The notes under the pieces are model-generated. The model did not search any database and was not told the origin of the DNA. It was given only the letters and a program-made list of their open reading frames with translations. The position numbers and the translations under genes were made by a program. DNA of 64,000 nucleotides, from the IMG/VR virus record IMGVR_UViG_3300044490_000250, positions 1-64,000 of that record; one strand, written 5' to 3'. The stretch is from a virus. How positions within the stretch are numbered: the stretch's first letter is position 1; the number at the start of each line of letters is the position of its first letter. This document shows, piece after piece, positions 1-64,000 of the stretch.

Positions 1-66
1 AGAAGGGAGCTGGCGAGTGCGAACCGGGAACGCCTCCGGTTGTGGTTCGAGTCCACACCGACCCCA
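1..66 (+). tRNA. 3' part of a possible tRNA, cut by the window edge
   Basis: Bases 41-57 form a textbook T-arm: a perfect 5-bp stem (TGTGG/CCACA) around the loop TTCGAGT, matching the GGTTCGANTCC consensus. It is followed by CCGACCC, which could be the 3' acceptor strand. Bases 24-27 and 36-39 (CCGG/CCGG) can form a variable-arm stem, as in Ser/Leu/Tyr tRNAs. The 5' acceptor half would lie left of the window. I could not fold a convincing anticodon arm in bases 1-22, so identity is unknown and the gene may be degenerate. Confidence 0.35.
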
Positions 67-73
67 CCTACCC

Positions 74-1618
74 ATGACTGTTACCATCCAGCCGTCCATC
101 GCCAACGGGCGGGTCCTCGCCCACCGCTGCCGCATTGACGACGAGCTGCCAGAGGACATCAGGTACAACCTGAAGCAGCAGCTCACCTACTGGGATGACG
201 AGATCGCCAAGGCTGTCTGCGCCGGCGACTTCCTCGTCTACTGCCGGCGGTGCGGAAAGCGGCTGGAGGGCAGCGACACCTGTACCAACTGTGCACAAGA
301 ATCTGGGGTCAGAGTTGCACTAACCTTCCCACGAGGTCTGCTCAACCGCGTCGTCCACATTCTCACCAAACGGGGCATGTCTGTACAAGTTCAGGCCGCC
401 AAACCTGAGCAAAGAGATACAGACATCGAGCTGTTCCCCCCGCTTCGGCCGTATCAGCAAGCAGCGGTGCTAGCTCTGGACAACTTTGGGTGGGGAATCC
501 TAGAAGCGCCGCCCCGCTCAGGGAAGACCTTGATGCTCGCCAGGGACTGGGCCCGGCGGGGCTGCCCGCCCGCCACGTGGCTCTGCGACACCATCATCCT
601 GGCCGAGCAGACGCGGCGTGTGTTCCGCGCTCTGTTCCCCCGCCGCACCATCGGCCTTGTGGGAGACGGCCTGTGCGAGATCGGGGACCTGACCATCATC
701 ACCGCACAGAGCGCCCACCTTGCGCTCAAGCAGCACAACCGGGTTCAGGCCGTCAACAAACGGCTGTTCTACGACTCGCAAGAAGCGGTGCCGACGCGGT
801 ACCAGGACATCGTGGAGCACCTCGACCGCAGCACCCATCTCTACCGCGACGAGGCTCACCACGCCGTCCAGCCGATCGACAGCGGCACGCTACGCAACAT
901 GCACAACGCCCACATCCGACGCTTCGCCAGCGGCACCCCGTGGGACACCAAGGCGGACGGCTTGAGGCTGGAGGCGCTGGGCGGCAGCGTGGTCTGGAGC
1001 GTGGACTACGAGTACCTGTTCACCCACGGCGACGACACCACCGGAGAGTGGATGCCCTACCTCATCCGGCCGCAGGTCACCGTGGCGCAGGTGCCCCCAC
1101 GGCGGTACCCCGGCCGCGCGGTCTGGAGCCAGATATACGCCGACTACATCCGAGGCAACGAGGACCGCAACCGCCTCATCGTCGACTGGACCAACCAGCA
1201 CGTGCGCGAGAACCGCAGCGTGTGCATCATCGTGCGCCAGACAACCCACGGCAACGTACTCGCCGAGCTGCTACCGGAGGCGGTGTTGCTCTACGGGAAG
1301 CACACCCGAGACCAACGCCACGCCGCCTTGACGGCCCTGGCGGAAAAGCGTAAGATGGTCGCCATCTCCACCGTGATGGGAGAGGGGGTGGATGTGCAAA
1401 GCCTGGACTGTGTGGTCAACGCCGCGGGAGAGCAAAGCGCCATCCCCGTCATGCAGCGACTGCGGTGCATGACGCCGGCGCCCGGTAAGCGAGCGGCGTA
1501 CATGCTGGACTTCTTGGATCAGGCGCGCTGGCTCAGCGGCCATGCCAAACGCCGCATTGAGCTGTACGAGAAGTTCGGGTTCATCGTCGACCGCCCTAAA
1601 ACTGAGGAAGAGAGGTGA
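74..1618 (+). CDS. Superfamily 2 DNA helicase with N-terminal zinc finger
   Basis: 514 residues from the ATG at 74; the open frame extends further upstream but overlaps the tRNA-like T-arm. An N-terminal Cys4 motif (CRRC near residue 56, CTNC near 70) precedes a complete helicase core: Walker A APPRSGKT near 146, motif II DEAH near 259, motif III SGTP, then a second RecA lobe with a GEGVDV motif V and QRLRC in place of the usual QRxGR motif VI. It resembles phage helicases of the UvsW/DEAD-like group, which unwind branched DNA in replication and recombination. The nucleic-acid role is inferred from the family. Its stop overlaps the start of the next gene (GTGA), so it is probably cotranscribed with three small genes downstream. 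Confidence 0.85.
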   Translation: MTVTIQPSIANGRVLAHRCRIDDELPEDIRYNLKQQLTYWDDEIAKAVCAGDFLVYCRRCGKRLEGSDTCTNCAQESGVRVALTFPRGLLNRVVHILTKRGMSVQVQAAKPEQRDTDIELFPPLRPYQQAAVLALDNFGWGILEAPPRSGKTLMLARDWARRGCPPATWLCDTIILAEQTRRVFRALFPRRTIGLVGDGLCEIGDLTIITAQSAHLALKQHNRVQAVNKRLFYDSQEAVPTRYQDIVEHLDRSTHLYRDEAHHAVQPIDSGTLRNMHNAHIRRFASGTPWDTKADGLRLEALGGSVVWSVDYEYLFTHGDDTTGEWMPYLIRPQVTVAQVPPRRYPGRAVWSQIYADYIRGNEDRNRLIVDWTNQHVRENRSVCIIVRQTTHGNVLAELLPEAVLLYGKHTRDQRHAALTALAEKRKMVAISTVMGEGVDVQSLDCVVNAAGEQSAIPVMQRLRCMTPAPGKRAAYMLDFLDQARWLSGHAKRRIELYEKFGFIVDRPKTEEER

Positions 1619-1881
1619 GCCTTGTGGAGGGCACCCATCGGAGGTGCCGCACGATCTGCGCGGTGTGGGTGTGGATCGTAGCGCTGAGCCCCGCCGCAAT
1701 CGCGCTGTACTGTCCGGTGTGGCTCTACGTTCACGTCCGCACCGCAAACCCACCCGGCTGGCCCACACCGGAGGCGCTGGTGGTAGGGTGGCTCGGACTG
1801 GCGGTGAGTTGGCTGCTCGTGCTTGTAGCTACAACGAAAGGAGAAAGCCAGTGCTCAACAAGATCGCCGCTGTGTGGTTGA
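1615..1881 (+). CDS. Small two-TM membrane protein
   Basis: 88 residues, with a GTG start overlapping the helicase stop by four bases. Two hydrophobic segments (about residues 14-38 and 53-72) suggest an inner-membrane protein with a short hairpin topology. The C-terminal tail is rich in Cys, Ser and Thr. It overlaps the next gene by 31 bases, which weakens the call slightly. I recognise no family. Small membrane proteins of this kind are common in phage early regions and often affect host physiology or exclude superinfection, but nothing here specifies a role. Confidence 0.5.
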   Translation: MSLVEGTHRRCRTICAVWVWIVALSPAAIALYCPVWLYVHVRTANPPGWPTPEALVVGWLGLAVSWLLVLVATTKGESQCSTRSPLCG

Positions 1882-2081
1882 TCGGAGATGTGCTGCTCGT
1901 GCTGTGGCTCTTCACGTCAGCCATCGTCTGCCTCGCCGGCGGCCCACCCCTGTGGCTGGCCCCACAACACGTCGTTCTGGTCCTGCTCGGCTGGATTGTC
2001 GCGGCGCCGCTCGGCATCATCCTCGGCGCCTTCGTGTACACCCTGACAGACTACGCTGTCGAACTCTGGAGGAAGAAGTGA
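1851..2081 (+). CDS. Small two-TM membrane protein
   Basis: 76 residues from GTG at 1851, chosen because an AAAGGAG ribosome-binding site sits 7 bases upstream. Two strong hydrophobic helices (about residues 7-30 and 41-65) are followed by a short charged tail ending WRKK, which fits a cytoplasmic C-terminus. The stop overlaps the next ATG (TGATG). Together with the previous gene it forms a pair of consecutive small membrane proteins. The function is unknown; a longer reading of the same frame upstream lies inside the helicase gene and is not credible. Confidence 0.6.
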   Translation: MLNKIAAVWLIGDVLLVLWLFTSAIVCLAGGPPLWLAPQHVVLVLLGWIVAAPLGIILGAFVYTLTDYAVELWRKK

Positions 2082-2614
2082 TGCGAGACCTACGGCCCCA
2101 GTGGGAGTGGTTGTACCGGCCCGTCGATCACCGCAACCCGCTCGACCCACCCGAGGCGATCCACGGCTACCGCCAAAACGCACTGCGGTACGTCATCCGC
2201 GACGCCGCTCGCGAGCTGGACCTGAGCCCCTCTCAGGCCGCGCGGCTGGCGCTCATTCTGATCGACCGCGGCGTTGCCAAGTGGCTGCGGAACCGGAAGG
2301 TGATGCTCTACACCAAGCACGCCATGCAGAAGGAACTTCGGATAGCCGACATCTTCCTGCGGGGCAGACTCGCTCCCAAGGTCCGAGAGTTCCTCAAGGG
2401 GTGGAGACAGTCTACGAACCTCCACCGCCAGACCCTCCGCAGGATCGGGCACAGCCCGCGGGTGTGCCTGGGCGCCGACCGGGCCGACGCCCGCTTCATC
2501 GCGGCCTTGCTCAAGCACGGAACGACACCGCAGCAGCGGGCGGCCGAGGCCCCCGGGATGCTGCGGCGCGCGGTGGACAAGCTGCGCCAGTTGCTCCAAC
2601 CCAGCGAGGCGTAG
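2081..2614 (+). CDS. Hypothetical basic helical protein
   Basis: 177 residues, with ATG overlapping the preceding stop. The sequence is Arg/Lys/Ala-rich and predicted largely helical (for example DAARELDLSPSQAARLAL and FIAALLKHGTTPQQRAAEA). It has no Cys clusters, P-loop or membrane segment. The helical, basic composition would suit a nucleic-acid-binding protein, but I see no specific helix-turn-helix signature and assign no family. It is the last gene before a strong hairpin, so it probably ends the first + strand transcription unit. Confidence 0.6.
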   Translation: MRDLRPQWEWLYRPVDHRNPLDPPEAIHGYRQNALRYVIRDAARELDLSPSQAARLALILIDRGVAKWLRNRKVMLYTKHAMQKELRIADIFLRGRLAPKVREFLKGWRQSTNLHRQTLRRIGHSPRVCLGADRADARFIAALLKHGTTPQQRAAEAPGMLRRAVDKLRQLLQPSEA

Positions 2615-2631
2615 ACGGCGGCCACCACGCA

Positions 2632-2660
2632 AGGGGCCTAGACAAAGTTTCTAGGCCCCT
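2632..2660 (+). terminator. Perfect 11-bp hairpin after the first operon
   Basis: AGGGGCCTAGA (2632-2642) and TCTAGGCCCCT (2650-2660) pair perfectly around the loop CAAAGTT, 17 bases after the stop of the preceding gene. There is no T-run, so it may be a factor-assisted terminator or an mRNA-stabilising 3' structure. Confidence 0.6.
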
Positions 2661-2736
2661 ACAGCAAAAGATGAGCGCGATCAGCACCCAGGACGCCACT
2701 GGGAACGACAAGGCCCCCAGATCGGCTCAGAACGCC

Positions 2737-2759
2737 TGCTACTACAACCGGTAGTAGCA
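2737..2759 (+). other. 9-bp hairpin just upstream of the next gene
   Basis: TGCTACTAC (2737-2745) pairs with GTAGTAGCA (2751-2759) around AACCG. It lies 17 bases before the start at 2777 and ends just upstream of its GGAGGGCGGAG ribosome-binding region. It could be a leader structure, an operator dyad, or a second terminator. Confidence 0.5.
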
Positions 2760-2776
2760 AGCATCGGAGGGCGGAG

Positions 2777-3106
2777 ATGACCAAGTCGGAGTTTGTACGG
2801 CACTGGTGGGCGCTCTCCACGCGCTACGGGGGCGTCCCTCGCCACACCACCCGAACGAGGATGCTGTGGGCTACGCTGCACACCGAGGCCCAGGCACTTC
2901 AGGCCGAGAGCCAGCTCAGCTGGGATACGCTGGCTTCGGCAGCGTCGTGGTGGTGGCCAAGGCAACGCAGCGACGTGCGGGCGGCGCCGGCTGAAATGCA
3001 GAAGGACCTGGAGCTCTGGACCAAACTCACCCAGCTAGCTGCGGTTCTGGGGTGCACCGTCGAGGAGGCCGAACAGCGGCTGGCCGCCATCGTTCGGCTG
3101 CCGTAA
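2777..3106 (+). CDS. Hypothetical protein
   Basis: 109 residues from ATG with a GGAGGGCGGAG ribosome-binding region. It is Trp-rich in the first two thirds (RHWWAL, SWWWPRQRSD), with a helical C-terminal third (LWTKLTQLAAVLGCTVEEAEQRLAAI) that could form a small three-helix unit resembling a helix-turn-helix. I do not recognise the family. The gene stands alone between the hairpin region and the long non-coding stretch, so it may have its own regulation. Confidence 0.55.
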   Translation: MTKSEFVRHWWALSTRYGGVPRHTTRTRMLWATLHTEAQALQAESQLSWDTLASAASWWWPRQRSDVRAAPAEMQKDLELWTKLTQLAAVLGCTVEEAEQRLAAIVRLP

Positions 3107-3136
3107 AGTGAGCAGCCTCAACGTCGTCCCAACCTT

Positions 3137-3195
3137 CCAGGCGCCGGCGGCCGTTTGCCGGCGGCTGGAAGCGACGGCGGCCGTTTGCCGTCGCT
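3137..3195 (+). repeat. Tandem hairpins with identical loop and covarying stems
   Basis: Hairpin A: CGCCGGC (3142-3148), loop GGCCGTTT, GCCGGCG (3157-3163), extended by CCAG/CTGG outside. Hairpin B: GCGACGGC (3171-3178), the same loop GGCCGTTT, GCCGTCGC (3187-3194). The copies differ at one stem base pair, C-G against A-T, with both partners changed, which indicates selection on pairing. Confidence 0.65.
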
Positions 3196-3247
3196 GGTGT
3201 CTACATCTGTGCACGTGTGGCGTTTCTGTGAAGCCCGCGTATCCTTC

Positions 3248-3286
3248 CCCTTAAGCGTTTCCTCCTTCGGAGGAAACACTTAAGGG
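3248..3286. terminator. 18-bp near-perfect hairpin
   Basis: The arms 3248-3265 and 3269-3286 pair over 18 positions with one C/A mismatch and a TTC loop. CCTCCTTCGGAGG forms the tip. No T-run follows on either strand beyond short ACCTTT. It is probably a terminator or insulating structure between the upstream genes and the control region. Confidence 0.55.
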
Positions 3287-3308
3287 AAAGTCTACCTTTG
3301 AGAAGTCC

Positions 3309-3351
3309 TAACGACTTAACTACTACGACTAACGTCTTACGTCTTAACTAC
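3309..3351. repeat. AT-richer patch of short direct repeats
   Basis: Within an otherwise GC-rich region, TAACGACTT, TAACGTCTT and ACGTCTTACGTCTT repeat, and CTTAACTAC occurs twice (about 3315-3323 and 3343-3351). Such iterons can bind initiators or regulators; the role here is inference only. Confidence 0.4.
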
Positions 3352-3371
3352 AGCAAGGAACTTGCCAAGTG

Positions 3372-3387
3372 TCGAACGGGTGTTCGA
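3372..3387. promoter_or_regulatory. SOS box (LexA-type operator)
   Basis: TCGAACGGGTGTTCGA is a perfect match to the mycobacterial-type SOS box TCGAAC-N4-GTTCGA and matches the core of the Bacillus box CGAAC-N4-GTTCG. It lies about 170 bases upstream of the consensus promoter at 3555-3583 and inside the non-coding control region. The match is seen directly; LexA (or a phage LexA-like repressor) binding is inferred. Confidence 0.6.
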
Positions 3388-3491
3388 TCGCCCCTGCTGG
3401 TTGGGCGGCGCTGGAGGTGGGTAGGCTGCAGGTGTCGGCCTCCTATCAGACCTCGGCGGCTTGCAACCCCGAGGGAGCGCCATGCGGACCC

Positions 3492-3520
3492 GGCCGGCGG
3501 GTACTGGTTCCCCGCCGGCC
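3492..3520. other. GC-rich 10-bp hairpin upstream of the main early promoter
   Basis: GGCCGGCGGG (3492-3501) and CCCGCCGGCC (3511-3520) pair perfectly around TACTGGTTC. It ends 34 bases before the -35 box and could be a terminator that insulates the promoter. Confidence 0.5.
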
Positions 3521-3554
3521 CCCGCAGAACCAGAGGCGTCCAGCGTACACCCCC

Positions 3555-3583
3555 TTGACAGTCACCTGTGTTCCTGCTACACT
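3555..3583 (+). promoter_or_regulatory. Consensus sigma70 promoter for the replication genes
   Basis: A perfect -35 TTGACA (3555-3560), a 17-base spacer and the -10 box TACACT (3578-3583). The predicted start, near 3590, lies about 60 bases before the gene at 3653. It probably drives the replication operon. Confidence 0.8.
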
Positions 3584-3652
3584 TGGGCGCTGATGAGGTA
3601 GATACCATGATCCTGGGCGGCTGTCGTTGTCGACCGAGGAGGTACTGACGCC

Positions 3653-4192
3653 GTGCATGAAGCGGACTGCGCCGCGTGCCAAGCCTCAGCGGAGCGTCTC
3701 TGCCCCGGGCTACTCCCGGTGGGCGACGGGAGGTGGCGGCGGTGTGAGCGGCGCCGGAACGATGACGCGCAGGAGTTGCTGCCCGGCAGTGGCTTGGAGC
3801 GGCTGGTCAACACCTGTGACCTGCGGGGGATCGACCCCTCCAAGGAGACCCTGCTGGTGGAGTGCGCGGAAGACCCGGCCTGGGCACGGCTGCTGCTGGA
3901 GCACTTGGTGTCGGTGGAGTTGCTGCACGGTCGGCAGGCGAGGTTCGTGCTCGTCCCCGCTTGGGCGGGGCGAGGCTGGGAGATGATGCGCCAGCCTTGG
4001 ATGGAGCCGACGTTGGTGGCCTGGGCCTACCCGGACTTGGCGCAAGCGGGTGATGTGTGGATCGACCAGATGGCGCAGCAGATGCTGGCTCGGGTGACGA
4101 GCGGGCAGCGCAGCGCCTTCTGTGCTTTTGGAGCGTGGCGTCCTCGGACCGCGATGGAGAACCTGCTGCTGCAGGAAATCAAAGGACGGTGA
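3653..4192 (+). CDS. Hypothetical Cys-rich protein, first gene of the replication operon
   Basis: 179 residues from GTG at 3653, chosen because GAGGAGGT lies 8 bases upstream and the next Met codons lack such a site. The N-terminus carries CAAC, CPG and RCERR, a possible small zinc site within the first 35 residues. The remainder is a compact mixed alpha/beta sequence (ETLLVECAEDPAWARLLLEHL, ARFVLVPAW). It is the first gene behind the strong promoter and sits upstream of the DnaB-like helicase, a position often held by helicase loaders or ssDNA-binding proteins, but it has no P-loop and I cannot assign either role. Confidence 0.6.
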   Translation: MHEADCAACQASAERLCPGLLPVGDGRWRRCERRRNDDAQELLPGSGLERLVNTCDLRGIDPSKETLLVECAEDPAWARLLLEHLVSVELLHGRQARFVLVPAWAGRGWEMMRQPWMEPTLVAWAYPDLAQAGDVWIDQMAQQMLARVTSGQRSAFCAFGAWRPRTAMENLLLQEIKGR

Positions 4193-4195
4193 AGC

Positions 4196-4408
4196 ATGGC
4201 GCGTGTCAAGCCCCTGCCTACGAAGAGCGAAGCGCTGATCGACTCCGCGTCCGCCGCCAGTTTCGCGGCGGTGTTCTCTGACCCTGAGACCTGCGTCGTG
4301 CTTGACCACCCGGTCTCCGGGCCGCTCTTCATTGACCGCGGAGCGACAAGTCAGCTGTTCTCCCGACTGGCTCAATACGCTGCGGCGTTCGCCGCGCAGG
4401 AGGAGTAG
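4196..4408 (+). CDS. Small hypothetical protein
   Basis: 70 residues from ATG at 4196, immediately after the preceding stop and ending directly against the next ATG, so it sits inside a tight operon. It is Ala-rich with one short beta-like stretch (TCVVLDHPVSGPLFIDRG). No known motif was recognised. The spacing and codon usage support a real gene. Confidence 0.55.
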   Translation: MARVKPLPTKSEALIDSASAASFAAVFSDPETCVVLDHPVSGPLFIDRGATSQLFSRLAQYAAAFAAQEE

Positions 4409-4825
4409 ATGCTCATCAAGCGGATGGTGGCTGTCCAGGCCGTCGTCACGGAGACGTTGATCCAGGAGATCGTCAACGACCTCACCGCACAGATCACGCA
4501 CGCCCGCGCCGAGCTGGAACAACTGGACAAAGACGTGACGCACCGGATATACCAAGCCCAGTCGGGCCCATCCCCCCAGCACATCCAGGCTGCGCTGCAG
4601 ATGCGGCAGCAGTGGCACCAAGAGAAGCTGCGACGTGAGCAAGCCATCGCCGCGGCCGAGCAGCGCTGCGAGGAGGCCCGCGGCTTGGTCCTCGGCACGC
4701 TGGTGCACCGGGGGCAGGTGGAGGGCTGGGTGGAAGTGAGTGAGGGCACGCACCTGAAGGTGGCCCTGGAAGGTGGGAAGCTGATCGTGAGGGACGACAT
4801 CGTGTTGGAGGTCCGGGGGGCGTAG
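4409..4825 (+). CDS. YlqD-family coiled-coil protein
   Basis: 138 residues. The opening MLIKRMVAVQAVVTETL, followed by a long helical segment (about residues 15-95) with charged heptad-like repeats and a short beta-rich C-terminal domain (VEVSEGTHLKVALEGGKLIVRDD), matches the architecture of the YlqD family, small bacterial proteins of unknown function. YlqD genes are chromosomal in many bacteria, so this copy may come from the host. Here it sits between a small gene and the replicative helicase. Any link with replication is only positional. Confidence 0.65.
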   Translation: MLIKRMVAVQAVVTETLIQEIVNDLTAQITHARAELEQLDKDVTHRIYQAQSGPSPQHIQAALQMRQQWHQEKLRREQAIAAAEQRCEEARGLVLGTLVHRGQVEGWVEVSEGTHLKVALEGGKLIVRDDIVLEVRGA

Positions 4826-4854
4826 CCAGCAATCCTCCCTACCGAGGCTGAGAC

Positions 4855-6204
4855 TTGACTCCGACTGCACGCCGGGCACTGCTACGTTACGCGTTGTGCG
4901 CCGAGGGGCTGCAGGCCCTCAGCGGACGGGACACCGAGTTCCTGAGCAACCTCCTGCAGGCATACGATGAATCGCGGCGGGCCTTCGTTCCGACACCGGA
5001 GTCGGTGGCCTTCGTGGAAGCGTTGGAGTACGCGCGGCAGCACGGGGCCCCGATGCCGCCGCTGGCCTTTGAGCGGCTGGGCGGAGACGCCGAGCAGCGC
5101 GCGCAGGTGATCGCAACGGTGGCGCAGGCGCTGCAGCAACCCCTCGTGGTCACCGACTTGGCCGCCTTGGAGCACGACCTCACCGCGTGGTGGGCGGCCA
5201 TGTCGCACAACCGTGTGGCGTATGCGTGCTCCCCCCAAACCCTCACCGATGTTCCTGACTCGCTGGATGCGACGATCAAGGGCCTCCAGGATGTACGCGA
5301 CCGGCTCCGCACCAACGGCCAGCACCCCGTGGTCAACTTGAAGGAGATCGCCCAAGCGCACTTGGCGGAGATGCTGGCCAAGCGCCGCAACCCTGACTTG
5401 GCGCGGGGGATCGGCAGCGGCTTTCCCACCTTCGACCAACGGAGGGGCGGGCTGTACAAAGGCCAGCTCGGGCTGCTGGCCGGGCGGCAGAAATCGGGGA
5501 AGTCCATGACCGCTTTGCGAATGGGTATCTCAGCGTGGACGCAAGGCCACGCCCCCCTCATCATCTGCCACGAGATGCTGACCGACCTGCAGGTGCGACG
5601 GTTCGCCGCGATCTGCTTGGCTGAGAAGCACGCCCTGAGCCACGGGCGCTGGGACCCTGACTTGATGGGGCAGCTCCGCCGGGCCCGGTTGGACGACGAG
5701 CAGTGGAAGGAGTACGAGGAGTTCTGGCACGCCGTCCGTGACTACCACACCCCCCTGCTCATTTCAGACCCACGTGCGGTTCGCAGCACGGGCGACATCG
5801 AGCGGTTGGTCAAACAGCACACCCAGGAGCACGGGGTCGAGGTGGTGGTGGTGGACAGTGGGCAGTCACAGACGCCGGCGGAGAAGTGGAGCGACGACCG
5901 GGACAAGCAGAAGGCGGTGGTCGAGCACCTGGACCGTATCGCCCAGGACTGCGAAGTGGCGATGGTCTGTGACCTGCAGACCACTCGCGATAAGGGCCTC
6001 GAAAAGAGCAGCGGGCCGGAGTGCATCGCCGAGGCCGACACCTGGGGACGGACCTGCTTCTGGGTGCTGCGTATCTGGCCCACCGGCCCCAGCACCGCCG
6101 ACCTCCAAGTGCTGATCGACCGCGACGGACCGTGCGGCTACAGCATCCCTCTGGTGTTCGACCTGAAGGCTGGGCTGATCTTCGAGCAGGCGACCGAGGT
6201 CTAA
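4855..6204 (+). CDS. DnaB-like replicative helicase / RecA-fold ATPase
   Basis: 449 residues from a TTG start. The N-terminal 190 residues are helical. Then comes a DnaB/KaiC-type RecA core: a GLYKGQLGLLAGRQKSGKS block contains the Walker A near residue 210, a catalytic Glu in the ICHEM stretch, and Walker B VEVVVVDS near 330 followed by MVCDLQTTRDKG. The length equals that of DnaB. It probably forms the hexameric ring that unwinds the fork and pairs with the CHC2 zinc-finger protein encoded directly downstream, two bases after its stop. An alternative is a DnaB paralogue acting only in recombination. Confidence 0.8.
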   Translation: MTPTARRALLRYALCAEGLQALSGRDTEFLSNLLQAYDESRRAFVPTPESVAFVEALEYARQHGAPMPPLAFERLGGDAEQRAQVIATVAQALQQPLVVTDLAALEHDLTAWWAAMSHNRVAYACSPQTLTDVPDSLDATIKGLQDVRDRLRTNGQHPVVNLKEIAQAHLAEMLAKRRNPDLARGIGSGFPTFDQRRGGLYKGQLGLLAGRQKSGKSMTALRMGISAWTQGHAPLIICHEMLTDLQVRRFAAICLAEKHALSHGRWDPDLMGQLRRARLDDEQWKEYEEFWHAVRDYHTPLLISDPRAVRSTGDIERLVKQHTQEHGVEVVVVDSGQSQTPAEKWSDDRDKQKAVVEHLDRIAQDCEVAMVCDLQTTRDKGLEKSSGPECIAEADTWGRTCFWVLRIWPTGPSTADLQVLIDRDGPCGYSIPLVFDLKAGLIFEQATEV

Positions 6205-6205
6205 C

Positions 6206-6667
6206 ATGCGACCCTTGAAGCCGATCCTGGAAGTGGCGGAAGCGTGCGGGCTGACACTCGAACCCCGCGGTCTGGAGTACGCCACCATCTGCCCGAACCA
6301 TGACGACCGGAACGCGTCGTTGTTCATCCACTCGACCAAGGAAGTGTGGGTGTGCTACGGCTGCTCCCGGGGTGGTTCGGCGCTGGCCCTCGTCCGCTTT
6401 CTCGGTAAGCCCGACACGCTGGCGATCGACGGCGACGCCCCGGAGTTCGTGCTGCCCCCGACGACCACTCGCACGGTGGACTGGGTGCACCTGGGGGAGC
6501 GGTTCTGCGCCTTGTCCGTGCTGATCGACGAGGGACTCGTGGACCCCCGTCTCCTGCGGGACTTGGATGCCGCGGCGGTGAACGGGGACGACGGGCGGGT
6601 GGAGGGGCTGCTGGCGCTGGTGGAAGAACAGGTCTTGACACGCGCCGTGTTGTGTGCTACTGTGTGA
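6206..6667 (+). CDS. Primase zinc-binding domain protein (CHC2 type), stand-alone
   Basis: 153 residues. The N-terminus is a clear CHC2 zinc finger of DnaG-type primases: CPNH near residues 30-33, then VWVCYGCSRGG near 48-58. The protein ends after about 90 further residues and lacks the TOPRIM catalytic domain. A stand-alone TOPRIM protein is encoded at 18750-19397, so the primase appears to be split into two polypeptides from genes 12 kb apart. It lies two bases behind the helicase gene, which fits a helicase-primase complex. The downstream promoter (6635-6663) lies within its 3' end. Confidence 0.75.
   Translation: MRPLKPILEVAEACGLTLEPRGLEYATICPNHDDRNASLFIHSTKEVWVCYGCSRGGSALALVRFLGKPDTLAIDGDAPEFVLPPTTTRTVDWVHLGERFCALSVLIDEGLVDPRLLRDLDAAAVNGDDGRVEGLLALVEEQVLTRAVLCATV
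6635..6663 (+). promoter_or_regulatory. Internal sigma70-type promoter
   Basis: TTGACA (6635-6640), a 17-base spacer and TACTGT (6658-6663) inside the end of the zinc-finger gene. It would start transcripts near 6670, ahead of the gene at 6712 and the kinase/polymerase genes. Confidence 0.65.
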
Positions 6668-6711
6668 AGCTGCCGTGGTGTACCAACCCATAGCCTTGAG
6701 GAGCCAATCAG

Positions 6712-7365
6712 ATGACCCGAGACGACCTGTTGCAGCAGGCGACGATGACGCCCCTGACGCCGCAGAACTTCCCACCCGGCACGCAGTTCGTGGGGGCGCA
6801 CGGCATCGGCGAGATCGTGCAGTGGGGGGACAACGGCCTGGAGGCCGGCGTGAAGGTGGCTGGCTGGGAAGGGTTCAACGCCCCCACCGGGCCCCCTGAC
6901 CGTGTGCGGCGTGAGACCCCGGCGACGTTGGACACCGAGCGCCAGCCGGAACTGCCGAAGCTGCCGGCTGGCTGGGGGACCAGCCCCGCGGCACCGGATG
7001 TGGATGGCGGGATCACGCTGCCCCCGGAGCCGCCGCCCCCGCCGCCCGTTTCCCAAGCGGCGCCGCTGAGCATCGAGTCGCCTCCAGAACTGCCCCACCC
7101 CGCCATCGAGTCCTTGCGGGACCTACTGCTGCACGGGGGCCACACCGCCTTGACCGAGCAGTGGGATGCGGTGTGCGGCAGCCCTCTCGTGGGCCAGGAC
7201 CCCATCGTGCTGTTGATCGCGGCCTTCCAGGCGATGTGCCGCCGCGGGGACTACCCGTGCCCATCCCTCTTCCGTCAGTTGCTCGCCCAGTGCGGCGGCC
7301 TGCCGGCCGGGTCGGTGCAGGCGCTGCGTCTCGGCGACCAGCTCGGACGGGCACTGGAGGGGTAA
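6712..7365 (+). CDS. Hypothetical protein with proline-rich linker
   Basis: 217 residues. An N-terminal domain (residues 1-60: GTQFVGAHGIGEIVQW, a small beta-rich motif of the kind seen in SH3-like folds) is joined by a long Pro-rich linker (about 65-125, including PPEPPPPPPV) to a helical C-terminal domain (about 125-217). Two modules joined by a disordered linker suggest an adaptor protein. It lies between primase and thymidylate kinase with its own promoter. I do not recognise either domain. Confidence 0.6.
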   Translation: MTRDDLLQQATMTPLTPQNFPPGTQFVGAHGIGEIVQWGDNGLEAGVKVAGWEGFNAPTGPPDRVRRETPATLDTERQPELPKLPAGWGTSPAAPDVDGGITLPPEPPPPPPVSQAAPLSIESPPELPHPAIESLRDLLLHGGHTALTEQWDAVCGSPLVGQDPIVLLIAAFQAMCRRGDYPCPSLFRQLLAQCGGLPAGSVQALRLGDQLGRALEG

Positions 7366-7366
7366 C

Positions 7367-7987
7367 GTGGACTACGGCAAGTTCATCGTCTTCGATGGCG
7401 CGGACGGTGTCGGCAAGACGACGATGGCCCGTCGATTGACGCAGTGGCTCGTCGACGCAGGCGTCCCGACGATCCTGGCCAAAGAGTCGGAGTCGGCGGA
7501 CCCCGCGGCGGCGGCGCTGTACGAAGCGGCCGTGGGGGACGCGGTCGGGGGGCGGCTGGAGCCCGTGGCCCTCCACCTGCTGTTCGCCTCGATGCGGGCG
7601 CAGCACGTAGCGCGGGTGGTACGCCCGGCGCTGACCTCCGGTACGTGGGTGGTGGGAGACCGCCACTCACTCTCGGGTCTCGTCTACGCCGGGTACGGAC
7701 TGGCGTTGCCCCTCCGTAACGTCTGGGATGTCGAGCGGACCGCGTGCGGACCCTTCCGGTCCCCGTCGCTGACCATCGTGTTGTTCCGCCGGCGTGGGAA
7801 GGTGGACGGCGAGCAGTTCTTCGAGCGCAAAGGGGACGACTTCCAGCGCCGAGTGCGGTACGGGTACGCCCAAGAGGCCAAGACGTGGGGGCTCCCGATG
7901 GTGTCGACGGACTGTAGCGAGGACGAGACGTTCGACAAGGTGCTCCTACACGTGAAGCCTTTGCTGAGGGAGGCGGCTGGTGACTGA
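7367..7987 (+). CDS. tmk: Thymidylate kinase-like enzyme
   Basis: 206 residues from GTG at 7367, behind GGAGGGG. Walker A is FDGADGVGKTT (about residues 9-19), and the DR motif is GDRHSLSGLVYAGYG (about 96-110), both typical of dTMP kinases, which make dTDP from dTMP. The usual C-terminal lid follows. A second kinase of the same fold is encoded on the other strand at 54217-54843. The gene overlaps the polymerase start by eight bases, so nucleotide supply and synthesis are translationally linked. The specificity could also be for another deoxynucleotide. Confidence 0.8.
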   Translation: MDYGKFIVFDGADGVGKTTMARRLTQWLVDAGVPTILAKESESADPAAAALYEAAVGDAVGGRLEPVALHLLFASMRAQHVARVVRPALTSGTWVVGDRHSLSGLVYAGYGLALPLRNVWDVERTACGPFRSPSLTIVLFRRRGKVDGEQFFERKGDDFQRRVRYGYAQEAKTWGLPMVSTDCSEDETFDKVLLHVKPLLREAAGD

Positions 7988-10769
7988 CGTGTGCGCGGAC
8001 TGCCCGCTTCGAGACACAACTCGCGTCGGCCCCAGCGGCCCGCCCCGTGCCGACTTGGCGATTGTCGGCCAGAGTCCCGGCGTGGACGAGGCGCGGCAGG
8101 GGCAGCCGTTTGTGGGCGTCTCTGGGCAGCTGCTGCGGGCCGCGCTGAAGCGGCTCAACGTCGACGCGACGCGGGTGTTCATCGCCAACGCCGTCTCCTG
8201 CGGGCCTCCACCAGACGGCTTCGAGTTCGACCACAAGACGGTCGTGGACTGCGCCCGCCGCCACCTGCACCCGGCGCTGTACGGGGTCCAGCCGAAGGTC
8301 ATCCTGACCCTGGGCAACGAGGCGCATGTTGCTCTCCACCACAGCGGGTCCATGTCGGGGGTCGAGCCGGGAGCGGGCCAGATCAGGTTGTGGGGCAAGG
8401 CGCGGACCGTCCGCGGGCTACACCCGGCGGCGGTGCTGCGTCAGCCTGACTTGTTTGGCGCCTTCTTCGCCTGCCTCGATCGGGCGGTTCAACTGGTGCG
8501 AGGGGAGTTCCGCCCCCTCGTGCTCCCTCGGATGCACGGCACCCTCAGCCGCGATGACTGTGTGGCGAAGCTGCGCCAGCTGCTGCAGCGGGGGGCGCCC
8601 GTAGCGTTTGACATCGAGACGCAGGGTGCATCGAAAACGGAAGCGCTCGACGAGTACCGGGGGGCGCTGGTGGGCGTGGCGTTCTCGGACGGCGACCTCT
8701 CCTTCTTTGTTCCGCTGTGCCACGCGGAGGGTGGGTACGGTGACGACGAGGAGCTGGGTGCTCTGCTCCGGCAGGTCCTCACGGAGCTCCCGACCATCAC
8801 GGCCAACGGCAAGTTCGACTGCCGCTGGATCGAGCGCCACCTGGGCTTCCGCCCCAACCTGACGGACGACGTGCTTCCGATGCACCACCTGTTTGACGAG
8901 ACCCGCCCGCACGGGCTGCAGTACATCAGCCGGTGGCTGCTGAACGCCCCGGACTGGAAGGACGAACTGCAGGAGGCGCTGAACGAGCAGGCACCGGAGC
9001 GCAAGGGCAACCACTACGTGGACCTGCAGTTGCTGGGGCAGTACGCGGCACGGGATGCGTACTGCACTTGGCGCTGCTGCGACACCATGCGTAACCACCC
9101 GCGCTTCTTCTCGTTTCTGCACCACTCGCCGATTCCGCTGTACACCGACCTCACACAGCCTTTGCTGAGTGTCCTACTCGACATCGAGACGGCCGGCCTG
9201 CGCGTGGACCGAGAGGCGCTGGCCCCGACGCACGACGCGATGCAGCGGTACATCCAGCAAGCCGACGCCGCCCTGAACGCGGTGGCGTTTGGCGGCGTCT
9301 CGCTCAGCGCCATCCGCCCGCCGATGATCCACAAGCGTCTTCAGCAGCGGGTGGAGCAGGCTCAGGAGAAGCACCCCGACTGGGGGGTGTCGTGGGATGG
9401 GCGGGGCGCCCCCAAGGTGGTCCCCTCCAGCAACAAGGCGAAGTCGGCCGCGAAGTGGTTGGACAAGACCGTGGAGTACATGGCCCCGGAGAACCTGGGC
9501 GGGACCACGTACATGGGCCTCGGCATCCAGCCCAGCAGCGACGCCCAGATGCGCTGGGTGCTGTACGAGTGGCTGGGCCTGTCGGCTCCCAAGAAGACAG
9601 ACAGCGGGGAGCCGAGTGTCGATCGGTTGAGCCTGGGGGAACTACGGGGTGCGCTGCGCCCCGACCCACTCGGGGACCCGGCCGCCTTCGAACGCGACGA
9701 CGCGGCGGTGCGGGTGATCGAGGCGCTGCAGCAACGTCGCAAGATCGCTAAGCTGGACGGCACCTACGTGCTGCGGTTGCTGAACAAGGGTCTCATAAAA
9801 GACGACGGGCGGGTGCATCCCTACTTTGGGTTCGACCCTGACACCGAAACCGTAGCGCGGACGGGGAGGCTCGCCGCACGAGACCCCAACCTGCAAAACC
9901 AGCCCGAGTCGTTGCGCCCACTGTACGTGCCGGAGCCGGGGTGCAAGTTCATCGAGGCGGACTTCGGGCAGATGGAGCTCCGCTGCTTGGCCTCCATCTC
10001 GCGCGATCGACAACTGCTCGACGCGCTGGCCGCGGAGGATGTACACACCGCGGTCACCAGCCAGATATTCGAGGTGCCCTACGAGCAGGTCGACAAGGAC
10101 CTGCGGAAGACCGGCAAGACCATGAACTTCGCCATCCTCTACGGCATGGGTGCGGGGAAGATGGCCACGACGCTGAACATCACGAAGGAGCGGGCGGAGG
10201 CGCTCATCGCGAAGCACCGGCAGCAGTTCCCTGAGGTGAACCGCCTCATTGACTACACGCACCAGCAGGTCAAGGATGTGGGGTTTGTCGTCAGCCCACT
10301 GGGTCGTGTGCGTCGTCTGCCGGCCGCGTTGTTCCTGAAGGACTTGCCTAAACGCTGGGACGATCTCGATGGGAAGGGAGGGCTGTCTGAATGCCTGCGG
10401 CAAGGGTTTAACTCCCTCGTGCAAGGGCTCGCGGCGGACATCACCAACCTCGCGCTGATCCGTTTGTCGCGAGAGATCACGGGGTATAAGGACTGGTGGC
10501 GGATTGTCAACACCGTTCACGACTCGGTGTTGGTGGAAGTTGAGGCGGGGCGGGCGGAGGAGCTGGCGGAGAAGATGCAGGACGTGCTGACCGCGGAGCC
10601 GTACCCTGGTTTCGGGGTTCCGTTGGTGGTGGACGTGACGATCAACGAGCGGTGGGGCGGGGAGCTGCGGCTGGACAACCTGCTACAAGAAGGGGACGAC
10701 GTTGAGGAAGACGAAGAAGAAGACGAAGGTCTCAGTGATGGAGATGCGGGTCACCGCGAGCCGCATTGA
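7980..10769 (+). CDS. Uracil-DNA glycosylase domain fused to family A DNA polymerase
   Basis: 929 residues. Residues 1-175 carry a CxxC pair (CADC) and a family 4/5-type uracil-glycosylase core: GQSPGVDEARQGQPFVG, a central FIANAVSC and a late GLHPAAV. Next is a 3'-5' exonuclease: FDIET near 210, NGKFD near 277 and YAARDAY near 355. The polymerase motifs are intact: motif A EADFGQMELR near 660, motif B RKTGKTMNFAILYGMG near 708, motif C NTVHDSV near 846 (HDS in place of the commoner HDE). The acidic tail (EEDEEEDEG) may bind partners. The fusion could couple template uracil recognition to synthesis. GTG start overlapping the kinase. Confidence 0.9.
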   Translation: MTDVCADCPLRDTTRVGPSGPPRADLAIVGQSPGVDEARQGQPFVGVSGQLLRAALKRLNVDATRVFIANAVSCGPPPDGFEFDHKTVVDCARRHLHPALYGVQPKVILTLGNEAHVALHHSGSMSGVEPGAGQIRLWGKARTVRGLHPAAVLRQPDLFGAFFACLDRAVQLVRGEFRPLVLPRMHGTLSRDDCVAKLRQLLQRGAPVAFDIETQGASKTEALDEYRGALVGVAFSDGDLSFFVPLCHAEGGYGDDEELGALLRQVLTELPTITANGKFDCRWIERHLGFRPNLTDDVLPMHHLFDETRPHGLQYISRWLLNAPDWKDELQEALNEQAPERKGNHYVDLQLLGQYAARDAYCTWRCCDTMRNHPRFFSFLHHSPIPLYTDLTQPLLSVLLDIETAGLRVDREALAPTHDAMQRYIQQADAALNAVAFGGVSLSAIRPPMIHKRLQQRVEQAQEKHPDWGVSWDGRGAPKVVPSSNKAKSAAKWLDKTVEYMAPENLGGTTYMGLGIQPSSDAQMRWVLYEWLGLSAPKKTDSGEPSVDRLSLGELRGALRPDPLGDPAAFERDDAAVRVIEALQQRRKIAKLDGTYVLRLLNKGLIKDDGRVHPYFGFDPDTETVARTGRLAARDPNLQNQPESLRPLYVPEPGCKFIEADFGQMELRCLASISRDRQLLDALAAEDVHTAVTSQIFEVPYEQVDKDLRKTGKTMNFAILYGMGAGKMATTLNITKERAEALIAKHRQQFPEVNRLIDYTHQQVKDVGFVVSPLGRVRRLPAALFLKDLPKRWDDLDGKGGLSECLRQGFNSLVQGLAADITNLALIRLSREITGYKDWWRIVNTVHDSVLVEVEAGRAEELAEKMQDVLTAEPYPGFGVPLVVDVTINERWGGELRLDNLLQEGDDVEEDEEEDEGLSDGDAGHREPH

Positions 10770-10899
10770 GTCGCCCCACGTTGGGTGGCTGCTGCGACGT
10801 GCGGCTGACGAAATTAGTCGCTTGCGAAAGGCCGAGCGTGTCCGATCGCAGGAGGCTAAGCTACGCGCCACCGACCAACTGACGTTCGGCGCTGAGTAG
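10738..10899 (+). CDS. Small hypothetical protein
   Basis: 53 residues from ATG at 10738, overlapping the polymerase end in another frame; a longer TTG-initiated form from 10702 is possible. The helical core ([22 protein letters not shown]) would suit a small dimeric coiled coil. The gene is followed by an imperfect hairpin around 10910-10932 (CCCGCGCT/AGCGTGGG). Its function is unknown and its reality less certain than its neighbours'. Confidence 0.4.
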
Positions 10900-10966
10900 T
10901 CGAGACGCACCCCGCGCTTTAGCGTGGGTACACGTGCCCCTTGAGTGGGCGTTGGAGGACGGAACC

Positions 10967-11626
10967 ATGCGACGTGGATTCACACTAGTCGAGCTGCTGG
11001 TTGTGATCGCGATTATCGCGATCTTGGCAGCGATCCTGTTTCCCGTGTTCGCGAAGGCGCGCGACAAGGCGAAGGTCCCTTCGTGCGCCAGTAACCTGCA
11101 TCAGGTCGCCCTTGCGATTATGATGTACGTGGAGGACCACGACCGCTTCGGCCCCTATAACGACTGCGGCAACTTCGTCTCAAAGCGCGTCGAAGCCTAC
11201 AGCGCGGCGCGGCAGACCTCAACGCTGTGGTCGTGTCCGTCTGGTGGCTCCTACGCACTCCACCCCTACCGAGGTGGGAAGTGCCGCTCGTCGTCCTGCC
11301 CCAGCGCGCCGCCGTGGAATTACGACTACAACAACTGCGGACGTGTGGTGCACCCCTCTGAGGTAATGCTGATCGCCGACGCGAGCACGAGCATCCCACC
11401 GAAGGCCGAACCTGCCGGGCCCAACTGCTTCATCGATGCGAACGGCAACGGCACTGCCCGACACCTCGGCGTGAACAACATCGCCTACCTGGACGGGCAC
11501 GTTCGTGGTGTCACCCCTGGCGAGATGAGGCGCTCGCTGTCCACCGGAGACGCAGACGCAGACGGTGATGGTCAGCCTGACGGGAAGACCACGGGAGACG
11601 GAGCGTGGTACCGCTGGTACTACTGA
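10967..11626 (+). CDS. Prepilin-like protein (DUF1559 type, H-x9-DG)
   Basis: 219 residues from ATG at 10967, chosen because it puts a GGAGGA site upstream and the prepilin motif at the N-terminus: [15 protein letters not shown], followed by a 20-residue hydrophobic helix and [13 protein letters not shown]. The C-terminal region contains [12 protein letters not shown], which fits the H-x9-DG motif of the abundant pseudopilin-like proteins of Planctomycetota and Armatimonadota. It should be inserted in the inner membrane and cleaved by the host prepilin peptidase at the G/F bond. Several Cys and a Gly/Asp-rich tail ([13 protein letters not shown], calcium-binding-like) follow. It is an unusual gene for a phage and probably host-derived. 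Confidence 0.8.
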
Positions 11627-11658
11627 GCACACACACACACCAAAGGAGACTCGGAGAC

Positions 11659-11898
11659 ATGAACCAGACACAGAAGGCCGTTATCGTCGGAGCCGTTATC
11701 CTCGTGGCGGTGATCCTTGTCGCCGTTCAGGTGCACCATCGGTCTGCCGCGGCGAAGGCCTTGCAGGAACTCGACTCAGCCCCAACTGCCGATGAGGTTC
11801 AGCAGATGACCGTGGACGAGCGCGCCGAACTGAGCGCGCAGCGTCAAGCGGAAGACGCGTTGGCCGGCCCCCCGCCGGGCTCGGAGAAGGGTAGGTAA
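11659..11898 (+). CDS. Small single-TM protein
   Basis: 79 residues from ATG at 11659, with AAAGGAG upstream. A single strong N-terminal membrane helix (about residues 7-25, AVIVGAVILVAVILVAV) is followed by a charged, helical and probably extracytoplasmic or cytoplasmic tail. It lies directly behind the prepilin-like gene and 3 bases before the next. The topology would suit a membrane anchor or minor pilus component, but no family is recognised. A short CA-repeat (11627-11641) precedes it. Confidence 0.6.
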   Translation: MNQTQKAVIVGAVILVAVILVAVQVHHRSAAAKALQELDSAPTADEVQQMTVDERAELSAQRQAEDALAGPPPGSEKGR

Positions 11899-11901
11899 CC
11901 G

Positions 11902-12885
11902 GTGCATCAGATCGTCCTGCTCGTTGCGACTCTCGTCTCTGCCGACCCGACGCTCTACGGCTGCTACGAGTCGGTCAACCGGTCCATGTACCCGGACCTT
12001 GCGCGTCTGTACTTTCGCGACCAGTACCGTCACGGGATGCGGAACGGGACAGTGAGCGGCAACACCTGCCACGCCTTCGGGCCGAACCAAGTGATCGGCC
12101 TCGCACGGCAGGTTGACATGATGGTGGAGGAGGGGATCGCGACGCCGGGCGCGCCGATGCTGGCGTTGAGCCTGGACCCCAAAGACATCGCGGCGTCGAA
12201 GGCCAGCGCGCGCTACCCGGCGCGCTGGCCTGAGCTGGTCTGCGGCAACGTGGACGAGCCAAACCCGACGCTGATCGGAGCCGTGCGCGCGAACGGGTCG
12301 GCAGCCTGGGCGGCGGGTGTCCGCAGCGGTACAGCGATCGCGGGCTACAACCTCTACCTGGACCCCGAGAGCGTCAAGTACGACGGACACCTTGCCGACT
12401 GGTTGGATATGTGGATCGTGCTGGCGTCAACGTGGCAACCCGACCTGCGCCGGAAGGCGCTGGAGGCGACTGCCGACCTGTGTGCCTACTGGGCGTACCC
12501 GCGCGAGCCCGACCGCGACCGCTACGTGGCCGGGCTGTGGTGCTGGAAGACGAACCCGAAGGTCTTCTACTACTGGGCGTACACACACGACCCGAACACG
12601 GGCATCCTGCCGAACGGCGTCAAGCAGCACGCGAAGGACGACGAGTTCTCGTTCGTGTATCCGTCGCCGACTGGGCCGGTGAGTACCCCGGCGTGGGAAG
12701 CGGCAGCGGAGGGCATTCGGGACCACGAGTTGCTCGACCGGCTGGCGGCGCAGGGCGGGAGTGAGGCATGGCTGTCAGAGCTGGCCGACAGCCTGCCGAC
12801 CGTCTGCCCCGTTCCGCCGAAGCCGGTGCCGTTCACAGACTGGAAGCGGTTGCGACGTGAATGCCTGAGGAGGCTGCACGGATGA
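11902..12885 (+). CDS. Putative glycoside hydrolase-like protein (DUF4091-type C-terminus), copy 1
   Basis: 327 residues from GTG. The first 14 residues (HQIVLLVATLVSADP) look like a short signal peptide. The C-terminal third has the hallmarks of DUF4091/GH123-type proteins: GLWCWKTNPKVFYYWAY, then DDEFSFVYPSPTGPV and AWEAAAEGIRDHELL, where the family has a 'GLF-WK...YW...YPG-DGP...R-EA-REGIEDYEYL' layout. A TIM-barrel hydrolase fold is expected. It is clearly paralogous to the next gene (shared TVSG/TVEG, QVDMMVEEGIATPGAPML/QVEAMMDAGLARPGEPML). Its substrate is unknown. The catalytic residues were not identified, so a non-catalytic sugar-binding role remains possible. Confidence 0.6.
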   Translation: MHQIVLLVATLVSADPTLYGCYESVNRSMYPDLARLYFRDQYRHGMRNGTVSGNTCHAFGPNQVIGLARQVDMMVEEGIATPGAPMLALSLDPKDIAASKASARYPARWPELVCGNVDEPNPTLIGAVRANGSAAWAAGVRSGTAIAGYNLYLDPESVKYDGHLADWLDMWIVLASTWQPDLRRKALEATADLCAYWAYPREPDRDRYVAGLWCWKTNPKVFYYWAYTHDPNTGILPNGVKQHAKDDEFSFVYPSPTGPVSTPAWEAAAEGIRDHELLDRLAAQGGSEAWLSELADSLPTVCPVPPKPVPFTDWKRLRRECLRRLHG

Positions 12886-13934
12886 TCCACTTTGGCTTCT
12901 ACTCTGCCCTGGGCCGGTTCGCCTACCCGTTCCGGTACCGCGAAGTCTACGGACACATGGCCGAGCTCGGCATGACGACCGGCACCGTGGAGGGCGGCTA
13001 CGCGCAACTGTGCCCGCAGGAGCCGCAAGTCGGCATGGTTCTGCAGGTGGAAGCCATGATGGACGCTGGGCTCGCGCGCCCAGGGGAGCCGATGCTGTTC
13101 ATCGCCGACACGGATGTCATTCGGGCCGCCATGCGGGCGAAGGAGCGCAAACTCAAGGAATCGCTGCCCGTGGCCGAGTCCAACCCGAGGCTGATCTACG
13201 ACGCGATGCAGCGGTCAAACCGGCTCCCCTGGCCGGCGCCGGTGTTGCACATCGCCGACGACCCGGCGCCGGTTGCGGGGATGCTCGATTGGCTCGCCCG
13301 CGAGCGCCTCAAGGCGCACAACTGCCACTTCCAGGTCGGCGGGAACCTCGCCGGGTACTTCCTGATGGAGGCGAAGACCGTCCGTGAGGGCGAGCCTCCG
13401 CAGACGCTCGGAGAGCAACTGGACGTGTGGATCGTCACCGCGAAGACGTGGCAGCAGGACACGGCAAAGAACGCCCGCGCCTTCGGCAAGCGCCTCTGGG
13501 CGCTGCACACCGACGGCTCGACCGGCAGCTACGAGAGGATGCGGTACCTGGGCCTGTGGGCCTGGGCCAACGGGCCGGAGCAAGTCCTGGTGTGGTCATG
13601 GACACACACCGCCGAGACGATGGTGCGGTGCGACGGCTCCCTGTGTGTGCCCAAGGACGACCACCACACCTACGCGATCCCGTCGCCGGATGGCTGGCAC
13701 GACACGCCGGGGCTGCTCGGCTACGCACAGGGCGTCAAGGACTGTCGGGCCATCGAGGCCGCAGAGCAGGCCGGGCTCCCGGCGGTCACGGCCTACTTGG
13801 CCGACCTGCGCCGGTCGGTTCCGTTCGCGTTCCCGCGCGAAGGGCGGCCGCTGCCCGCGCCGGAGGTGCGTGGCGAGGCGGTCGTCGCACAACTGGAGAA
13901 GCTGGCGCGCCAAGGACGGAAGAGAGGGGGCTGA
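12882..13934 (+). CDS. Putative glycoside hydrolase-like protein, copy 2
   Basis: 350 residues from ATG at 12882, preferred over 12861 because GAGGAGG lies upstream and the ATGA overlaps the previous stop. It aligns along its length with copy 1: QVEAMMDAGLARPGEPMLFI, LGEQLDVWIVTAKTWQ against HLADWLDMWIVLASTWQ, YLGLWAWANGPEQVLVWSW, and KDDHHTYAIPSPDGW...GYAQGVKDCRAIE. It has no signal peptide, unlike copy 1, so the two may act in different compartments. The long basic tail (RGEAVVAQLEKLARQGRKRGG) is extra. The pair represents an in-phage duplication followed by divergence, or acquisition of both. Confidence 0.6.
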   Translation: MIHFGFYSALGRFAYPFRYREVYGHMAELGMTTGTVEGGYAQLCPQEPQVGMVLQVEAMMDAGLARPGEPMLFIADTDVIRAAMRAKERKLKESLPVAESNPRLIYDAMQRSNRLPWPAPVLHIADDPAPVAGMLDWLARERLKAHNCHFQVGGNLAGYFLMEAKTVREGEPPQTLGEQLDVWIVTAKTWQQDTAKNARAFGKRLWALHTDGSTGSYERMRYLGLWAWANGPEQVLVWSWTHTAETMVRCDGSLCVPKDDHHTYAIPSPDGWHDTPGLLGYAQGVKDCRAIEAAEQAGLPAVTAYLADLRRSVPFAFPREGRPLPAPEVRGEAVVAQLEKLARQGRKRGG

Positions 13935-13939
13935 GTCCC

Positions 13940-14929
13940 GTGCATCCCGAGCCGCTGCACACACGGTTCCGGTTGTCGCCCTCCGGCCCGGTTCACATCG
14001 GACACGCGGCGTTGGCGTGGCTGTCTCAACAGGCCGCGCGCGCCACAGGCGGGACCTTCACGATCCGCGCGCAGAGCCTGTGGAACTCGCGCAGCGCCGA
14101 GAACTGGAAGAAGTACCAGAAGTGGGCGAAGGAGAACCTGGAGGCGCTGGTCGCCTGCGGCCTCGGGCCGTCTTCGCGCGAGTCGTTCCTCCTGCACGGC
14201 ATGGACCCCCAGTGGGCTCAGCAGCACATGGACGACCGCGCAACGGTCGACTGGTACTGGGAAGGCTGCAACTACGGCATCCCTGGGTTCAGCTTGGCGA
14301 AGCTGTTCGGCGGGTGGCCACCATTGGGCGATGTAGAAGTGGAGGACGACCGGCAAGCCCAGTACCTCGGCCCGCTGGCGCACAGCAGCGTCTACGCACC
14401 CTACGTGCGGATCGCGCAGATCGTGGGGGACATCACTACGGGGCGGAACTGCCTGCTGCGGGGGCAGGACCACTTCCAGGAGAAGGTCTTCGGGGATTAC
14501 TTCTACGCCCTGATCGCCAAGGAGCACTACCGCCTCGGTGATTTCGACCAGAGCGGGAGGTACGCTCCTGTGCAGTATTTCCTGCCCTTCGTGCGGATCG
14601 ACGACGACGCGAAGGTGAGTAGCTCCGACCAGAACACAGGGCGTGGGTTCTTCCTGCGGGACGTACTGGAGGCGGGCGTCCCGAACGAGGCGCTCCACGC
14701 GATGCTCGGCAAGATCATGTTCGGGTCCGTCGAGGCGGCGCAGATCGCCAACGCCACGTGGTCTACGGAGCCGGTCGCCAAGCCCAAGGACGCGACGGGC
14801 GCTGGAGTGTACCGGTACCCGGTGCAGGCCGGCGCCTGCTACGTGGTGGAGAGCCTCATCGTGCGGCAGCCGCGCATCAGCCGCGCCGAGTGGTTGCGTT
14901 TCCTACAGACCAGAGAGGTGCCGGAGTAA
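13940..14929 (+). CDS. GluRS/GluQ-like class I aminoacyl-tRNA synthetase catalytic core
   Basis: 329 residues from GTG at 13940. The start RFRLSPSGPVHIGHAALAWL is the class I HIGH signature in the glutamyl context (R-APSPTG-LHIGHA). LLRGQDHF corresponds to the GluRS VIRG-DHL block and DAKVSSSDQ to the KMSKS loop. About 60 residues remain after that loop, so the anticodon-binding domain of a full GluRS (about 470 residues) is absent, as in GluQ, which glutamylates queuosine in tRNA. The ED-TD motif near residue 40 is replaced by IRAQSLWNSRS, so the amino-acid specificity is probably changed. It is likely an amino-acid-activating enzyme acting on a tRNA, peptide or other acceptor. Confidence 0.65.
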   Translation: MHPEPLHTRFRLSPSGPVHIGHAALAWLSQQAARATGGTFTIRAQSLWNSRSAENWKKYQKWAKENLEALVACGLGPSSRESFLLHGMDPQWAQQHMDDRATVDWYWEGCNYGIPGFSLAKLFGGWPPLGDVEVEDDRQAQYLGPLAHSSVYAPYVRIAQIVGDITTGRNCLLRGQDHFQEKVFGDYFYALIAKEHYRLGDFDQSGRYAPVQYFLPFVRIDDDAKVSSSDQNTGRGFFLRDVLEAGVPNEALHAMLGKIMFGSVEAAQIANATWSTEPVAKPKDATGAGVYRYPVQAGACYVVESLIVRQPRISRAEWLRFLQTREVPE

Positions 14930-15828
14930 TGGTGCTTCGCACATGCCACTACCCCCCAGGGGACTGGCCGTGGACCACGTGGCCCGCCGGCCGGCTGTTT
15001 CTGCTCCCTCTGTGTGTCACCCCAGGGGGAGGTCGGGTGGACGCGCTGGCCCCGGGGGCGTTCGTCCAGCTGATGCGGCGTGGGCTGGAGCAAGACGCGG
15101 CGGTGGCCGCCCAGCCAGACTTACAGTGCATCAGTCGCAGCGACGTGCTCTGCGTACCCTTAGTGCACGAGGTCCTCTCTCGCTCCAGACGTGATTTACT
15201 GCTGGAGGAGCGTGAGGACTACGACGAGACCTGGGGGCTGGTGACGGAGTTGGGGCCGAAGTTGAGGGGCGTGTTGGTGGGGAACCAGCAAGGCAACTCG
15301 GAGTTGTCGTTCCGCCACCAGTACGGAACGTGGAGCGGGGACGCGGCGGGCAACTGCCGTGCCGTTGCCAAGTTCGTGCTAGAGCTCGGTGGACGGCTGC
15401 GCGAGGCGGGCGTGCAGCCGTTCTTCGGGGTCATCAACTGGGACTTGATCCAGGATGCCTACCTGGGCGGCGAGGTTGTGTTGCGCGCGCTGAACAAGGT
15501 GGGAGCCATCAACATCTGTTTTTGTGGGTACGGGCTCGCGCCCGGCGCCTTCATCAAGCCCCACAAGGACCACCCTCAGGACTGTCGGCGCTGGTTGTGT
15601 GAGCTGGAGGGTAGAGGGTGGAGAGACCCAGCGGATGATGAGGCCTTCCCCACCATGAGTCAGTACCTTCGTCGGGGCCAGTTCTGGTCGGGGCTGTGCG
15701 GCACCGAGGGAGTGCGCGCGGGGAACCTCACGATCCTCTCCCAGTTTGGCTTCCAAGGGTACGCCACAAAGGTGGACGAGCCGGCCCGCGACGATCTGGT
15801 GCGGGAGTTCGGTGAGTGGTGGAAATAG
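14929..15828 (+). CDS. Hypothetical protein, possibly barrel-fold
   Basis: 299 residues; the ATG overlaps the preceding TAA. It alternates strand- and helix-like segments (VQPFFGVINWDLIQDAY, ALNKVGAINICFCGYGL, NLTILSQFGFQGYATKV) in a way compatible with a TIM-barrel like that expected for the two hydrolase-like neighbours, but I see no DUF4091-type C-terminus and no family signature. It has several Cys, with no membrane or signal segment. Its tight coupling to the synthetase-like gene suggests a shared pathway. Confidence 0.55.
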   Translation: MVLRTCHYPPGDWPWTTWPAGRLFLLPLCVTPGGGRVDALAPGAFVQLMRRGLEQDAAVAAQPDLQCISRSDVLCVPLVHEVLSRSRRDLLLEEREDYDETWGLVTELGPKLRGVLVGNQQGNSELSFRHQYGTWSGDAAGNCRAVAKFVLELGGRLREAGVQPFFGVINWDLIQDAYLGGEVVLRALNKVGAINICFCGYGLAPGAFIKPHKDHPQDCRRWLCELEGRGWRDPADDEAFPTMSQYLRRGQFWSGLCGTEGVRAGNLTILSQFGFQGYATKVDEPARDDLVREFGEWWK

Positions 15829-15858
15829 CGCGTAGCGCAGATACGAGAGATTGAGACG

Positions 15859-16431
15859 ATGCCCCCCGACCCAGACTTCACGAACCCTGAGGCTGAGTAC
15901 CGCTGGCTCACCAGCTTGACGCCTGGGCAACGAACGCCCGATCGGACGACACGGGAGCTGCAGCTGAAGACGCACCTCCTGTCCGAGGCGGCTCGACGGC
16001 TGCACCAGCAGTACGATCTGCCGGCCCTCCAGCGCCTCCCTCCAGACCACGACCTCTGCTACCAGTTGCTGCGCGTGGCGGCGGACGTGCGCCTGCCGGA
16101 AGACCCGGCGATCCTGTCGAGCATGAGCAGCAACCTCTACCTCGAACTCAACAACCTGCGCGCCAACGTCGACTGCTACCGCGCCGCAGCCGCCGAGACA
16201 GCCACTGTGCTGGCCCGGCAGGTGGACATGCTCAAGGCGTTCTGGGCGACGGTCTGTCCGCTCGACGAGAAGTTCCGGCGCGACGCGGTGTTCGAACACG
16301 AGGCCGCGGCCGTCCTGGACATCCAGGCGAAAGCGCAAGCCCTCTCGGCCACCGCCGAGACGGTTCGGTGGTCGTTGCTGAATCACATCACCACGATCGA
16401 TCGTGTGTTGGGGAGGAACAACCGGGACTAA
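15859..16431 (+). CDS. Hypothetical helical protein
   Basis: 190 residues from ATG. It is almost entirely helical, with many heptad-like Leu/Ala positions (LYLELNNLRANVDCYRAAAAETATVLARQVDMLKAF), suggesting a coiled-coil or helical bundle. There is no membrane segment. It is the last gene before the promoter at 16448 and so closes the accessory module. No family was recognised. Confidence 0.55.
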   Translation: MPPDPDFTNPEAEYRWLTSLTPGQRTPDRTTRELQLKTHLLSEAARRLHQQYDLPALQRLPPDHDLCYQLLRVAADVRLPEDPAILSSMSSNLYLELNNLRANVDCYRAAAAETATVLARQVDMLKAFWATVCPLDEKFRRDAVFEHEAAAVLDIQAKAQALSATAETVRWSLLNHITTIDRVLGRNNRD

Positions 16432-16447
16432 AAACGTGGCAGCGGCG

Positions 16448-16477
16448 TTGACAATCACGTGGGAATATGCTTATAGC
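16448..16477 (+). promoter_or_regulatory. Sigma70-type promoter for the recombination block
   Basis: TTGACA (16448-16453) with TATAGC (16472-16477, 18-base spacer) or TTATAG (17-base spacer). It starts transcripts near 16483, 40 bases before the gene at 16523, which also has an AAGGAGA ribosome-binding site. Strong expression is likely. Confidence 0.75.
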
Positions 16478-16522
16478 CTAATGGCCCGAAAACAGGGCGA
16501 CACCGCATAAGGAGAAGCACGC

Positions 16523-17326
16523 ATGAGCATGGTAGGTGGAGTGAACATCGGAGGCCAGCCGGAGTACGCAGAGAAGGGACGTAGCCGTTGGCGCTTGAGT
16601 CTGGGGGATGTCGACGGGTCGAAGAGCTACTTTCGGATTCTCACGATCGATCAGGTCCCGGGGCTGAGTGCCATCACCCCCACCGTCCCGCGGTACTACT
16701 ACGCCCACGCCGTTCCGTGGCAGGACCTGGGGCGCAAGAAGGGCCAGTGGCCGATTCCTGTGTACTGCCTCTGCTCCCCCACTGCCCCCAACCCCAAGGG
16801 GGACTGGCCGAAGGACCCGGCGGGGGCGCAGGAGTGCGCGTCCATCGTACTCCCCAGCGGCCGTGGGCTGCACAGCTACGGGGAACCGGACCCGTTCGCG
16901 GTCTTCGCGGTCTACCAGTACACCGACAGCAACACGCCGGTGGAGGAACTTCGCAACTGGTCGTTCAAGGCGACGCAGCACCCCAAGGGGATGATGGAGC
17001 GCTTTCGGGCGCTGTTCCGTGAAAGCGCCGAGAACGGCGGGAACGCGAACAACATGGTCTGGTCGCTGGAGCGGCAGGGCCAGTTCCTCAGCTTGGGGTG
17101 TCAGGTCGCACTCCCCAACTCGAACTACGCTGAGCGCTTCCCGTGGGGCCCGCAGCAGCAGGCCAACGTTGCTCGCTGCGCCCCCGACTGTCTCGCGTGG
17201 TTCCTGCCGAAGCACACCAAGGAGAGCATCCTGGAAGACCTGCGGATCGAAAACAAGGCCGGCGTGACCTACGACGGCGGCACCGGCGGCCCCGGCGCGC
17301 AGTCGACGGTTCAGATGGAGGTGTGA
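16523..17326 (+). CDS. Hypothetical, probably highly expressed early protein
   Basis: 267 residues behind a strong promoter and ribosome-binding site. It is a soluble, mixed beta protein with conserved-looking aromatic residues (VPRYYYAHAVPW, FAVFAVYQYTD), a short Cys set (YCLCS, ARCAPDC) and a Gly-rich end (GGTGGPGAQS). Its position directly before RecA-like and TOPRIM genes and the high expression signals would fit a single-strand DNA-binding protein, but the sequence lacks a recognisable OB-fold signature or long acidic tail, so that remains a guess. Confidence 0.6.
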   Translation: MSMVGGVNIGGQPEYAEKGRSRWRLSLGDVDGSKSYFRILTIDQVPGLSAITPTVPRYYYAHAVPWQDLGRKKGQWPIPVYCLCSPTAPNPKGDWPKDPAGAQECASIVLPSGRGLHSYGEPDPFAVFAVYQYTDSNTPVEELRNWSFKATQHPKGMMERFRALFRESAENGGNANNMVWSLERQGQFLSLGCQVALPNSNYAERFPWGPQQQANVARCAPDCLAWFLPKHTKESILEDLRIENKAGVTYDGGTGGPGAQSTVQMEV

Positions 17327-17327
17327 T

Positions 17328-17606
17328 GTGCCAGTGCGCGTGGTGGTCGGGATGTGCGCGGTGTTCCTGCTGATGGTTGTGGCCTTCGGGCTGGCGCTGA
17401 ACAACGCTGAGGTGCTTCAGCGGGAGCGGGCGCAGCACCGCCTGGACGTGCGCCCAAACGTGGCAGGAGCGTTCTCGGCTCGCTGGGAGTACCTGGACGG
17501 GAATCCGACGACCACTGTGGTCGGGGTGCTGTACCAGAACGGCGCAGTCGAATACTTCCGTGTGTCGTGGCCAGAGGAGGGCGTGGATGCCAAAGCAAGC
17601 CACTGA
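17328..17606 (+). CDS. Small single-TM protein
   Basis: 92 residues from GTG. One N-terminal membrane helix (about residues 4-24, VVVGMCAVFLLMVVAFGLAL) precedes a soluble beta-rich domain (FSARWEYLDGNPTTTVVGVLYQNGAVEYFRV), giving a signal-anchor topology. It overlaps the RecA-like gene by 20 bases. Its presence in a recombination block is unexplained. No family was recognised. Confidence 0.55.
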   Translation: MPVRVVVGMCAVFLLMVVAFGLALNNAEVLQRERAQHRLDVRPNVAGAFSARWEYLDGNPTTTVVGVLYQNGAVEYFRVSWPEEGVDAKASH

Positions 17607-18498
17607 CCAGCAGAGTGTGCTGGGAGTGCTCCTGCGGAAGGGGCGCCGCCAAGGCCTCAGTCGGGGCAGCATCGCAACCGGGGTCCCCGCCCTTGACGGG
17701 TTGTTCACCAACACGTCTGGGGATGCACTGGGTGGGTTTCCTCGTGGGACCCACTGGGTGTTCGCCGGGAAGCCGAAGATCGGCAAGAGCCTCTTTCGGA
17801 CTCACATGATCGCTGGCTGCCAGCGCCAAGGGCTGCGTGTGGCGCTGGTCGCCAGCGAGCGGGATGTGACCACGACAGGCGACGCGGCCTTGGAGGCGTT
17901 GGGGGTCGACGTGGAGGCGCTGCTACATCTCGGCGAACGTGAGGACGGCGGGATGTCCTACGTGCTGGAGGACACCCTGGGGGCTGTCGCTCAAGCCGCT
18001 CGCGCTGACCTGCTCGACGCGGTGTTCGTGGACAGTATGCCGTACCTTATCACCCGCGCGCAGGCGGAAGCGATCGTCCGCGGGGACAAGGCCAACGACG
18101 CCGACGACTACCTGAGCCGGCAGGCCAGGGCGTCGCAAGCGGCCGTGCTGGGGCAGTGGCTTCCAGGCATCGCGGGGGTGTGCGCGGACTACGGCGTCTC
18201 GCTGTTCATGGTGACCCACTACCACGAGAAGCCCGACGCTCAGCCCTACACCGACCCCCGCTACCTGACTGGAGGGTACGCGTTTCAGCATGTGGCCAGC
18301 GGCATCTTCTGGGTGAACAAGTGGCCGAAGAGCGAACTGAGAAAGGCTGAGAAGGAGGTGGCCGACAACCACTGGTTCTTCAAGCTGCAACTGAAGGAGT
18401 CGCGACTCAGCCCCAAGGTGGGCGAGGAGATCAAAGTAGCGCTCCCACTAAACTGCCCGCTGTGGGAGAGCACACTATATCAGCAAGGAGCAGACTGA
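17587..18498 (+). CDS. RecA/RadA-like recombination ATPase
   Basis: 303 residues from ATG at 17587. It has the RecA-superfamily layout: IATGVPALDGLF (substrate-target introduction typical of RecA/RadA/KaiC), GGFPRGTHW, Walker A FAGKPKIGKS near residue 59, a catalytic ASERD, Walker B DAVFVDS near 144, and an L2-like stretch MVTHYHEKP. It is shorter than cellular RecA (about 350), as expected for phage recombinases. It may load on ssDNA for strand exchange in concert with the Mre11/Rad50-like genes downstream. A DnaB-like or KaiC-like role cannot be excluded. Confidence 0.7.
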   Translation: MPKQATDQQSVLGVLLRKGRRQGLSRGSIATGVPALDGLFTNTSGDALGGFPRGTHWVFAGKPKIGKSLFRTHMIAGCQRQGLRVALVASERDVTTTGDAALEALGVDVEALLHLGEREDGGMSYVLEDTLGAVAQAARADLLDAVFVDSMPYLITRAQAEAIVRGDKANDADDYLSRQARASQAAVLGQWLPGIAGVCADYGVSLFMVTHYHEKPDAQPYTDPRYLTGGYAFQHVASGIFWVNKWPKSELRKAEKEVADNHWFFKLQLKESRLSPKVGEEIKVALPLNCPLWESTLYQQGAD

Positions 18499-18695
18499 TG
18501 GTCAAGGTCGGAGACACAGTCGTCATCAACGGCAAGACGATGGAAGTCACGAAGGTGCACTGCGTCGACCTAGAGGACGGTCAGGTGGAGGCGCGGGCCG
18601 TGCTGGACAACCGCCGCGGGCGCCCGATGGCGGGGCGAGGGGCCACCGCGCAGAAGGCGATGGGGGCACTGACCCAGCGGCTGGGCCTCAAGTGA
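18498..18695 (+). CDS. Small basic hypothetical protein
   Basis: 65 residues; AAGGAG lies upstream and the ATG overlaps the end of the recombinase gene. The beta-rich N-terminal half (VGDTVVINGKTMEVTKVHCVD) looks like a small SH3/KOW-type barrel, and the C-terminal half is basic (DNRRGRPMAGRG). It could be a small accessory nucleic-acid-binding factor for the recombinase. No family is assigned. Confidence 0.55.
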   Translation: MVKVGDTVVINGKTMEVTKVHCVDLEDGQVEARAVLDNRRGRPMAGRGATAQKAMGALTQRLGLK

Positions 18696-18704
18696 CCACG
18701 CTGA

Positions 18705-18734
18705 GAGAGTGGGCCCCCCTCAGGGCCCACTCTC
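18705..18734 (+). terminator. Perfect 12-bp hairpin between recombinase and TOPRIM genes
   Basis: GAGAGTGGGCCC (18705-18716) and GGGCCCACTCTC (18723-18734) pair perfectly around CCCTCA. No T-run follows, and the next ribosome-binding site starts 4 bases later, so it may act as an attenuator or RNA-processing site instead of a full stop. Confidence 0.55.
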
Positions 18735-18749
18735 CACTGGAGCGCGCCT

Positions 18750-19397
18750 GTGCTGACCCCCGAGGCCTTCGTTGAACGCTGCCAGCAGGAGTACAGGGGC
18801 TCCCCCGCAGAGGCTTACGTGCGGGCCCGAGGATGCTACGACGAGCAGCAGTTCGGCTACGCGGGCGCGTGGGCGCCAGGGCAGTGGGCTGAGCGGCTGG
18901 TTCTCCCGTTACTGCACCCCTACCACGCTGAACTTGTCACCGTGACCGGACGCACCATCGATGCTGCCGACAGCCGCCAGAAATACTACATGGCGCAGGG
19001 TACGAAGAAGCAGCGGGTGATCTACGGCCGGCCCCGCCCACAACGTCTATCTGGTCCTGTGGTGGTTGTCGAGGGCCAGCTAGACGTGTGGGCCCTGGAA
19101 GCACTGGGCATCCCAGCCTACGCGGTGCTGGGAGCCACCAGCGCCGCCAACGCCAACGCGCCTCGCTGCCTCATCACTCCGTGGCAGGCGGGGTTGCTGC
19201 GCCGCATCACCGACACCGTCATCGTCTGGCCAGACCAGGACGTGTTCGCCACGACTGCGCCCATCTGGGAGCGTGATCTGCAGAAATCCGGACTGCGCGT
19301 CTTGCGCTGGAGCTACCCCGATGCGGGGGGAGACCCCGATACGACGGCTCAGCGCCACGGGGCTGACCTACAGGCTGCCTACCGGAGGTTGCTGTGA
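18750..19397 (+). CDS. TOPRIM-domain protein (catalytic half of a split primase)
   Basis: 215 residues from GTG. The TOPRIM core is visible: VVVVEGQLDVWALEALG (catalytic Glu, near residue 110-126) and TVIVWPDQDVF (the DxD motif, near 157). An N-terminal 80-residue segment (YVRARGCYDEQQFGYAG... LVLPLLHPY) matches the part preceding TOPRIM in DnaG-like primases. There is no zinc finger; that domain is encoded at 6206-6667. It would synthesise RNA primers, with the zinc protein recognising the template. A TOPRIM nuclease is the main alternative. Confidence 0.75.
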   Translation: MLTPEAFVERCQQEYRGSPAEAYVRARGCYDEQQFGYAGAWAPGQWAERLVLPLLHPYHAELVTVTGRTIDAADSRQKYYMAQGTKKQRVIYGRPRPQRLSGPVVVVEGQLDVWALEALGIPAYAVLGATSAANANAPRCLITPWQAGLLRRITDTVIVWPDQDVFATTAPIWERDLQKSGLRVLRWSYPDAGGDPDTTAQRHGADLQAAYRRLL

Positions 19398-19735
19398 CCC
19401 GCTATGTCTACTTTCACGATGTGTGGCTCGACCGCCGTTTGTTGACCGTCCACCGCGCGATGCTCATGCTTTGGGGGTCGGCCACTGCGCTGTTTGTTCA
19501 GTCCCAGCTACTCAACATCCGTGTCTCCCAGATCGAAGGGAAGCCCACCAACGTGTCGGTGGGGTTCGTGGGAGGCGGCTACGATGTGGCAGGCGAGCTG
19601 CACCTTGACAACCCAGACCCCAACGTGGTAACCTGCGCTCAGGCGACTTGGCGCAAGCACGGGGAGCAGCACCAGCTGCTGCTGTGCGGCCCCATCATTC
19701 GACGCGCCCCGGGGGAGAGACGTAGTGGCAGCTAA
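19394..19735 (+). CDS. Hypothetical protein
   Basis: 113 residues from GTG, overlapping the TOPRIM gene by four bases and the Rad50-like gene by eleven. It has a mixed beta sequence (RAMLMLWGSATALFVQSQLL, VSVGFVGGGYDVAGELHLD). No motif was recognised. The tight overlaps on both sides support a real gene within the DNA-repair operon. Confidence 0.55.
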   Translation: MTRYVYFHDVWLDRRLLTVHRAMLMLWGSATALFVQSQLLNIRVSQIEGKPTNVSVGFVGGGYDVAGELHLDNPDPNVVTCAQATWRKHGEQHQLLLCGPIIRRAPGERRSGS

Positions 19736-20954
19736 ACTCCAGCGCTTGACGGCGAGTAACCTGGGTCCCTACGAGCAGCTCGACGTTCCGCTTGGGGAGG
19801 GCCTGACCGCGGTACTAGGCGCGAACATGGCGGGGAAGACGTGGTTGCAGATCGCCGCCCGGGAAGTCCTGCTCAACGACGGCCGAAGCTACGAGCGGCT
19901 GGCGCACACCCCGGGCGCTCCGGTGGAGATGGGGCTTGAGTTCGACAACGGCCTGCGGGTCGTGAGGCGGCGCACTGGACGGCAAGACAAGGACGGCCGG
20001 TGGACCACCGCCAAGAACGAGATAGAGGTCTGGGCCCCAGACGGGCAGCACCTGCAGCTGAGCCCAGGGCAGGGCCCCAACGGTACGGTCACTGAGCTCA
20101 CGGGCGTGGACGTGCAGGTGTTGGCGAAGGACTGGAAGGACTGCTTGACCTTCCAGGGCGCCAACGACCCCAAGTTCTTGCTGGCCGAGGGAGCGGGGCG
20201 GCAGGAAAGCGCGTTGGCCAGGGTGATGGGCGTGGACGTACTCGAAGCGGCCAGTGACATCCTGAGCACCCAGCTAACCGCAGCCCGGCGTAAAGAAGGG
20301 GCAGTCCGCGAACAGGTCAAGGCGCTGCAGACACAGTTGGAACCGTTGGCTGTCCTGGACGACGCGGAAGTCTTCGTCGTTGAGGCGGAGCGGCAGGAGC
20401 AGCTGGTCCACCAGCTGTCGCAGGACTTGGAATGGGCGGTCCCCCGCGTAGCTGCGTGGGAAGCCGGCGGCGTATGGGTGCGCCGCGCTCGCGCCGCGCT
20501 GAGCGACGTGAAGGTGGTCGAAGTCGGCCCGTTGATGGAGCAGCAGCGGGAGGTGGCTCAGGCCAGAGCCAAGGTCGCCGAGGTGCAGAGCGGGCGTGCT
20601 GCGCTCGAACAGCTACGTCTGGTCTCCCAGGTGGCTGTGCCCCAGCCGATACCGACTGACTCCACCCTCCCAGCCGCGCGTCGGCACTGCGCCGCGGCCG
20701 AGAGCGTCGGCCGCTTCCGTGGTTTCGTGGAAGCGGCGGGTGCCGTGCTGAGCGGGGTGCCTCCCCTGGTCGACGAGACGGCGAGCGGGGCGCAGCACGC
20801 CCTGTCGTTGGCGGCGCTCCGGCAGGCAGAGGTGGACGTGGAACAGACGGAGCGCGCGCTGTCCCAGACGAGGCGCAGACACACTCAGGCGCTGGTCGAC
20901 CTTGGTACTTGCCCGACGTGTGGGCAGGCCACGGCGCCGATGGTTGAGGTGTGA
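19725..20954 (+). CDS. N-terminal half of a split Rad50/SbcC ATPase, ending in a zinc hook
   Basis: 409 residues from GTG. The head starts with LQRLTASNLGPYEQLDV and Walker A VLGANMAGKT near residue 33, and contains a Q-loop (LTFQGANDPKFLLA). Then follow about 220 residues of coiled coil. The protein ends at residue 409 just after CPTCGQ (near 395), the CxxC zinc hook that lies in the middle of the coiled coil in ordinary Rad50. The ATPase C-lobe is encoded separately at 22272-22892. Hooks from two copies would dimerise through zinc. It probably tethers DNA ends with the Mre11-like nuclease encoded next. Confidence 0.8.
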   Translation: MAAKLQRLTASNLGPYEQLDVPLGEGLTAVLGANMAGKTWLQIAAREVLLNDGRSYERLAHTPGAPVEMGLEFDNGLRVVRRRTGRQDKDGRWTTAKNEIEVWAPDGQHLQLSPGQGPNGTVTELTGVDVQVLAKDWKDCLTFQGANDPKFLLAEGAGRQESALARVMGVDVLEAASDILSTQLTAARRKEGAVREQVKALQTQLEPLAVLDDAEVFVVEAERQEQLVHQLSQDLEWAVPRVAAWEAGGVWVRRARAALSDVKVVEVGPLMEQQREVAQARAKVAEVQSGRAALEQLRLVSQVAVPQPIPTDSTLPAARRHCAAAESVGRFRGFVEAAGAVLSGVPPLVDETASGAQHALSLAALRQAEVDVEQTERALSQTRRRHTQALVDLGTCPTCGQATAPMVEV

Positions 20955-20957
20955 TCG

Positions 20958-21953
20958 ATGCCCACCTTCGTAGGCATCACCGACATCCACATGGCTCAGC
21001 GACTGAGTCGCTACCGCCCGAACGCCGCAGGCGACATCATAGCGAAGGTGAGCTACGCCGCCCACCGCGCCTACGAACTGGACGCGGCCTTGCTGTGCGC
21101 CGGGGATTGGTTCCACCGCGCCGACTGCTCATTCGGTACGGTCAGCCGACTCGCGGATGTTGTTGCGGGGGTCCCAAACCACGTAGTGGGGGTTACAGGG
21201 CAGCACGATCTCCCGGATCATGGGGACTGGCGCAGAGGACCCACGTACTCGATGTCATGGCGCGTCGGTCCTGGGGGTTTAACTGGAGACCCAATTCCGT
21301 CGATTCTAAGACTGGGTTCTCCACACGGACTGTCGGGTTGGCCATCCTTTTTGCTCCTGCCTTACGGGGCCCCGCTCACGCCAGAGGCCCTCGCTGACGC
21401 AGCCTTCGCGATGCCAGAGCGTGCGGGATGTTCGGTGGACTACGGTGTCGGTATCATCATCGTCCACGCCATGCTGACGCCCAAGCCGGTGGCGTTCGAC
21501 CACATCCTGCTGAGCGACTTTGAGCAGCGGTTGCCCCAGGACGGCCGAGAACGCGTGGTGTTCAGTGGCGATCTTCACAACGGGTACGACGTGCAGAAGA
21601 TCAACGATACGTGGTTTTGCAACCCTGGGGCTCTCACCCGCACCAGCCGCGATGACGCCCAGCGCCAACCTCAGTTGCTGGTGCTGGAGTGGAGCAACGG
21701 GGTCCAGAACCTGTGGTACGAGCCCGTGCCATGCCGGCCCGCCGAGGAGGCGTTTGACATGGAGGGGTACGGCGTGGAGCAGGAGTCGCCGGTTGAGCGA
21801 GACTCCGAGTTCGCCGCGGCGCTGCAGCAGCTGGGAGAGCGCGCGGCGGCCGGCATGGAACTCTCGATGGCCAGCCTGGACGTGTCCGAAGAGGTACGTG
21901 ACGCGATCGAGGCAGCGCTCGGTGTCGCCCGGGAACGGCTCGGGTACAAGTAG
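20958..21953 (+). CDS. Mre11/SbcD-like nuclease
   Basis: 331 residues. It carries calcineurin-like phosphoesterase motifs in Mre11 order: TDIH (residues 8-11), AGDWFH (near 48), GQHD in place of GNHD (near 80), VHAML (near 172) and SGDLHNG (near 202). A C-terminal helical tail (about 270-331) would be the Rad50-binding part. As the nuclease partner of the flanking Rad50-like halves it should process double-strand breaks and hairpin or blocked ends. The GQHD change replaces a metal-near Asn, so the catalytic balance may differ. Confidence 0.8.
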   Translation: MPTFVGITDIHMAQRLSRYRPNAAGDIIAKVSYAAHRAYELDAALLCAGDWFHRADCSFGTVSRLADVVAGVPNHVVGVTGQHDLPDHGDWRRGPTYSMSWRVGPGGLTGDPIPSILRLGSPHGLSGWPSFLLLPYGAPLTPEALADAAFAMPERAGCSVDYGVGIIIVHAMLTPKPVAFDHILLSDFEQRLPQDGRERVVFSGDLHNGYDVQKINDTWFCNPGALTRTSRDDAQRQPQLLVLEWSNGVQNLWYEPVPCRPAEEAFDMEGYGVEQESPVERDSEFAAALQQLGERAAAGMELSMASLDVSEEVRDAIEAALGVARERLGYK

Positions 21954-21994
21954 CGGGGCCGGTCAGGCCCCGTAGAAGAAGAAGGAGACCCCTG

Positions 21995-22282
21995 ATGGGC
22001 TCGGTCGATCTCAACGCCATCAACCAAGAGGCGGAACAGTTGCAGCGGCGCCTGGGGGCGCTGCAGGCTACGCTGAAAGAGCGGGAACGCCAGCACCAAG
22101 AGCTGGAGGAGCACCTGCGCGCGGCCGGCTACCCGGTGGACAGCGGACCGGAGGCCGTCGCGGCCGAATGCGCGCGCCGTGAGCAGCAACTCGAAGCCGC
22201 AGCGCAGGCCGCACAGGAGGCCAACCGCAGGGCGGCGCTGTTGCTAGATCAGGCTGAGGGGAAGGTGGAGATTGCTGTCTAA
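21995..22282 (+). CDS. Coiled-coil protein, probable descending arm of the split Rad50
   Basis: 95 residues from ATG, behind AAGGAG. It is nearly all coiled coil (NQEAEQLQRRLGALQATLK, RREQQLEAAAQAAQEANRR), with a short Gly/Pro break in the middle (AGYPVDSGPE). It sits between the nuclease and the C-lobe of Rad50 and overlaps that gene by 11 bases in another frame. By position it is the return arm of the Rad50 coiled coil, made as its own polypeptide or joined by frameshifting. Confidence 0.6.
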   Translation: MGSVDLNAINQEAEQLQRRLGALQATLKERERQHQELEEHLRAAGYPVDSGPEAVAAECARREQQLEAAAQAAQEANRRAALLLDQAEGKVEIAV

Positions 22283-22892
22283 CGCGCGTCAGCGACTTTC
22301 GCTACTGCAGGGCAGCCGAGCCACGCTGCGGGGGCAGCTGGCCGCCGCTGAGGCGCAGTTGGCTGCGATCGACACCGAGACCCGCGTGGGGGCGGAGGCG
22401 CTCCGTGTGGTGGAGGAGCTGGCGCAGGGCACCCGCCAGACGACGGGGCAGAGCGTCAGTGCGCTTTGCACCAGCGCCATGCGTGACGTGTTCGGGGACA
22501 CCGCCGGCTGCTCCTTGCGCTGGGTTCCGGTCGGGTCACGGGGGGAGTACCAACCTCAGTTCCTCAGCTGGGATCGGGACGGTGTGGCCCAGGACCCACT
22601 GGACGGCAACGGCAACAGCGCGGCGTGTATCATCGCGCTCGCCCTGCGTGTGTGGTTCCTCGTAAGGATGGGTGGCCCCCGTCTGCTGTGGTTGGACGAG
22701 CCGTTGGCTGGCGTCAGCATCGAGAACCAGCCAAGGGCGGTGAGCTGGCTGCGGCAGTTGGCCGAGGACCTCGACATCCAGATCGTGCTGGTGTCGCATA
22801 CCGATCCCGAGGTGATGCGGGCCTCCTCCAACCAAGTGCTGGAGGTCACTCGTCAAGGGCTTGTCAGTGAGGTGCGCCTTGTCGAAAACTGA
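22272..22892 (+). CDS. C-terminal half of a split Rad50/SbcC ATPase
   Basis: 206 residues from TTG at 22272. It begins with coiled coil (about 1-60), then has the ABC/SMC C-lobe: a signature-like DGNGNSAACIIALALR near residue 110 (the family has SGGE), Walker B RLLWLDEP near 138 with the D-loop LAGVS, and the H-loop VLVSHTD near 174. It completes the nucleotide-binding site of the N-terminal half at 19725-20954. The weak start codon inside the previous gene implies translational coupling. Confidence 0.75.
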   Translation: MLSNARQRLSLLQGSRATLRGQLAAAEAQLAAIDTETRVGAEALRVVEELAQGTRQTTGQSVSALCTSAMRDVFGDTAGCSLRWVPVGSRGEYQPQFLSWDRDGVAQDPLDGNGNSAACIIALALRVWFLVRMGGPRLLWLDEPLAGVSIENQPRAVSWLRQLAEDLDIQIVLVSHTDPEVMRASSNQVLEVTRQGLVSEVRLVEN

Positions 22893-23277
22893 GCGGATGG
22901 TCATGCGGCTGGTTGGGGAGTGGAAGGAGCGCCTGGGGCTGGTGGGGTGGGAGGTGCAGGTGTTCTTCATCAACGACCGGTACATCGAAGTAGATGAGGA
23001 AGGGTTGACGGTGCAGGCCAGGGTGACGTGCCGCGCGGCGCTCAAGCATTGCTCGCTTGAGCTCGCCATGCTGGAGGTGTCAGACGAGTGCGTGCGGTGG
23101 CTGGTGTGCCATGAGATGCTGCACGTGGCCCTCACCAACCTACGCGAGGTGACGAAGACAGCGGTGCAGGAGTTGTCCCCTCAGGCGGCGTCTGTGGTGC
23201 AGCGGCTACACGATCTCCACGAGGAGGCGTTGGTTGTGACGCTCACCCACGCCTTCGAGCAAGGAGCGCCTCAATGA
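22879..23277 (+). CDS. SprT/Spartan-like zinc metalloprotease
   Basis: 132 residues from TTG at 22879, behind GAGG; starts at 22861 (TTG) and 22897 (ATG) are possible. The motif LVCHEMLHVAL near residue 75-85 is a zincin HExxH (HEMLH), preceded by a strand-rich segment with WEVQVFF and followed by helices with further His and Glu. SprT-like proteases digest DNA-protein crosslinks. It lies in the same operon as Mre11/Rad50-like genes, which supports a role in clearing protein-blocked DNA. Another gluzincin family is the alternative. Confidence 0.6.
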   Translation: MSKTERMVMRLVGEWKERLGLVGWEVQVFFINDRYIEVDEEGLTVQARVTCRAALKHCSLELAMLEVSDECVRWLVCHEMLHVALTNLREVTKTAVQELSPQAASVVQRLHDLHEEALVVTLTHAFEQGAPQ

Positions 23278-23450
23278 GGTGTCGAGTGCAGGATGGAGGT
23301 GTTCGAGTGGACGGCGTTTCTGGGCTACTCCCCGGACAGGTCATCACGTTTACGGTGGAGGAGATCGAGATACTGGAGGAGTGCCTGCAGCAACTACAGA
23401 TCGAGGCGTTGGCCGAGATCGTGGAACTGGACGAGCTCGGTCTAGGCTGA
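23274..23450 (+). CDS. Small acidic protein
   Basis: 58 residues, ATG 23274 to TGA 23448-23450, overlapping the end of the protease gene by four bases with GGAG upstream. The product begins MRCRVQDGGVRV and is strongly acidic and helical in its second half (TVEEIEILEECLQQLQ, EALAEIVELDE), which may form a leucine-rich helix pair. No function is known. The coupling and composition support a real gene. Confidence 0.55.
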   Translation: MRCRVQDGGVRVDGVSGLLPGQVITFTVEEIEILEECLQQLQIEALAEIVELDELGLG

Positions 23451-23510
23451 GCCGCCCCATCGCCGGCGCGCCCTCTTCCTGGGTGGGCGCCGCAGAAGGG
23501 ACAACCACAC

Positions 23511-24341
23511 ATGATGCCAGCGTTGCGGAGAGTGGCGGAGATCGCGGAGCAGGTCGCACGAGAGGGGAAGCAGCGGAAGGTTGTCACGGTCAACGGAGTG
23601 CCATTCAACACCGCGGAGCGGGGCTACTGCTTGCGGTTTGTGCGGCTGGCGCTCACGGCCGCCATCCGAGAGGTCGACCCCAGCTACGTGTTCGGCGCGC
23701 AGTGGGTGGCCGACCCAGAGTGGAGCTACTTTCCGTGGTTTGCCCAGTACGCCAGCCAGTCTTGCCAGAAGCTGCAGAAGGGCGGGGAGGGGCTGTTCGG
23801 GCACTACGGCCACATCAGCACGCCGTCACCAGGGGACATCGTGGGCTTCGAGCCGTACAGCCGACCCCCAGGCCACATCGCGATCTTCCTGGGGGGCGGT
23901 CGGATAGCGGAGAACACCAGCAGCGCAGAGCGAGGGCCGGGCACCGTCATCTCAAGCCTGGAGCACCCCACCTTGCAGGGACGAGCGCACTTCTTCCGGG
24001 TGCTGCCGCAGCAGGTGGGGGGGACGGACCTGCTGGTGGTGGGGCCTGACGGCAAGCCGATTGTCTGCGCTCCCACCGAGGAGGACGGTGTGACCACGGC
24101 CGACTTGCAGCCGTTGGTGGAGGCGCTCAACCTTCAACTGCAGGCCAGCATCGGGGTAGGGGGTTACGGGCAGATGCTAACCTCCACCGTCGTTTCCTGG
24201 ACCGCGCGCGTGCGCCTGCGCCGGTTGCTGGAGGCGTGCGGCTACGCTGTCAACTTCGTAGTCCACCCCGATGGCCGGCAGCGCATCTACGTGCAGCACA
24301 AGGAACAGAGGCTGGACATCCCGGAGGGGGCGCACCTGTAG
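23511..24341 (+). CDS. Putative endolysin: NlpC/P60- or CHAP-like peptidoglycan hydrolase
   Basis: 276 residues. The N-terminal 160 residues have a Cys/His protease pattern: nucleophile in RGYCLRFVRLAL (near 42), GDIVGFEP, PPGHIAIFLGGG (His near 122) and AENTSS, the third polar residue. This order fits NlpC/P60- or CHAP-type amidases and endopeptidases that cut peptidoglycan peptides. A Thr/Glu linker leads to a C-terminal helical domain (about 190-276), perhaps a cell-wall-binding part. There is no signal peptide, so release would need a holin, and a candidate is encoded at 29086-29394. It is the last + strand gene. Confidence 0.65.
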   Translation: MMPALRRVAEIAEQVAREGKQRKVVTVNGVPFNTAERGYCLRFVRLALTAAIREVDPSYVFGAQWVADPEWSYFPWFAQYASQSCQKLQKGGEGLFGHYGHISTPSPGDIVGFEPYSRPPGHIAIFLGGGRIAENTSSAERGPGTVISSLEHPTLQGRAHFFRVLPQQVGGTDLLVVGPDGKPIVCAPTEEDGVTTADLQPLVEALNLQLQASIGVGGYGQMLTSTVVSWTARVRLRRLLEACGYAVNFVVHPDGRQRIYVQHKEQRLDIPEGAHL

Positions 24342-24345
24342 CCCT

Positions 24346-24362
24346 ACAACACACCGTGTTGT
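24346..24362. terminator. 7-bp hairpin at the convergent junction
   Basis: ACAACAC (24346-24352) pairs with GTGTTGT (24356-24362) around ACC, starting 5 bases after the endolysin stop. It probably helps end + strand transcription. Confidence 0.5.
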
Positions 24363-24395
24363 TGGACGAGATTGTCAACATCTGCGAACAGCGAC

Positions 24396-24420
24396 GCCCG
24401 GTAGGACCATCCTACCGGGC
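24396..24420. terminator. Perfect 11-bp bidirectional hairpin
   Basis: GCCCGGTAGGA (24396-24406) and TCCTACCGGGC (24410-24420) pair perfectly around CCA, with TTCGTT after it on the + strand. It lies between the convergent gene sets and can serve both. Confidence 0.7.
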
Positions 24421-24433
24421 TTCGTTACTGGAG

Positions 24434-24516
24434 AGGGGCAGGGCCGGATTCGATACCGGCACTTGGAGTCCCCTTTCAAGAGGGGCGCGTGTCGCTGCTT
24501 TTGGACTACCTGCCCC
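24434..24516 (-). tRNA. tRNA-like fold with Ser(UGA)-type anticodon loop and 8-bp acceptor
   Basis: Read on the - strand from 24516. GGGGCAGG pairs with CCTGCCCC over 8 bp. TA follows (bases 8-9), then a 3-bp D-stem GTC/GAC, an anticodon arm CCCC/GGGG with the loop CTTGAAA (anticodon UGA, T33 and A37 present), a 3-bp variable arm ACT-CCA-AGT, and a 5-bp T-stem GCCGG/CCGGC whose loop TATCGAAT has one base more than usual. No CCA is encoded. The 8+5 acceptor domain recalls tRNASec, and the short D- and variable arms recall unusual tRNASer-like molecules. It may be an aberrant tRNA or just a 3' structure of the late transcript. Confidence 0.35.
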
Positions 24517-24519
24517 ACG

Positions 24520-24984
24520 CTAGCTGCGCCCGGCGACCTCACGGAACTGCTCCAACGTCCACAGCCGGCCGTCAGCGGTGAGCACTAGGCTTTGCTCAAA
24601 CGCGCGTGTACCTTTCGCTACGAGACAGGCAAACGGTGAGGCCTCCTTGCAGACCGACTGGCACTGCTTGAGCGCGTCCCGCAGCACCGACAACACCCCG
24701 CCCTTGGCGCCGATCGTCTCCCAGCTGTACGCCTTCACTTCCCCGACCCACCCGTTGCCGCTGATGTCGTGCAGGGCCTCCCAGTCTCGCAGGTTCCCCC
24801 ACAGGTACCGTGATACGCGGTTCTCCACCGTCTTGCTGCGGGAGAGGGTGGACGTGCGCTTGGGGGTCACGCGGAGGCGAGGGAGCAGCGCGTCTAAGCA
24901 GCAGCGCCACACGTCGGGTTCCTCGCCACTCTTCATCCTCCGCAGCCAGTCCTCAGGGTCCCCGCCGCACCCAGGACATCTCAT
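24520..24984 (-). CDS. Zinc-ribbon protein, possible PD-(D/E)xK-type nuclease
   Basis: 154 residues. The N-terminus MRCPGCGGDPEDW is half of a zinc ribbon, with further Cys at WRCCL. The middle reads LRDWEALHDISGNGWVGEVKAY: an acidic residue followed by ExK after a short strand is compatible with a PD-(D/E)xK active site, but the fold cannot be confirmed. It has AAGGAG upstream. It is the last gene of the - strand series and runs up to the tRNA-like fold. A small resolvase or packaging nuclease would fit. Confidence 0.5.
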   Translation of the reverse strand: MRCPGCGGDPEDWLRRMKSGEEPDVWRCCLDALLPRLRVTPKRTSTLSRSKTVENRVSRYLWGNLRDWEALHDISGNGWVGEVKAYSWETIGAKGGVLSVLRDALKQCQSVCKEASPFACLVAKGTRAFEQSLVLTADGRLWTLEQFREVAGRS

Positions 24985-25019
24985 CTCGTGTGCTCCTTAT
25001 CTAAGGGCGCGCCGCTCGC

Positions 25020-25241
25020 TCACAGTCCGAGGGCCGCCTTGACATCCTCCGGCGTCGGGGTTCCGTGCTCGATGACCCACTTCGCGGCCGCCTTCGCTAG
25101 CTTCAGCGCCTTCTTGGTCGAACCCGCGTCGTAGCCCTGCGTCACCGCGTGCAGCACGAACAGCCCTGCGTCCTCGCACTGCCGTAGCATGTACTCCTGC
25201 GCGGGCTTCCGCAGCCCGTCAAGCAAGTCACTCAGCGACAT
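25020..25241 (-). CDS. Small helical hypothetical protein
   Basis: 73 residues from the ATG at 25241, preferred over the ATG at 25247 because AAGGAGG lies 9 bases upstream. It is helical (MSLSDLLDGLRKPAQEYMLR, KKALKLAKAAAKWVIEHG) and ends TPEDVKAALGL. No motif was recognised. It overlaps the end of the next upstream gene. Confidence 0.5.
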   Translation of the reverse strand: MSLSDLLDGLRKPAQEYMLRQCEDAGLFVLHAVTQGYDAGSTKKALKLAKAAAKWVIEHGTPTPEDVKAALGL

Positions 25242-25644
25242 CGCCATTGACCTCCTTCTGGTGTTGGCTCTTCCTCCACGGCAGCTCGTCCAACTCCAAC
25301 GGGTGTGGGTTCTGCGGCAGTTTGTCAGCCATGCGTTTCAGATTCCCGTTCAGCACGGCCAGCCCGATGTGGGTCTCCTCCACAAATGTCTGAAGCCGTG
25401 TCTCGAAGGACCGCAGGGTTTTCCCCGTCGACTCATGCTGTTCCCGGCAGAAGGTGGTCGTCACGGTCTCGCCGTGGCTTCGCAGGCAGTCGGTCACGGC
25501 CACCTTGTCCCGCTCGATGGCCTCGATCCTCGCCATCGTTTGCGCCCGCCACACCGCCCACGACACGATCGCTCCAACAAAGCCCAGTGCGATCGTCCCC
25601 ACCGTCAGCAGGTTTCCGAGCGTTACGGTGCTGTCGAACGTCAT
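25228..25644 (-). CDS. Membrane-anchored coiled-coil protein
   Basis: 138 residues behind GGAGGG. One N-terminal membrane helix (about residues 8-32, TLGNLLTVGTIALGFVGAIV) is followed by a long charged helix (RAQTMARIEAIERDKVAV) and two Cys. Type II single-TM proteins with a coiled coil at this position are common in phage lysis regions, for example as spanin-like or holin-accessory proteins. The role is inferred only from topology and from lying within 4 kb of the holin-like gene. Confidence 0.55.
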   Translation of the reverse strand: MTFDSTVTLGNLLTVGTIALGFVGAIVSWAVWRAQTMARIEAIERDKVAVTDCLRSHGETVTTTFCREQHESTGKTLRSFETRLQTFVEETHIGLAVLNGNLKRMADKLPQNPHPLELDELPWRKSQHQKEVNGDVAE

Positions 25645-25694
25645 ACCAAACCCTCCGTGGGCGGGCGCCAGCAGGAGTCTACCTTGGATGTCAT

Positions 25695-28061
25695 CTACGA
25701 CAGCCCCAGCAGGTTGACCGAGGACAAGTCGTCGGTGTCCAGCTCAAACCTCACCGTCAGCTTCGCGGCTGGGATATGGGCGACGTACTCCGCCGGCTTG
25801 TTCTCGTCGAAAGGTGTCATAGTGTCGGTGGGCAGCAGATCACAGTAGGCGTAGCTGTGGTCATCGGCCTCGGTGCTCTCCACCTTTTCCATCGAGACCA
25901 CTGTGTCATCGTCCACGGAGGCAGCGTTCTTGAGCCGCACCGTGAAGACCGGGCGCTCCGACGTGTCCTCGGACGGGTACTGCGCCTGGATGTCTCGCAG
26001 GCGCACGTAGACCCTCCGCTGAGCTGGGTCGGCGGCTTGGCCTGGGTTGAACGCGGCCATGCTGAGTTCGAAGGTCTCGGGCGACTCGTCCACGACGACC
26101 GACTCCGGGTTGTGCTCGTAGCCCGTCACTCCGAACGCGTGTAGCCACCACGTGCCGTCGTCCAGCCGCAGAGTGCACTGACCGGAGGAGTTGCTCGTGG
26201 CTCGGGCGACCGGCAGGCCGTCCTCGGTGGCCGCAGCGGCGACCCTCGCGCTCATTATAGGCACGTCGCCTGTTCCCAGTACGGTGACGATGACGGTGCG
26301 CGCTCCGGTGCCGGGGCCCAGCGCATCGAGTAGCTCAGGCAGCGTCGTTCCTGTGTCTTCCAAAATGTCGTCGAGATGCTCGTCAATGCTGTCGGCGGCG
26401 GGCGCCCCCGCGCTCGGCGCCAGCTTCATGGCATCGCGGATGTCTTGTGCGTTCGGAACCGTAGTCACTGGGGCATCAAGGTTGTCGAGTTTCGCGGCAC
26501 GAGCAGAGGTCCATACGGTACGGTCGAGCCACTGTGACGCATTCGATAGTGCATCCAGAGGGAACCCTTCCGGCGGGTGCCCGTCCGCCCATATGTCGCT
26601 GACCGCTACGTCGTTCAAGGCCGCGATTAGGGATTGGATGTCGTCGAGCGTGTTGAGTGTGCCGCTGACCTCGATACGACCATCCGTGTCCACAAGCAGG
26701 CTGCGCCCGGCGGTGACTGCCGTGAGGGCGGGGCGTTTCACGTTCACATACAACGTCTCGCTCCGCGCCTCGTTGGAGGAGATGGTGAGCACCAGTTGAG
26801 CCGACTGCACCCCATCCCCCAGCGTAACCATGCCCGCCTCGTCGATGGCAAGTGAGTGAACGCCAGGTTGATTGGCCGCGTCTACCGCCTGAACGGTCGG
26901 CGTCGTCATAGCCGTGTTGGCTCCGCCGTCCAGCGAGTAGTTGACCGCGACCCCGGTCAACGAGGTCTCGGGCGTCTCCAGATCGGTCGAGTCCACGGCC
27001 TTGAAGTACACGTACCTTCCGTCGTCCGCGTGAGCAATCTCCGCAACCATAGGGGAGACAACCGCCGGGGCTCCCCAGGCTGCCGTGATGGTGTCCACGA
27101 GCAGGACAACGCATGGGTATGCGGTCGCGGTGTCAGTCCACGCCCCGGAGCCGGTGCGCTGCGTGAGAATGTAGTTCGCGGGCAGCCCGGCCCAATCTAC
27201 AACGGTCAGAGTACGGATAGAGTTACTGACCGCCGAGGTCGTATAGAAGACGACCCGGTACGTCTGCCCTGACGACAGGGAGATGGGTGTGAAGAACTGA
27301 GACCACCGCAGCCCGTTGCCGTCGAGGAGGTCGGGAATGGTAGCCGAGCCAAGGAGGTTTGACGCATAGTCGTAGACCCGCACCTCATTGGTCTGCCCCG
27401 TCGCCCCGAAGGACAGCGCGGTCTTGACACCCGTCAGGGTCATGTCTGCAGGAGCCGTAAACTTGACACCAATGTGGTCAGGTCCTGACGAACTGTACCC
27501 AGCCGACGCAAGTGCCGAGACGGCCAGCCCCCCGTAGTATGTCGTGCCTGCAATCGCCGAGAAGACGGGCGGATTAGCAGGGAACGCCGTCCAGGATGCG
27601 CCGTCATAACGCCTCGCTAGGCAAGATGCCCCGACACCCGACCCCGTAGTCGTCTGATCGGTAATGGTCACCTTGTTGGATGCGTTGATCGTACCGCTAC
27701 TGTAGCGGATGGTCACATGGATGACCGTTCCCGCCGCGATGGAGCCCGTGTTGCTGTCCAGCGTGATCTCGGTCCAGCCCGCTGCCAGGGTCTGCGAGTG
27801 ATATGCTCCACCGCCGTTCAGGTACGTCCCGCTTGCCACGCCCGATCCGTTGTCCGACTCGATACCGATAGTATAGGTCGGAGAAGACCCTGTGACGGAC
27901 GCCACAAGGATGCCGACCTTGGTCACGGTTGCCGTGGTGGGCATGGTCAGCCGCCACGAGACAACCTTCCCTGAGGCGTCCAAGGCATAGTTCGATGCCG
28001 TTGAGCCCCACAGGTCCCACCACGATGGGAGGCCGGAGTTGACGGTGAGCGTCTGTTGCAT
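25695..28061 (-). CDS. Large tail fibre / receptor-binding structural protein
   Basis: 788 residues, rich in Ser, Thr and Gly with repeated beta-sandwich-like segments: two N-terminal jelly-roll-like regions (about 1-150 and 170-330), an Ig-like centre (about 350-470), a helical stretch (about 480-610) and a further beta domain starting near 625 (GARTVIVTVLGTGDVPI...CTLRLDDGTWWLHAFGV) like a carboxypeptidase-regulatory fold. The C-terminal end is acidic. It lies among fibre and tailspike genes and was probably assembled from exchangeable modules. Adsorption to the host surface is the likely role. Confidence 0.6.
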   Translation of the reverse strand: MQQTLTVNSGLPSWWDLWGSTASNYALDASGKVVSWRLTMPTTATVTKVGILVASVTGSSPTYTIGIESDNGSGVASGTYLNGGGAYHSQTLAAGWTEITLDSNTGSIAAGTVIHVTIRYSSGTINASNKVTITDQTTTGSGVGASCLARRYDGASWTAFPANPPVFSAIAGTTYYGGLAVSALASAGYSSSGPDHIGVKFTAPADMTLTGVKTALSFGATGQTNEVRVYDYASNLLGSATIPDLLDGNGLRWSQFFTPISLSSGQTYRVVFYTTSAVSNSIRTLTVVDWAGLPANYILTQRTGSGAWTDTATAYPCVVLLVDTITAAWGAPAVVSPMVAEIAHADDGRYVYFKAVDSTDLETPETSLTGVAVNYSLDGGANTAMTTPTVQAVDAANQPGVHSLAIDEAGMVTLGDGVQSAQLVLTISSNEARSETLYVNVKRPALTAVTAGRSLLVDTDGRIEVSGTLNTLDDIQSLIAALNDVAVSDIWADGHPPEGFPLDALSNASQWLDRTVWTSARAAKLDNLDAPVTTVPNAQDIRDAMKLAPSAGAPAADSIDEHLDDILEDTGTTLPELLDALGPGTGARTVIVTVLGTGDVPIMSARVAAAATEDGLPVARATSNSSGQCTLRLDDGTWWLHAFGVTGYEHNPESVVVDESPETFELSMAAFNPGQAADPAQRRVYVRLRDIQAQYPSEDTSERPVFTVRLKNAASVDDDTVVSMEKVESTEADDHSYAYCDLLPTDTMTPFDENKPAEYVAHIPAAKLTVRFELDTDDLSSVNLLGLS

Positions 28062-28082
28062 CGTGGCCTTCGCCTCCAGGTA

Positions 28083-29084
28083 TTATGGGTAGGCGGGACT
28101 GTACGTGTTCCCAGACAGGTAGAGTTGCGGACTGCCGGAAACGACTAGGCTATCCGTCACCCCAGTGACAACGGATTCGACCAACTCAAGCGGCGCTGTC
28201 CCTGTGTGCTGAACACCGTAGGTGTCGCCTATGATCGAGCACCCACGCGCCTTCACCAGCCCACTCCCTGCAATCCACACGCCGAGAGCGCTGTCGATGT
28301 CACAGCGTTCGATGAGTACGGTCCCCTCCCCATAGCACTTGACCCCATGTGTTCCACCGCTGATTAGGCAGCGGTGCAGCTCGCACATGAAGTCCTCCTC
28401 AACCTCCACGTTCAGGACGCAATCGCGGATGAAGCAACCCCACAGGGTAGCCTTCCCGCGCCTCCAGTTGGCGTCCGCGTTCGTCAGTTGGACCCCCCTC
28501 GCCGAGCAGTCAACGATGGTCAGCCCTGATACTCGGAGGATGGAGTTGTCGATGTTGTTGATGCCGTTGACCGAGTTGGCGAAGACGCCGCCGATGATCT
28601 CGGCGGTCGTGTCGGAATGTTGGCTGAAGCAGTCGTCCCCTGCTCCGGTCCCCATGATGTCGCGGAATACGGCGTCGCTGGTGCCGTCCATGTGGAAGCA
28701 GTCGTTGGGGGAGTCGCGGACCTCAACGCGCTGGACCAGGATGCCGGTGGCTCCGTCTCCGATGCCGATGCCATTCGCGTTGGCACCCGTCACTAGGAGG
28801 TCCTGGACGGTGAGGTTGGCGACCGAGGTGATTGAGATCGACGAGGACGAGGACGAGTTCACGATGGGGCGCGCTCCAGTGCCGTAGGCTCCCCACACAG
28901 TCCCGTTCCGAGCCGCGCCGGTCAGGATGAGTGCGGCGTTGAATGTGCTTCCGCGCTTGAGCAGAATGTGGTCTCCAGAGGTGTACGTCTGCTGCCGCGC
29001 CCAGTTCAGCGTTTCCCAGGCGTTCGCATCGGAGGTACCGTCAGCAAAATCGGAACCGCCGTTCTTGACGTAGTAGGTTGCCAC
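28083..29084 (-). CDS. Right-handed parallel beta-helix tailspike (possible depolymerase)
   Basis: 333 residues from GTG, behind GGAGGGG. The opening YYVKNGGSDFADGTSDANAW is the common N-terminus of pectate-lyase-like beta-helix proteins. From about residue 80 on, short repeats of strand-turn units (VQDLLVTGANANGIGIGDG, VQRVEVRDSPNDCFHMDG, IIGGVFANSVNGINNIDN) continue to the C-terminus. Such phage proteins bind and often cleave host polysaccharides. Asp/Glu pairs are present in the groove-facing turns, but I cannot pick catalytic residues. Confidence 0.75.
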   Translation of the reverse strand: MATYYVKNGGSDFADGTSDANAWETLNWARQQTYTSGDHILLKRGSTFNAALILTGAARNGTVWGAYGTGARPIVNSSSSSSISITSVANLTVQDLLVTGANANGIGIGDGATGILVQRVEVRDSPNDCFHMDGTSDAVFRDIMGTGAGDDCFSQHSDTTAEIIGGVFANSVNGINNIDNSILRVSGLTIVDCSARGVQLTNADANWRRGKATLWGCFIRDCVLNVEVEEDFMCELHRCLISGGTHGVKCYGEGTVLIERCDIDSALGVWIAGSGLVKARGCSIIGDTYGVQHTGTAPLELVESVVTGVTDSLVVSGSPQLYLSGNTYSPAYP

Positions 29085-29085
29085 T

Positions 29086-29394
29086 CTACCCCTCCGACTT
29101 CGGTTTGCGTGTTAGCGTGTGCAAGCCTGTGGCACCCAACCAAGCCAACGCAACCGCCGCGACAAGCTCGCCCCAGTCCACGGGCGTTCCCGACACCTGG
29201 AACGCCACCCACGACGAGACGAGGCCGATCGTCGCCGCCGTCACCGCTGCCGTGACCCGCTTCGGCCAGTCGGCTCCCTGCTGCGGGATTACGCCCAACG
29301 CCTTCAACCCTCGCATGATCGCCCAGGTCAACGCGCCGATTACGGCGACCTGGAGTTCGGGGCTGTCCATAAACGCCTTGGCGAGATGTAGCAC
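29086..29394 (-). CDS. Putative holin (three TM segments)
   Basis: 102 residues from GTG at 29394, chosen because GGAGGG lies 5 bases upstream; an ATG-only start at 29370 is possible. Three hydrophobic segments (about residues 12-33, 46-66, 72-92) and the charged tail TRKPKSEG resemble class I holins, which pierce the inner membrane and release the endolysin. It is preceded by a terminator hairpin and followed closely by the tailspike gene. Confidence 0.55.
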   Translation of the reverse strand: MLHLAKAFMDSPELQVAVIGALTWAIMRGLKALGVIPQQGADWPKRVTAAVTAATIGLVSSWVAFQVSGTPVDWGELVAAVALAWLGATGLHTLTRKPKSEG

Positions 29395-29420
29395 GGGGTC
29401 CCTCCGTAGACAAACAGCAA

Positions 29421-29450
29421 AAGGCAGGCGCTGAGAACAGCGCCTGCCTT
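29421..29450 (-). terminator. 13-bp terminator after the sugar-gene block
   Basis: The 13-base arms 29421-29433 and 29438-29450 (AAGGCAGGCGCTG and its complement) pair perfectly around a 4-base loop. On the - strand the stem is followed by TTGCTGTTTG, a partial T-run, 25 bases after the preceding stop. It is the best Rho-independent terminator in the late region. Confidence 0.75.
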
Positions 29451-29474
29451 GATAGTACCCACTCACCCAGCGGT

Positions 29475-30818
29475 TCAACCGGTAGGAATACCCGTTTCGT
29501 GCGGGGTGTAAACACCGTGCTCATCGGCGCTGGGCTCAGGCATCTGCGCCAAGTAGACCGGGTAGTGCCAGACCGCCCCGTGCTCGGGGTGAAACCCCAA
29601 GAACCACTGACGTGGTACGCTCCCTGTCTTCAGCGGCCCGGTGCTGAACGGACTAGGACCTGTGAGGCAGCCGTTGATGATCTTCTCGCCGTACATGTTG
29701 TCCAAGGTGGACGCGGCGTGGAAGTGCCCCATGTGGATGTAGTGGACGGGGATGTTGGCCAGCGTGGCCATCTTCGCGGATTCGCGGTTGATCCCGTAGT
29801 AGGGGATTCCCAAGTTGTTGGGGATGTCGTCCCCGTGTAGGATCACGTGGTTGAACCTGGGGGCCAGCGGGAGGGTGTACGCCATCCACGGCCCTTCACT
29901 GATGCACCACTTGAGCCTATCTTCGTCTCTGAACCACCCAGCCAGGAACTGGTAGAGCAGCTGGTCCCAGTTGTTCTTCGGGTGCTGCTCCCCCTTCTTG
30001 GCTGACATGCGCCCGTGGTTTCCTCGCACACAGTAGCAGGTGATCGTCTCGTAGTAGGGGAGCAACGACTCCAGCAGTTCCCGAGCCGCCGAGGCGCACG
30101 CCCACATCTGTTCGCTGGTGGGGGTGTCGATATGGACCCCCTGCCCCCGGAAGATGATCTCGCCCTCGACGAAGTCCCCTAGCCAGTTGATGACGAGGTG
30201 GCGCACATCCCCCGTTGCCTGCTCCTTCTGAGTGAGGCGGAGCACATGCCTACCCAGCAGTCTCACCCGCTCTGTGAGGATGGGCGTTGACGCCTCCCCC
30301 AGCCCAGCCACATCGTTCGCCGTCCAGTAGCTGCCCATCTGCCAATCGCTAAGTTCGAGGATCGCGTAGTGCGGCCGGCCGCGTCCCTCGTGGTTAGGGG
30401 CGGAGTAGGGTCTGGGGGTGTACCGGCCGACGTGGCTTAGCACCCCGTCCACCACCGCGTCGACGATCACTGCTTTGCGCGCTAGCTCGTCTTGGAGAGC
30501 ATCGATGGTCTTCTGCTGAGCGTCGGCGCGGCGTTGGTACCGCTGCGCCACAGGCGTGTACTGCTCGTGTGCGTACCCGCCCTCCAGTGTCGTGAGCACC
30601 TCCTCAGGCGTCATGTTGGCTGCTTGGTGCACTTGCGCGAACGCGTGCAGAGCGTGCATGACAGCACGGTGGCTCATGCCTAGCTCGTTTGCGATCTGCC
30701 GACGACTGCGGCCGTCTACTTTCATGCGAGCCACGGTGAGGTCCCGTGACTTTAGACCGATCCCGTTAGCGATCTGCTGCAACGAAACGGCAGGGCGTAC
30801 TTGATCGGCGGAAGGCAT
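29475..30818 (-). CDS. HTH plus metallophosphoesterase protein
   Basis: 447 residues from ATG at 30818, behind GAGGAGG. Residues about 30-60 (VDGRSRRQIANELGMSHRAVMHAL) form a helix-turn-helix of the transposase/sigma-region-4 kind. A calcineurin-like domain follows with LSDWQMGSYW (D-x-Q in place of D-x-H), LGDFVEGE, VRGNHGRM, ILHGDD and HMGHFHA, a near-complete metal-binding set. The mix suggests a DNA-guided phosphodiesterase or nuclease. Related unnamed phosphoesterases occur in many phages. It terminates the sugar-gene transcription unit. Confidence 0.7.
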   Translation of the reverse strand: MPSADQVRPAVSLQQIANGIGLKSRDLTVARMKVDGRSRRQIANELGMSHRAVMHALHAFAQVHQAANMTPEEVLTTLEGGYAHEQYTPVAQRYQRRADAQQKTIDALQDELARKAVIVDAVVDGVLSHVGRYTPRPYSAPNHEGRGRPHYAILELSDWQMGSYWTANDVAGLGEASTPILTERVRLLGRHVLRLTQKEQATGDVRHLVINWLGDFVEGEIIFRGQGVHIDTPTSEQMWACASAARELLESLLPYYETITCYCVRGNHGRMSAKKGEQHPKNNWDQLLYQFLAGWFRDEDRLKWCISEGPWMAYTLPLAPRFNHVILHGDDIPNNLGIPYYGINRESAKMATLANIPVHYIHMGHFHAASTLDNMYGEKIINGCLTGPSPFSTGPLKTGSVPRQWFLGFHPEHGAVWHYPVYLAQMPEPSADEHGVYTPHETGIPTG

Positions 30819-30828
30819 GTAGTCCTCC

Positions 30829-31770
30829 TCAGGACCAGCAAAAGCATCCAGTGCGCGCAGCGTGGGAAGCGGTGTCCACGGCGGCCTGGACTGCGTGGTG
30901 TAGGCTGAACCCCTGAACCAGCTCCGACGTGAACTTGGCCACAAACACGTCGCCGGCTCCACAGGTGTACCGGCCTGGAGTGGCATCCCCCGGCCGCACC
31001 CACACTGGCTGGGGGATCGGGGTGCCGCAGGAGTTGTACACAGCCCCGCTTGCGCCTTGCGTCACCACCACCGCCCCCAACCTGCGGTACCGTGCAAAGG
31101 CGGTCGTCCTGCCGGCGAGAGCGTGCAGCACGTCCACAGGGCGCGCCGGTCTGCGCGCCGACCGGCGGCGTTGGACTCTGGCGACAGCGTCTGCGTACTC
31201 GGCGGCGTTGGGGGTGGCGTAGTCCACGTGGCAAGGCAGGGGGATCAGCGGTGGCGTCTTGATGTCCACCACCACCAGCACCTCCTTCGGGCAGCCCTCA
31301 AGCAGCCAGCCCAGCCGCTCCAGCGCCCCACGGCCGTACCCACTCACCACGAGCGCGGCCACGCCAGTCCAATCAAGCGGCGCCGAGTAGACGGCCTCTC
31401 GGGAGGTGGCGGGGTTGTAGTCCCAGCGCCCAGAGATGACCGGGGTGCCGTCAGGTTCTCGGCGACCCGTGCGTATGCGAAGCAGCGTCTCCCCGGCTCG
31501 CAGGTAACTCCTCCGCTGCACTCCCACAGCCTGTAGAAGCTGATCCAGAGTGTCCCCGTAGGCGTCGGTGCCCAACTCGGCGCAGAGAAACACCGGGTGG
31601 TAGTTGACAGCGAGCACCCGTGCGACGTTGGATGCCATCCCCGGGCTGTACTCTGGAGGCGTGGCCATCTCGTGGAGGATGCAGGGGGCCTCCTGAGCCA
31701 GCCTTTGCGGAGCCCCCATCATCCAAACGTCCAAAGCTACGTCACCCAGCACGACAATCTTCGGTGGCAT
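30829..31770 (-). CDS. PfkB-family sugar kinase (HldE/RfaE kinase-like)
   Basis: 313 residues from ATG at 31770. It starts PKIVVLGDVALDVWMMG, followed by QEAPCILHEMATPPEYSPG, the same layout as the heptose-7-phosphate kinase domain of HldE (GDVMLD...PEAPVPV...PGGAAN). The anion-hole motif CGAGDVFVAKF near residue 280 holds the catalytic Asp. It would phosphorylate a sugar phosphate for a nucleotide-heptose-type precursor used by the nearby glycosyltransferases. Ribokinase-like or other PfkB specificities remain possible. Confidence 0.7.
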   Translation of the reverse strand: MPPKIVVLGDVALDVWMMGAPQRLAQEAPCILHEMATPPEYSPGMASNVARVLAVNYHPVFLCAELGTDAYGDTLDQLLQAVGVQRRSYLRAGETLLRIRTGRREPDGTPVISGRWDYNPATSREAVYSAPLDWTGVAALVVSGYGRGALERLGWLLEGCPKEVLVVVDIKTPPLIPLPCHVDYATPNAAEYADAVARVQRRRSARRPARPVDVLHALAGRTTAFARYRRLGAVVVTQGASGAVYNSCGTPIPQPVWVRPGDATPGRYTCGAGDVFVAKFTSELVQGFSLHHAVQAAVDTASHAARTGCFCWS

Positions 31771-31825
31771 CAGTGAGCGCCTCCCGTTTCTGAGACATCT
31801 ACGAACCGCGTGTTGAGCAGCGGGT

Positions 31826-32677
31826 CTACAGTCGGGCACCCTGCTCGTCGTAGTTCATCAGCAGCAGCTCCGTGCGGCGCGCCTCCGAGGGCTGGTGAGA
31901 GCGACTGGCGCAGAACACGTCACGCTCGACACGCCTCCAGCCGGCGTAGAGTGTGTCCACCAAAGGGCAGATGTAGTTGCTGACCATGACGCGAGCCTGA
32001 CACTCGTTCAGCGCAGCGGCGAGCCGACGATCGTCAGCCTCAACCCACGGGTATCGGTAGTACGGGTTCGTGTCGGAGTCGCGGTAGACGGTTGTGGTGT
32101 ACGGGCTGTCCACGTAGAATAGGGTGTCGCGGTGGTCGTACTTGGTGATGATCTTCGCGAAGTCCAGATTCTCGAAGAGCACCTCTTGGATGCGTTGACT
32201 GACCGCCGCGATCCTGGCTGTCGCGCTACGAAACGCCCGCGGGGCCCAGCTCTTCTGGTCCAGGTCCGGGTGGTGGTGGAACCCCGCGTTGTCCTTGGCG
32301 ATCCAGGAGCTAAACGAGGTTCGTAACAGGTAGAAGAACCGAACCGCGCGCTCCATGTCGCTCAGTTGGCGCCAGTCGTCTGGGGTGTAGAGGTACTGAC
32401 GCCGCCACTGCCGGAAACGGTTCCGGGAGTAGGGCAGCCGGTTGAGGTGCGAGATCAGCTCTTCCGGCCGGAGGCGCACCACTTCCCAGAGGTTGATGAG
32501 GCTGTCATCCAGGTCGTTGACCACCTCACGCACCTCACTGTTGTAGGGCCGGGCCAGCAGGATACCGCAGGCACCGGCAAACGGCTCGACGTACATTCGA
32601 TAATCTGTGGGCAGATGCGGGAGAATCCACCGAGCGTGGCTGGCCTTCCCACCCACCCAGGCAAACGGGGGTCTCAC
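31826..32677 (-). CDS. Adenine-N6 DNA methyltransferase, D12 class (Dam-like)
   Basis: 283 residues. It shows the D12 arrangement: PPFAWVGGKA at the N-terminus (AdoMet site), YVEPFAGACGILL, and the catalytic DSPYTTT near residue 189, where Dam has DPPY. VMVSNY (near 235) is the usual strand after the motif. It probably methylates adenine in phage DNA against host nucleases. The target sequence cannot be told. It sits within a set of sugar genes and overlaps the adjacent glycosyltransferase by four bases. Confidence 0.8.
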   Translation of the reverse strand: MRPPFAWVGGKASHARWILPHLPTDYRMYVEPFAGACGILLARPYNSEVREVVNDLDDSLINLWEVVRLRPEELISHLNRLPYSRNRFRQWRRQYLYTPDDWRQLSDMERAVRFFYLLRTSFSSWIAKDNAGFHHHPDLDQKSWAPRAFRSATARIAAVSQRIQEVLFENLDFAKIITKYDHRDTLFYVDSPYTTTVYRDSDTNPYYRYPWVEADDRRLAAALNECQARVMVSNYICPLVDTLYAGWRRVERDVFCASRSHQPSEARRTELLLMNYDEQGARL

Positions 32678-33699
32678 AGAGCAAGCACCTCTCGGTAGAG
32701 ATCAACGCACGCCGCCGCAGCGTCATCCCACCTGTAGAGGCGGGCCCGACGCGCCACGTCGAAGTTGCGGAGCTGGCAGCTCTCGGGCTGCCAAGTCATC
32801 ATCTGCGCCATCCCGGTAATGACCGCGGCGGGGTCGAACGGGTTGGCGTACTCCGCCGCCGTACCGAAGACTTCCCGCTCCGACGCTTGGTTTCCTACCA
32901 GGACGGGCAGCCCCACCGTCATCATCTCCAGCGCGGCCAGCCCGGGGGTCTCGTAAAGGCTGACCTGCCAGCCGAAGCGCGCGGAGGCCATCGCCGCCGC
33001 CAGACAGGCCCGGTCCAGGATGGGGGGCCAGAACGAAACGCGCCCTTGACGCTCACGACGAGCGTGGCCGATCACCACCCCTTTGCACTTGAGCTCGTCG
33101 CACGCCTCAACGAAGAGCCACCCGTTCTTGCGGTCTTCGAAGCGGCCCACGTAGAGCCACGCGCCCTGCAGGTCCTCCTTCAGCTGAGGGTCCAACGGCG
33201 CCTGCGCCATGCCAAACAGGTCCTCCACGGCGTTGTACTGCACCCGCCACGGAGGACAGGCACCCTCAAGCATCTGAGCGATGACGCCCTGCTCGGTGTA
33301 GCTGTTCGGCAGCGCGCCGGCGCACGCCCGTAGGAGCTGCGCCAAGTGCCTCTCGTGCCGCATCCCCTCCTCCGTCCCCTCAAGGTACGCCCGCTCCGCA
33401 GAAACCCCAGCACGCTGCTTCTGGTACGTCGCGAAGGCGTGCATGGGCCAGTAGATGGTGCTCAGCACAAACTGCTTGCGGTGTTCCTCGCACCAGTCCA
33501 CCACCTGCTGCTCCGCGCGACTGCTCGCGAAGCGCACAAGGTGGATAATGTCAGCGTCGACCGCCTCGGCGATGTCCGCAACTTCGACGTGGCTCACACA
33601 CTGCACGGCGGGGTGCTTCGCCACGGCGCTCACTAGCTGCCGCGCGACCTGTTGGCTTCCACCTAAGGCCCCCGTCGCGCCTACCATGACCACCTTCAT
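32674..33699 (-). CDS. Family 4 glycosyltransferase
   Basis: 341 residues, GT-B type. N-terminal MVGATGALGGSQQVARQL, linker region LYVGRFEDRKNGWLFVEA and the donor-binding motif SLYETPGLAALEMMTVGLPVLVG (near 245-268, with the paired Glu) are standard GT4 features. It should transfer a nucleotide-activated sugar, acceptor unknown. It overlaps genes on both sides by four bases, so the block is translated as a unit. Confidence 0.75.
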   Translation of the reverse strand: MKVVMVGATGALGGSQQVARQLVSAVAKHPAVQCVSHVEVADIAEAVDADIIHLVRFASSRAEQQVVDWCEEHRKQFVLSTIYWPMHAFATYQKQRAGVSAERAYLEGTEEGMRHERHLAQLLRACAGALPNSYTEQGVIAQMLEGACPPWRVQYNAVEDLFGMAQAPLDPQLKEDLQGAWLYVGRFEDRKNGWLFVEACDELKCKGVVIGHARRERQGRVSFWPPILDRACLAAAMASARFGWQVSLYETPGLAALEMMTVGLPVLVGNQASEREVFGTAAEYANPFDPAAVITGMAQMMTWQPESCQLRNFDVARRARLYRWDDAAAACVDLYREVLAL

Positions 33700-34748
33700 A
33701 GCACATCGTCTCCTCTGATTCTCGCAAGGATGCGGGGGGAGTCGCTCCGCACAATCTGTAGATGAGACAGCACGTAGTCCAGCACCTTCAACCGCTGCCA
33801 GGACATCCCGGGGTCCTGCTCCTCCCTGGTCTTACCATAGAACGTTGAGCCGTAGACGAGGGTCTCCTGAGCGTAGAACCACGCCTCCAGCGCGACGTTG
33901 GAGCAGAGCGTCAGCACCTTGATGTGCGGCAGAGACAGGATGCTGTGGATGTTGAGGTCGGCCGCCAGACGACGCGAGTACCCGACAGCCACCGCAGGAC
34001 TCGGGCACCGAGGGTGAGGCTTGAACCACGCACCCTCCCGCTCAGCCGCGCTCCGCAGGTCAAGCAACACCTGCTCGACGTTGGGCTGCACGTAGAGCGC
34101 GTTGTCCCACTCCACCTGCCCGAACCAGACTGTGTCCCCCGGCTCGACCACCGTTTCTCGCAGGGCCACAAGCCGCTGGTGCCCTGGCTTGGTCTGCTGG
34201 AGGCGGCGCCACCACCGCCCGTAGTCACGCACCCGCTGGGTGTGTGGCTCCCAAGAGGCAAACCACTCCGCGCGGTCGAGCGACGCCCCCAACACGTAGT
34301 AGGGCACGTCCCGCGTGATGATGACCGGCACGTCCCCGTCTTGTGAGGGGAAGAGCCCGTTCTCCAGGAAGGCGACAGGGACGCCCGCCTCCGCGGCGGC
34401 GAGCCTTGCACTCCAACTCACCACTTCGTGCGTCGCCCAGATCAGAACCACATCTGGCCGGCTCTCCTCCAGGCGTTGACGCCAGCAGTTCAAGTACCAC
34501 TGCGCGCGCCGCTCCCACCACGGCACAGAGTTGGGGGCGTCACGGTACCGCGAGTAGCGGTGGTTCGCCGCCCACAGCATGTACTGCACCGCACACTGCG
34601 TCAGCGGCTCGATGTCGCCCGCTGCCCCAGAGACAGGCGGCACGTCGGCCCACACCTCCACTGCCTCCCCTTCCCGCATCAGCGACTGCGCCAGGGGGGC
34701 CATGACGTGCTTCTCGATGTCGTAGTTCTCAGGGACCAGCGCGATCAT
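33696..34748 (-). CDS. Capsule-type glycosyltransferase / polysaccharide synthesis protein
   Basis: 350 residues from ATG at 34748. FLENGLFPSQDGDV and WFKPHPRCPSP resemble the conserved blocks of the KpsC/KpsS capsule (Kdo transferase-like) family and other GT-B enzymes (KPHP), followed by HIKVLTLCSNVALEAWFY, the usual acceptor/donor-side block. It probably adds a sugar to a lipid- or protein-linked acceptor. The family assignment is by these motifs only. Confidence 0.55.
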   Translation of the reverse strand: MIALVPENYDIEKHVMAPLAQSLMREGEAVEVWADVPPVSGAAGDIEPLTQCAVQYMLWAANHRYSRYRDAPNSVPWWERRAQWYLNCWRQRLEESRPDVVLIWATHEVVSWSARLAAAEAGVPVAFLENGLFPSQDGDVPVIITRDVPYYVLGASLDRAEWFASWEPHTQRVRDYGRWWRRLQQTKPGHQRLVALRETVVEPGDTVWFGQVEWDNALYVQPNVEQVLLDLRSAAEREGAWFKPHPRCPSPAVAVGYSRRLAADLNIHSILSLPHIKVLTLCSNVALEAWFYAQETLVYGSTFYGKTREEQDPGMSWQRLKVLDYVLSHLQIVRSDSPRILARIRGDDVL

Positions 34749-35020
34749 CGGACGACCTTGGCGAGGTAGTGGCCACACTCAGGGGCCACGGCCTCTTCCA
34801 GCCACTCCTGCATACTCTCAGCGAGCGTCCCCCAGTCAACCGGCTGCGGCAGCGCCTCAGCGAGGTCCTGCAGCATCTGGGTGAGCTGGTCCGCGACGGT
34901 GTGGTAGTCCACACACTTAGGCTGAAGGATGCACGTGGCACAAGCGGGGACCCCAGGCTGCGCTGGCAGCGGGTCGCCCTGGTACGTGTTGGGCAGCGCC
35001 CTTTCGAGTTGGAGATACAC
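34745..35020 (-). CDS. Small Cys protein resembling a detached SPASM-like cluster domain
   Basis: 91 residues from GTG, two bases after the radical SAM stop. Its Cys27-x2-Cys30-x5-Cys36-x3-His40 pattern (CATCILQPKCVDYH), with Cys82 further on, is like the CX2CX5CX3C core of SPASM auxiliary iron-sulfur domains that normally sit at the C-terminus of radical SAM enzymes, with His in the fourth place. Most likely it binds an auxiliary cluster for its neighbour or serves as its substrate or partner. Confidence 0.55.
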   Translation of the reverse strand: MYLQLERALPNTYQGDPLPAQPGVPACATCILQPKCVDYHTVADQLTQMLQDLAEALPQPVDWGTLAESMQEWLEEAVAPECGHYLAKVVR

Positions 35021-35022
35021 TC

Positions 35023-35895
35023 CTACACCTCCCTCATCCCTACGTCAGTGGCCACCCTGCGTGCCCACACCCACACGGGGGTGAGTAGCTCGCCCACTGA
35101 GTAGTCCTGTTCAGTCAGCCAGTAGTCGAACATCCACTGTGCATCCCAGTGCGGGGGGATGTCGGTGGCCCACTCATAGGGAGCGGGGTGCACCCACGTC
35201 ACGATCAACGGAAGACCACGGTGGAGTTGCTTCAGCGTGTCGCAAAAGTCGTGCATGGCGGCGCGCGCCTGCGGCGAAGTCCACGCGCCCGGCACCACTG
35301 TCCAGCAGTTGACGAGCGTCTGGTGGCCCGCCGTCAACAGGGCGCGTAAGGTGTCCAACGGGTCGGGCTGTTCCTCCACGCCGCTGTTCCACCGGCGGAG
35401 CTCCGGGGTGAGCCCCTTGATGCTCAACTCAGGGAACACCCGTCGCGGGTACACTGGGATGCGCTCCGGGTGGGCACCGTTGGTGTTGACGACCACGATG
35501 TGGTTGTCCCCCGCGGCGTGCTGCAGTGCCGTAATCAACTCGGGGAGCTCGGGTTCCAACGTGGGCTCTCCTCCGCTCACCCGCCACACCGGGCAGTCCC
35601 CCGCCGTCTGCACAAAGTCGTCCACGATCTCCCGCGGCGTCCGCAGTACCGTCTCTGTGCTACGCCCCCTCCAGTAGCATCCGTGACACCGCATCTGGCA
35701 GGTTGCGGTGTCGATCATCGCCACGTCGTTTGCCTCCGCGATCGTGTACGCGCGGGGCAGCCACGCACACGCCACTTCCGGCCACGGAGCGAATGCCTCC
35801 ACGTCCTCCGGCTCCTTGTAGTACGTCTTGACTCGCACGATGTCGCTTCGCTTGCCGTTCCCGCTGCGCTGCTCCGGCACCACTTCGAGTATCAT
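35023..35895 (-). CDS. Radical SAM enzyme
   Basis: 290 residues. The cluster motif CQMRCHGC near residues 65-72 (CX3CX2C), GGEPTLE near 110 and VNTNGAHP near 138 define an AdoMet radical protein. No full SPASM domain follows; a separate Cys protein is encoded immediately downstream. Neighbours are glycosyltransferases, so it may modify a sugar, a nucleotide or a protein/peptide acceptor; 7-carboxy-7-deazaguanine synthase-like or peptide-modifying types are conceivable. Its substrate cannot be assigned. Confidence 0.8.
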   Translation of the reverse strand: MILEVVPEQRSGNGKRSDIVRVKTYYKEPEDVEAFAPWPEVACAWLPRAYTIAEANDVAMIDTATCQMRCHGCYWRGRSTETVLRTPREIVDDFVQTAGDCPVWRVSGGEPTLEPELPELITALQHAAGDNHIVVVNTNGAHPERIPVYPRRVFPELSIKGLTPELRRWNSGVEEQPDPLDTLRALLTAGHQTLVNCWTVVPGAWTSPQARAAMHDFCDTLKQLHRGLPLIVTWVHPAPYEWATDIPPHWDAQWMFDYWLTEQDYSVGELLTPVWVWARRVATDVGMREV

Positions 35896-36875
35896 CCGTC
35901 CAGCACCTCATTTAGAGTGACACCTCTGGTCTTCAACAGAAAGTCCACGCCCCGAACGACCCTGTCCACCCTGTGCGCGGTTTGACACCGGGCGCCGCAC
36001 CCAGCCACTTGGTACCGGTACTCGCAAGGAGAGCACGTCAAGTCCTTAGGTTCCAGCGCCAGCAGGGGACCGGGGCAGTCCGGTAGGCGGAGCGCCGCTG
36101 ACGACACCCCCATGAGCGCCAGCAGTTTGATGGGCAGCCCGCCGGCCTTCAGCGCGGCGCACAGATGAAGAGGACTGGAGTCCGCCGAAATGACAACGTC
36201 GCACGCCGCGATGGCCGCCGCGCACTTGCGAAGGGCGCTCCTTCCGTCCATCACAGCGTCCACGGCCGGCGGAGCGTTGTCCCCAATCCACACCACCGAC
36301 CCCCGTTCCTGGAGGGGCGCCACTGCATCGGCAGCCGCCGCCCACCGCCGTTCCGCGGAAGAGGACTCCGCACAGACACCGATCAACGGCCGACGCAGGC
36401 TGCTCAACGAGCGCTGCGCGTCGACCAGCTCCTCGCGTTCGATGTAGTAGTCCAGGTGCAGACTGCTCAGTCGCAGCCCGAGTGCCTCGGCAAACAAGCG
36501 AGCGCGTGGGGTCTGGCAGCATTGAGGGTGGCGCTCCGGGTAGTGGCGTAGATCGGCCAGCACACCGGGCGCGGTGTGGTCCAGCTCACCAAAGTCGCGT
36601 ACCTCATGGACGTTGGGGTTCCCCCGCAGCACCTCGGCGCTTCTGGGGGAAGTGTAGTAGGTCACTCGCAAGCCTGGGTACTGACGTTGCAGCTGGCGCA
36701 GAGCGGGCGTCGTCATTAGCACGTCCCCGGCACCGCCTGGACGCACAATCGACAGCCCCACCTCTTGTGCACGCATCAAGTCCACCGGCAGCAGCACACG
36801 CCGGTCACGTTGACGTAGAAAGGTCTGCACGAAACTCGCAGCTTGGTTGGGGATGTCGGTGCGTTGAAAGCGCAA
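35892..36875 (-). CDS. Family 9 glycosyltransferase (heptosyltransferase-like), copy 1
   Basis: 327 residues from TTG, behind GAGGAGACCGAGGG. The motif IVRPGGAGDVLMTTPALRQL (near 42-62) is the GT9 donor-side start (ADP-heptose:LPS heptosyltransferase family), and ISADSSPLHLCAAL (near 230) the conserved second-half block. A C-terminal Cys set (LTCSPCEYRYQVAGCGARC) also occurs in many GT9 proteins. First gene behind the promoter at 36944. Works with the PfkB/HldE-like kinase is inferred. Confidence 0.8.
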   Translation of the reverse strand: MRFQRTDIPNQAASFVQTFLRQRDRRVLLPVDLMRAQEVGLSIVRPGGAGDVLMTTPALRQLQRQYPGLRVTYYTSPRSAEVLRGNPNVHEVRDFGELDHTAPGVLADLRHYPERHPQCCQTPRARLFAEALGLRLSSLHLDYYIEREELVDAQRSLSSLRRPLIGVCAESSSAERRWAAAADAVAPLQERGSVVWIGDNAPPAVDAVMDGRSALRKCAAAIAACDVVISADSSPLHLCAALKAGGLPIKLLALMGVSSAALRLPDCPGPLLALEPKDLTCSPCEYRYQVAGCGARCQTAHRVDRVVRGVDFLLKTRGVTLNEVLDG

Positions 36876-36899
36876 CCCTCGGTCTCCTCAACACGGTGT

Positions 36900-36939
36900 T
36901 TGTCCGCGCCCCAGCAGGAGGCTCCTGCGTTGGCGGACA
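36900..36939 (-). other. Leader hairpin of the sugar-gene block
   Basis: TTGTCCGC (36899-36906) pairs with GCGGACA(G) (36933-36940), enclosing GCAGGAG/CTCCTGC. It lies between the promoter at 36944-36972 and the gene start at 36875, so the 5' end of this mRNA is folded. An attenuation or stability role is possible. Confidence 0.45.
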
Positions 36940-36943
36940 GTGG

Positions 36944-36972
36944 ATTGTAGCACACCCACCCTTGAGTGTCAA
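36944..36972 (-). promoter_or_regulatory. Near-perfect sigma70 promoter for the sugar-gene block
   Basis: On the - strand: TTGACA (36972-36967), a 17-base spacer and TACAAT (36949-36944). Transcription should begin near 36937, about 60 bases before the GT9 gene. Confidence 0.8.
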
Positions 36973-36975
36973 CCC

Positions 36976-37194
36976 CTACTTCCGCAGCGCCGGGTGGCCC
37001 TGATGGAAGTCCTCCCAGCCACGACAGCCGTCGTTCGGCCAAACCCAAGGATCACCAAACTCCCGCTCGTCGCGAACGTCCACGTCGGGGTTCGCTCGCT
37101 CCCAGCGTCGCCGCCTCCGATGTGCCAGCCGCCTCCACCAACGCTCGCTTTCGCAGTTTCCCCACTGCCCGTGCTTCTTGTAAGACCGGCTCAT
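36976..37194 (-). CDS. Small basic Arg/Trp-rich protein
   Basis: 72 residues from ATG at 37194, behind GGAGGG. The sequence is very basic in the middle (RRLAHRRRRRWERANP) and contains SYKKHGQWGN at the start. It probably binds nucleic acid or RNA. The second promoter of this region (37269-37297) lies directly upstream, and the next promoter overlaps its 3' end, so it is expressed strongly on its own. No family was recognised. Confidence 0.55.
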   Translation of the reverse strand: MSRSYKKHGQWGNCESERWWRRLAHRRRRRWERANPDVDVRDEREFGDPWVWPNDGCRGWEDFHQGHPALRK

Positions 37195-37207
37195 GGGTAC
37201 CCTCCGT

Positions 37208-37242
37208 AATGCTAAGAGGGCGGGTTCCCCCGCCCCCTCAGC
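37208..37242 (-). terminator. GC-rich hairpin in the leader of the small basic gene
   Basis: On the - strand GCTGAGGGGGCGGG and CCCGCCCTCTTAGC pair imperfectly around GGAA. It sits between the promoter at 37269 and the ribosome-binding site, so it may be an attenuator for the gene at 36976. Confidence 0.5.
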
Positions 37243-37268
37243 GTCTCCCGACCAAGGAGAACTGCCCC

Positions 37269-37297
37269 AGTATAGCAAGCCTCGCCGGTTGTGTCAA
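37269..37297 (-). promoter_or_regulatory. Near-perfect sigma70 promoter
   Basis: On the - strand: TTGACA (37297-37292), 17-base spacer, TATACT (37274-37269). It marks the boundary between the tail genes and the sugar-gene block. Confidence 0.8.
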
Positions 37298-37301
37298 GAC
37301 C

Positions 37302-38321
37302 TCAAAGCGTCTGACTTTGCCGGCCGGTGATGGTGGCCGTCAGCGTCCCCTGCCGCACGTAGTCGCCATCGTTGCTGATCGTCAGGATGCAGCGATTCGC
37401 TTGCCACATCTCCGTCAAGACCACAGTACAGTCGGTGATGGGGTCGCCCAGGTCGTCGGTGAGCTCGACCACCCGCCCAGGCACGTGGGTGTACGTCTCA
37501 TGGTCAATCGTGATGGGGGCCGTCACTTCGTCGGGGTCGAGCGGCCCCCACTCGTAGGTCTGCACCTCTGTGTCTTGGCGGCCGACCCCGGGGAGTAGAC
37601 GGCGGGCCGCCCCAGAGGGTGAGTTGCTGTACGCCGTCACCGTGCCGCCGCCATCCAAGGTCACCGTGGCGATAAGGATGTCGGTGTCCGCGGCGACCGC
37701 GTTGGTGGTGGCGACGAACCGCACCATGCCGTAGTAGTTCTGCTGAGTGTCCCCGCCCTCCCGGATGTAGATGTAGTTCAGCGCGCCGTTCGTCAGGCCC
37801 TGCACGTAGAAATGCGTCAAGGTGAAGGTGTCCCCTACCTCCACCGCTACCGGCAGGACGGTCTCCCAGTTCACCTGCTTCGTGGTGCTGTTGTAGCTCT
37901 GGATCGCGCGCACCAGCCCGTCGTTGGACCCGCTCGTGAAGACGATGTACCCGCCCGCCGGCCAGAAGGCATCATCCGCGGCGTCCAGGCTGCTGTCACG
38001 CACGTAGGTGGTGCTGCCGGCAGTGGCGACGCCATCCTCCTCCATGTCGTTCGTCATGTAAAAGGGCCGCCCACCCACGAGCCCAACGATCGGCGAGGAG
38101 CCGTCAGGCGGCGCGATCCGTAGCGTGGTGTCGTCGAACTGGCAACGTTCGGGGTCGGCGAGCACCACACCCTGCTCGAACACCATCTGCAAAACGCTGC
38201 GGCAGACGTGTTCCAGCACATGCGCCGCGCGGTTGTAGTCGGTGGCCGCGGTGCGTCCAGTTGCGGCACGCGCCCAAGGCAGCTGGAAGTTGGGGCCAGT
38301 GGCTCCGGTGGATACACCCAT
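37302..38321 (-). CDS. Tail or virion structural protein
   Basis: 339 residues from ATG at 38321, behind AAGGAG. It is beta-rich with mostly small polar residues (GSTTYVRDSSLDAADDAF, ADTDILIATVTLDGGGTV, ITDCTVVLTEMWQANR). No enzyme motif is seen. The Gly/Thr-rich strand pattern, and the position between the large tail protein and the sugar genes, fit an adhesion or fibre component. No specific family is recognised. Confidence 0.55.
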   Translation of the reverse strand: MGVSTGATGPNFQLPWARAATGRTAATDYNRAAHVLEHVCRSVLQMVFEQGVVLADPERCQFDDTTLRIAPPDGSSPIVGLVGGRPFYMTNDMEEDGVATAGSTTYVRDSSLDAADDAFWPAGGYIVFTSGSNDGLVRAIQSYNSTTKQVNWETVLPVAVEVGDTFTLTHFYVQGLTNGALNYIYIREGGDTQQNYYGMVRFVATTNAVAADTDILIATVTLDGGGTVTAYSNSPSGAARRLLPGVGRQDTEVQTYEWGPLDPDEVTAPITIDHETYTHVPGRVVELTDDLGDPITDCTVVLTEMWQANRCILTISNDGDYVRQGTLTATITGRQSQTL

Positions 38322-38332
38322 GTCGCCGCTCC

Positions 38333-38530
38333 TTACGCGTACTCGTCGTAGGTCATCAGGAAGTCCCCGTTGGCGTCCTGCGTCTCGTCCCACACAATGG
38401 TGCGTGAGGCCTCAACGTGGTCATCCCTGCGCGAGCCCAGTGTCGCAGCGGCCGCCGCCCGTGGGGCGACCTTGAGGTCCAGGTGGCGTAGAATGACAGC
38501 CAACTCGTCCGCCGTCACGTAGCGACTCAT
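38333..38530 (-). CDS. Small hypothetical protein in the tail operon
   Basis: 65 residues from ATG at 38530, overlapping the stop of the upstream tail gene (ATGA). The N-terminal half is helical (VTADELAVILRHLDLKVAP), the C-terminal half acidic (DETQDANGDFLMTYDEYA). It is only 11 bases before the next gene. Perhaps a chaperone or small virion protein. Confidence 0.5.
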   Translation of the reverse strand: MSRYVTADELAVILRHLDLKVAPRAAAAATLGSRRDDHVEASRTIVWDETQDANGDFLMTYDEYA

Positions 38531-41382
38531 GGCGTCAAGTCTCCGATGTAGATGCCGGTCAGTGTGGTGGTCGACGACTTCACCAACGGCGACCCCTGGT
38601 GGCGCACCTTGACGATACGCCATTTCGTGTGGTTCAGGTCTTGGCGCTCCCCTCCGTGAATCGCGAAGACGTGCGTCTTCTTCGCGATCGGCAGCAAGGG
38701 GACCTTGACCTCTATGTAGCGCGGTAGCGTGGTGTGTCGGTAGAACAGCTGGTAGATCACCCTCATCGCGGTGTCGTAGTCCACGATCCAGCTGCGCTGA
38801 TACTCCAGCTCCCGGTACGCCGCTTCCGGGTTCAAGCGATCCGCCTGCGGCAGCTCCGCCGCCAGGGCGATCTGGTCTGGCGCGCCCTTAACCCGGGAGC
38901 GGGGCCCCTTGACCACGATGCGCTCGTAGTAATCCTGCAGCGGGCTCTGTCGGACAGGGAAGGTGTCCAGGATGTACTGCCGGGTGCCCTCCCCTTCCAT
39001 GCTGCTGTGCCGCTCCTCAGCACGGGTGTGCAAGTGGTAGTCTACCCCGTCCGTGGCGTCCCCACTCCGCGCCTTGTCGTAGGCCAGACAGCCAACCGAC
39101 CCAGGCCCCGACAGGTGGTCCCAGTAGTAGTCGGTGCCGTCGCTGAGCGGGCTGCGCTTCTGGTGGCACCACCGGCAGCCCGTGTGCACCCGCGGCAGCG
39201 CCTCGTGGCTGGCGCTGTCGCTGTGCTCCACCCACAAGTCGGCGTCAGCGGCGTAGGCGAGCACTTCCTGCAACGCGAGCATCCAGCTTCGGCCGGCCTC
39301 CGGTTCCCACAGCGGCCGCGTCAACCCCTTCGGCAGACGCCCCGGCCCCCACGGGACTCCCGGTCCAGGCGGGGGAATGCTGCCATCGGTGCCTCGGTAG
39401 AGGTCCTCCAGCGTCCCGGTGTACTGCGCCTCAACGAACCCCGCGCTGCTGAGCATGTACTCCACGTAGCTCCGCACTTCCCAGCTGTCCCCCGGCACGA
39501 TCAAGCGCCCGTCAATGGTGCCATCCAGCAGCCTAGCCACGTCAGTGATGAGGTCAGCGGTGATCCTGGTGCCGTCGTCGCGGGACTCCGGCAACGTCGC
39601 CATGCCCTTGAAGACCGTCTCCTCCTCCAGCTCGTCCCCGTCGTCGTTGGTGTTCCAGACGCGCAGAGTCACCCGGCGGTCGTCCTGCCCCTGCATCCAC
39701 TCCGCCAAGCTCTCGTTGCGCCACGCCGGAACGCCTGTCTCGACCCGCCCCTCCAGCTCGATCCCGCCTTTGTCTGACGGCTCACCGATCTCTGAAGTGA
39801 CCTCCCAGCTACGAAGCTGCTGGTTGTCGATCGTCGTGTCCTGGGTGGGCGGGGCGGGCACCGTCAGCGCCGCCGGAACCTCCTGCCATATCTCAAACCA
39901 GTGGAGTAGAGGCGTCGTGGAGAAGTCCACGTGCACGTCCGTGCCGCACAGGCCGTCGCTGTTGTACTTGGTCGCGTCCGAGTCAGGGAACGTCGTGAGC
40001 ATCCACGACGCGCTCGGCATGGTGAAGATCGAACGGTGCATCGCGGTGGCCAAGTCCAGCACCGGGACCATGTACCGCTCTGCGCTCGTCAGCGGCACTT
40101 GATGCAGCAGCCCATCGGTGTCGTTCTCCTGGCACGCAGCCACCAAACGGATGGTCGCGTCCAACAAGTTGTTGTCGGGCCACTCCGCTGAGTACGCCAC
40201 CTGCACGTCCCCCGCCGCGTACCAGTCGTGCGGAGTGCGTGTGACGGGCCCCTGCATCCGCGCCGGCCGCAGCCACGCGTCGCCGTTCACGAAGAACCGA
40301 CCCGTGGCGGGGGCCAAGGGGAACAGCTGGAAGCCCCACCTTCCGACGTTGCTCGCAAACGAGATCGGCGCCGATGGCACCCAGAACGGCGTCCCCTGGG
40401 GCCACTCCGCGCTGGGCGTCAGCCGCCCATCCGTGTTGCTGGCGGGCCGCTCCCAGTACATGAGATCGGTACCGCTACCGCTCGTGCTGATCGCCACTCC
40501 GTAGGTCGTCGTGTACACCGTCGCCGCTTGCCACGTCTGGGCCTTCGTCTGCACTGGGTTGTTCTTGTGGATGCTGCCGCCCTTGATCTCCTGCAGCGCC
40601 ACCCACGACCAGTCGCCCCCCGGGTTCTGCCAGTTCTGGAAGACGTGGATGCGGCCGCTGGCCATGATGCGAATGCACATGCACCCGCCGTAGATAATGT
40701 CGATCGACGGCACGTAGTCCCCCCGCAGCTTCCACGGCTCAGCGAAGAACACGCTGAAGCTGAACTGCGGGTTGGCCGGCAACGTAAAGCGACTGGAGAG
40801 CCCACTGAAGCCAGAGTTGTAGCCGCTCGTGCCCTCGTCGTACTCCCCCTCGCACCACGCACCGCTTCCGGCCGTCCACAGCAGCACCGGCCAGCCGCCC
40901 GGGGGGGCCGACACCACGTCTGTCCAGTACCGAGCGGAACCGCTTGAGCCGATCGGCAGGTACGAACGCAGGTCGAGCTGGTAGTCTACGCCGCCGTTGT
41001 CGATCCCCCACGGCACCCCCATGCTCACCGCCAGGGCGTTGATGGGGTCTTCCAGGTACTGCATCGAGAGCAGAGTGTCATTGGCGTTGGCTCCGATGAG
41101 CCCCAGGTACTGAGGATCGATGGGCCGCTGCACGTCGCTCTTCGCCCAACACTCGCTCGCCCGAATAGTGCTGAACCTCGGCCCCCACGGGAAGTAGGTA
41201 GCGATGTCCCCTTCCGTCATCCCAGCGTACTGGTAGCTGTCCAAGCCGCGGGCCAGTTGCTCGGCGGTCCACACCACCGACCACGGCCGATGTCCGTAGC
41301 CGTTGCCGTCCGCCAGCCGATCGCCAAAGTAGCCGGCGTTGTAGAACTTGAACAGCGCGTCGGTGGCTGTGCGTACATTCAT
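38527..41382 (-). CDS. Large tail/baseplate protein
   Basis: 951 residues from ATG at 41382. The N-terminal 500 residues are beta-rich and aromatic, with lectin-like segments (VFFAEPWKLRGDYVPSIDI, GRIHVFQNWQNPGGDWSW). The C-terminal 450 residues contain a tail-hub-like stretch (SEIGEPSDKGGIELEGRV, LITDVARLLDGTIDGRLIV, RIVVKGPRSRVKG) and one CxxC pair (CRWC). It may be a fusion of a surface-binding domain to a distal-tail/hub protein. Function is assigned by position and composition. Confidence 0.6.
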   Translation of the reverse strand: MNVRTATDALFKFYNAGYFGDRLADGNGYGHRPWSVVWTAEQLARGLDSYQYAGMTEGDIATYFPWGPRFSTIRASECWAKSDVQRPIDPQYLGLIGANANDTLLSMQYLEDPINALAVSMGVPWGIDNGGVDYQLDLRSYLPIGSSGSARYWTDVVSAPPGGWPVLLWTAGSGAWCEGEYDEGTSGYNSGFSGLSSRFTLPANPQFSFSVFFAEPWKLRGDYVPSIDIIYGGCMCIRIMASGRIHVFQNWQNPGGDWSWVALQEIKGGSIHKNNPVQTKAQTWQAATVYTTTYGVAISTSGSGTDLMYWERPASNTDGRLTPSAEWPQGTPFWVPSAPISFASNVGRWGFQLFPLAPATGRFFVNGDAWLRPARMQGPVTRTPHDWYAAGDVQVAYSAEWPDNNLLDATIRLVAACQENDTDGLLHQVPLTSAERYMVPVLDLATAMHRSIFTMPSASWMLTTFPDSDATKYNSDGLCGTDVHVDFSTTPLLHWFEIWQEVPAALTVPAPPTQDTTIDNQQLRSWEVTSEIGEPSDKGGIELEGRVETGVPAWRNESLAEWMQGQDDRRVTLRVWNTNDDGDELEEETVFKGMATLPESRDDGTRITADLITDVARLLDGTIDGRLIVPGDSWEVRSYVEYMLSSAGFVEAQYTGTLEDLYRGTDGSIPPPGPGVPWGPGRLPKGLTRPLWEPEAGRSWMLALQEVLAYAADADLWVEHSDSASHEALPRVHTGCRWCHQKRSPLSDGTDYYWDHLSGPGSVGCLAYDKARSGDATDGVDYHLHTRAEERHSSMEGEGTRQYILDTFPVRQSPLQDYYERIVVKGPRSRVKGAPDQIALAAELPQADRLNPEAAYRELEYQRSWIVDYDTAMRVIYQLFYRHTTLPRYIEVKVPLLPIAKKTHVFAIHGGERQDLNHTKWRIVKVRHQGSPLVKSSTTTLTGIYIGDLTP

Positions 41383-42338
41383 CGCTGCACCCACGTCTCC
41401 CCGAGATCGGTGCTGACCCACGTCTCCTCGCCGGTGTCAACGACGAGCGCGTTGCCGCTGTAGTCCAGCGAGGCTGAGTCCGCGGTGCAGACAACCTTCG
41501 TGTTCTCCCCATCCGAGAAAGGAACGGCGGCGCCGTTGATCTGGGCGTAGCGGGTCAGCACGATCTGCCCGTCACCGTCAGGCATGATGAAGTACCGGAG
41601 CAACCCGTCGTAGGCCATGCTTGGATTGGTACCCGGCATGTCGAAGCCTCCTCGCCAAGTATACCCAGTATCAGTGCTGTAGCGATAGTGAACTCCGTCG
41701 TCATCCTGCCACGTCAGCATTAGGTAATTACCGTGGCTGATTAGCGTCAGATGACTAGCCTCACCGCTCGGCGCCAGTTCGCCCCAAGGCCCCAACCAGT
41801 CCGGGCGGAAGATGTCACGGTACTGGATGCGGATGTCGGTGCTCTGGTCGGTGTCGAAGAGGGCTCTCCACATACCCCCGGCGTGGTCAATGTCGATCGC
41901 TGACGCCAGCCAGCGCAGGAGCACATCTGAGGCCCACGGTGAGTGTGCATGGTGTTCTACGATGCAGCCGGTGGATGAGCGCCAGGACGGACCGTCGTTC
42001 ACGACGCGCATTTCGAGCCCCGCCGTGTCCCCGTCTGCGGTTATGTCCGTTACGTCGGTGAACCAACGGACCGGGTCCCCAGGGTATTCGTCGTGCGTAG
42101 CCCAGCGCAGAAAGAACAGGTCCCCGGCAGCCGAGCCCGATGGTATGGTCGCCGTAAGGTTGACCGAACCCGACCCGTCTGCCGCCGTGGCCGTGACGGT
42201 AACGGTTACTCCGGTCCCGCTGTAGTCGGCGAGAAGCTCGATCTTGAGTTGCACCGGCCCGATGGTATCGCCGACGCGCGCTTCGGCGTCCGCGATGGAC
42301 TCGGAGTCGATGAAGTTTCCGTACCCGAAGAGCAGCAT
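41379..42338 (-). CDS. Tail protein with Asp-box (BNR-like) repeats
   Basis: 319 residues. Two Asp-box motifs, YSTDTGYTW and VSTDLGETW, are of the kind found in sialidase and other beta-propeller proteins, and further repeats appear between them (WQDDDGVHYRY). The N-terminal 100 residues are a separate beta domain. It is probably a sugar-binding part of the tail tip. It overlaps the next gene by four bases. Confidence 0.65.
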   Translation of the reverse strand: MLLFGYGNFIDSESIADAEARVGDTIGPVQLKIELLADYSGTGVTVTVTATAADGSGSVNLTATIPSGSAAGDLFFLRWATHDEYPGDPVRWFTDVTDITADGDTAGLEMRVVNDGPSWRSSTGCIVEHHAHSPWASDVLLRWLASAIDIDHAGGMWRALFDTDQSTDIRIQYRDIFRPDWLGPWGELAPSGEASHLTLISHGNYLMLTWQDDDGVHYRYSTDTGYTWRGGFDMPGTNPSMAYDGLLRYFIMPDGDGQIVLTRYAQINGAAVPFSDGENTKVVCTADSASLDYSGNALVVDTGEETWVSTDLGETWVQR

Positions 42339-42343
42339 GGCCC

Positions 42344-43357
42344 CTACTCGTACCAGCCCTCAAAGGAAGCGGAGCAGATGGCGTTGGCGGTTATAGAGTC
42401 CGATACCGCGCTGATCTTGATATCGGTCTTAGCCGGGCAGGCTATCGGTATATCGAACTCCACCTTGTTGGCCATGTCCTGCAATACGACAAGCGAGGTG
42501 ACCTGGAACACGCCAGCCAAGTACACGCCCTCATTCATGGTGGCCCGCAGTCTGAAGGTCGCCATACGGTTTCCCGCGGCGTTGCCGACGCCTTGGCCCC
42601 ATCCCGTGATAAAGAGCGTCTTCCCCGCCGGGACCGTCCAGACAGCCGAAAGCGCGTTGTTGTACCCCAGCGGGATGCGCGCGTACACCGGCGAGTCGTC
42701 CACTTCGCGCAGGTCGATGTTCCCCGCCGCAACCCCTCCCGACCCCACGGCCACGGCGTGCATGGACTGGACGCGGTAGATGTCCGTCGCGACGGTGGCG
42801 ACGGCGGTCGTGCCGTTGAGCGTTACCGTCTCCTCCTGCTCCTCCCACGAACCATCGAGATAGTGAATCTCGACCTGTTGCACTCCGGTACCCGCAGGCG
42901 ACCCGTCGTCATCGACCGATGAGGAAATGACCTCCATCTGCATCGCGGAAGGCGGGAAGACGTACTCGCCTCCGTAGGGCCAGAGGGTCTCGCTCGCGTC
43001 GTCAATGTCGGCGTTGTAGCCGACCTTGTGCAGCGGGTAGTGCCCGGAGACATCGCCTTCGGCAATCGCGTAGAGGTAGGGTGTCGCCACGACGCGCGGT
43101 CTGTTCGTGATGTGCTGGACGCCGTAGAGTGTCCCGCCGTCATCGACGAGCTTTACGCCACCGATGACGGCCGATCCCGTGACCAGCGCAGGCAGGCGAG
43201 TTACATCTACGTCGAGCCCATTGGTGGCGTCTCCGGCGATTGCCCCTTCTCCCTCTGCCGTCCCGTCTACGAGCTTGACCCTCTGGTAGTGGGTCGAGCC
43301 GACTTGGTCGGTAGCGATTACGGAACCAACCGCTGGTATAGTGACGTTGTCTGCCAC
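42344..43357 (-). CDS. Virion structural protein
   Basis: 337 residues from GTG at 43357, behind GAGGAGG; upstream sequence in the same frame is not coding. The opening ADNVTIPAVGSVIATDQV then VHYQ-like 'STHYQRVKLVDGTAEGE' is a block widely seen in phage structural proteins of unknown detailed role. The rest is beta-rich (LREVDDSPVYARIPLGYNN, VWTVPAGKTLFITGWGQG). It is likely a tail fibre or decoration component. Confidence 0.6.
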   Translation of the reverse strand: MADNVTIPAVGSVIATDQVGSTHYQRVKLVDGTAEGEGAIAGDATNGLDVDVTRLPALVTGSAVIGGVKLVDDGGTLYGVQHITNRPRVVATPYLYAIAEGDVSGHYPLHKVGYNADIDDASETLWPYGGEYVFPPSAMQMEVISSSVDDDGSPAGTGVQQVEIHYLDGSWEEQEETVTLNGTTAVATVATDIYRVQSMHAVAVGSGGVAAGNIDLREVDDSPVYARIPLGYNNALSAVWTVPAGKTLFITGWGQGVGNAAGNRMATFRLRATMNEGVYLAGVFQVTSLVVLQDMANKVEFDIPIACPAKTDIKISAVSDSITANAICSASFEGWYE

Positions 43358-43368
43358 GGAAAGCCTCC

Positions 43369-43731
43369 TCAGGAACCGTAGTAGTAGCCAAGCACAATGT
43401 GAGCCGCGACCCAGCGGGGCAGGCCGTCCTCCCACGGGTCTACGAGGTAGGCATCGGTCTCGTAGTATTCGGCGGGACGCGGCCAGCCGGTAACGAGGCG
43501 ATCGATGTGGCCGCCGGCAGTCGTGTTCTTGACGAGGCGAGTCGTCCAGTCCTCGACCGCCGCGAGGGTCTTGGTGAGGAAGTAAGTGCGACAATCGACT
43601 AGATACCCGTTCGCGGCACAGGGGATGCAGTACCCTCGCTGATAGGTGCCCGTATCCGGTTCGGTCCAGGCGGGGCCTCCACAAAATGGGCACTCCAGGG
43701 CGGTCATCGTCGTCGGATGCGGAGCACTCAC
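43369..43731 (-). CDS. Small zinc-ribbon protein
   Basis: 120 residues from GTG at 43731, which overlaps the HNH stop (GTGA) with AGGAG 9 bases upstream. CPFCGG and GYCIPCAANG form a Cys4 zinc ribbon (about residues 14-40 from this start). The C-terminal region is aromatic. It probably binds DNA or a protein partner, and its link to the adjacent HNH endonuclease may be functional. Confidence 0.55.
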   Translation of the reverse strand: MSAPHPTTMTALECPFCGGPAWTEPDTGTYQRGYCIPCAANGYLVDCRTYFLTKTLAAVEDWTTRLVKNTTAGGHIDRLVTGWPRPAEYYETDAYLVDPWEDGLPRWVAAHIVLGYYYGS

Positions 43732-44330
43732 GCCGCCTTCTCCTGAAGCCATGCGTCAACGCACAAGGCCTCTGTCTCCAGGGCCTCGCGCATAGCCTTC
43801 CCCGAGTTCGAGTGAAGCCAATAGTGCCCGCGCCCATCAGGGCATTTCCGACAGACGGCTATCCCGTTCCAGTCTGCGCTACGCAGATCAGGGCGATCCA
43901 TCCACGGGATACGATGGTGAACAGTAAGCCTACGGTCGTTGGACTCGTGCCGTTCTCCGCACAGGCCACAGCGGAAGTCATGTTGTTCCTTGACGCGCTG
44001 TCTCCATTCTCGCCCTTCAACGCGCCAGTACCAGAGAAGGTCCTCACGGTGCATTCCGCCCTTCCAGTTCGCAACCCGAGAACCGCGCAAGTGTACACTT
44101 TGCCATGCGTCATAGTGCTCCCGCGTGCAGAAGACATTGTGGTCTGTGCCCATAGACTTCGGCACCGTTCTCGCTTGTCCACACCAGGGGCACCGCACTA
44201 CAACGCGGTTTGCGGAGCGAAGGCACTCGCGTGAGCAGTGCACTCTCTCGCCATGCAGTTGCGAGGGGGGCTTGTCCACGACAATCCCGCAGTGATCGCA
44301 TGTCTTCACCCGTTCCTTCTTGGCAGACAC
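43728..44330 (-). CDS. HNH endonuclease (probably free-standing homing type)
   Basis: 200 residues from GTG. Two N-terminal Cys zinc fingers (CDHCG...CSREC and CPWCGQ...FCTREH) precede SRVANWKGG, a linker seen in phage HNH proteins, and a Cys4-HNH core: CGLCGE, LTVHHRIPW (catalytic His pair), WNGIAVCRKC. It lies between tail genes that carry no related function, as expected for an invading homing endonuclease. Start and stop overlap neighbours. Confidence 0.8.
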   Translation of the reverse strand: MSAKKERVKTCDHCGIVVDKPPSQLHGERVHCSRECLRSANRVVVRCPWCGQARTVPKSMGTDHNVFCTREHYDAWQSVHLRGSRVANWKGGMHREDLLWYWRVEGREWRQRVKEQHDFRCGLCGERHESNDRRLTVHHRIPWMDRPDLRSADWNGIAVCRKCPDGRGHYWLHSNSGKAMREALETEALCVDAWLQEKAA

Positions 44331-44333
44331 TTT

Positions 44334-46124
44334 TCACTCCTCGTCGGCTGTCGCTGACGCCGAACGGATTTCCAGCGGGACGAACCTACCTGTCTCGATG
44401 CCAACGCGCGCCGCCTCGCGCAGGTTGTCCACGGTCACTAGGTCCCCGCGCGAGGCCTCGACAACGTTGCCCACGATCTTGCCGCCGACTGCCCCGTAGA
44501 CCGGACGCCCCTCGGTCAGGTTCTCCCACCAGGACGGAGAGGCCGGAGTCCACGGAGGGTCCGCGACCGGCCACATTTCCCAGCCGGACGAAATGAGCGT
44601 GTCGTCCATGTCGTACAGGCTGTAGGACTGCAGGGCCGAGGCAGGAATGGTCGTCCCCGAGAGATCAAGCACCGTATGCGGCAGCGGCTCGCTCACGTAC
44701 CCGTTCCCGAGGCTTGCATCTGCGAACTGGTACTGGTCCCCGCTGGACTCGTTCTGCATGTACGCGGGAGGCCCGCCGAGTTCTAGGTTCGGGTGAACCC
44801 CAGCGTTCCCCCACGGCAGCAGTCCCTCTGTGTAGGCGGGCTGGGGCGACCACGTCGCCGACCGGCAGACTCCAATCCGGAAGGTAATCTGCGGGTCCCA
44901 CACTTCTCCCGCGCTGAGGACCTGCGTTGTGACCGCGCACCCTCGGTCGTCGATAATCCGAATCTGCGTGACGCCGCCCGTCATCGAGACGGTGACCTCT
45001 CCGTTAGCGTCGGTAGTCCCGGCCTGCTCCCAGACGGAGGGGGTGCCGCGACGCTTCCAGACCGCCGCCCCGACCGCGCGGTCAGCCGAGCCATCCAGGT
45101 AGGCCCGCACGAGGATTACGCTGTCTGCGCTATGGTCTACCCAGGAGCCCAGCGCGACGGTTCCGGTCCCGCCGTTTGCGGCCAGCGTGGTAGACCCGCG
45201 CGGAACCTCCTTGGTCGTGTCAGTCGGGTGAAATGCGGCAACCGCGTACTCGCCCGGCGGCAGGCCAGTCAGCGTGCGCGACCCGCCAATCGGGATGGTA
45301 TGGGCCGCCCTCCGTTGTGCGCCCTCCCAGTAGGCGATGATCTGAGCCCCGACCGGGCCGGTTACGGTCAGCTCGCAGGAGGCCACGTTCAGCGTCGTGC
45401 TCGCTCCCTCGCTCACAGGCGCGGACTCCTGCAGGTACCAGACCTCTACCTCGGTTAGCAACCGTTCGGCATCCGGGCAGTCAGTCCAGCCGTCCGTCTC
45501 TGTTGACCTGTAGCCAAGCGCCCCGAACCCGCGCGGCACGATGATCGGCTGCAGTGTGCCAGTTGTCACATCCCACAGGACCCCGTCCACGTCCGTCTGG
45601 AAGCGCCCGGTCGCCGCGCCCCACGTCGCCCCCGCCTTGCTCGGGTACGCGGGCTGCCACCACGCATCGTGCGCCCCATCGGAGGTTGAGTAGGTGAACA
45701 CGAGATCGGCATACACGCCCGCCTCCAGCACCCCGCCCTTCTTGATCGTGATTTCCCCGGGAGCCCAACCCATTGTGAAGACCCCCGAGTCCTCGGCGGC
45801 GTACTCGGAGGCCTCGGCCCAGGTCCCCGCGACTCCGACAACCGACCGGCCCCAGCCCCACGGGGCCGGTCCGTCATCAAGGACGAGGCAGAACAGCGCA
45901 GGGTCGGCATCCTGCTGTAGGACGCCGACCCTGAACACAGCGTCTGATGCCGCAACGAGTGGGTAGTCGGTACCGTCAACCGTCGCCTTCAGGGCACGGA
46001 AGCTGAACGTGTTGCCGGCGTAGGTGACGGTGCCCCGCCCGTCCTCGTCGGTCGTGTTGGTGACGGCGCGGATGGTCCCGGCGGCGTCTGCGAAGTTGAG
46101 TTGATCCCCGATGTTGAGAGGCAT
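44334..46124 (-). CDS. Tail fibre-like protein with Ig/carboxypeptidase-regulatory domains
   Basis: 596 residues. The segment SRTLTGLPPGEYAVAAFHPTD (about 285-305) is a carboxypeptidase-regulatory-like domain, and VSMTGGVTQIRIIDDRGCAV another beta domain. The N-terminal 200 residues are beta-rich with many aromatic residues. It probably forms a fibre or baseplate component. Its ATG has a GAGAGG site and lies inside another open frame (see 45989-46396). Confidence 0.55.
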   Translation of the reverse strand: MPLNIGDQLNFADAAGTIRAVTNTTDEDGRGTVTYAGNTFSFRALKATVDGTDYPLVAASDAVFRVGVLQQDADPALFCLVLDDGPAPWGWGRSVVGVAGTWAEASEYAAEDSGVFTMGWAPGEITIKKGGVLEAGVYADLVFTYSTSDGAHDAWWQPAYPSKAGATWGAATGRFQTDVDGVLWDVTTGTLQPIIVPRGFGALGYRSTETDGWTDCPDAERLLTEVEVWYLQESAPVSEGASTTLNVASCELTVTGPVGAQIIAYWEGAQRRAAHTIPIGGSRTLTGLPPGEYAVAAFHPTDTTKEVPRGSTTLAANGGTGTVALGSWVDHSADSVILVRAYLDGSADRAVGAAVWKRRGTPSVWEQAGTTDANGEVTVSMTGGVTQIRIIDDRGCAVTTQVLSAGEVWDPQITFRIGVCRSATWSPQPAYTEGLLPWGNAGVHPNLELGGPPAYMQNESSGDQYQFADASLGNGYVSEPLPHTVLDLSGTTIPASALQSYSLYDMDDTLISSGWEMWPVADPPWTPASPSWWENLTEGRPVYGAVGGKIVGNVVEASRGDLVTVDNLREAARVGIETGRFVPLEIRSASATADEE

Positions 46125-46396
46125 CCTCTCATGTCCTCCCCGCTAGCCGCTCTCAGTGCGGCATCGCGGCGCGCTACATCGAAATGCTCACGACTCAGAC
46201 GGTGAACGCACTCCACGTGGACTCGAAGAGGTTCCTCGGCGCTGCTGCGATAGCCCCCGCACAAAGCGCATTGAATGTCCACCGCGGCCGTTGCATCCCG
46301 CTCCGCATTCCACGTCCCCACCAACACACCCGTCAGGAACAACACCCCGAACCACACCACATTGACCCGTACATACAACGGCTGGCCGCGACACAT
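45989..46396 (-). CDS. Possible small membrane/zinc protein overlapping the next gene
   Basis: 135 residues from ATG at 46396, behind AGGAGGT. It has one membrane helix (VVWFGVLFLTGVLVGTW, residues about 11-30) and CALCGG...HVECVH, a possible zinc site. The last 45 residues overlap the start of the downstream gene by 136 bases in another frame and look like shadow coding. The first 90 residues probably form the real gene, perhaps with a different end or frameshift. Confidence 0.45.
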   Translation of the reverse strand: MCRGQPLYVRVNVVWFGVLFLTGVLVGTWNAERDATAAVDIQCALCGGYRSSAEEPLRVHVECVHRLSREHFDVARRDAALRAASGEDMRGCLSTSGINSTSQTPPGPSAPSPTRPTRTGGAPSPTPATRSASVP

Positions 46397-46417
46397 GAGA
46401 GCCACCTCCTACTCGAC

Positions 46418-46446
46418 AGTATACCAGAAGCCGGCCCTCACTGCAA
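46418..46446 (-). promoter_or_regulatory. Extended -10 promoter after the tape measure gene
   Basis: On the - strand: TTGCAG (46446-46441), 17-base spacer, then TGG followed by TATACT (46423-46418). The extended -10 compensates for the weak -35. It would start tail-tip gene transcription. Confidence 0.55.
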
Positions 46447-46450
46447 GCGG

Positions 46451-49243
46451 CTACCTAGCGTGCTGGCGCAACGTCTGCACCGCCGACTGCGAGCCGCGGC
46501 GCGCTGCGGCCTCGACGGCCGCAGGGTCAGTGGCGCCACGCGCGTCCACGTTGATGACGACCGGCCCCTGCGTCTCTCGCAAGTGCTCCTGCAGCGCCTC
46601 CAAGGAGCGCGCGCGGGACGACGACTCAGGAGGCACCCCCATCCACTCCTCGGTGCTCTCGATGACCCTCGCGGCGCTCGCACCCTCCTCGTAGTTGCTG
46701 TTGCCCCAGCCGAAGTTGTTCTGATCGAGCGCCTTACGCGCGGCAGCCATCCGCGCGTTCTGGCGGGCGATGACGCCGCCGCCCGTCGTCGCGATCCGCC
46801 GCCCCCAGCCCCTGTCCCGTCGAACGTAGTTCTGGTGGGCGGTGTCTATACCCCCCAGCGCCATGAGCCACCCTACCTGCCCCGCGTTCATCCCATAAGA
46901 CGACGCCGCGATCTGCTCGTTGCGCGCCTGGATTTCCGCGTCTCGCTCCTGCCACCCCGCAGCGCGCGGCCCTCCCTGCATCCCCCAGAACTGGCTGCTA
47001 CGCCAGCGCGGGTTGTACACCCCCGCGGGGACCCCGGAGGGCAGCGCCGCGCCTCCAACACCATCCCCGCTGATGCCGGCGTCGGCCAGCGCCGCCTTAG
47101 TGCCTTGGTACGTCCCGCGCTCGACGCTCCCCTCCACCCGATCGTAGTAGTCCAGGTCGGAGGTTGGCACTGCGCCCATGACGCCCTTGCCGAAGAACGC
47201 CGCACTCCGGCCCCCAGGAACCACCCCCTCAGCCAACCCAGCATCGAGGGTAGACCCAAGCGCCGTCTTACTCTTCCGCCAACCCGCGTACTGCTGCAGG
47301 CTCATGTAGGACGGCGACTCGGTGGCCCTGAAGCCAACCGCCCTCCCAGTGGCGTCCCGCACCGTCGTGATGTTTTGCTGCAGTGACGCGTTGACCTCGG
47401 TAAGCATCTTTTCCAAGGACCCGCTCAGGTCGTCCAGGCTTTTCGCCGTGGTCTGCAGGTCACGGCTTGTGATACCCCCGGTGTCCCGTGCCCACTGCAT
47501 CCCCGTCTGCGCCGCCGCCGCTGATGGTCCGACACTGATGCCAGCCGCCAGCAGCAACGCCCGTTTCATCGGCTGCTTCCCTGGCTCGGCTGTCAACGTG
47601 TCCGTGGCGCGGAGGATCATCCCCCAGACGGACAGAACGACCTTCGTCAGTCCCTGGAACAAGTTCAGCAGGTTGGGCAGCAGCGCGGTCAGCACCGGCA
47701 CCACTTCGGTGATGGCGGCCGCGATCTTGTCAGAGGCGGTCAGCAAGTTCAGCGCGATCGCGTACACTGCATCAACGCCACCCAGTCGGTCGTACAGCGT
47801 CACTGCCCGATCGTAGATGCTGTAGAAGGCATTGATCCCGGCGGTGACAATGTACGGGGCCCGCTCTAGCAAATCCAGCACAAGCGGCTGCAGCTTCTGG
47901 TAGGCGGCAGTGATGGTGTTGGCCCAGGTATTGGTTAGCTGATCCTTCTCCAGTTGATCGAACAGCGCCATCGCCGCCTTGACCGCCCCGCCCACTACGT
48001 CGGTGATCCCGGTCTCCTTGAGCGTCAAGGCGAACCGCAACCACAAGTCCTCGATGTTGGTCATCAGCTGTTCGAGGTTGTTGGCCATCCGCTCGGTGGC
48101 ACTGCCGAAGTTCGCTTCAACGTAGCGCACCGCCGCCAGCAGGTTCTTCTCACGCACCCCCGGGGACGACTCCAGCCCTCCAGTGTTGGGCCGCAACGTG
48201 GCCCCGAACGGCACCAGCTGCGGCGCCCGAATGCCAAAGCGTCGGGTGAAGATGTCCATGCGGCCTGCGTACACACCCTGCAGGCCCTTGACGGCCGTCT
48301 CCACGTCCACCTTGAACGTGACCGCGAGGTCGCTCGCCGCCTTGAACGCCCGGTTGATGTCCCCCAGCGCGCCCGACACACCGCTAGCCTTCAGACGGAT
48401 GAACGCGGAGATCATGTCATCGATGGTGTACGGAACCTTCTGCGCCCACTCCACGATGTTCTTCAGCATGACGGGCGCTTGGTCGCGGAACACAGCCTCC
48501 AGCCGACTCTGCAGCGACTCCAAACTGGCGGCTTGCTGCACCATGCTCACCGTCGCCTCGGCCAGCTTGGCACCCACACCTACGATGCTCTGCAGGATGC
48601 GAGACCAGTATTCATGGATGGTGCGGCTCAGACGCAGGAACATGAGACCGCCCAGCACCAGCGTACCCTGGATGCTCTGAGCAATCGCAGCCACGCCCTG
48701 CAGCGCACTCAGCCCAAGACCAATCGGCGCGGCGAACCGAGCCGCGAAGCCTCCTGCTCCTCCCAGCATACCACCCCGCGCTTGCAGCCCTGTTCCCCAC
48801 GTTCGAATGGATTGGACGGTGGGCGTGTTCGCAGCAACACCGAGCATCCCTCGCAGGGTCGGTGCCTCCCCCCTCATCCGCGCGGCCTGGAGGTAGGCCG
48901 CCACGCGCCGAGTGGCGCTCGCCGCGTTTTCCATCTGCCGCGCCAGCCGCGCTGCCTGCGCCGCCTGTCGTTGCGTCTCGGCGGATAGCGTCTTGCTGGC
49001 CTTCACCTGCTCGTTCTGCACCCTGAGGACATCCCGTGCGGCCTGCGCTTGCTTCGCGGTTGCCGCGGCGGCAGCGCGTGCGTTGGTTGCCACCGAACCG
49101 TCCGCGCGCACACCACTTCCCATCGTGTGTGCCGTGCGCTGAGCCAACCCCTCCAGGCGGTTCACGGCAGCCAGCAACTGAGCACTCAAGCCGCCGTCAA
49201 TAGTCAAACCAAGGGTCTTGTTGAAGTCACCAGCGAACTCCAT
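46451..49243 (-). CDS. Tail tape measure protein
   Basis: 930 residues from ATG at 49243, overlapping the preceding stop (TGATG). Long helical N-terminus with Ala/Gln-rich coiled coil (TAKQAQAARDVLRVQNEQVK), hydrophobic central segments (FMFLRLS-like GGLMFLRLSRTIHEY, GLSALQGVAAIAQSIQG), and a large helical middle. Typical of the ruler that sets tail length. At about 0.15 nm per residue a tail near 140 nm is expected. No peptidoglycan hydrolase motif is seen. Confidence 0.85.
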   Translation of the reverse strand: MEFAGDFNKTLGLTIDGGLSAQLLAAVNRLEGLAQRTAHTMGSGVRADGSVATNARAAAAATAKQAQAARDVLRVQNEQVKASKTLSAETQRQAAQAARLARQMENAASATRRVAAYLQAARMRGEAPTLRGMLGVAANTPTVQSIRTWGTGLQARGGMLGGAGGFAARFAAPIGLGLSALQGVAAIAQSIQGTLVLGGLMFLRLSRTIHEYWSRILQSIVGVGAKLAEATVSMVQQAASLESLQSRLEAVFRDQAPVMLKNIVEWAQKVPYTIDDMISAFIRLKASGVSGALGDINRAFKAASDLAVTFKVDVETAVKGLQGVYAGRMDIFTRRFGIRAPQLVPFGATLRPNTGGLESSPGVREKNLLAAVRYVEANFGSATERMANNLEQLMTNIEDLWLRFALTLKETGITDVVGGAVKAAMALFDQLEKDQLTNTWANTITAAYQKLQPLVLDLLERAPYIVTAGINAFYSIYDRAVTLYDRLGGVDAVYAIALNLLTASDKIAAAITEVVPVLTALLPNLLNLFQGLTKVVLSVWGMILRATDTLTAEPGKQPMKRALLLAAGISVGPSAAAAQTGMQWARDTGGITSRDLQTTAKSLDDLSGSLEKMLTEVNASLQQNITTVRDATGRAVGFRATESPSYMSLQQYAGWRKSKTALGSTLDAGLAEGVVPGGRSAAFFGKGVMGAVPTSDLDYYDRVEGSVERGTYQGTKAALADAGISGDGVGGAALPSGVPAGVYNPRWRSSQFWGMQGGPRAAGWQERDAEIQARNEQIAASSYGMNAGQVGWLMALGGIDTAHQNYVRRDRGWGRRIATTGGGVIARQNARMAAARKALDQNNFGWGNSNYEEGASAARVIESTEEWMGVPPESSSRARSLEALQEHLRETQGPVVINVDARGATDPAAVEAAARRGSQSAVQTLRQHAR

Positions 49244-49857
49244 CACACCCTCCAAACTTGGACGCCGATCGTCTCGTAGGCCGCGCCCAGCAGGTCCTCA
49301 GCCAAGCTGTGCACGGTGTCGAACGCCCAGTGGTGAGGTTGGACCTGTACGTTGATCCACGGAGGACGCCCACCCTTGGCCGGGCCCCCCGCCCTCCGCA
49401 GGGCTTGGCGTAGCGTCGGGATGTCGGCTGTGTCTGCCGTGGACCCCAGCACGAGGCGCGCCAACTTGTGCCGCACCGTGTTGGTTCGCATGTTCCACAG
49501 CCACACCCGGTGCGCCGCCGTCCCCGTGTGCACCCCCGCCGGAATGTTGAAGGGCACAGGGCCGTCCACGGACTCGCTGCGGTCCTGCATGATCGAGCTG
49601 CCCACTCGCGCCCGCAGCCACGACCCCCCGCCGAAGTTCCCTACCTCCAGCCGCTGCGTACCCCAGTCGTCCCCCATGTGCGGGTCGCCGGTGTTGGAAC
49701 GCGGAGCGGCTCGCCTGACCCGCTCGTTGAAGCGGTCAATGGCGAGCCGCGCACGCGACTGCATCAACGTTGAGCCCAGGGCTGTCTCAAGGCGGGAACG
49801 CAGATTCCGCAACCACGACGCGGACGCCTCGTCCCACCTGACCTGGAGGTGAAGCAT
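49243..49857 (-). CDS. Minor tail protein (probable tail-component between chaperones and tape measure)
   Basis: 204 residues from ATG. Basic N-terminus with helix (SWLRNLRSRLETALGSTLMQ) and a beta-rich remainder (HRVWLWNMRTNTVRHKLARLV). No known motif; located between the tail-assembly chaperones and the tape measure, where tail completion or tape-measure-associated proteins often lie. The overlap TGATG to the tape measure shows coupling. Confidence 0.5.
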   Translation of the reverse strand: MLHLQVRWDEASASWLRNLRSRLETALGSTLMQSRARLAIDRFNERVRRAAPRSNTGDPHMGDDWGTQRLEVGNFGGGSWLRARVGSSIMQDRSESVDGPVPFNIPAGVHTGTAAHRVWLWNMRTNTVRHKLARLVLGSTADTADIPTLRQALRRAGGPAKGGRPPWINVQVQPHHWAFDTVHSLAEDLLGAAYETIGVQVWRV

Positions 49858-50282
49858 CAGGAACCCTCGTCGTCCGCGTCCAGCTTATCCGACTGGCCCT
49901 GTTGGTACGCCAACCACAGCCGCACACGCCACCACGCCTGCTTAGCCCACGGCCTCCCGTTCGGCGTGACTCCGGTGTCGAAGAAGATCGTACTCGCCAA
50001 GCACTCGTTCGACGCCAGCCGGCAGAGCTCGTAGACCCACAGCGGCGGTTCGTACTGCAGCTCGTCCCCGTCATTCCAAGTCACTCGCCACTGCAGGCCC
50101 TCCTGCTCGACCGTAGGCTCGACATCCCAGCGGTGCTTGAGGTACACCTCGTAAGCACGGTCGGACGTGAAGTCCTCTCGGCGGTGACGGTTGGGGCGTA
50201 GGTGCTCAAACAATGATCGGGCGTTAGCCGCGACAAAGCAGGTTACTGGGTCTCTTCGCTGCTTGCCGACGGCTCGGACGAG
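49857..50282 (-). CDS. Frameshift-expressed extension of the tail assembly chaperone (gpT-like part)
   Basis: This frame is open from just after the heptamer at 50282-50288 to the stop at 49857. No good start codon exists: the first candidate (TTG at 50213) lacks a ribosome-binding site. A -1 slip on GGGAAAC would join residue 173 of the upstream chaperone to this 141-residue region, giving a 314-residue fusion, the gpG-GT arrangement of lambda. The extension contains WVYELCRLASNE and a charged C-terminus. Confidence 0.7.
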   Translation of the reverse strand, partial: LVRAVGKQRRDPVTCFVAANARSLFEHLRPNRHRREDFTSDRAYEVYLKHRWDVEPTVEQEGLQWRVTWNDGDELQYEPPLWVYELCRLASNECLASTIFFDTGVTPNGRPWAKQAWWRVRLWLAYQQGQSDKLDADDEGS

Positions 50283-50800
50283 TTTCCCGCGGAGTCCACC
50301 AAGTCATTGACCTCGGTCTGCCCGCTGATCCCCAACGCGGCGTCGATCGTTGCGAACGCCGCGCCAGCGATGCCCTGGTCGAGCTGGCTGTTCAGCAGCT
50401 CCTCCGCCTTCTCCTTGCCCACCTTCAGCACGTCGCAGTGGACCGCCACCACCTCGTCGTTCCCGTCCTCGCCCGTGCGCTTCGCCGGCAGCCGCCACCC
50501 CAACAGCAGCCCATGTCGGATCATCAGTTGCAGTGACGTAACCGGCCGGCTCTGAACATGGAGGCGCCCCGCGTCGTCCCGCATGTGCTGAAGCGTCGCC
50601 AGTCGGATCAGCTCCTTGATGTCACAGTCCGCGTCCCGCACCCTCACGTGGAAGGAACCACTCACGCCCGGCACGGTGCTGATGTCCACCAAGGTGTCAC
50701 TCCCGGCCACCCCCGTCTTCAACGGCAGGTCCTCTGGATCGTCGGTCCGCAACCGCCGCGCCATGCTCAGTACCAACTTCAGCTTATCTTGATCTGTCAT
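50243..50800 (-). CDS. Tail assembly chaperone (gpG-like)
   Basis: 185 residues from ATG at 50800. Mostly helical, acidic at the end (DSAGNSSEPSASSEETQ). It lies directly after the tail tube cluster and before the tape measure gene, the canonical chaperone position. The frameshift heptamer GGGAAAC occurs 12 codons before its stop. It should coat the tape measure during tail assembly. Confidence 0.7.
   Translation of the reverse strand: MTDQDKLKLVLSMARRLRTDDPEDLPLKTGVAGSDTLVDISTVPGVSGSFHVRVRDADCDIKELIRLATLQHMRDDAGRLHVQSRPVTSLQLMIRHGLLLGWRLPAKRTGEDGNDEVVAVHCDVLKVGKEKAEELLNSQLDQGIAGAAFATIDAALGISGQTEVNDLVDSAGNSSEPSASSEETQ
50282..50288 (-). promoter_or_regulatory. Programmed -1 ribosomal frameshift site
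   Basis: - strand GGGAAAC, read G-GGA-AAC in the chaperone frame, is an X-XXY-YYZ slippery heptamer; lambda uses GGGAAAG at the same place in G/T. The -1 frame is open from about 18 bases upstream of the site to the stop at 49857. Confidence 0.75.
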
Positions 50801-51089
50801 CTGTGGTCTCCCGGTACGCGCGGTGCATCGCGTACATATTGTCGAGCAGCGCCCGTCTAGTCTGCTCGTACTGGCTGATCTCAACCAACGCCTGTCCGCT
50901 GCGCCACACTTCCAGCAGCGCGTGCAGCGAACGAGTGCAACAACTCACATCGATGGTGAACATCGAGCGCAGTTGCGGCCCGCGCCCGGGGCGCGTCTCG
51001 ATGTTCGTGCAAGACGCGCCCTCTTGGTACAGCAACCACGTCGCCAAGTGCAAGTTGGGCGTGGTGAGCACGGAAGTCTGATCTAGCAT
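50784..51089 (-). CDS. Small tail-region hypothetical protein
   Basis: 101 residues from ATG at 51089, overlapping the next gene by 17 bases. Helical with several Cys (ASCTNIETR, VSCCTRSLH) and a charged end. Located between tail tube and chaperone genes; may be another assembly factor. No family was recognised. Confidence 0.5.
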   Translation of the reverse strand: MLDQTSVLTTPNLHLATWLLYQEGASCTNIETRPGRGPQLRSMFTIDVSCCTRSLHALLEVWRSGQALVEISQYEQTRRALLDNMYAMHRAYRETTDDRSR

Positions 51090-51102
51090 GATGGACCGCC
51101 TA

Positions 51103-52071
51103 TCAGGAGACATCCCACGAAATCGGGTCAGTGGTGCCGTCCACGCTCCGCAGAGCACTCGCCCGCATCGTCTCGGGGATCACACTGTCCGACCCGCCAG
51201 GGTAGCTACGCGGGTGCTCGTTCAGGACCACACACGGCAGCGTGATCGTCAGGGTGCTCGTCCCCGTGATGATGAACTTAAACCCCAGGCTCGGAGTGGT
51301 CCCGTCCCCCTCCCGGTACGCGACGCTCCGCAGATGCGCCTTGTACTCCGTGAAGAACGCATCCGTGAGGTACTTGCGGTCCAGGTCCAGCGTCGCCCGG
51401 AACCCACCGCGCGCGAAGATGTACGACGGGCTGAGGCTGCCGGCGCACGTGAACCCGTCACCCACATCCTCCAGCATGTTGTCGTGCACGATGGTCGCCG
51501 TCTTGAAGGTCGTGTCGTCGGCGTAGGCGCCCCCAGCCCACGAGGTCTGCACCGAGGCAGCATCGAAGTTGTAGGGGACCCCGAGATCGGTGATCGCCGG
51601 GGCCGACACTCCGTGCCCCACGTTCTCCTCACGGCCCAACAGGCTCAGCGTGTAGTGCACCGGCTCCCGCGTGCGAATCTCCAGCTGGGCCTGCCTCACC
51701 GCCACATCGCTCCAACCCTCCACCTCGTAGGCCCCGTCAACCATCCGAACGACGTACACAGACGCGTAGGTCGGCTGGTTGTAGGCGTCGCGATCCGCGA
51801 TCCACGAGACCAAGTCCTCCAGCGCCGTCTCATCCGCGTACAGCGGCCCGCCAACGTCTCCCTCGCCCCAGTCCCCGGTGCTCGTCGCCTCGCTCGGCGA
51901 CTCACGGCCGTCGCTGACGTTCAGCAGCTCCAGCTGCCCGGCGTGACCATACGTGAGGTTGCCGTCATACGGCATCCAGTTGATGTCACCCTCTGTCTCG
52001 TTGGGCGTGCCGAAGGCTGACTGTAGGGCGAAGCCCCATCTCGTATGCTTGCTCATCGTCGGGATAGGCAT
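51103..52071 (-). CDS. Major tail (tube) protein
   Basis: 322 residues from ATG at 52071, behind AGGAGGT. The beta-rich sequence with STGDWGEGDVGGPLYADETAL and TWAGGAY-like turns, FGTPNETEGDINWMPY near the N-terminus, and a C-terminal Ig-like stretch (FKFIITGTSTLTITLP) fit the phage lambda gpV/tail-tube fold. It is the gene just before the chaperone pair, as in siphoviruses. Confidence 0.75.
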   Translation of the reverse strand: MPIPTMSKHTRWGFALQSAFGTPNETEGDINWMPYDGNLTYGHAGQLELLNVSDGRESPSEATSTGDWGEGDVGGPLYADETALEDLVSWIADRDAYNQPTYASVYVVRMVDGAYEVEGWSDVAVRQAQLEIRTREPVHYTLSLLGREENVGHGVSAPAITDLGVPYNFDAASVQTSWAGGAYADDTTFKTATIVHDNMLEDVGDGFTCAGSLSPSYIFARGGFRATLDLDRKYLTDAFFTEYKAHLRSVAYREGDGTTPSLGFKFIITGTSTLTITLPCVVLNEHPRSYPGGSDSVIPETMRASALRSVDGTTDPISWDVS

Positions 52072-52083
52072 GGTCCGTACCTC

Positions 52084-52854
52084 CTAGACCCACAGGGCCT
52101 TCGGGTTGACACGACTCAAACGCCCCCATACCTCGAAGCGACCGATGTCAAACGGGCCGCCTGGGCTGTCCTGGGGCACCAACCTCTTCGCTCCACGGAC
52201 GAAGCACTCATCCAGCTCTCCGCCGCAGCGGGAGTCCTCTTCGATCTGGTTGAGCACCGACTGGAAGTCCGTAACGAAGCCTTCCACCAAGTCCTCATGC
52301 GGGACACGCAGACGGTAGTAGTGCCCCTCCCAGATGTAGTAGTACGACCAGTTGCCGGCGCCATCGTGGTCGTGCCGCACCTCCGGCGCGTTGAACCACA
52401 CCGCCGGAAACTTGAGCGTCCCAGGGTCGGCCGCCGGTAGCGTCTGGTCGTGCTGCACCACCTTCAAGTCCTCCACTGCCGCCGGCAGCACCTGCCACGT
52501 CACGTAGGCCCCTCGATCCACGGTGTACTCCAGCGACGCCGGCTCAGTCAACGTGAGGTTCAGCGGCCAAGCGTGCACCTCTTCGATCTCTACGTCCTCC
52601 TCGTGGTCCACCGACAGCCCGTCCGCTGACGGCTCCACGAGTTTGAGGTTCAAGCTGTTGCCGCGAAACATCCCAGTGCCCTGCAGCCCGTCGTTGGTCA
52701 CCTCGTTCGTGGGGCGCCCCACTGGGATCGTCAGCCCGCCGGTGTAGTCAGACTTCAGCAGCACCCGCCCCTGCACCAGCGCCCTCAACGCCTTCATCGG
52801 GCCCACCAGCGCCCAGGTCGTCTGAAACTGCACGCCCGCCAGATCGTCGCTCAT
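52084..52854 (-). CDS. Head-tail or tail terminator-region structural protein
   Basis: 256 residues from ATG at 52854, overlapping the preceding stop. Beta-rich core with helical ends (RALVQGRVLLKSDYTGGLTI, FVTDFQSVLNQIEEDSR). Position between the connector genes and the tail tube suggests tail terminator or neck function. No family motif was recognised. Confidence 0.55.
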   Translation of the reverse strand: MSDDLAGVQFQTTWALVGPMKALRALVQGRVLLKSDYTGGLTIPVGRPTNEVTNDGLQGTGMFRGNSLNLKLVEPSADGLSVDHEEDVEIEEVHAWPLNLTLTEPASLEYTVDRGAYVTWQVLPAAVEDLKVVQHDQTLPAADPGTLKFPAVWFNAPEVRHDHDGAGNWSYYYIWEGHYYRLRVPHEDLVEGFVTDFQSVLNQIEEDSRCGGELDECFVRGAKRLVPQDSPGGPFDIGRFEVWGRLSRVNPKALWV

Positions 52855-53432
52855 GTAGGCCACCACCCCGGCTGCTGACGCACCCGCACCTGGAGCGGCC
52901 CGTGCCACCCCTGGGGGCGCACGGTCGTCTCGGCCAGCCACAGCGTCTTGCACTCCACGAGCGTGTCCTCCGCAGCCGCAACCTCCAACGCCTGATCGGC
53001 GTACAGCCCCAGCACATCGTCCTCCGCGCTGGCTATCCGCACCATCTGCCCGTCCGTGTCCAGCACACACTGGTCGCCGGGCTCAAACCCTACGGAGGTG
53101 TCCACCGTCAACGACGTGGCCCCGATAGAGGCACTGGCAGCCAACCGGGCAGTCACCGTCTCGCGCACGCCGCCAACCGTCCGTAGCTTCCACGTGACAA
53201 TCGCGTAGCCCCGGTCGACATCCTGCCCCCGCGGGAGCCTCAGGTTCGCCAGCACGACGTTCGTGGTCTCGGCAACAAACTGAGTGGCCTCGTCCACTGG
53301 CATCAGGCGACATGGGACATCCTCATCAGTCGTAGCTTCGAACGACGACGCACGAAACGAGTGCCCCTCGTCCAACCTCTGGATCGGACGGTAGATGCGG
53401 CACATCGCGTTTCGGTCGCCGAACCATCCCAT
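52851..53432 (-). CDS. Head-closure-like structural protein
   Basis: 193 residues from ATG, overlapping the adaptor stop (TGATG). Small beta barrel-like segments (SFEATTDEDVPCRLMPVD, SLTVDTSVGFEPGDQCVLDTDGQMVRI), the pattern of phage head-closure proteins such as SPP1 gp16 or HK97 gp7. The assignment is by order within the connector cluster. Confidence 0.55.
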   Translation of the reverse strand: MGWFGDRNAMCRIYRPIQRLDEGHSFRASSFEATTDEDVPCRLMPVDEATQFVAETTNVVLANLRLPRGQDVDRGYAIVTWKLRTVGGVRETVTARLAASASIGATSLTVDTSVGFEPGDQCVLDTDGQMVRIASAEDDVLGLYADQALEVAAAEDTLVECKTLWLAETTVRPQGWHGPLQVRVRQQPGWWPT

Positions 53433-54217
53433 CAGGTTGCCAACTCCGGGTCAACCAGCGCCGCCCTCACACGAGGCGCGCGGTTCTGGCACAGACTCAC
53501 AGCCGTGGTGTAGCAGTGCCGAACGAACCGGCTGTACCGACTCTCGGTCGCCTTCTGCGTCACCCGCATGTCGCCCATCTGGATGTTGATGTCCCCGCCT
53601 GCGAGATCGTCGTCGGTGTTGCTGTCGAACGCCTCCGCAAACGGGATGATGTAGGCGCAGACGAACAACGCCGCAGCGGTGGCGATGTTGGCGGGGACCT
53701 CTTCGTACCCCCAGGTCATCGTCACCGCCACATTGAGGAACCCATGCGGGAACAGCGGACCGCCCCGACGCAAGGTCGGGTAGGCATCGGTGAGTGTCAG
53801 CTCCCCGGTGTAGATCAGCCAACCGTCGCCCGTCACGTAGTAGGCATCGTCAGACACCGTCACGTCATCCACCACCAGCGCGGTGACCTCGATGATCCGC
53901 TTCGCCGGTATCCCAAAGTCCTTGAGGTCCAGCCGGTCCGTGCCGGCGCCGTTGATGTAGAGCGTCTCCTCCTCGTAGTACCCAAACCCCTGCTTGGCCG
54001 TCTGCCGCACCTTCTCAGCCGCCACGGGCAACCAGAGATCGATCAGCGCGTTGCGGGCCGCCTCGTCACCGAGGTTCGCTAGCGGGTCGCCGTCGCCGCC
54101 GCCCACCACCGTCCCCCGGTTGATCCCGGCCAGCAACTGCAGCACCGCGTCGCGCGTGCAGTAGGTCTCATCCTCGTCGACCAGCTGGCTCGCGTGTGTC
54201 AGTTTCGGAGTCGCCAT
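53432..54217 (-). CDS. Head-tail adaptor (gp6/gp15-like)
   Basis: 261 residues from ATG at 54217, overlapping the kinase stop. Helical core (LWLPVAAEKVRQTAKQGFGY, IATAAALFVCAYIIPFAEAF) with beta hairpins (YYVTGDGWLIYTGELTL) resembles the DNA-packaging adaptor of the HK97 gp6 group. It would sit below the portal. Confidence 0.6.
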   Translation of the reverse strand: MATPKLTHASQLVDEDETYCTRDAVLQLLAGINRGTVVGGGDGDPLANLGDEAARNALIDLWLPVAAEKVRQTAKQGFGYYEEETLYINGAGTDRLDLKDFGIPAKRIIEVTALVVDDVTVSDDAYYVTGDGWLIYTGELTLTDAYPTLRRGGPLFPHGFLNVAVTMTWGYEEVPANIATAAALFVCAYIIPFAEAFDSNTDDDLAGGDINIQMGDMRVTQKATESRYSRFVRHCYTTAVSLCQNRAPRVRAALVDPELAT

Positions 54218-54843
54218 CACCGCACCTCAAGCAGCGGACGAACCAGCGTTTGAATGTCCTGCAGCACCCGCCCCCTCGAACGTGAGGCGTCCACCACCAT
54301 CACTGACATCGTGGGGCACGCCCGCACCGCATCCAGGTAGCCCTCACGCATCTCTTCCAAGAACGCCGTCCCTCTCGCTTCCCAGTAGTCTGGGTCGGAG
54401 AGCCGCTGCAACGCCGTGCGTCCAGGGCAGTCCAACACCACCGTCAGGTCCGGGAGCAGGCCGCCGTTCGCTGCGGTCTCCAGCATCTGCACTGCCACGC
54501 TCCCCACCCCGCACAGCATCCCCTGGTTCACAAGGTTCGTCAGATGATAGCGGTCCGCCACAACCGCTGCGCCCCGCGTCAGCGCTGGGCGGATGATCGT
54601 GTCTACCATGTACGCCCGGTCGGCCGCGACAGCCAACGCCCGAGCCAGAGGCGGCAACGCCCCCGCGATCTCCGCAGAGGCGACCAGACTTCGCAAGTGC
54701 GCCCCGGCGGGTGTGGCCTCCGCCGCCGCACGCACATCCACTGTATCGTACCCCAGCTCAGCCAACCACAATCGCAGAGCCGTACCCTGCGTGGTCTTCC
54801 CCGCTCCACAGATGCCTTCCAAGGCTATGAACAAGCCGCTCAT
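54217..54843 (-). CDS. Thymidylate kinase-like enzyme, second copy
   Basis: 208 residues from ATG at 54843. P-loop ALEGICGAGKTT and DR motif ADRYHLTNLVNQGM are those of the dTMP kinase family; the central ADRAYMVDTIIRPAL is like the first copy's layout. It lies between capsid and connector genes, far from nucleotide metabolism, and overlaps a glycosyltransferase gene. It may phosphorylate an unusual deoxynucleotide or a sugar-modified base precursor; an ordinary dTMP kinase acquired twice is the simple alternative. Confidence 0.75.
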   Translation of the reverse strand: MSGLFIALEGICGAGKTTQGTALRLWLAELGYDTVDVRAAAEATPAGAHLRSLVASAEIAGALPPLARALAVAADRAYMVDTIIRPALTRGAAVVADRYHLTNLVNQGMLCGVGSVAVQMLETAANGGLLPDLTVVLDCPGRTALQRLSDPDYWEARGTAFLEEMREGYLDAVRACPTMSVMVVDASRSRGRVLQDIQTLVRPLLEVR

Positions 54844-56030
54844 CGCTTCGACTCCAACGCGGCGATTACGCTCTCCACCGAAATCGCGTCGAAGCACTTC
54901 GCCTTGGTCGCCGCGGTACACCGGTCTCCACGAGACTGACAGCTACGGCACGGACTCGGACTCTCAAGCACCGTGCAGTGCGGCTGGCCCACCACTCTCA
55001 AGTTCGCCGCTACCGGCCCGAAGAGCCCCACCGAAGGCCGCCCCAACGCGTTGGCCAAGTGCAGAGTTCCGGTGTCCACCGCCAGTACCACGCTACGACT
55101 CATCAAACGGATGGCTGTTCGGTAGTCGCAGCCGTTGTAGTTCAACCCCACGTCGTCAGGCCACCACGGAAGCGGCTCGTTGAACACCCCCACAGGCGTC
55201 CAGCCGGCGCTCGCCGCGGCCTGTACCAACGCCCTCGCATGACCGAAGCTGGGCCCGCGCGTCCAGGTGCTCCCGCTGAGGTCCACACACAACGGGTGGA
55301 CCACACCCTCCAACTCCGGCACGTCCTCGCTGTGCGGTCGGCACACCATCTGGTAGTCGCCACCGCACGACACCCCCAGCCCATCCGCGAACTGCTCCAT
55401 ACGGTTGGTCTGAGCACGACGTGGGTGCGCCTCCACCCACAACCGCAAGTCTACGTCGACATCGAAGGGGGCTGCATCGTACACGTCCGATGGGGCGTAG
55501 ACCTGCTCAAACAGCCCCGTGTCTTCCATGAACGGCCGAGTGGCGGTGCTTGTCGCAAGCGACAGATTGACGTTTGGGTGCTGCTTCCTCAAGGCCCGCA
55601 CAGCGGCCGTGAGGAACATCAAGTCCCCGCAGCCCCCGTGCCGCTGGATCAACGCCCTCGCGTTGGGCTCTCGCTGCAACTGCTCATGGAGCGTCACCCG
55701 CCGCACTTGGGTTCGCCGCACCAAGTGCAGGAACTCCACCCGGTCCACCCCCAACCAGCTACCCGGAGACAGCACAAACTCCCGCAGCGTCTGGTCGATC
55801 CGAACTCGCACCCGCTCCCGCCGCGAGGTCGAGGTGGTCACATAGTATGCCGGAGCCAGCTCGCTATCGGTGCGGACGATGATGTTCGCCATCCTGGGGG
55901 CCAGGAGCCAGAACAGGTCCGTCTCCGACTCCACATCGGTCCACTCACCACGCCGCAGTGTAAGCCGGCCCCCTCCCGCTGTGCGAACCGTCAACGTGGT
56001 GGCCCCGGTGGTGGTCACCCGGGGTCTCAT
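54840..56030 (-). CDS. Family 9 glycosyltransferase (heptosyltransferase-like), copy 2
   Basis: 396 residues from ATG at 56030. An extra N-terminal 120-residue domain is beta-rich (TTTGATTLTVRTAGGGRLTL). Then GT9 follows: IQRHGGCGDLMFLTAAVRAL near residue 130 and AVDTGTLHLANALGRPSVGLFGPV near 325-350, plus the Cys set CRSCQSRGDRCTAATKAKC. It is within the head gene cluster, suggesting glycosylation of a capsid protein or of DNA. It shows no close similarity to copy 1 beyond family motifs. Confidence 0.75.
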   Translation of the reverse strand: MRPRVTTTGATTLTVRTAGGGRLTLRRGEWTDVESETDLFWLLAPRMANIIVRTDSELAPAYYVTTSTSRRERVRVRIDQTLREFVLSPGSWLGVDRVEFLHLVRRTQVRRVTLHEQLQREPNARALIQRHGGCGDLMFLTAAVRALRKQHPNVNLSLATSTATRPFMEDTGLFEQVYAPSDVYDAAPFDVDVDLRLWVEAHPRRAQTNRMEQFADGLGVSCGGDYQMVCRPHSEDVPELEGVVHPLCVDLSGSTWTRGPSFGHARALVQAAASAGWTPVGVFNEPLPWWPDDVGLNYNGCDYRTAIRLMSRSVVLAVDTGTLHLANALGRPSVGLFGPVAANLRVVGQPHCTVLESPSPCRSCQSRGDRCTAATKAKCFDAISVESVIAALESKR

Positions 56031-56338
56031 CACACGCTCTCCTGCGGCCGCTGTCCACCCTGCATCGCGTCCACGCGCGCCTTGTACTCCGCCAGCTCAG
56101 CGAGCGCCGCTTCAAACCGCGCCTCCAACGTCTGCGGCCGGCCGGTCACGTCGCTGTTGGGTGCCCCGAAGATCGGGTAGGAATGCCGCCCCCGCTGAAC
56201 CACCGCATCCTTGAGCGCCGCCCCCACATCATCCGGCACCGCCTTAGACTCGCCCTGCTTCCAGCGGTATACGGCCCCGCCGACACGCCGCCCATACCCA
56301 CGCGGCAGCACAGAGTCCTCACGCATACGCAGAACCAT
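56030..56338 (-). CDS. Small structural/head-region protein
   Basis: 102 residues from ATG, behind GAGGAG. The N-terminal third has GRRVGGAVYRWKQGESKAVPDDVGAAL, like short phage head proteins that start with a motif 'VYRWRxGxxxxVPxxVAxxL'; the C-terminal third is coiled coil (ARFEAALAELAEYKARVDAM). Located directly after the capsid gene. Role uncertain; a head decoration or connector accessory is possible. Confidence 0.55.
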   Translation of the reverse strand: MVLRMREDSVLPRGYGRRVGGAVYRWKQGESKAVPDDVGAALKDAVVQRGRHSYPIFGAPNSDVTGRPQTLEARFEAALAELAEYKARVDAMQGGQRPQESV

Positions 56339-56363
56339 CGCCGTACTCCTCTGATCTGTGGTT

Positions 56364-56389
56364 CGGCGGGCCCCCTCGGGGGCCCGCCG
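56364..56389 (-). terminator. 11-bp hairpin after the major capsid gene
   Basis: CGGCGGGCCCC and GGGGCCCGCCG pair perfectly around CTCG, 9 bases after the capsid stop. No T-run follows on the - strand, so it probably attenuates or protects the capsid mRNA. Confidence 0.6.
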
Positions 56390-56398
56390 TTACTCCGC

Positions 56399-57433
56399 TC
56401 AGGACACCGCCACAGGATCGACGTTGACCGCCAGCGAGGTCCACTCAGGAACCGCCAGCATGATGCCAAGCCGACCCACCCAGTGTGCGTGCACGACCTT
56501 CCCGTCGCGAGCCCTGACGCCCCGATGGTAGATCATCTCGGGCTTGTAGCCGAGGAAGAACTCCTCGTCACGCGCCAGCGCCACATAGGTGTACTCGTCC
56601 TCCGAGTCCGACAGGCTGTCCACGCCCGCGGCGTCGTCCGGGATGTAAGGCTCAGGGAGCAGCTTGATGCCGCGATACGCTGGGATGTTCCCATCGATCA
56701 GCTGCATGTCGCCGAGCCCAGTCGCCCGCTCCTGGAGGTACTGACACCACGCGTACCACACGCGGTACGAGACCAGGAAGTTGTAGCCCTTGGTGTCCCC
56801 GCCAATCGGCTGCATCGGCTTCGGCAGCGCCTCGATCAGCGTCTGGAACAGCGCGGGACCCACGCCCACACCGGCGTAGTCCGTGAGGTTGCCCTCACCC
56901 AGCAGCACACGCCACCCGTCATAGTCCGTAGTCCACGACTCACCGGCAGGCACAGCCCCACCAGCGGTGTCGGACTTCCACGCCGACTCGGCCAAGTTGT
57001 TGGCGATGGTCTTCAGTGCCGCCGCGACGAGGTTCTGCTCCTCCGCGGGACCCTGCAGATTATCCATCAGCGCGTACCGCGTCATGTCGAGGTGGGCCTC
57101 CCACGCGTACACCGTGAGAGACTTGCTGTCATAGGACGGGACGATGTACTGCGCCGGGTCCATCTCCTCCAGGTCATCCAAGCCCCACTGGATGGCCACC
57201 GCCGGCAGCGACCGACGACTCACGTCCAGAGACGTGGACCCCATCGCGATACGGTTCGCCGGAGGAATCCTCCGCATCACACCGTTCGCGGTGTAGTCCA
57301 ACACCAGATCAATGAACGTCTTGACCTGCTCCGTACCCCACTCCTGAGAACCATCCCCCGTTGCGAGATTGAACAGCTCGCTCGAAGACGGCTCAGGGTA
57401 CGTCCCTGCCACTTCCTGCAGCTCCGGGTCCAT
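56399..57433 (-). CDS. Major capsid protein (HK97 fold)
   Basis: 344 residues from ATG with AGGAGGG upstream. N-arm (SSELFNLATGDGSQEWG), long helix (VKTFIDLVLDYTANGVMRR), E-loop-like and P-domain segments, and a late beta region (VHAHWVGRLGIMLAVPEWTSLAVNVDP). It lies after protease/scaffold, in the usual place, with a strong ribosome-binding site and a stabilising hairpin after it. No covalent cross-linking is predictable. Confidence 0.75.
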   Translation of the reverse strand: MDPELQEVAGTYPEPSSSELFNLATGDGSQEWGTEQVKTFIDLVLDYTANGVMRRIPPANRIAMGSTSLDVSRRSLPAVAIQWGLDDLEEMDPAQYIVPSYDSKSLTVYAWEAHLDMTRYALMDNLQGPAEEQNLVAAALKTIANNLAESAWKSDTAGGAVPAGESWTTDYDGWRVLLGEGNLTDYAGVGVGPALFQTLIEALPKPMQPIGGDTKGYNFLVSYRVWYAWCQYLQERATGLGDMQLIDGNIPAYRGIKLLPEPYIPDDAAGVDSLSDSEDEYTYVALARDEEFFLGYKPEMIYHRGVRARDGKVVHAHWVGRLGIMLAVPEWTSLAVNVDPVAVS

Positions 57434-57506
57434 GCGTGGAACCCTCCTAAACTCGGCCGGGTGGCCGTGTGTTGGGACGCGCCTGTTGTCAGCGCGCAGC
57501 GTGGGC

Positions 57507-57986
57507 TTACCGACCGAAGATGCTGCGCGTCACCTGACTCAACGGCGTGCCCTTATCTTCCGGCGCCCCGCCCGGCACGACGGGCTTAACCGGATGCTGG
57601 CCCACAACGGGAACCGTGCCCTTGAGGCTCTCAATTGTGGCGTCCAGTGCGGCCACCTGCTCGACCAACGACGCGACCCGCGCCTCCAGCTCGGACGGCG
57701 CGGCCTCCACTGCAGCCTCCGTCTCGACCTCGGCCTCAGCCTCGGCCTCCACAGTCGGCTCGGCTTCCACCTCAGCCTCCGGCTCCTCCGGCTTGATGTC
57801 CGCCCGCAGCTTCTCGTACAGCCCGTCAACGATGGCTTGGCGGTCCTCGTCGGACATCGCCGCAACCGTCGACCCGATGGCTGCCTCTCCCACAACTACC
57901 TCGGCCGCCGCAACATCGCCGGAAAACACCGACGCGACCGCGGCGAGGGCCCGCTGGAACAGCCCAGCCTTCTCCTTCTCGTCCAT
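57507..57986 (-). CDS. Nested scaffold protein
   Basis: 159 residues, in frame within the protease gene, from ATG at 57986 preceded by GGGGAGG 8 bases upstream. It begins MDEKEKAGLFQRALAAVASV and includes the acidic coiled coil. The arrangement mirrors lambda C/Nu3, where the scaffold is made from an internal start and fused to the protease in the long form. Confidence 0.55.
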   Translation of the reverse strand: MDEKEKAGLFQRALAAVASVFSGDVAAAEVVVGEAAIGSTVAAMSDEDRQAIVDGLYEKLRADIKPEEPEAEVEAEPTVEAEAEAEVETEAAVEAAPSELEARVASLVEQVAALDATIESLKGTVPVVGQHPVKPVVPGGAPEDKGTPLSQVTRSIFGR

Positions 57987-58997
57987 GAGAGGTTCCTCCC
58001 CTTGGGGTGTGGCGCCGGCGACCGGCGCTTCGGTCTCCACGGCGGCCTGAGCGGCAAGCGGCGAGGCTTGCGTGTCCGACCACCCAAGCAGCACGGAATA
58101 CGGACGAACCAGGGTGTACACCTTCTTCCCCTGCGTGATCTTCACGGGGGTGCCTTCCTGCGTCCAAACCACCGTCGAACCCTTCTGGAACGGCGCGTCC
58201 TTCGGGGCGGCGACAACAACCCCCACCCCGCCCGACGCCTTGAACTTCACCTCGGACGCGTAGCCGCTCGTCGCAGGTGACACCTTCACGCCAGAGCCGG
58301 CATCCTGCAGGACGTAGGCACGCAAGTCCACCGCTTCGCTTGGCGCAGCCTCGCCCTCCCCCTGGAGAATCGACGCCGCCAAGTCCTGCTCAGCCTGCGT
58401 GATCTCGGACTCCACATCCTCCCGCAGCGCAGCCTCAGCGGCCGCCACCGCCTGCTCCATGCCGCCCCACGCCACGCTCGTGTCCGTCCAGGCCGCCACG
58501 TCGCTGGGCAGCAGCATGATGTTCTTCCAGCGCCAGCCACCGTCAAACTCCACGTACTCGCCTTGCTCGTCGCTGCCGGCGCGCACCTGATCCTTCGCCA
58601 CATCCAGCGAGCCCCGGATGCTGCACCCTACCATCGCGCGGTAGTTCGGGTCCGCCTGGGCGTTCTCCCACAACTGCCGCGCCTTCGGGTCGGTCTTGAG
58701 CAGATACGCCTCTGCCACCAAGTCTTCCCCATCCACCCGGCGCGTCTCGCTGAAGCCCACTGTGTGCAGCACGTTGACATCGGCCTGCGCGTGGGTGTCC
58801 CCCAGCACCAGCCGAACAGGCCCGCCCCCTACCATGCTCTCCAGGCCCTTCGTGGAGAACTTCAGGCGCTTCCCATCCGGCGACTTCTCTGGCTTCACCG
58901 CCCGTCGCGAGTTCACCGCCCGCAACGTCACGTTCCACTTCTCGTCTCCGCCGTCCGCGAACTGCACCTCAACCGGGATGGTCAGGTCGTGCGCCAT
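57507..58997 (-). CDS. Prohead protease fused to scaffold
   Basis: 496 residues. N-terminal 190 residues carry a His/Ser protease pattern: LGDTHAQADVNVLHTVGFSE (His near 67-79) and AMVGCSIRGSL (nucleophile Ser near 127), as in HK97/S78 family proteases. A beta domain follows (about 230-320) and then a Glu/Ala-rich coiled-coil scaffold (about 338-460: EPEAEVEAEPTVEAEAEAEV). A second start at 57986 would produce the scaffold alone. Confidence 0.7.
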   Translation of the reverse strand: MAHDLTIPVEVQFADGGDEKWNVTLRAVNSRRAVKPEKSPDGKRLKFSTKGLESMVGGGPVRLVLGDTHAQADVNVLHTVGFSETRRVDGEDLVAEAYLLKTDPKARQLWENAQADPNYRAMVGCSIRGSLDVAKDQVRAGSDEQGEYVEFDGGWRWKNIMLLPSDVAAWTDTSVAWGGMEQAVAAAEAALREDVESEITQAEQDLAASILQGEGEAAPSEAVDLRAYVLQDAGSGVKVSPATSGYASEVKFKASGGVGVVVAAPKDAPFQKGSTVVWTQEGTPVKITQGKKVYTLVRPYSVLLGWSDTQASPLAAQAAVETEAPVAGATPQGEEPLMDEKEKAGLFQRALAAVASVFSGDVAAAEVVVGEAAIGSTVAAMSDEDRQAIVDGLYEKLRADIKPEEPEAEVEAEPTVEAEAEAEVETEAAVEAAPSELEARVASLVEQVAALDATIESLKGTVPVVGQHPVKPVVPGGAPEDKGTPLSQVTRSIFGR

Positions 58998-60688
58998 TAG
59001 CTCCCTCCTGGCGTCAACACAGGCGACGCTCCGCGCGCTGGGGTCTTCGCCCCACCGCCCGGTAGCAAGTCACCCTTGGGCTCGTTGGTCACGGTGCGCT
59101 GCCCGATCTGCCGCAGTAGATCGATGAGGACCACGCCCGTGCCCTGGATCGTCAAGAAGAGGTCGTCGGCGCCGCTCTGCGCGCGCAGGCCCAGCTCCCG
59201 CCGAACCTCGTTGATGCTGATGACGCCCCGCAGCAAAAGCCGCTCCCACATCTGCACGCGGGTCGCAAGGTCCTCCGCCTCCACAGGGCGCCACGCGATC
59301 TTCCAGTCGGTGATGCCCATGTGCTCGCGGAGCACCCGGTTCCAAAAGGCCGCCAACCACTCGCGCAGCGGCTGGACCACCCCAGCCATGAAGATGCGAA
59401 CGGCTTCCTTGAGCACGCCCTCGCTGCTCGCCGCGTCCTGGTTCACGTAGCTGTACGGCACCCGCAACACCGCGAAGACGCGCCGCCCGCTCTTGCCCTG
59501 CAGCTCCAGGAAGTGCCCCTCGTGCTGCCGCTCCGATTCCAGCTTGTGTATCTGCACGTCCACGTCCTGGCCCACTTCCAACAGCAGCGTCTTGTGGGCC
59601 GCGCTCGCCCCAGCCCCCCGGCGAGCCAGCGTATCCTGGATGACCTTCATCCCCTCGTCGCCGACCCCCTCGCCCTGCGTCACGATCGCCAGCGGGGGCA
59701 CCGTGTTGTTGTCGAAAAACGCCCGGTTGTAGCGGCCGATGCTACGAATCAGCACATGATCCAGCAACGCCGGCAGCAGCGGGGGGCGGCCGTAGTAGTC
59801 ATTGAGTGGGTCCTGGAACGCCAGGAACCCAACCTCCGGGATGCTCTGCACATCCAGCTCATCCGCTACAGTGGTCGCCGCGGCCACCGCTTCGCCGTGG
59901 GCATCCACCCAACCCACGTCGAACCCACTCAGGCCGTCCACGCCAGCCGTGTACGCAGCCACATCATTCGGCGAACGATGAGGGTCACGCGGCTTGAGAG
60001 CCAGCACCACGTCCAAGTCCAACTTCTGCCCCGCGTGCACGATCGAGACACCCTGTGAAACCGCTACCTCGTCCGCACCGATGTACCGATACGGCTCGTA
60101 CTTCTGCCCACTGACCCGGTAAAAGAGCCTCGGGTCCTCCGCCCGCCGCATGTACGCCGACGAGAGGTAGCTGGCGGAGGACACCGGCTGGCCAGACCCA
60201 GGCCGACCAAACGCTGGGTACGCCTGTCCCGTCACTAGCACGTCCCGCATCAAGGCGAAGTTGAGACTGGAGAAGGTCACCGACAGATCGAAGTTCGGCG
60301 CGTCCAGAAACGCCTTCAGTCGCGCCCGCTGCTTCAAGTCCGGAGTGGAGATCGGCTGGTAGTCCTCGGCCCCAGACGGGCCCAGCGCGTCCGTGGCGTC
60401 GGCCGGCTTCACGACGACCCCGCCCCCGACTACCGCCCACGCCAGGGCGTCTACCGCAGCCGCGATGTCTGGGTCGGAGTTGTAAGCGACAAACAGCTTG
60501 GAGGGATCATAGGGAGGTGTTACAATGCGCGCCGACGCCGCGGCCGAGTCCGCCAGCTGGCGAGTTGCAGCGTCCTGCTGGGAAAGCAGCGACATCCCCG
60601 CAAGCTCACGCAGCTGGGGGGGCGGCAGCGCGCCCACATCCAGCACACGGACCGTAGCCCGGTTGATGGCCTCAAGTTCAGCAGACAA
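58997..60688 (-). CDS. Portal protein
   Basis: 563 residues from TTG at 60688, preferred over a GTG at 60793 because AGGGTG is upstream and the extra 35 residues look non-coding. The sequence has typical portal segments: SDPDIAAAVDALAWAVVGGG, then VLVTGQAYPAFGRPG, NDYYGRPPLLPALLDHVLIRSIGRYNR, and a C-terminal crown with EDLATRVQMWERLLLRGVIS and INEVRRELGL. It forms the dodecameric DNA entry ring. It overlaps the protease start (TAATG). Confidence 0.8.
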   Translation of the reverse strand: MSAELEAINRATVRVLDVGALPPPQLRELAGMSLLSQQDAATRQLADSAAASARIVTPPYDPSKLFVAYNSDPDIAAAVDALAWAVVGGGVVVKPADATDALGPSGAEDYQPISTPDLKQRARLKAFLDAPNFDLSVTFSSLNFALMRDVLVTGQAYPAFGRPGSGQPVSSASYLSSAYMRRAEDPRLFYRVSGQKYEPYRYIGADEVAVSQGVSIVHAGQKLDLDVVLALKPRDPHRSPNDVAAYTAGVDGLSGFDVGWVDAHGEAVAAATTVADELDVQSIPEVGFLAFQDPLNDYYGRPPLLPALLDHVLIRSIGRYNRAFFDNNTVPPLAIVTQGEGVGDEGMKVIQDTLARRGAGASAAHKTLLLEVGQDVDVQIHKLESERQHEGHFLELQGKSGRRVFAVLRVPYSYVNQDAASSEGVLKEAVRIFMAGVVQPLREWLAAFWNRVLREHMGITDWKIAWRPVEAEDLATRVQMWERLLLRGVISINEVRRELGLRAQSGADDLFLTIQGTGVVLIDLLRQIGQRTVTNEPKGDLLPGGGAKTPARGASPVLTPGGS

Positions 60689-60894
60689 TGGTGTACACCC
60701 TGTCAACGCAGGGGGCTCCGCGGCCTCTTCGCCCCGATGGCATGGACCCACAATATGTGGCCGCCGGGTCCGTCCAAAGACAAAGCGGCACACTCGTCAG
60801 TGCCAGCCTATGCCCTTGCATAGGCGCGGTACTGAGAGTCTACCCGCAGTTCCTGCAGGCTAACCAGCAGAATCACAAGTTTGGGGCGGGAAAC
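60689..60894. other. Non-coding gap between terminase and portal with hairpins
   Basis: 206 bases without a credible gene. GCCTATGC/GCATAGGC (60806-60825, loop CCTT) is a perfect 8-bp hairpin; GGCAC/GTGCC (about 60787-60804) and GGACC-C...G-GGTCC (about 60745-60772) add further structure. It could carry a late-gene attenuator or a packaging signal, but I see no cos or pac consensus. Confidence 0.5.
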
Positions 60895-62820
60895 CTACAC
60901 AGGGTTGAGCGCCTGCTTCAGCTCACGCAAGCGGCGCTCCAAGAGGCTCAGCTTCTCGACAGGGTTCATCTCGCGCAGACGCTGCGCCGCGGCGTCCGCG
61001 TCCACCCCAAACGTGTCCACCGCCCGCACCCGAGCCGGCCGCCGAACCGTCAGCACGTCCGGGCGAGCGTACAGGTGAACATGCAACGCAGCAGTCAGCG
61101 TGTCGTCGTGGGACCCCCGGCTGCCCCCCGGCGTGTACTCGTCCATCTCCTGCTCAAACGGCTTGACCATCTGCCGGCAGTCCGACTCCGCCCCCACGTA
61201 GTACAGCAGCCCGGCGTCAATCACATCCGCCATGCCTTGCAGGTACTCTGCCTTGTTGGGCGGCATCGGCTGCTTGGTGAACGGCACGCCGAACTGCTGC
61301 TCCCAGTCCGTGGCGACCAAGTGCTGGAACACGTTGCTCTCGAACAGCACCTTATCCGGCGTGAACGCGTGCAGCCACTCCTTCAGGGTGGGCTTCAGAA
61401 TCTTAACGGGGTCCCCTTGCCGCCGCCACAGCGCCACCAACACCCGACGCCCATCAGGGAACAGCACCCACAGCTCCAGCACGTTGTAGTCCCGCCGCTC
61501 CACTCGCTTCCCCGTCCCGCCAGCTGTCGCGTCCACAGACAGGAGCACCTGCGCGCCTGTCAAGTCGAAGCCTTGATCCGCGTACTGCTGCCACAGCCAG
61601 TGCACAGCGCTCGTCGGGCGCCCCACCCCCAACGACCACCTCCGCAGCCGCGGGCGGAACGAGCCGTCCGACGCCGCTTGTCCATCCGCGCGGCAGCGAT
61701 CGCGCAGCACCTCCAGCGGGAACAGCCGCGAAGAAGGATCGAGGGGCTGGTTCTGGCGCTCCGCCCAGAACGCGTTGGGCGACTTCAACCAGTCGATAAA
61801 CAACTTGGGCGCCGACCAGAACTCCGGCCACAGCACCTTCGTGCGGCTGAAGTCCATCCTGGCTTCGTCCCCCGCTCGCCACTCCGTCCGACCATCGGGA
61901 GGCGGAGGGGGCCACGGCACCTCGTCGGTGTTCAGCACCGCCGGCTTACGCACAAACCTCCAGGTGCCCGTGCTCTGCGCCAACGCCTCGATGCGCTGGT
62001 AGGCATCGTCTGCGTGGTAGCTGGTCCCGATGACGAACATCACCCGGTTGTCGGCGTCAAGCCGAGCGTGCACCGTGTTCGTGATGAAGTCGAAGACCTC
62101 GAACCTGGACTTCTCGGTGGTAATATTGAGTTTGGTTACGGCATCGTCAACAATCGCCACGTCCGCCCGGACCCCGACCACGTCCGAGGTCAGCCCAAAC
62201 GCACGCAGGGTGGGGTTGGCTCTCCGCTTCGGCCGCTCCACCGTGGCCTTCTCGGTCGTCCAGCTGTCACCGGGCAGCGGCTTGTCTGGACGGAGGTAGC
62301 CGAACATTTCGATGAAGCGCTCGTTGGCCTCGATGTGACCAACCACACGCCCTACACGATCGCTGGCAAAGTCAACCTTCGGACTGGCCATGAGGATGAC
62401 GACACTGGGGTCACGCGCGATGAGCCACAACGGCAGTCCCACCGCAAACATCGTCGTCTTGAAGTGGCCCATCGGCTCCAGGTAGCACAGCTGGTACTCT
62501 GGCAGCAGGCTGGCCAAGCGACCCGCGGCGACCAACGCGGAAGCGTGCGGGGTCATCGCCTGCGCGGTGAACAGCGCGTTCGCCATGAACGCGGGCAGCA
62601 CCTCAGGCCAGGGCTTGCTTTCCGCTTCCGACTCCTGCGGCAGCACAATGTGGTGGAAGAAGTACGGCAAGCTGGCGTGGCACATATAGACGTGCCGCTG
62701 GGTCACCTCGTCCAACGCGTACCAAGTGTTCGGCGTCCACCTGGGGTGCGCCAGCTGCACGTCCCCCCACGGCCCAGGGACCACCAACGAGCCCTCGGGG
62801 TCAATGAGTTCCTGCTGCAT
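60895..62820 (-). CDS. terL: Terminase large subunit
   Basis: 641 residues from ATG. ATPase: Walker A in CYLEPMGHFKTTMF (near 117), Walker B VAIVDDAV (near 220), ILMASPK motif III-like. RNase H-type nuclease: LLSVDATAG (near 428), KVLFESNVFQ (near 505) and SHDDTLTAALH (near 585) give the three acidic sites. It packages DNA with the small subunit encoded next to it. Confidence 0.9.
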   Translation of the reverse strand: MQQELIDPEGSLVVPGPWGDVQLAHPRWTPNTWYALDEVTQRHVYMCHASLPYFFHHIVLPQESEAESKPWPEVLPAFMANALFTAQAMTPHASALVAAGRLASLLPEYQLCYLEPMGHFKTTMFAVGLPLWLIARDPSVVILMASPKVDFASDRVGRVVGHIEANERFIEMFGYLRPDKPLPGDSWTTEKATVERPKRRANPTLRAFGLTSDVVGVRADVAIVDDAVTKLNITTEKSRFEVFDFITNTVHARLDADNRVMFVIGTSYHADDAYQRIEALAQSTGTWRFVRKPAVLNTDEVPWPPPPPDGRTEWRAGDEARMDFSRTKVLWPEFWSAPKLFIDWLKSPNAFWAERQNQPLDPSSRLFPLEVLRDRCRADGQAASDGSFRPRLRRWSLGVGRPTSAVHWLWQQYADQGFDLTGAQVLLSVDATAGGTGKRVERRDYNVLELWVLFPDGRRVLVALWRRQGDPVKILKPTLKEWLHAFTPDKVLFESNVFQHLVATDWEQQFGVPFTKQPMPPNKAEYLQGMADVIDAGLLYYVGAESDCRQMVKPFEQEMDEYTPGGSRGSHDDTLTAALHVHLYARPDVLTVRRPARVRAVDTFGVDADAAAQRLREMNPVEKLSLLERRLRELKQALNPV

Positions 62821-62830
62821 CTGAGTCCGC

Positions 62831-63085
62831 CTACTCCGTCACCGCGATGCTGGGGTACGCCCGCTTGACCATCCGCTTGACGTGCGCCACCAACTCCGGC
62901 AAACTCCCCGACCACCAGACGGGCTTCGCGTCGTACTGCGCCACTCGTGCCAGCGCGTTTCGAGCTCGGCCGATGGTGTCCAACGGGAAGTGGTCCTGCC
63001 CGTCTGTGACCTTCGCGTGGGACCTCGGACAAGCGAACGCTCCACCCTTCGCCGCCGCAACCTCTCGTAGCCGCTCGTAGACCAC
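62831..63085 (-). CDS. Small phage protein next to terminase
   Basis: 84 residues from GTG at 63085, behind AGGAGGTGTAGG. It contains AFACPRSHAKVTDGQDHFPLDTIGRARNALARVAQYD and PVWWSGSLPELVAHVKRMVKRAYPSI in part; this arrangement recurs in small proteins beside phage terminases and may help regulate packaging. No confirmed function. Confidence 0.55.
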   Translation of the reverse strand: MVYERLREVAAAKGGAFACPRSHAKVTDGQDHFPLDTIGRARNALARVAQYDAKPVWWSGSLPELVAHVKRMVKRAYPSIAVTE

Positions 63086-63086
63086 C

Positions 63087-63629
63087 CTACACCTCCTGCT
63101 CCGCAGCAACCGGAGGTGGAGCCGGCGCCGCTCCTTCCAGTGAGAACTCGCCCTCCACGTCTTCCACCGTGACGTTCACCCTATGGGTCGACACCGCGAG
63201 TTTCTGTTGGCGCTCCCGTCTGGCCTCCGACTTCTCCCGCTGTCGCGTCCGCTCGCGCTCCCCGGCCTTCAGCTCCTTGTGCAGAGCCTGGACCGCCCGC
63301 ATCGCTCGCGCCTCGCCTTCGGCGATCTCTGGGATGCCGTCCCCGGCCGCCTGCACTCGCTCACGCAGACGCGCGCCCACCTTGGCCGCCATCTCTCGCG
63401 TCGCCGCGCCTTGGTAGGAATCCACCAACGCCTGAAAGCCACCATGTCCAGCCAACGTCGCCAGAGCCGAGTCTGCGTCCACCCCCAGCTGCTCAGCGGC
63501 CTCTGCGACGGTGTACCCTTCATAGCCCACCAGTCGCGCGACTTCCTGCACAAGCCGAGGATCGTTCCCCAGGAACGGGGCCAGCGCCTCTTCGGCTAGG
63601 CTGCGCGCAAGCGTGTTGGTACTGTCCAC
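63087..63629 (-). CDS. terS: Putative terminase small subunit
   Basis: 180 residues from GTG, behind GGAGG. N-terminal helix-turn-helix (GYEGYTVAEAAEQLGVDADSAL in part; near residues 35-57), a helical middle (KVGARLRERVQAA) and a basic coiled coil (KELKAGERERTRQREKSEARR). Position and architecture fit TerS, which binds the packaging site and the large subunit. No specific family assignment. Confidence 0.6.
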   Translation of the reverse strand: MDSTNTLARSLAEEALAPFLGNDPRLVQEVARLVGYEGYTVAEAAEQLGVDADSALATLAGHGGFQALVDSYQGAATREMAAKVGARLRERVQAAGDGIPEIAEGEARAMRAVQALHKELKAGERERTRQREKSEARRERQQKLAVSTHRVNVTVEDVEGEFSLEGAAPAPPPVAAEQEV

Positions 63630-63982
63630 CCGTTATCCTCCAGCACGTCTATCAGATCGAAGAACTCCACGCCATCCTCCGACACGGCCCGCGGCGCCGT
63701 CCGCACCAAGTCGAAGCACCGCAACTGCGCCCGTGTCGCCCAGCGGAGCACCGACCACAAGTCACGCAAGTCCACCCGCGTGCGGGCAGTCGTAAACGTC
63801 CGCGCCTGCCACAGCATGAACCACAGGTCGCTGACCCCAACGAGCTGCGCCGCGTCCTTGACACCCATCAGGTAGGTCGGTGCGGTCGACGCCTCCACCC
63901 GAGCGAGCAGCTCATTCGCCACCCTACACCCCGCTGTCACCGGCGGCAGCGGCCCCGTCCGAATCAGGTCCTGTGCTTGCAC
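63596..63982 (-). CDS. Hypothetical protein upstream of terminase genes
   Basis: 128 residues from GTG at 63982, chosen over TTG at 63988 because GGAGG then lies 9 bases upstream. Helical N-terminal half with VKDAAQLVGVSDLWFMLWQ (HTH-like), mixed C-terminal half (FFDLIDVLEDNGWTV). Overlaps terS by 34 bases. Perhaps a regulator of packaging or a head-region transcription factor. No family was recognised. Confidence 0.5.
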   Translation of the reverse strand: MQAQDLIRTGPLPPVTAGCRVANELLARVEASTAPTYLMGVKDAAQLVGVSDLWFMLWQARTFTTARTRVDLRDLWSVLRWATRAQLRCFDLVRTAPRAVSEDGVEFFDLIDVLEDNGWTVPTRLRAA

Positions 63983-64000
63983 CTTCAAGGACCTCCGCGA

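Follow-up and report, generated by a model that had tools for sequence, protein, structure and literature searches.

A phage-borne GluRS-family catalytic domain with an altered glutamate pocket lies in a gene cassette found in two phages

The tailed phage analysed here encodes an intact GluRS-like class I protein that consists of the catalytic domain only, carries an altered glutamate pocket, and lies in a gene cassette that recurs in a second phage. The reading that we favour, with middling confidence, is that of a catalytic-domain-only enzyme of the GluRS family, borne on a mobile cassette, that would turn ATP and a carboxylate into an acyl-adenylate, would make no Glu-tRNA(Glu), and would serve a non-tRNA acceptor. 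The window, the whole stretch of DNA that was analysed, covers the first 64,000 bases of a virus record that is 79,558 bases long, with 65% GC. Terminase, portal, head and tape-measure proteins matching PHROGs identify a tailed phage, which also encodes a DNA polymerase, helicases and a RecA/UvsX-like protein; the GluRS-like gene is situated between the polymerase and the RecA-like gene (Table 1). The polymerase is a DNA polymerase I (7980-10769) whose N-terminus resembles, at the sequence level, a uracil-DNA-glycosylase domain, and the window holds two thymidylate-kinase-like genes (7367-7987 and 54217-54843). A cluster on the - strand at 30829-36875, encoding a PfkB-type carbohydrate kinase, a D12 DNA methyltransferase, glycosyltransferases and a radical SAM protein, possibly serves glycan synthesis by the phage.

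Table 1. Features of the GluRS-like gene and its cassette, in window coordinates; residues follow the P0001 numbering, in which residue 1 is at base 13931 and the GTG start is residue 4.
Feature	Position	Strand	Basis
Gene 14, prepilin-like (N_methyl, DUF1559), cassette member with an L237 homologue	10934..11626	+	
Gene 16, 327 aa, signal-like N-terminus, GH123-catalytic-domain-like; 88.7% identity to L237	11902..12885	+	
Gene 17, paralogue of gene 16 (28% identity), ending 5 nt upstream of the GluRS-like start; likely start ATG 12882	12861..13934	+	
AGAGAGGGGG, Shine-Dalgarno-like, 9 nt upstream of the GTG	13921..13930	+	sequence
GluRS-like class I catalytic-domain protein, 329 aa; start GTG 13940, stop TAA 14929	13940..14929	+	ORF, PF00749, profile vs shuffles, AF2 model
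R14, at the GluQRS Ala11 position (Glu contact); also R in L237	13970..13972	+	pocket alignment
HIGH motif H22-I-G-H25, ATP site	13994..14005	+	alignment with 22 GluRSs
A47-Q-S-L-W51 where IEDTD is expected; Q48 at GluQRS Glu45 (acid contacting Glu); LW common to L237	14069..14083	+	alignment
V159, at the GluQRS Tyr172 position	14405..14407	+	18-residue spacing to R177 in all aligned rows
RGQDH, residues 177-181; R177 = GluQRS Arg190, retained	14459..14473	+	pocket alignment
KVSSS, residues 228-232, degenerate KMSKS	14612..14626	+	sequence, alignment
Gene 19, 299 aa, with an L237 homologue that also follows the GluRS-like gene	14929..15828	+	

The GC content of the reading frame at the three codon positions (0.64/0.46/0.89) resembles that of the adjoining genes and marks it as coding; its 329 codons stayed open in none of 2000 shuffles. 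PF00749 matches the first 50 residues (E 3.2e-7; 30.0 bits, above the curated cut-off of 23.4). A profile of 22 GluRSs, made without the window protein, matches both of its halves (35.2 bits, E 4.4e-10; the top score among 1000 shuffles was 3.4 bits), with the first 50 residues carrying most of the signal and the second half alone scoring a weak 7.9 bits. BLASTP aligns residues 10-181 with a mini-GluRS of another phage, L124, at E 3e-10. The protein is a distant relative of the Glx-type class I catalytic domain, beyond chance. An earlier note on this DNA had described a minimal enzyme of the GluRS kind, class I, that lacks the anticodon-binding domain, and that description holds: alongside the PF00749 match, the anticodon-binding domain PF19269 is absent from the whole virus record in a search whose control was positive in 11 of 14 genomes.

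The AF2 model of the window protein, for which GluRS rows were supplied, is confident in its Rossmann core (pLDDT 80-90) and has low confidence at residues 83-155 (the insert) and 274-314 (the C-terminus). Superposition, which the earlier note had suggested together with structure prediction, returned a GluRS-like fold (VIA Z 19.4 over 265 residues, 3.6 A), with GluQRS fitting less well (Z 15.3) and MshC less well again (Z 12.5); because GluRS rows were part of the model input, neither the fold match nor the preference for GluRS over GluQRS is independent evidence. Both the fold and the domain loss are well supported. The anatomy of the insert is uncertain because confidence is low there; the insert is shortened where GluRS carries its acceptor-arm (zinc-binding-type) region. 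The stretch from the Glu45 to the Tyr172 position counts 111 residues in the window protein, 108 in its counterpart in the second phage (L237), 102, 82 and 74 in the phage mini-GluRSs L124, L136 and L137, 127 in GluQRS and 139 in E. coli GltX. A zinc-binding region is missing from some bacterial GluRSs, in which tRNA charging is presumed (PMC4381286). Elsewhere, a 443-aa GluRS with a shortened zinc-binding region occurs on a 533-kb virus contig (L121, 2480-3808).

The second phage, L237 (IMGVR_UViG_3300044996_000076, part of a 32.9-kb phage contig), was found by searches with genes 16 and 17. Its genes run in the order pilin-like, gene 16 homologue (88.7% identity), ClpP-like, a 316-aa GluRS-like protein and gene 19 homologue, so that the two phages share the succession of pilin-like, GH123-like, GluRS-like and gene 19-like genes. 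The L237 GluRS-like protein (locus 9785-10735) matches PF00749 at 33.6 bits (E 2.6e-8) and the E. coli GluRS structure at E 8e-12; the gene 19 homologue is 23% identical over 115 residues (E 2e-5). The product of gene 16 is similar to the final part of a GH123 catalytic domain, and PF13320 is present in its plasmid match (43% over 65 residues, E 2e-4). Gene 19 starts with an ATG that overlaps the TAA with which the GluRS-like gene stops (TAATG); its model (pLDDT 46) has a weak alternating beta/alpha pattern, and fold matches beyond that pattern were not trusted at such confidence. The prepilin-like product of gene 14 contains a 10-residue sequence typical of Armatimonadota, which is odd for a phage and hints at the host.

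In L237 the cassette is flanked by the tape measure on one side and by the homologue of the window's gene 56 on the other; in the window, about 29 kb separate the cassette from gene 56, and the two are on opposite strands. DNA identity between the phages is limited to islands that end abruptly, including at the end of gene 16. The differing genome position and these abrupt ends point to the pilin-like, GH123-like, GluRS-like and gene 19 set as a transferable module. Two islands, 11941-12878 and 44382-46111, have 88% DNA identity to L237 and sharp ends in phages that have otherwise diverged; they point to recent module exchange. The two synthetase-like proteins are about 21% identical (pairwise BLASTP E 9e-4) and form a clade with support of 72/93 on long branches; the Ala-to-Arg and TD-to-LW changes and the cassette position are common to both. 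The public-database scans were pattern-based and may have missed near kin, known cassettes number two, and the IMG/VR records are possibly contig fragments.

All three motifs named in the earlier note were found: HIGH is intact, RGQDH is present, and KMSKS is degraded to KVSSS, which retains K228 and S230 and has serine for the second lysine. Its statement on the glutamate-binding ED-TD region needs correction: EDTD reads QSLW, the residues being altered one by one rather than deleted, and the flanking R46 and R54 are retained. In E. coli GluQRS, glutamate is contacted by Arg9, Ala11, Ser13, Glu45, Tyr172 and Arg190 (PMC12736043). The corresponding residues of the window protein are R12, R14, S16, Q48, V159 and R177, so that three of the six contacts are retained (R12, S16, R177) and three changed (Ala to R14, Glu to Q48, Tyr to V159); by the canonical GluRS and the GluQRS pattern alike, the pocket is half conserved and falls short of the family's. 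The alignment is firm in the part where the Tyr172 and Arg190 positions are 18 residues apart in every row; Y158 was considered as the pocket tyrosine and rejected, as this constant spacing assigns V159. At the same six positions L237 has S, R, T, D, H and A, and the mini-GluRSs L124 and L136 have R, A, S, D, Y and R, five of six retained plus a conservative Glu-to-Asp change. Retention of the Arg pair suggests a substrate with an acidic side chain, and the absence of the pair from L237 indicates that the two enzymes probably differ in substrate.

These departures give weight to the strongest rival, a pseudoenzyme that would form no adenylate and keep its fold for binding, for example as a scaffold, or as an inhibitor or decoy of the host's GluRS. 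The missing second KMSKS lysine, the three altered glutamate contacts and the very long branch speak for it. However, HIGH is intact, K228, S230, R12, S16 and R177 are retained, and the L237 version has KLSKS; moreover, human TyrRS is functional with KMSSS. On balance a pseudoenzyme is somewhat unlikely, and it is weighed here ahead of the other alternatives.

Phage relatives bear on whether the protein could instead charge tRNA. Direct searches of named phages and IMG/VR with the window protein found nothing. Among the matches listed, an IMG/VR search for GluRS and GluQRS returned mostly full-length GluRSs and also catalytic-domain-only genes: L124 (295 aa, 113-kb phage contig; L135 is the same contig) and L136 (about 270 aa, 63-kb phage contig); a further one, L137 (285 aa), lies on the 634-kb phage LR745206 in the phage collection. 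Alignments A2, A3 and A7 include artificial rows that widen the search patterns, and no conclusion rests on them: A2 returned full-length GluRSs in IMG/VR and no matches in GTDB genomes, A3 had no matches, and A7 returned GluQRS, archaeal GluRS and an apparent archaeal TrpRS among the matches listed in GTDB genomes. The examined stretches of kin identified by their DNA polymerase held no GluRS-like gene. Synthetases occur in huge phages (PMC7162821), and the earlier note's view that they are rare outside giant phages needs refinement, as catalytic-domain-only GluRSs also occur on the 63- and 113-kb contigs, possibly fragments.

In BLASTP and phmmer alike, the window protein scores best against L124 and L136. 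With L137 these form a clade of their own (support 100/99), apart from GluQRS and without the window protein, whose branch is too long for it to be placed. The window protein is likewise phage-borne and catalytic-domain-only and lacks their conserved glutamate pocket. Apart from a weak polymerase match, no neighbouring genes of the mini-GluRSs are in common with the window. The L124 record has 55 tRNA matches, L137 61, L136 two and the window's record one. LR745206 encodes a full GluRS and a GlnRS beside the mini-GluRS (region about 23.5-24.2 kb), so the mini form need not do ordinary charging. The single tRNA of the window's record, with anticodon CAA (Leu) and an encoded CCA, lies on the - strand at L002 9285-9361 (record 73285-73361) and has a short variable loop, as against the long arm of bacterial tRNA-Leu. 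A mini-GluRS of altered specificity, charging a host or phage tRNA such as this one, could be argued from the kinship with phage mini-GluRSs, the tRNA-rich L124 record, the one odd tRNA, and the existence of bacterial GluRSs without the zinc-binding region (PMC4381286). It is improbable, given an anticodon-binding domain absent from the record, an insert of 111 residues where E. coli GltX has 139, and a phage tRNA that is unlinked and 58 kb distant.

GluQRS is a GluRS paralogue with another function (PMC9437257), and it activates glutamate without tRNA (PMC12736043). An enzyme that adds glutamate to queuosine or a similar hypermodified base of tRNA or another nucleic acid would account for the matching domain content and size and for the fold match of Z 15.3. 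Membership in GluQ, which the earlier note had raised, is not borne out, and such an activity is quite improbable: the NCBIfam/TIGR03838 GluQRS equivalog models score 26-30 bits against cut-offs of 250-277, the glutamate pocket is not conserved, GluRS structures fit better (a preference biased by the GluRS rows), and the protein falls outside the GluQ clade, on a branch too long for firm placement. A decaying GluRS pseudogene, for which divergent motifs and the lost C-terminal domain might speak, is scarcely credible beside an intact frame with strong coding bias, tightly packed and overlapping neighbours, an equivalent gene retained in L237 and a record free of any anticodon-binding-domain remnant. 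The truncated host GluRS that the earlier note had named as its refutation was sought and is absent, and a frameshifted host gene was rejected for want of PF19269; the frame downstream is a separate gene with an L237 homologue, and the best matches are equally short phage proteins.

Three findings together speak for the preferred reading, carboxylate activation without charging of tRNA(Glu): the fold, the missing domain and the altered pocket. The protein would bind ATP and convert a carboxylate to its acyl-adenylate, and would no longer produce Glu-tRNA(Glu). Its substrate is probably a glutamate analogue or another acid, since both arginines for the side-chain carboxylate are kept, whereas the conserved tyrosine and the contacts for the alpha-amino group have changed. 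The activated acyl group would most likely pass to a non-tRNA acceptor, because the tRNA-binding parts are missing, the neighbours in the cassette point that way, and GluQRS and MshC set precedents; GluQRS itself acts on a tRNA base. Gene 19 is a probable partner, its start codon overlapping the stop codon of the GluRS-like gene. Against this stand the serine in place of the second KMSKS lysine, which makes a pseudoenzyme possible; the Arg pair, which fits plain glutamate too; the bacterial GluRSs without a zinc-binding region that are presumed to charge tRNA (PMC4381286); and the two known cassettes, whose enzymes are so divergent (E 9e-4; 72/93) that a common origin within GluRS is not established.

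Conceivably, though this is a distinctly speculative extension, the set is an exchangeable acyl-ligase cassette. Its synthetase-derived enzyme would make an acyl-adenylate and, together with gene 19 and the secreted GH123-like and pilin-like proteins, attach an amino acid or another acid to pilin or to a glycan on the host surface; each cassette would have its own specificity, for instance for superinfection exclusion. PADLOC matched no known defence system. New ligase chemistry is known to arise from synthetase paralogues that have been released from tRNA charging, and the literature covered, mostly titles and abstracts and not exhaustive, yielded no phage GluRS-family paralogue of this sort. 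Differing pocket variants beside an 89%-identical neighbour gene in two phages make substrate diversification directly testable, and the phage mini-GluRSs are natural anticodon-domain-free enzymes for testing the bare GluRS core.

Compared with known systems, the window protein shares with bacterial GluRS (GltX) the class I fold, HIGH, RG(E/Q)D and the 18-residue Tyr172-Arg190 spacing, but has no anticodon-binding domain, a shorter insert and a changed pocket. GluQRS (YadB), at about 300 aa, is likewise a catalytic domain without the anticodon domain, but it has all six glutamate contacts, and its models give the window protein 30 bits against a 250-bit cut-off. The phage mini-GluRSs (L124/L135, L136, L137; about 270-295 aa) have the same single domain, whereas L124 and L136 keep the glutamate pocket (five of six, with Glu to Asp) and KLSKS or KMSKR. 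The 316-aa L237 protein is alike in cassette position, in the Ala-to-Arg and TD-to-LW changes and in the loss of the Tyr172 residue; unlike the window protein, it has lost both pocket arginines (S, A), retains the acid (D) and KLSKS, and is only about 21% identical. An analogy of function comes from class I synthetase-derived ligases whose acceptors are not tRNA, among them MshC. MshC hands an aminoacyl-adenylate to a small molecule; it is CysRS-derived, and its likeness to the window protein is one of fold match (Z 12.5) and analogy.

Follow-up and report, generated by a model that had tools for sequence, protein, structure and literature searches.

The window analysed here comprises bases 1-64000 of a 79,558-base IMG/VR virus record (65.5% GC). 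The gene set is that of a tailed phage: the minus strand carries virion genes, among them those for terminase, portal, capsid and tape measure, and the plus strand encodes helicases, recombination proteins and a fusion of UDG with DNA polymerase A. No near relative was found among 50,697 phage records, and blastn with the block studied here against the same records gave none either; an identical terminase is encoded on two IMG/VR fragments. Eight closely spaced minus-strand genes at 29475-36875 make up the block, which lies between the last tail gene and a holin-like gene (Table 1), and all eight genes named in the preliminary description are present on that strand. Of the seven junctions between neighbouring genes, four are 4-nt overlaps and three are gaps of 2, 55 and 10 nt. 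From the GT9 gene through those for the radical SAM protein, the small Cys protein, the capsule-type transferase and GT4 to the Dam gene, the junctions are only 4-nt overlaps or the 2-nt gap. Since GC and GC3 of the block are like those of the rest of the phage, a recent horizontal arrival, judged by composition, was rejected.

The two sigma70-like promoters are the best matches of this type in the whole 79.6-kb genome, and sites of this form occur five times in the window against 0.18 expected. Both had been described as preceding the block; they do exist, but the one starting at 37297 fronts a gene for a 72-aa protein and not the block directly. The strong hairpin reported after the block was likewise recovered, with a folded stretch of -30.2 kcal/mol (z -3.9) from 29450 to 29421 and a mediocre T tract. 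It had also been claimed that the block is expressed separately from the tail genes. The layout does not support this claim, as no strong terminator was found to divide the tail genes from the block. Late transcription is therefore expected to read through, and the block is probably transcribed in this way as well as from its own promoters. Alignment of the tail protein revealed no viral relatives.

Table 1. Positions of the genes and signals discussed in the text (window coordinates unless marked otherwise).
Feature	Position	Strand	Remarks
DUF1559-type pilin	10967-11626		
GluRS-like protein	13940-14929		
Holin-like gene, far side of slot	29086..29394	-	weak phrog_1299 holin match, E 0.009
Intrinsic-terminator-like hairpin	29421..29450	-	13-bp stem; between phosphoesterase and holin-like genes
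HTH + metallophosphoesterase (phage exonuclease family)	29475..30818	-	phrog_284 exonuclease 5e-38
PfkB-family sugar kinase, nearest HldE domain I	30829..31770	-	PfkB 8e-18; no adenylyltransferase domain
D12/Dam-type N6-adenine DNA methyltransferase	31826..32677	-	PF02086 8e-30; TIGR00571 above cut-off; phrog_56 2e-67
GT4 glycosyltransferase	32674..33699	-	PF13692 7e-8
Capsule-synthesis-type (PF05159-like) glycosyltransferase	33696..34748	-	homologous to L060 (4e-22), L071, L070
91-aa protein, four Cys (27, 30, 36, 82)	34745..35020	-	no family
Radical SAM protein, 290 aa	35023..35895	-	PF04055 2e-10; CxxxCxxC at 66-73, GGEP at 108
GT9 glycosyltransferase (heptosyltransferase family), 327 aa	35892..36875	-	PF01075 3e-8; TTG start
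Sigma70-like promoter TTGACA-17-TACAAT	36944..36972	-	extended -10 TG; 11/12 matches; directly upstream of block
72-aa gene between the two promoters	36976-37194		
Sigma70-like promoter TTGACA-17-TATACT	37269..37297	-	extended -10 TG; 11/12 matches; upstream of 72-aa gene
Last tail gene before block	37302..38321	-	phmmer 4e-9 to L063; homologous to slot-bordering gene of Armatimonadota clusters
Second GT9	54840..56030	-	PF01075 3e-7, 30.3 bits (gathering 22)
Major capsid protein	56399..57433	-	annotated capsid proteins of Streptomyces phages match by tblastn; phrog_1623 virion structural protein
HAD phosphatase (GmhB-like)	64299-64871 of record		2e-7 to D,D-heptose 1,7-bisphosphate phosphatase, among other PDB sequences

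Three glycosyltransferases are encoded in the block, as had been proposed. The GT9 protein exceeds the PF01075 gathering score of 22 with 33.6 bits. In an alignment of 12 GT9 sequences, G50, D51, D232 and H237 are invariant and the conserved columns read GD, E, R, D and H; the D(S/T)GxxH motif of the block's protein has DSS instead of DSG. It falls below the cut-offs of the LPS heptosyltransferase equivalogs (42.5 bits against 185.3 for TIGR02193 and 30.6 against 134.6 for TIGR02195). The protein encoded at 33696-34748 has no confident Pfam match itself and is classed as capsule-type because its homologues L070 and L071 match PF05159 Capsule_synth (1e-10 and 3e-22); L070 sits in a particle-gene cluster. 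The GT4 call stands on its Pfam match. None of the eight block proteins is an integral membrane flippase, transferase or polymerase or has a convincing membrane segment, the maximal 19-residue hydropathy being 1.51, and an acyltransferase is likewise absent from the block.

The radical SAM, small Cys protein, Dam-like methylase and HTH-metallophosphoesterase assignments also agreed with domain and profile matches and with the four Cys residues; as domain calls, those of GT9, radical SAM, D12 methylase and PfkB are secure. The radical SAM protein scores 41.5 bits against a PF04055 gathering score of 29.5, with motif Cys at 66, 70 and 73, and contains no SPASM-like Cys cluster. Its matches elsewhere are confined to the core domain, and a search of the genome contigs for it found nothing. 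A queuosine-type (QueE) function was rejected, as QueE matches were weak and no other deazaguanine enzyme was seen; a single-sequence AlphaFold model (pLDDT 35) was set aside. The 91-aa Cys protein might serve the radical SAM enzyme as a metal-binding or Fe-S partner. The kinase is HldE/PfkB-like at the level of the fold, as described, but not as an equivalog: it is a kinase domain alone, and its best NCBIfam model, TIGR02198 rfaE_dom_I (7e-19), gives 68 bits against the cut-off of 345 for HldE/HldA heptose-7-phosphate kinases. PfkB genes near the chromosomal clusters of genomes G057 and G083 (see below) were rejected as phage-borne, since 25-45 kb separates them from the clusters and their neighbours are cellular genes. 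The start of the Dam gene was placed at GTG 32677 because the N-terminal FAWVGGK motif lies upstream of the gene caller's ATG. By tblastn the phosphoesterase has remote relatives in phages of Streptomyces and Synechococcus, and it and the Dam methylase are probably ordinary phage cargo for DNA metabolism, unrelated to the rest.

Outside the block, the phage encodes a second GT9, newly recognised here, two genes after the major capsid gene. In a tree it groups with L079, a GT9 from the head position of a chromosomal cluster, with support of 98/95. Homology of its N-terminus to the small head gene in front was unsupported (E 1.9).

Relatives of these genes were searched in 201 Armatimonadota genomes. 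Armatimonadota chromosomes hold a related particle cluster, previously unrecognised, that is vertically inherited, gene-transfer-agent-like and phage-derived. Its portal, capsid and several of its tail genes have counterparts in the phage at 20-40% identity, and nearly all strong GT9 matches in the 201 genomes lie inside the cluster. The DUF1559-type pilin gene also points to Armatimonadota as likely hosts, and from the shared particle genes together with the pilin we infer that the phage probably infects these bacteria. Transferases occupy three positions in the cluster. First, a GT4 gene follows the portal gene in G057, G083, G108, G120 and G200. Second, a GT9 gene follows the capsid gene in these five and in G164 and G187. 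Third, the slot that separates the final tail gene from the holin gene contains GT9 in eight genomes (the same seven and G198) and a PF05159-type transferase in one, G202. All three positions are empty in G288, G131, G102, G066 and G126 despite the presence of the cluster; G019 lacks a transferase at the first two, and none was seen at the third, which is probably empty as well. The transferase set is not strictly all-or-none, as G187 has the GT9s without the GT4. Loci were read with a simple in-house gene caller, and the genomes include MAGs, whose bins could contain misassigned contigs; several copies of the cluster are broken over more than one contig, which leaves the GT4 position in G164 and G198 and all but the capsid side in G002 unreadable.

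The block of this phage occupies the third position in expanded form. The tree leaves the block's GT9 unplaced, on a long branch and not grouped with the tail-slot GT9s, and the claim for this slot is therefore one of positional equivalence, not of orthology. For the block's GT4, portal-side GT4s make up five of the seven best and five of the eleven best matches in the 201 genomes, including the top three, and the aligned proteins have STIYW and YETPGLAALE stretches in common. The chromosomal transferase genes are under purifying selection: dN/dS between G057 and its relatives is 0.10-0.23, and virion genes mostly show 0.06-0.25. Among viral contigs, about 15 of 37 from IMG/VR have a capsid homologue directly followed by GT9, and some others encode a single protein made of two or three fused GT9 domains. 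Neither the whole block nor its parts were found in known phages (blastn, tblastn) or in viral contigs, so the proposed comparison with related phages yielded no relative carrying all of it; pairing of particle-slot transferases with a radical SAM protein and its Cys partner was not found elsewhere in the searches made.

The glycosyltransferase part of the block is, on balance and by a modest preference, best read as an accessory locus with which a tailed phage glycosylates its virion. As in phage virion glycosylation, glycosyltransferase genes lie in or next to the structural genes and are conserved there in relatives. That the transferases stand where related clusters keep theirs suggests that the particles are sugar-coated. 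Modification of the particle is the simplest account, because these genes are found in particle operons, come without membrane parts and are kept by chromosomal particle clusters. The preliminary description had allowed a sugar on either virion or DNA; the virion branch is favoured because relatives of GT9, GT4 and the PF05159-type transferase lie in particle operons, in the tail-lysis slot or after the portal and capsid genes, and the DNA branch is disfavoured.

The proposed locus would comprise GT9, the capsule-type transferase, GT4 and perhaps the PfkB kinase. Its cytoplasmic transferases would be made together with late proteins and would draw on host nucleotide-sugars, topped up by the HldA-like kinase and the GmhB-like phosphatase of the phage. 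At least one sugar, possibly of heptose or Kdo type, would be added to head and tail proteins during assembly, followed by release; the head GT9 would modify the capsid and the block a tail protein. Acceptor, sugar, timing and benefit of the glycosylation are all part of the proposal, and a heptose-type donor is a weak inference from distant family resemblance. Virion glycosylation does not account for the radical SAM protein, which together with the Cys protein may modify the sugar or the acceptor.

The GT9 and GT4 families also serve host LPS synthesis, and the main rival, which we regard as unlikely, is the other idea of the preliminary description, a changed host surface: during lysogeny or towards the end of infection the block would alter a surface glycan of the cell and thereby keep other phages, or the new virions themselves, from binding to it or to its debris. 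GT9 and PF05159 belong to LPS-core and capsule synthesis, the phage has an HldE-like kinase in the block and a GmhB-like phosphatase elsewhere, and the host likely has a heptose pathway because most sampled Armatimonadota genomes show strong HldE-domain matches; the same reading has been published for pelagimyophages (PMC7029224). However, the block lacks any membrane protein, flippase, polymerase or acyltransferase, and O-antigen cassettes of the Gtr, Wzy or Oac type would be expected to include an integral membrane component. The location of the transferase relatives inside particle-gene operons, two of them beside portal and capsid genes, also speaks against it.

Rather improbable is that these are loose accessory genes of a hypervariable slot, with a common promoter and no common pathway. 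The Dam methylase and the phosphoesterase do have generic phage relatives without the remaining block genes, and the contents of the slot differ among elements, being empty in some. Against this stand the tight coupling from GT9 through Dam and the presence of three separate transferases, every one with relatives in clusters of the same type. Glycosylation or hypermodification of phage DNA against restriction is very improbable: a DNA methylase in the operon, another N6/N4 methylase elsewhere in the phage, the GluRS-like protein and the UDG-DNA polymerase fusion could be cited for it, but Pfam scans of about 50 phage proteins detected no thymidylate-synthase-type hydroxymethylase, base oxygenase or other enzyme for the hydroxymethylated or activated base of T4-like DNA glycosylation, GATC is not avoided (1.3 times expectation), so that neither Dam nor restriction is seen to have left such a trace, and the transferase relatives are located in particle operons.

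If the virion reading is right, the block works like the mycobacteriophage system, and its gene content resembles that of pelagimyophage cassettes. According to PMC11256854, the capsid proteins of mycobacteriophages Che8 and Rita carry glycans and the glycosyltransferases are phage-encoded (Freeman 2023, cited therein), such enzymes being proposed or shown to glycosylate major capsid proteins. The same source places the glycosyltransferase genes of mycobacteriophage Maravista near the 3′ end of the genome, whereas those of the present phage are scattered among its head, tail and lysis genes, encode GT9, GT4 and PF05159-like types and are accompanied by a radical SAM gene. In pelagimyophages, cassettes near tail-fibre genes contain glycosyltransferases, rfaE and radical SAM genes, and were read by the authors as modifiers of the host O-chain (PMC7029224). 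These host-recognition islands, and those of cyanomyophages, contain LPS genes and resemble the block in having glycosyltransferases, an rfaE-like kinase and radical SAM genes near tail genes; the pelagimyophage transferases are mostly GT8, in contrast to the GT9, GT4 and PF05159-type enzymes here, which have relatives in particle-gene operons (PMC7029224). The ADP-heptose pathway (HldE, GmhB, WaaC/WaaF) has counterparts in the HldE-domain-I-like PfkB kinase, the GmhB-like HAD phosphatase and the GT9 fold, but the phage kinase and GT9 score far below the equivalog cut-offs and no isomerase, adenylyltransferase or epimerase was recognised.

A broader proposal, which we consider doubtful, is that an Armatimonadota phage lineage and the particle cluster of its hosts both make sugar-coated particles with transferases at fixed positions (GT4 at the portal, GT9 at the capsid, GT9 or the capsule-type enzyme at the tail), and that the tail position has here grown into a whole pathway, with the radical SAM protein and its Cys partner tailoring the sugar or the acceptor. 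We know of no virion for which such tailoring has been described, and the rare part of the block, the radical SAM protein, is also its unexplained part. Virion glycosylation has, to our knowledge, been demonstrated in few phages only. If the interpretation given here is true, it would be a recurrent trait, shared at fixed operon positions by a free phage, numerous contigs of uncultivated viruses and the vertically inherited particle clusters on the chromosomes of a little-studied phylum, and a use would have been found for glycosyltransferases that are often filed as auxiliary metabolic genes acting on the host surface.

Both the distal late genes and the holin-like gene are downstream of the hairpin at 29421-29450, and therefore need read-through or another promoter. 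Promoters here are of the plain sigma70 type, whereas the phage may have a sigma factor of its own: the protein encoded at L002:6744-7235 (66744-67235 of the record) is similar to sigma70 regions 2 and 4. The phage DNA polymerase A, encoded at 7980-10769, is fused to an N-terminal uracil-DNA glycosylase domain.

The phage proteins encoded at 11902-12885 and 12882-13934 are related to each other and have no Pfam match; presumably they resemble GH123/DUF4091 glycosidases. This pair is followed by a GluRS-like protein (13940-14929). Another locus (L108:2-3885) has relatives of three of these genes in the same order: the first member of the pair, the GluRS-like gene and the gene after it.

In diverse IMG/VR contigs, a GT9 gene immediately follows the capsid gene (L072, L077, L079, L083-L086, L090-L093 and L099-L101), and three others (L073, L078 and L081) encode a single protein with two or three fused GT9 domains.

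The phage-derived particle cluster on Armatimonadota chromosomes spans approximately 25 kb from terminase to lysin, and its capsid homologue is found in 25 of 291 Armatimonadota genomes, usually as a single copy. A pilin-like gene also lies near this cluster in L063, L136 and L137; the phage itself has a gene for a DUF1559-type pseudopilin (10967-11626) in which a prepilin cleavage motif is present, and Armatimonadota are rich in pseudopilins resembling it.

Loci of the particle cluster in Armatimonadota genomes
Genome	Loci
G057	L111+L064+L112
G108	L117+L068+L118
G083	L144+L066+L116
G120	L146/L145/L149
G200	L062/L069
G288, G126, G131, G102, G019, G066	L133-L143
G202	L070+L153

A literature search on Armatimonadota and gene transfer agents found no description of such a cluster. 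Neither an integrase nor replication genes were seen within it, a downstream UspA flank is common to five genomes (G057, G083, G108, G120 and G200), and synonymous divergence is similar in the cluster and its flanks. This chromosomal cluster is gene-transfer-agent-like.
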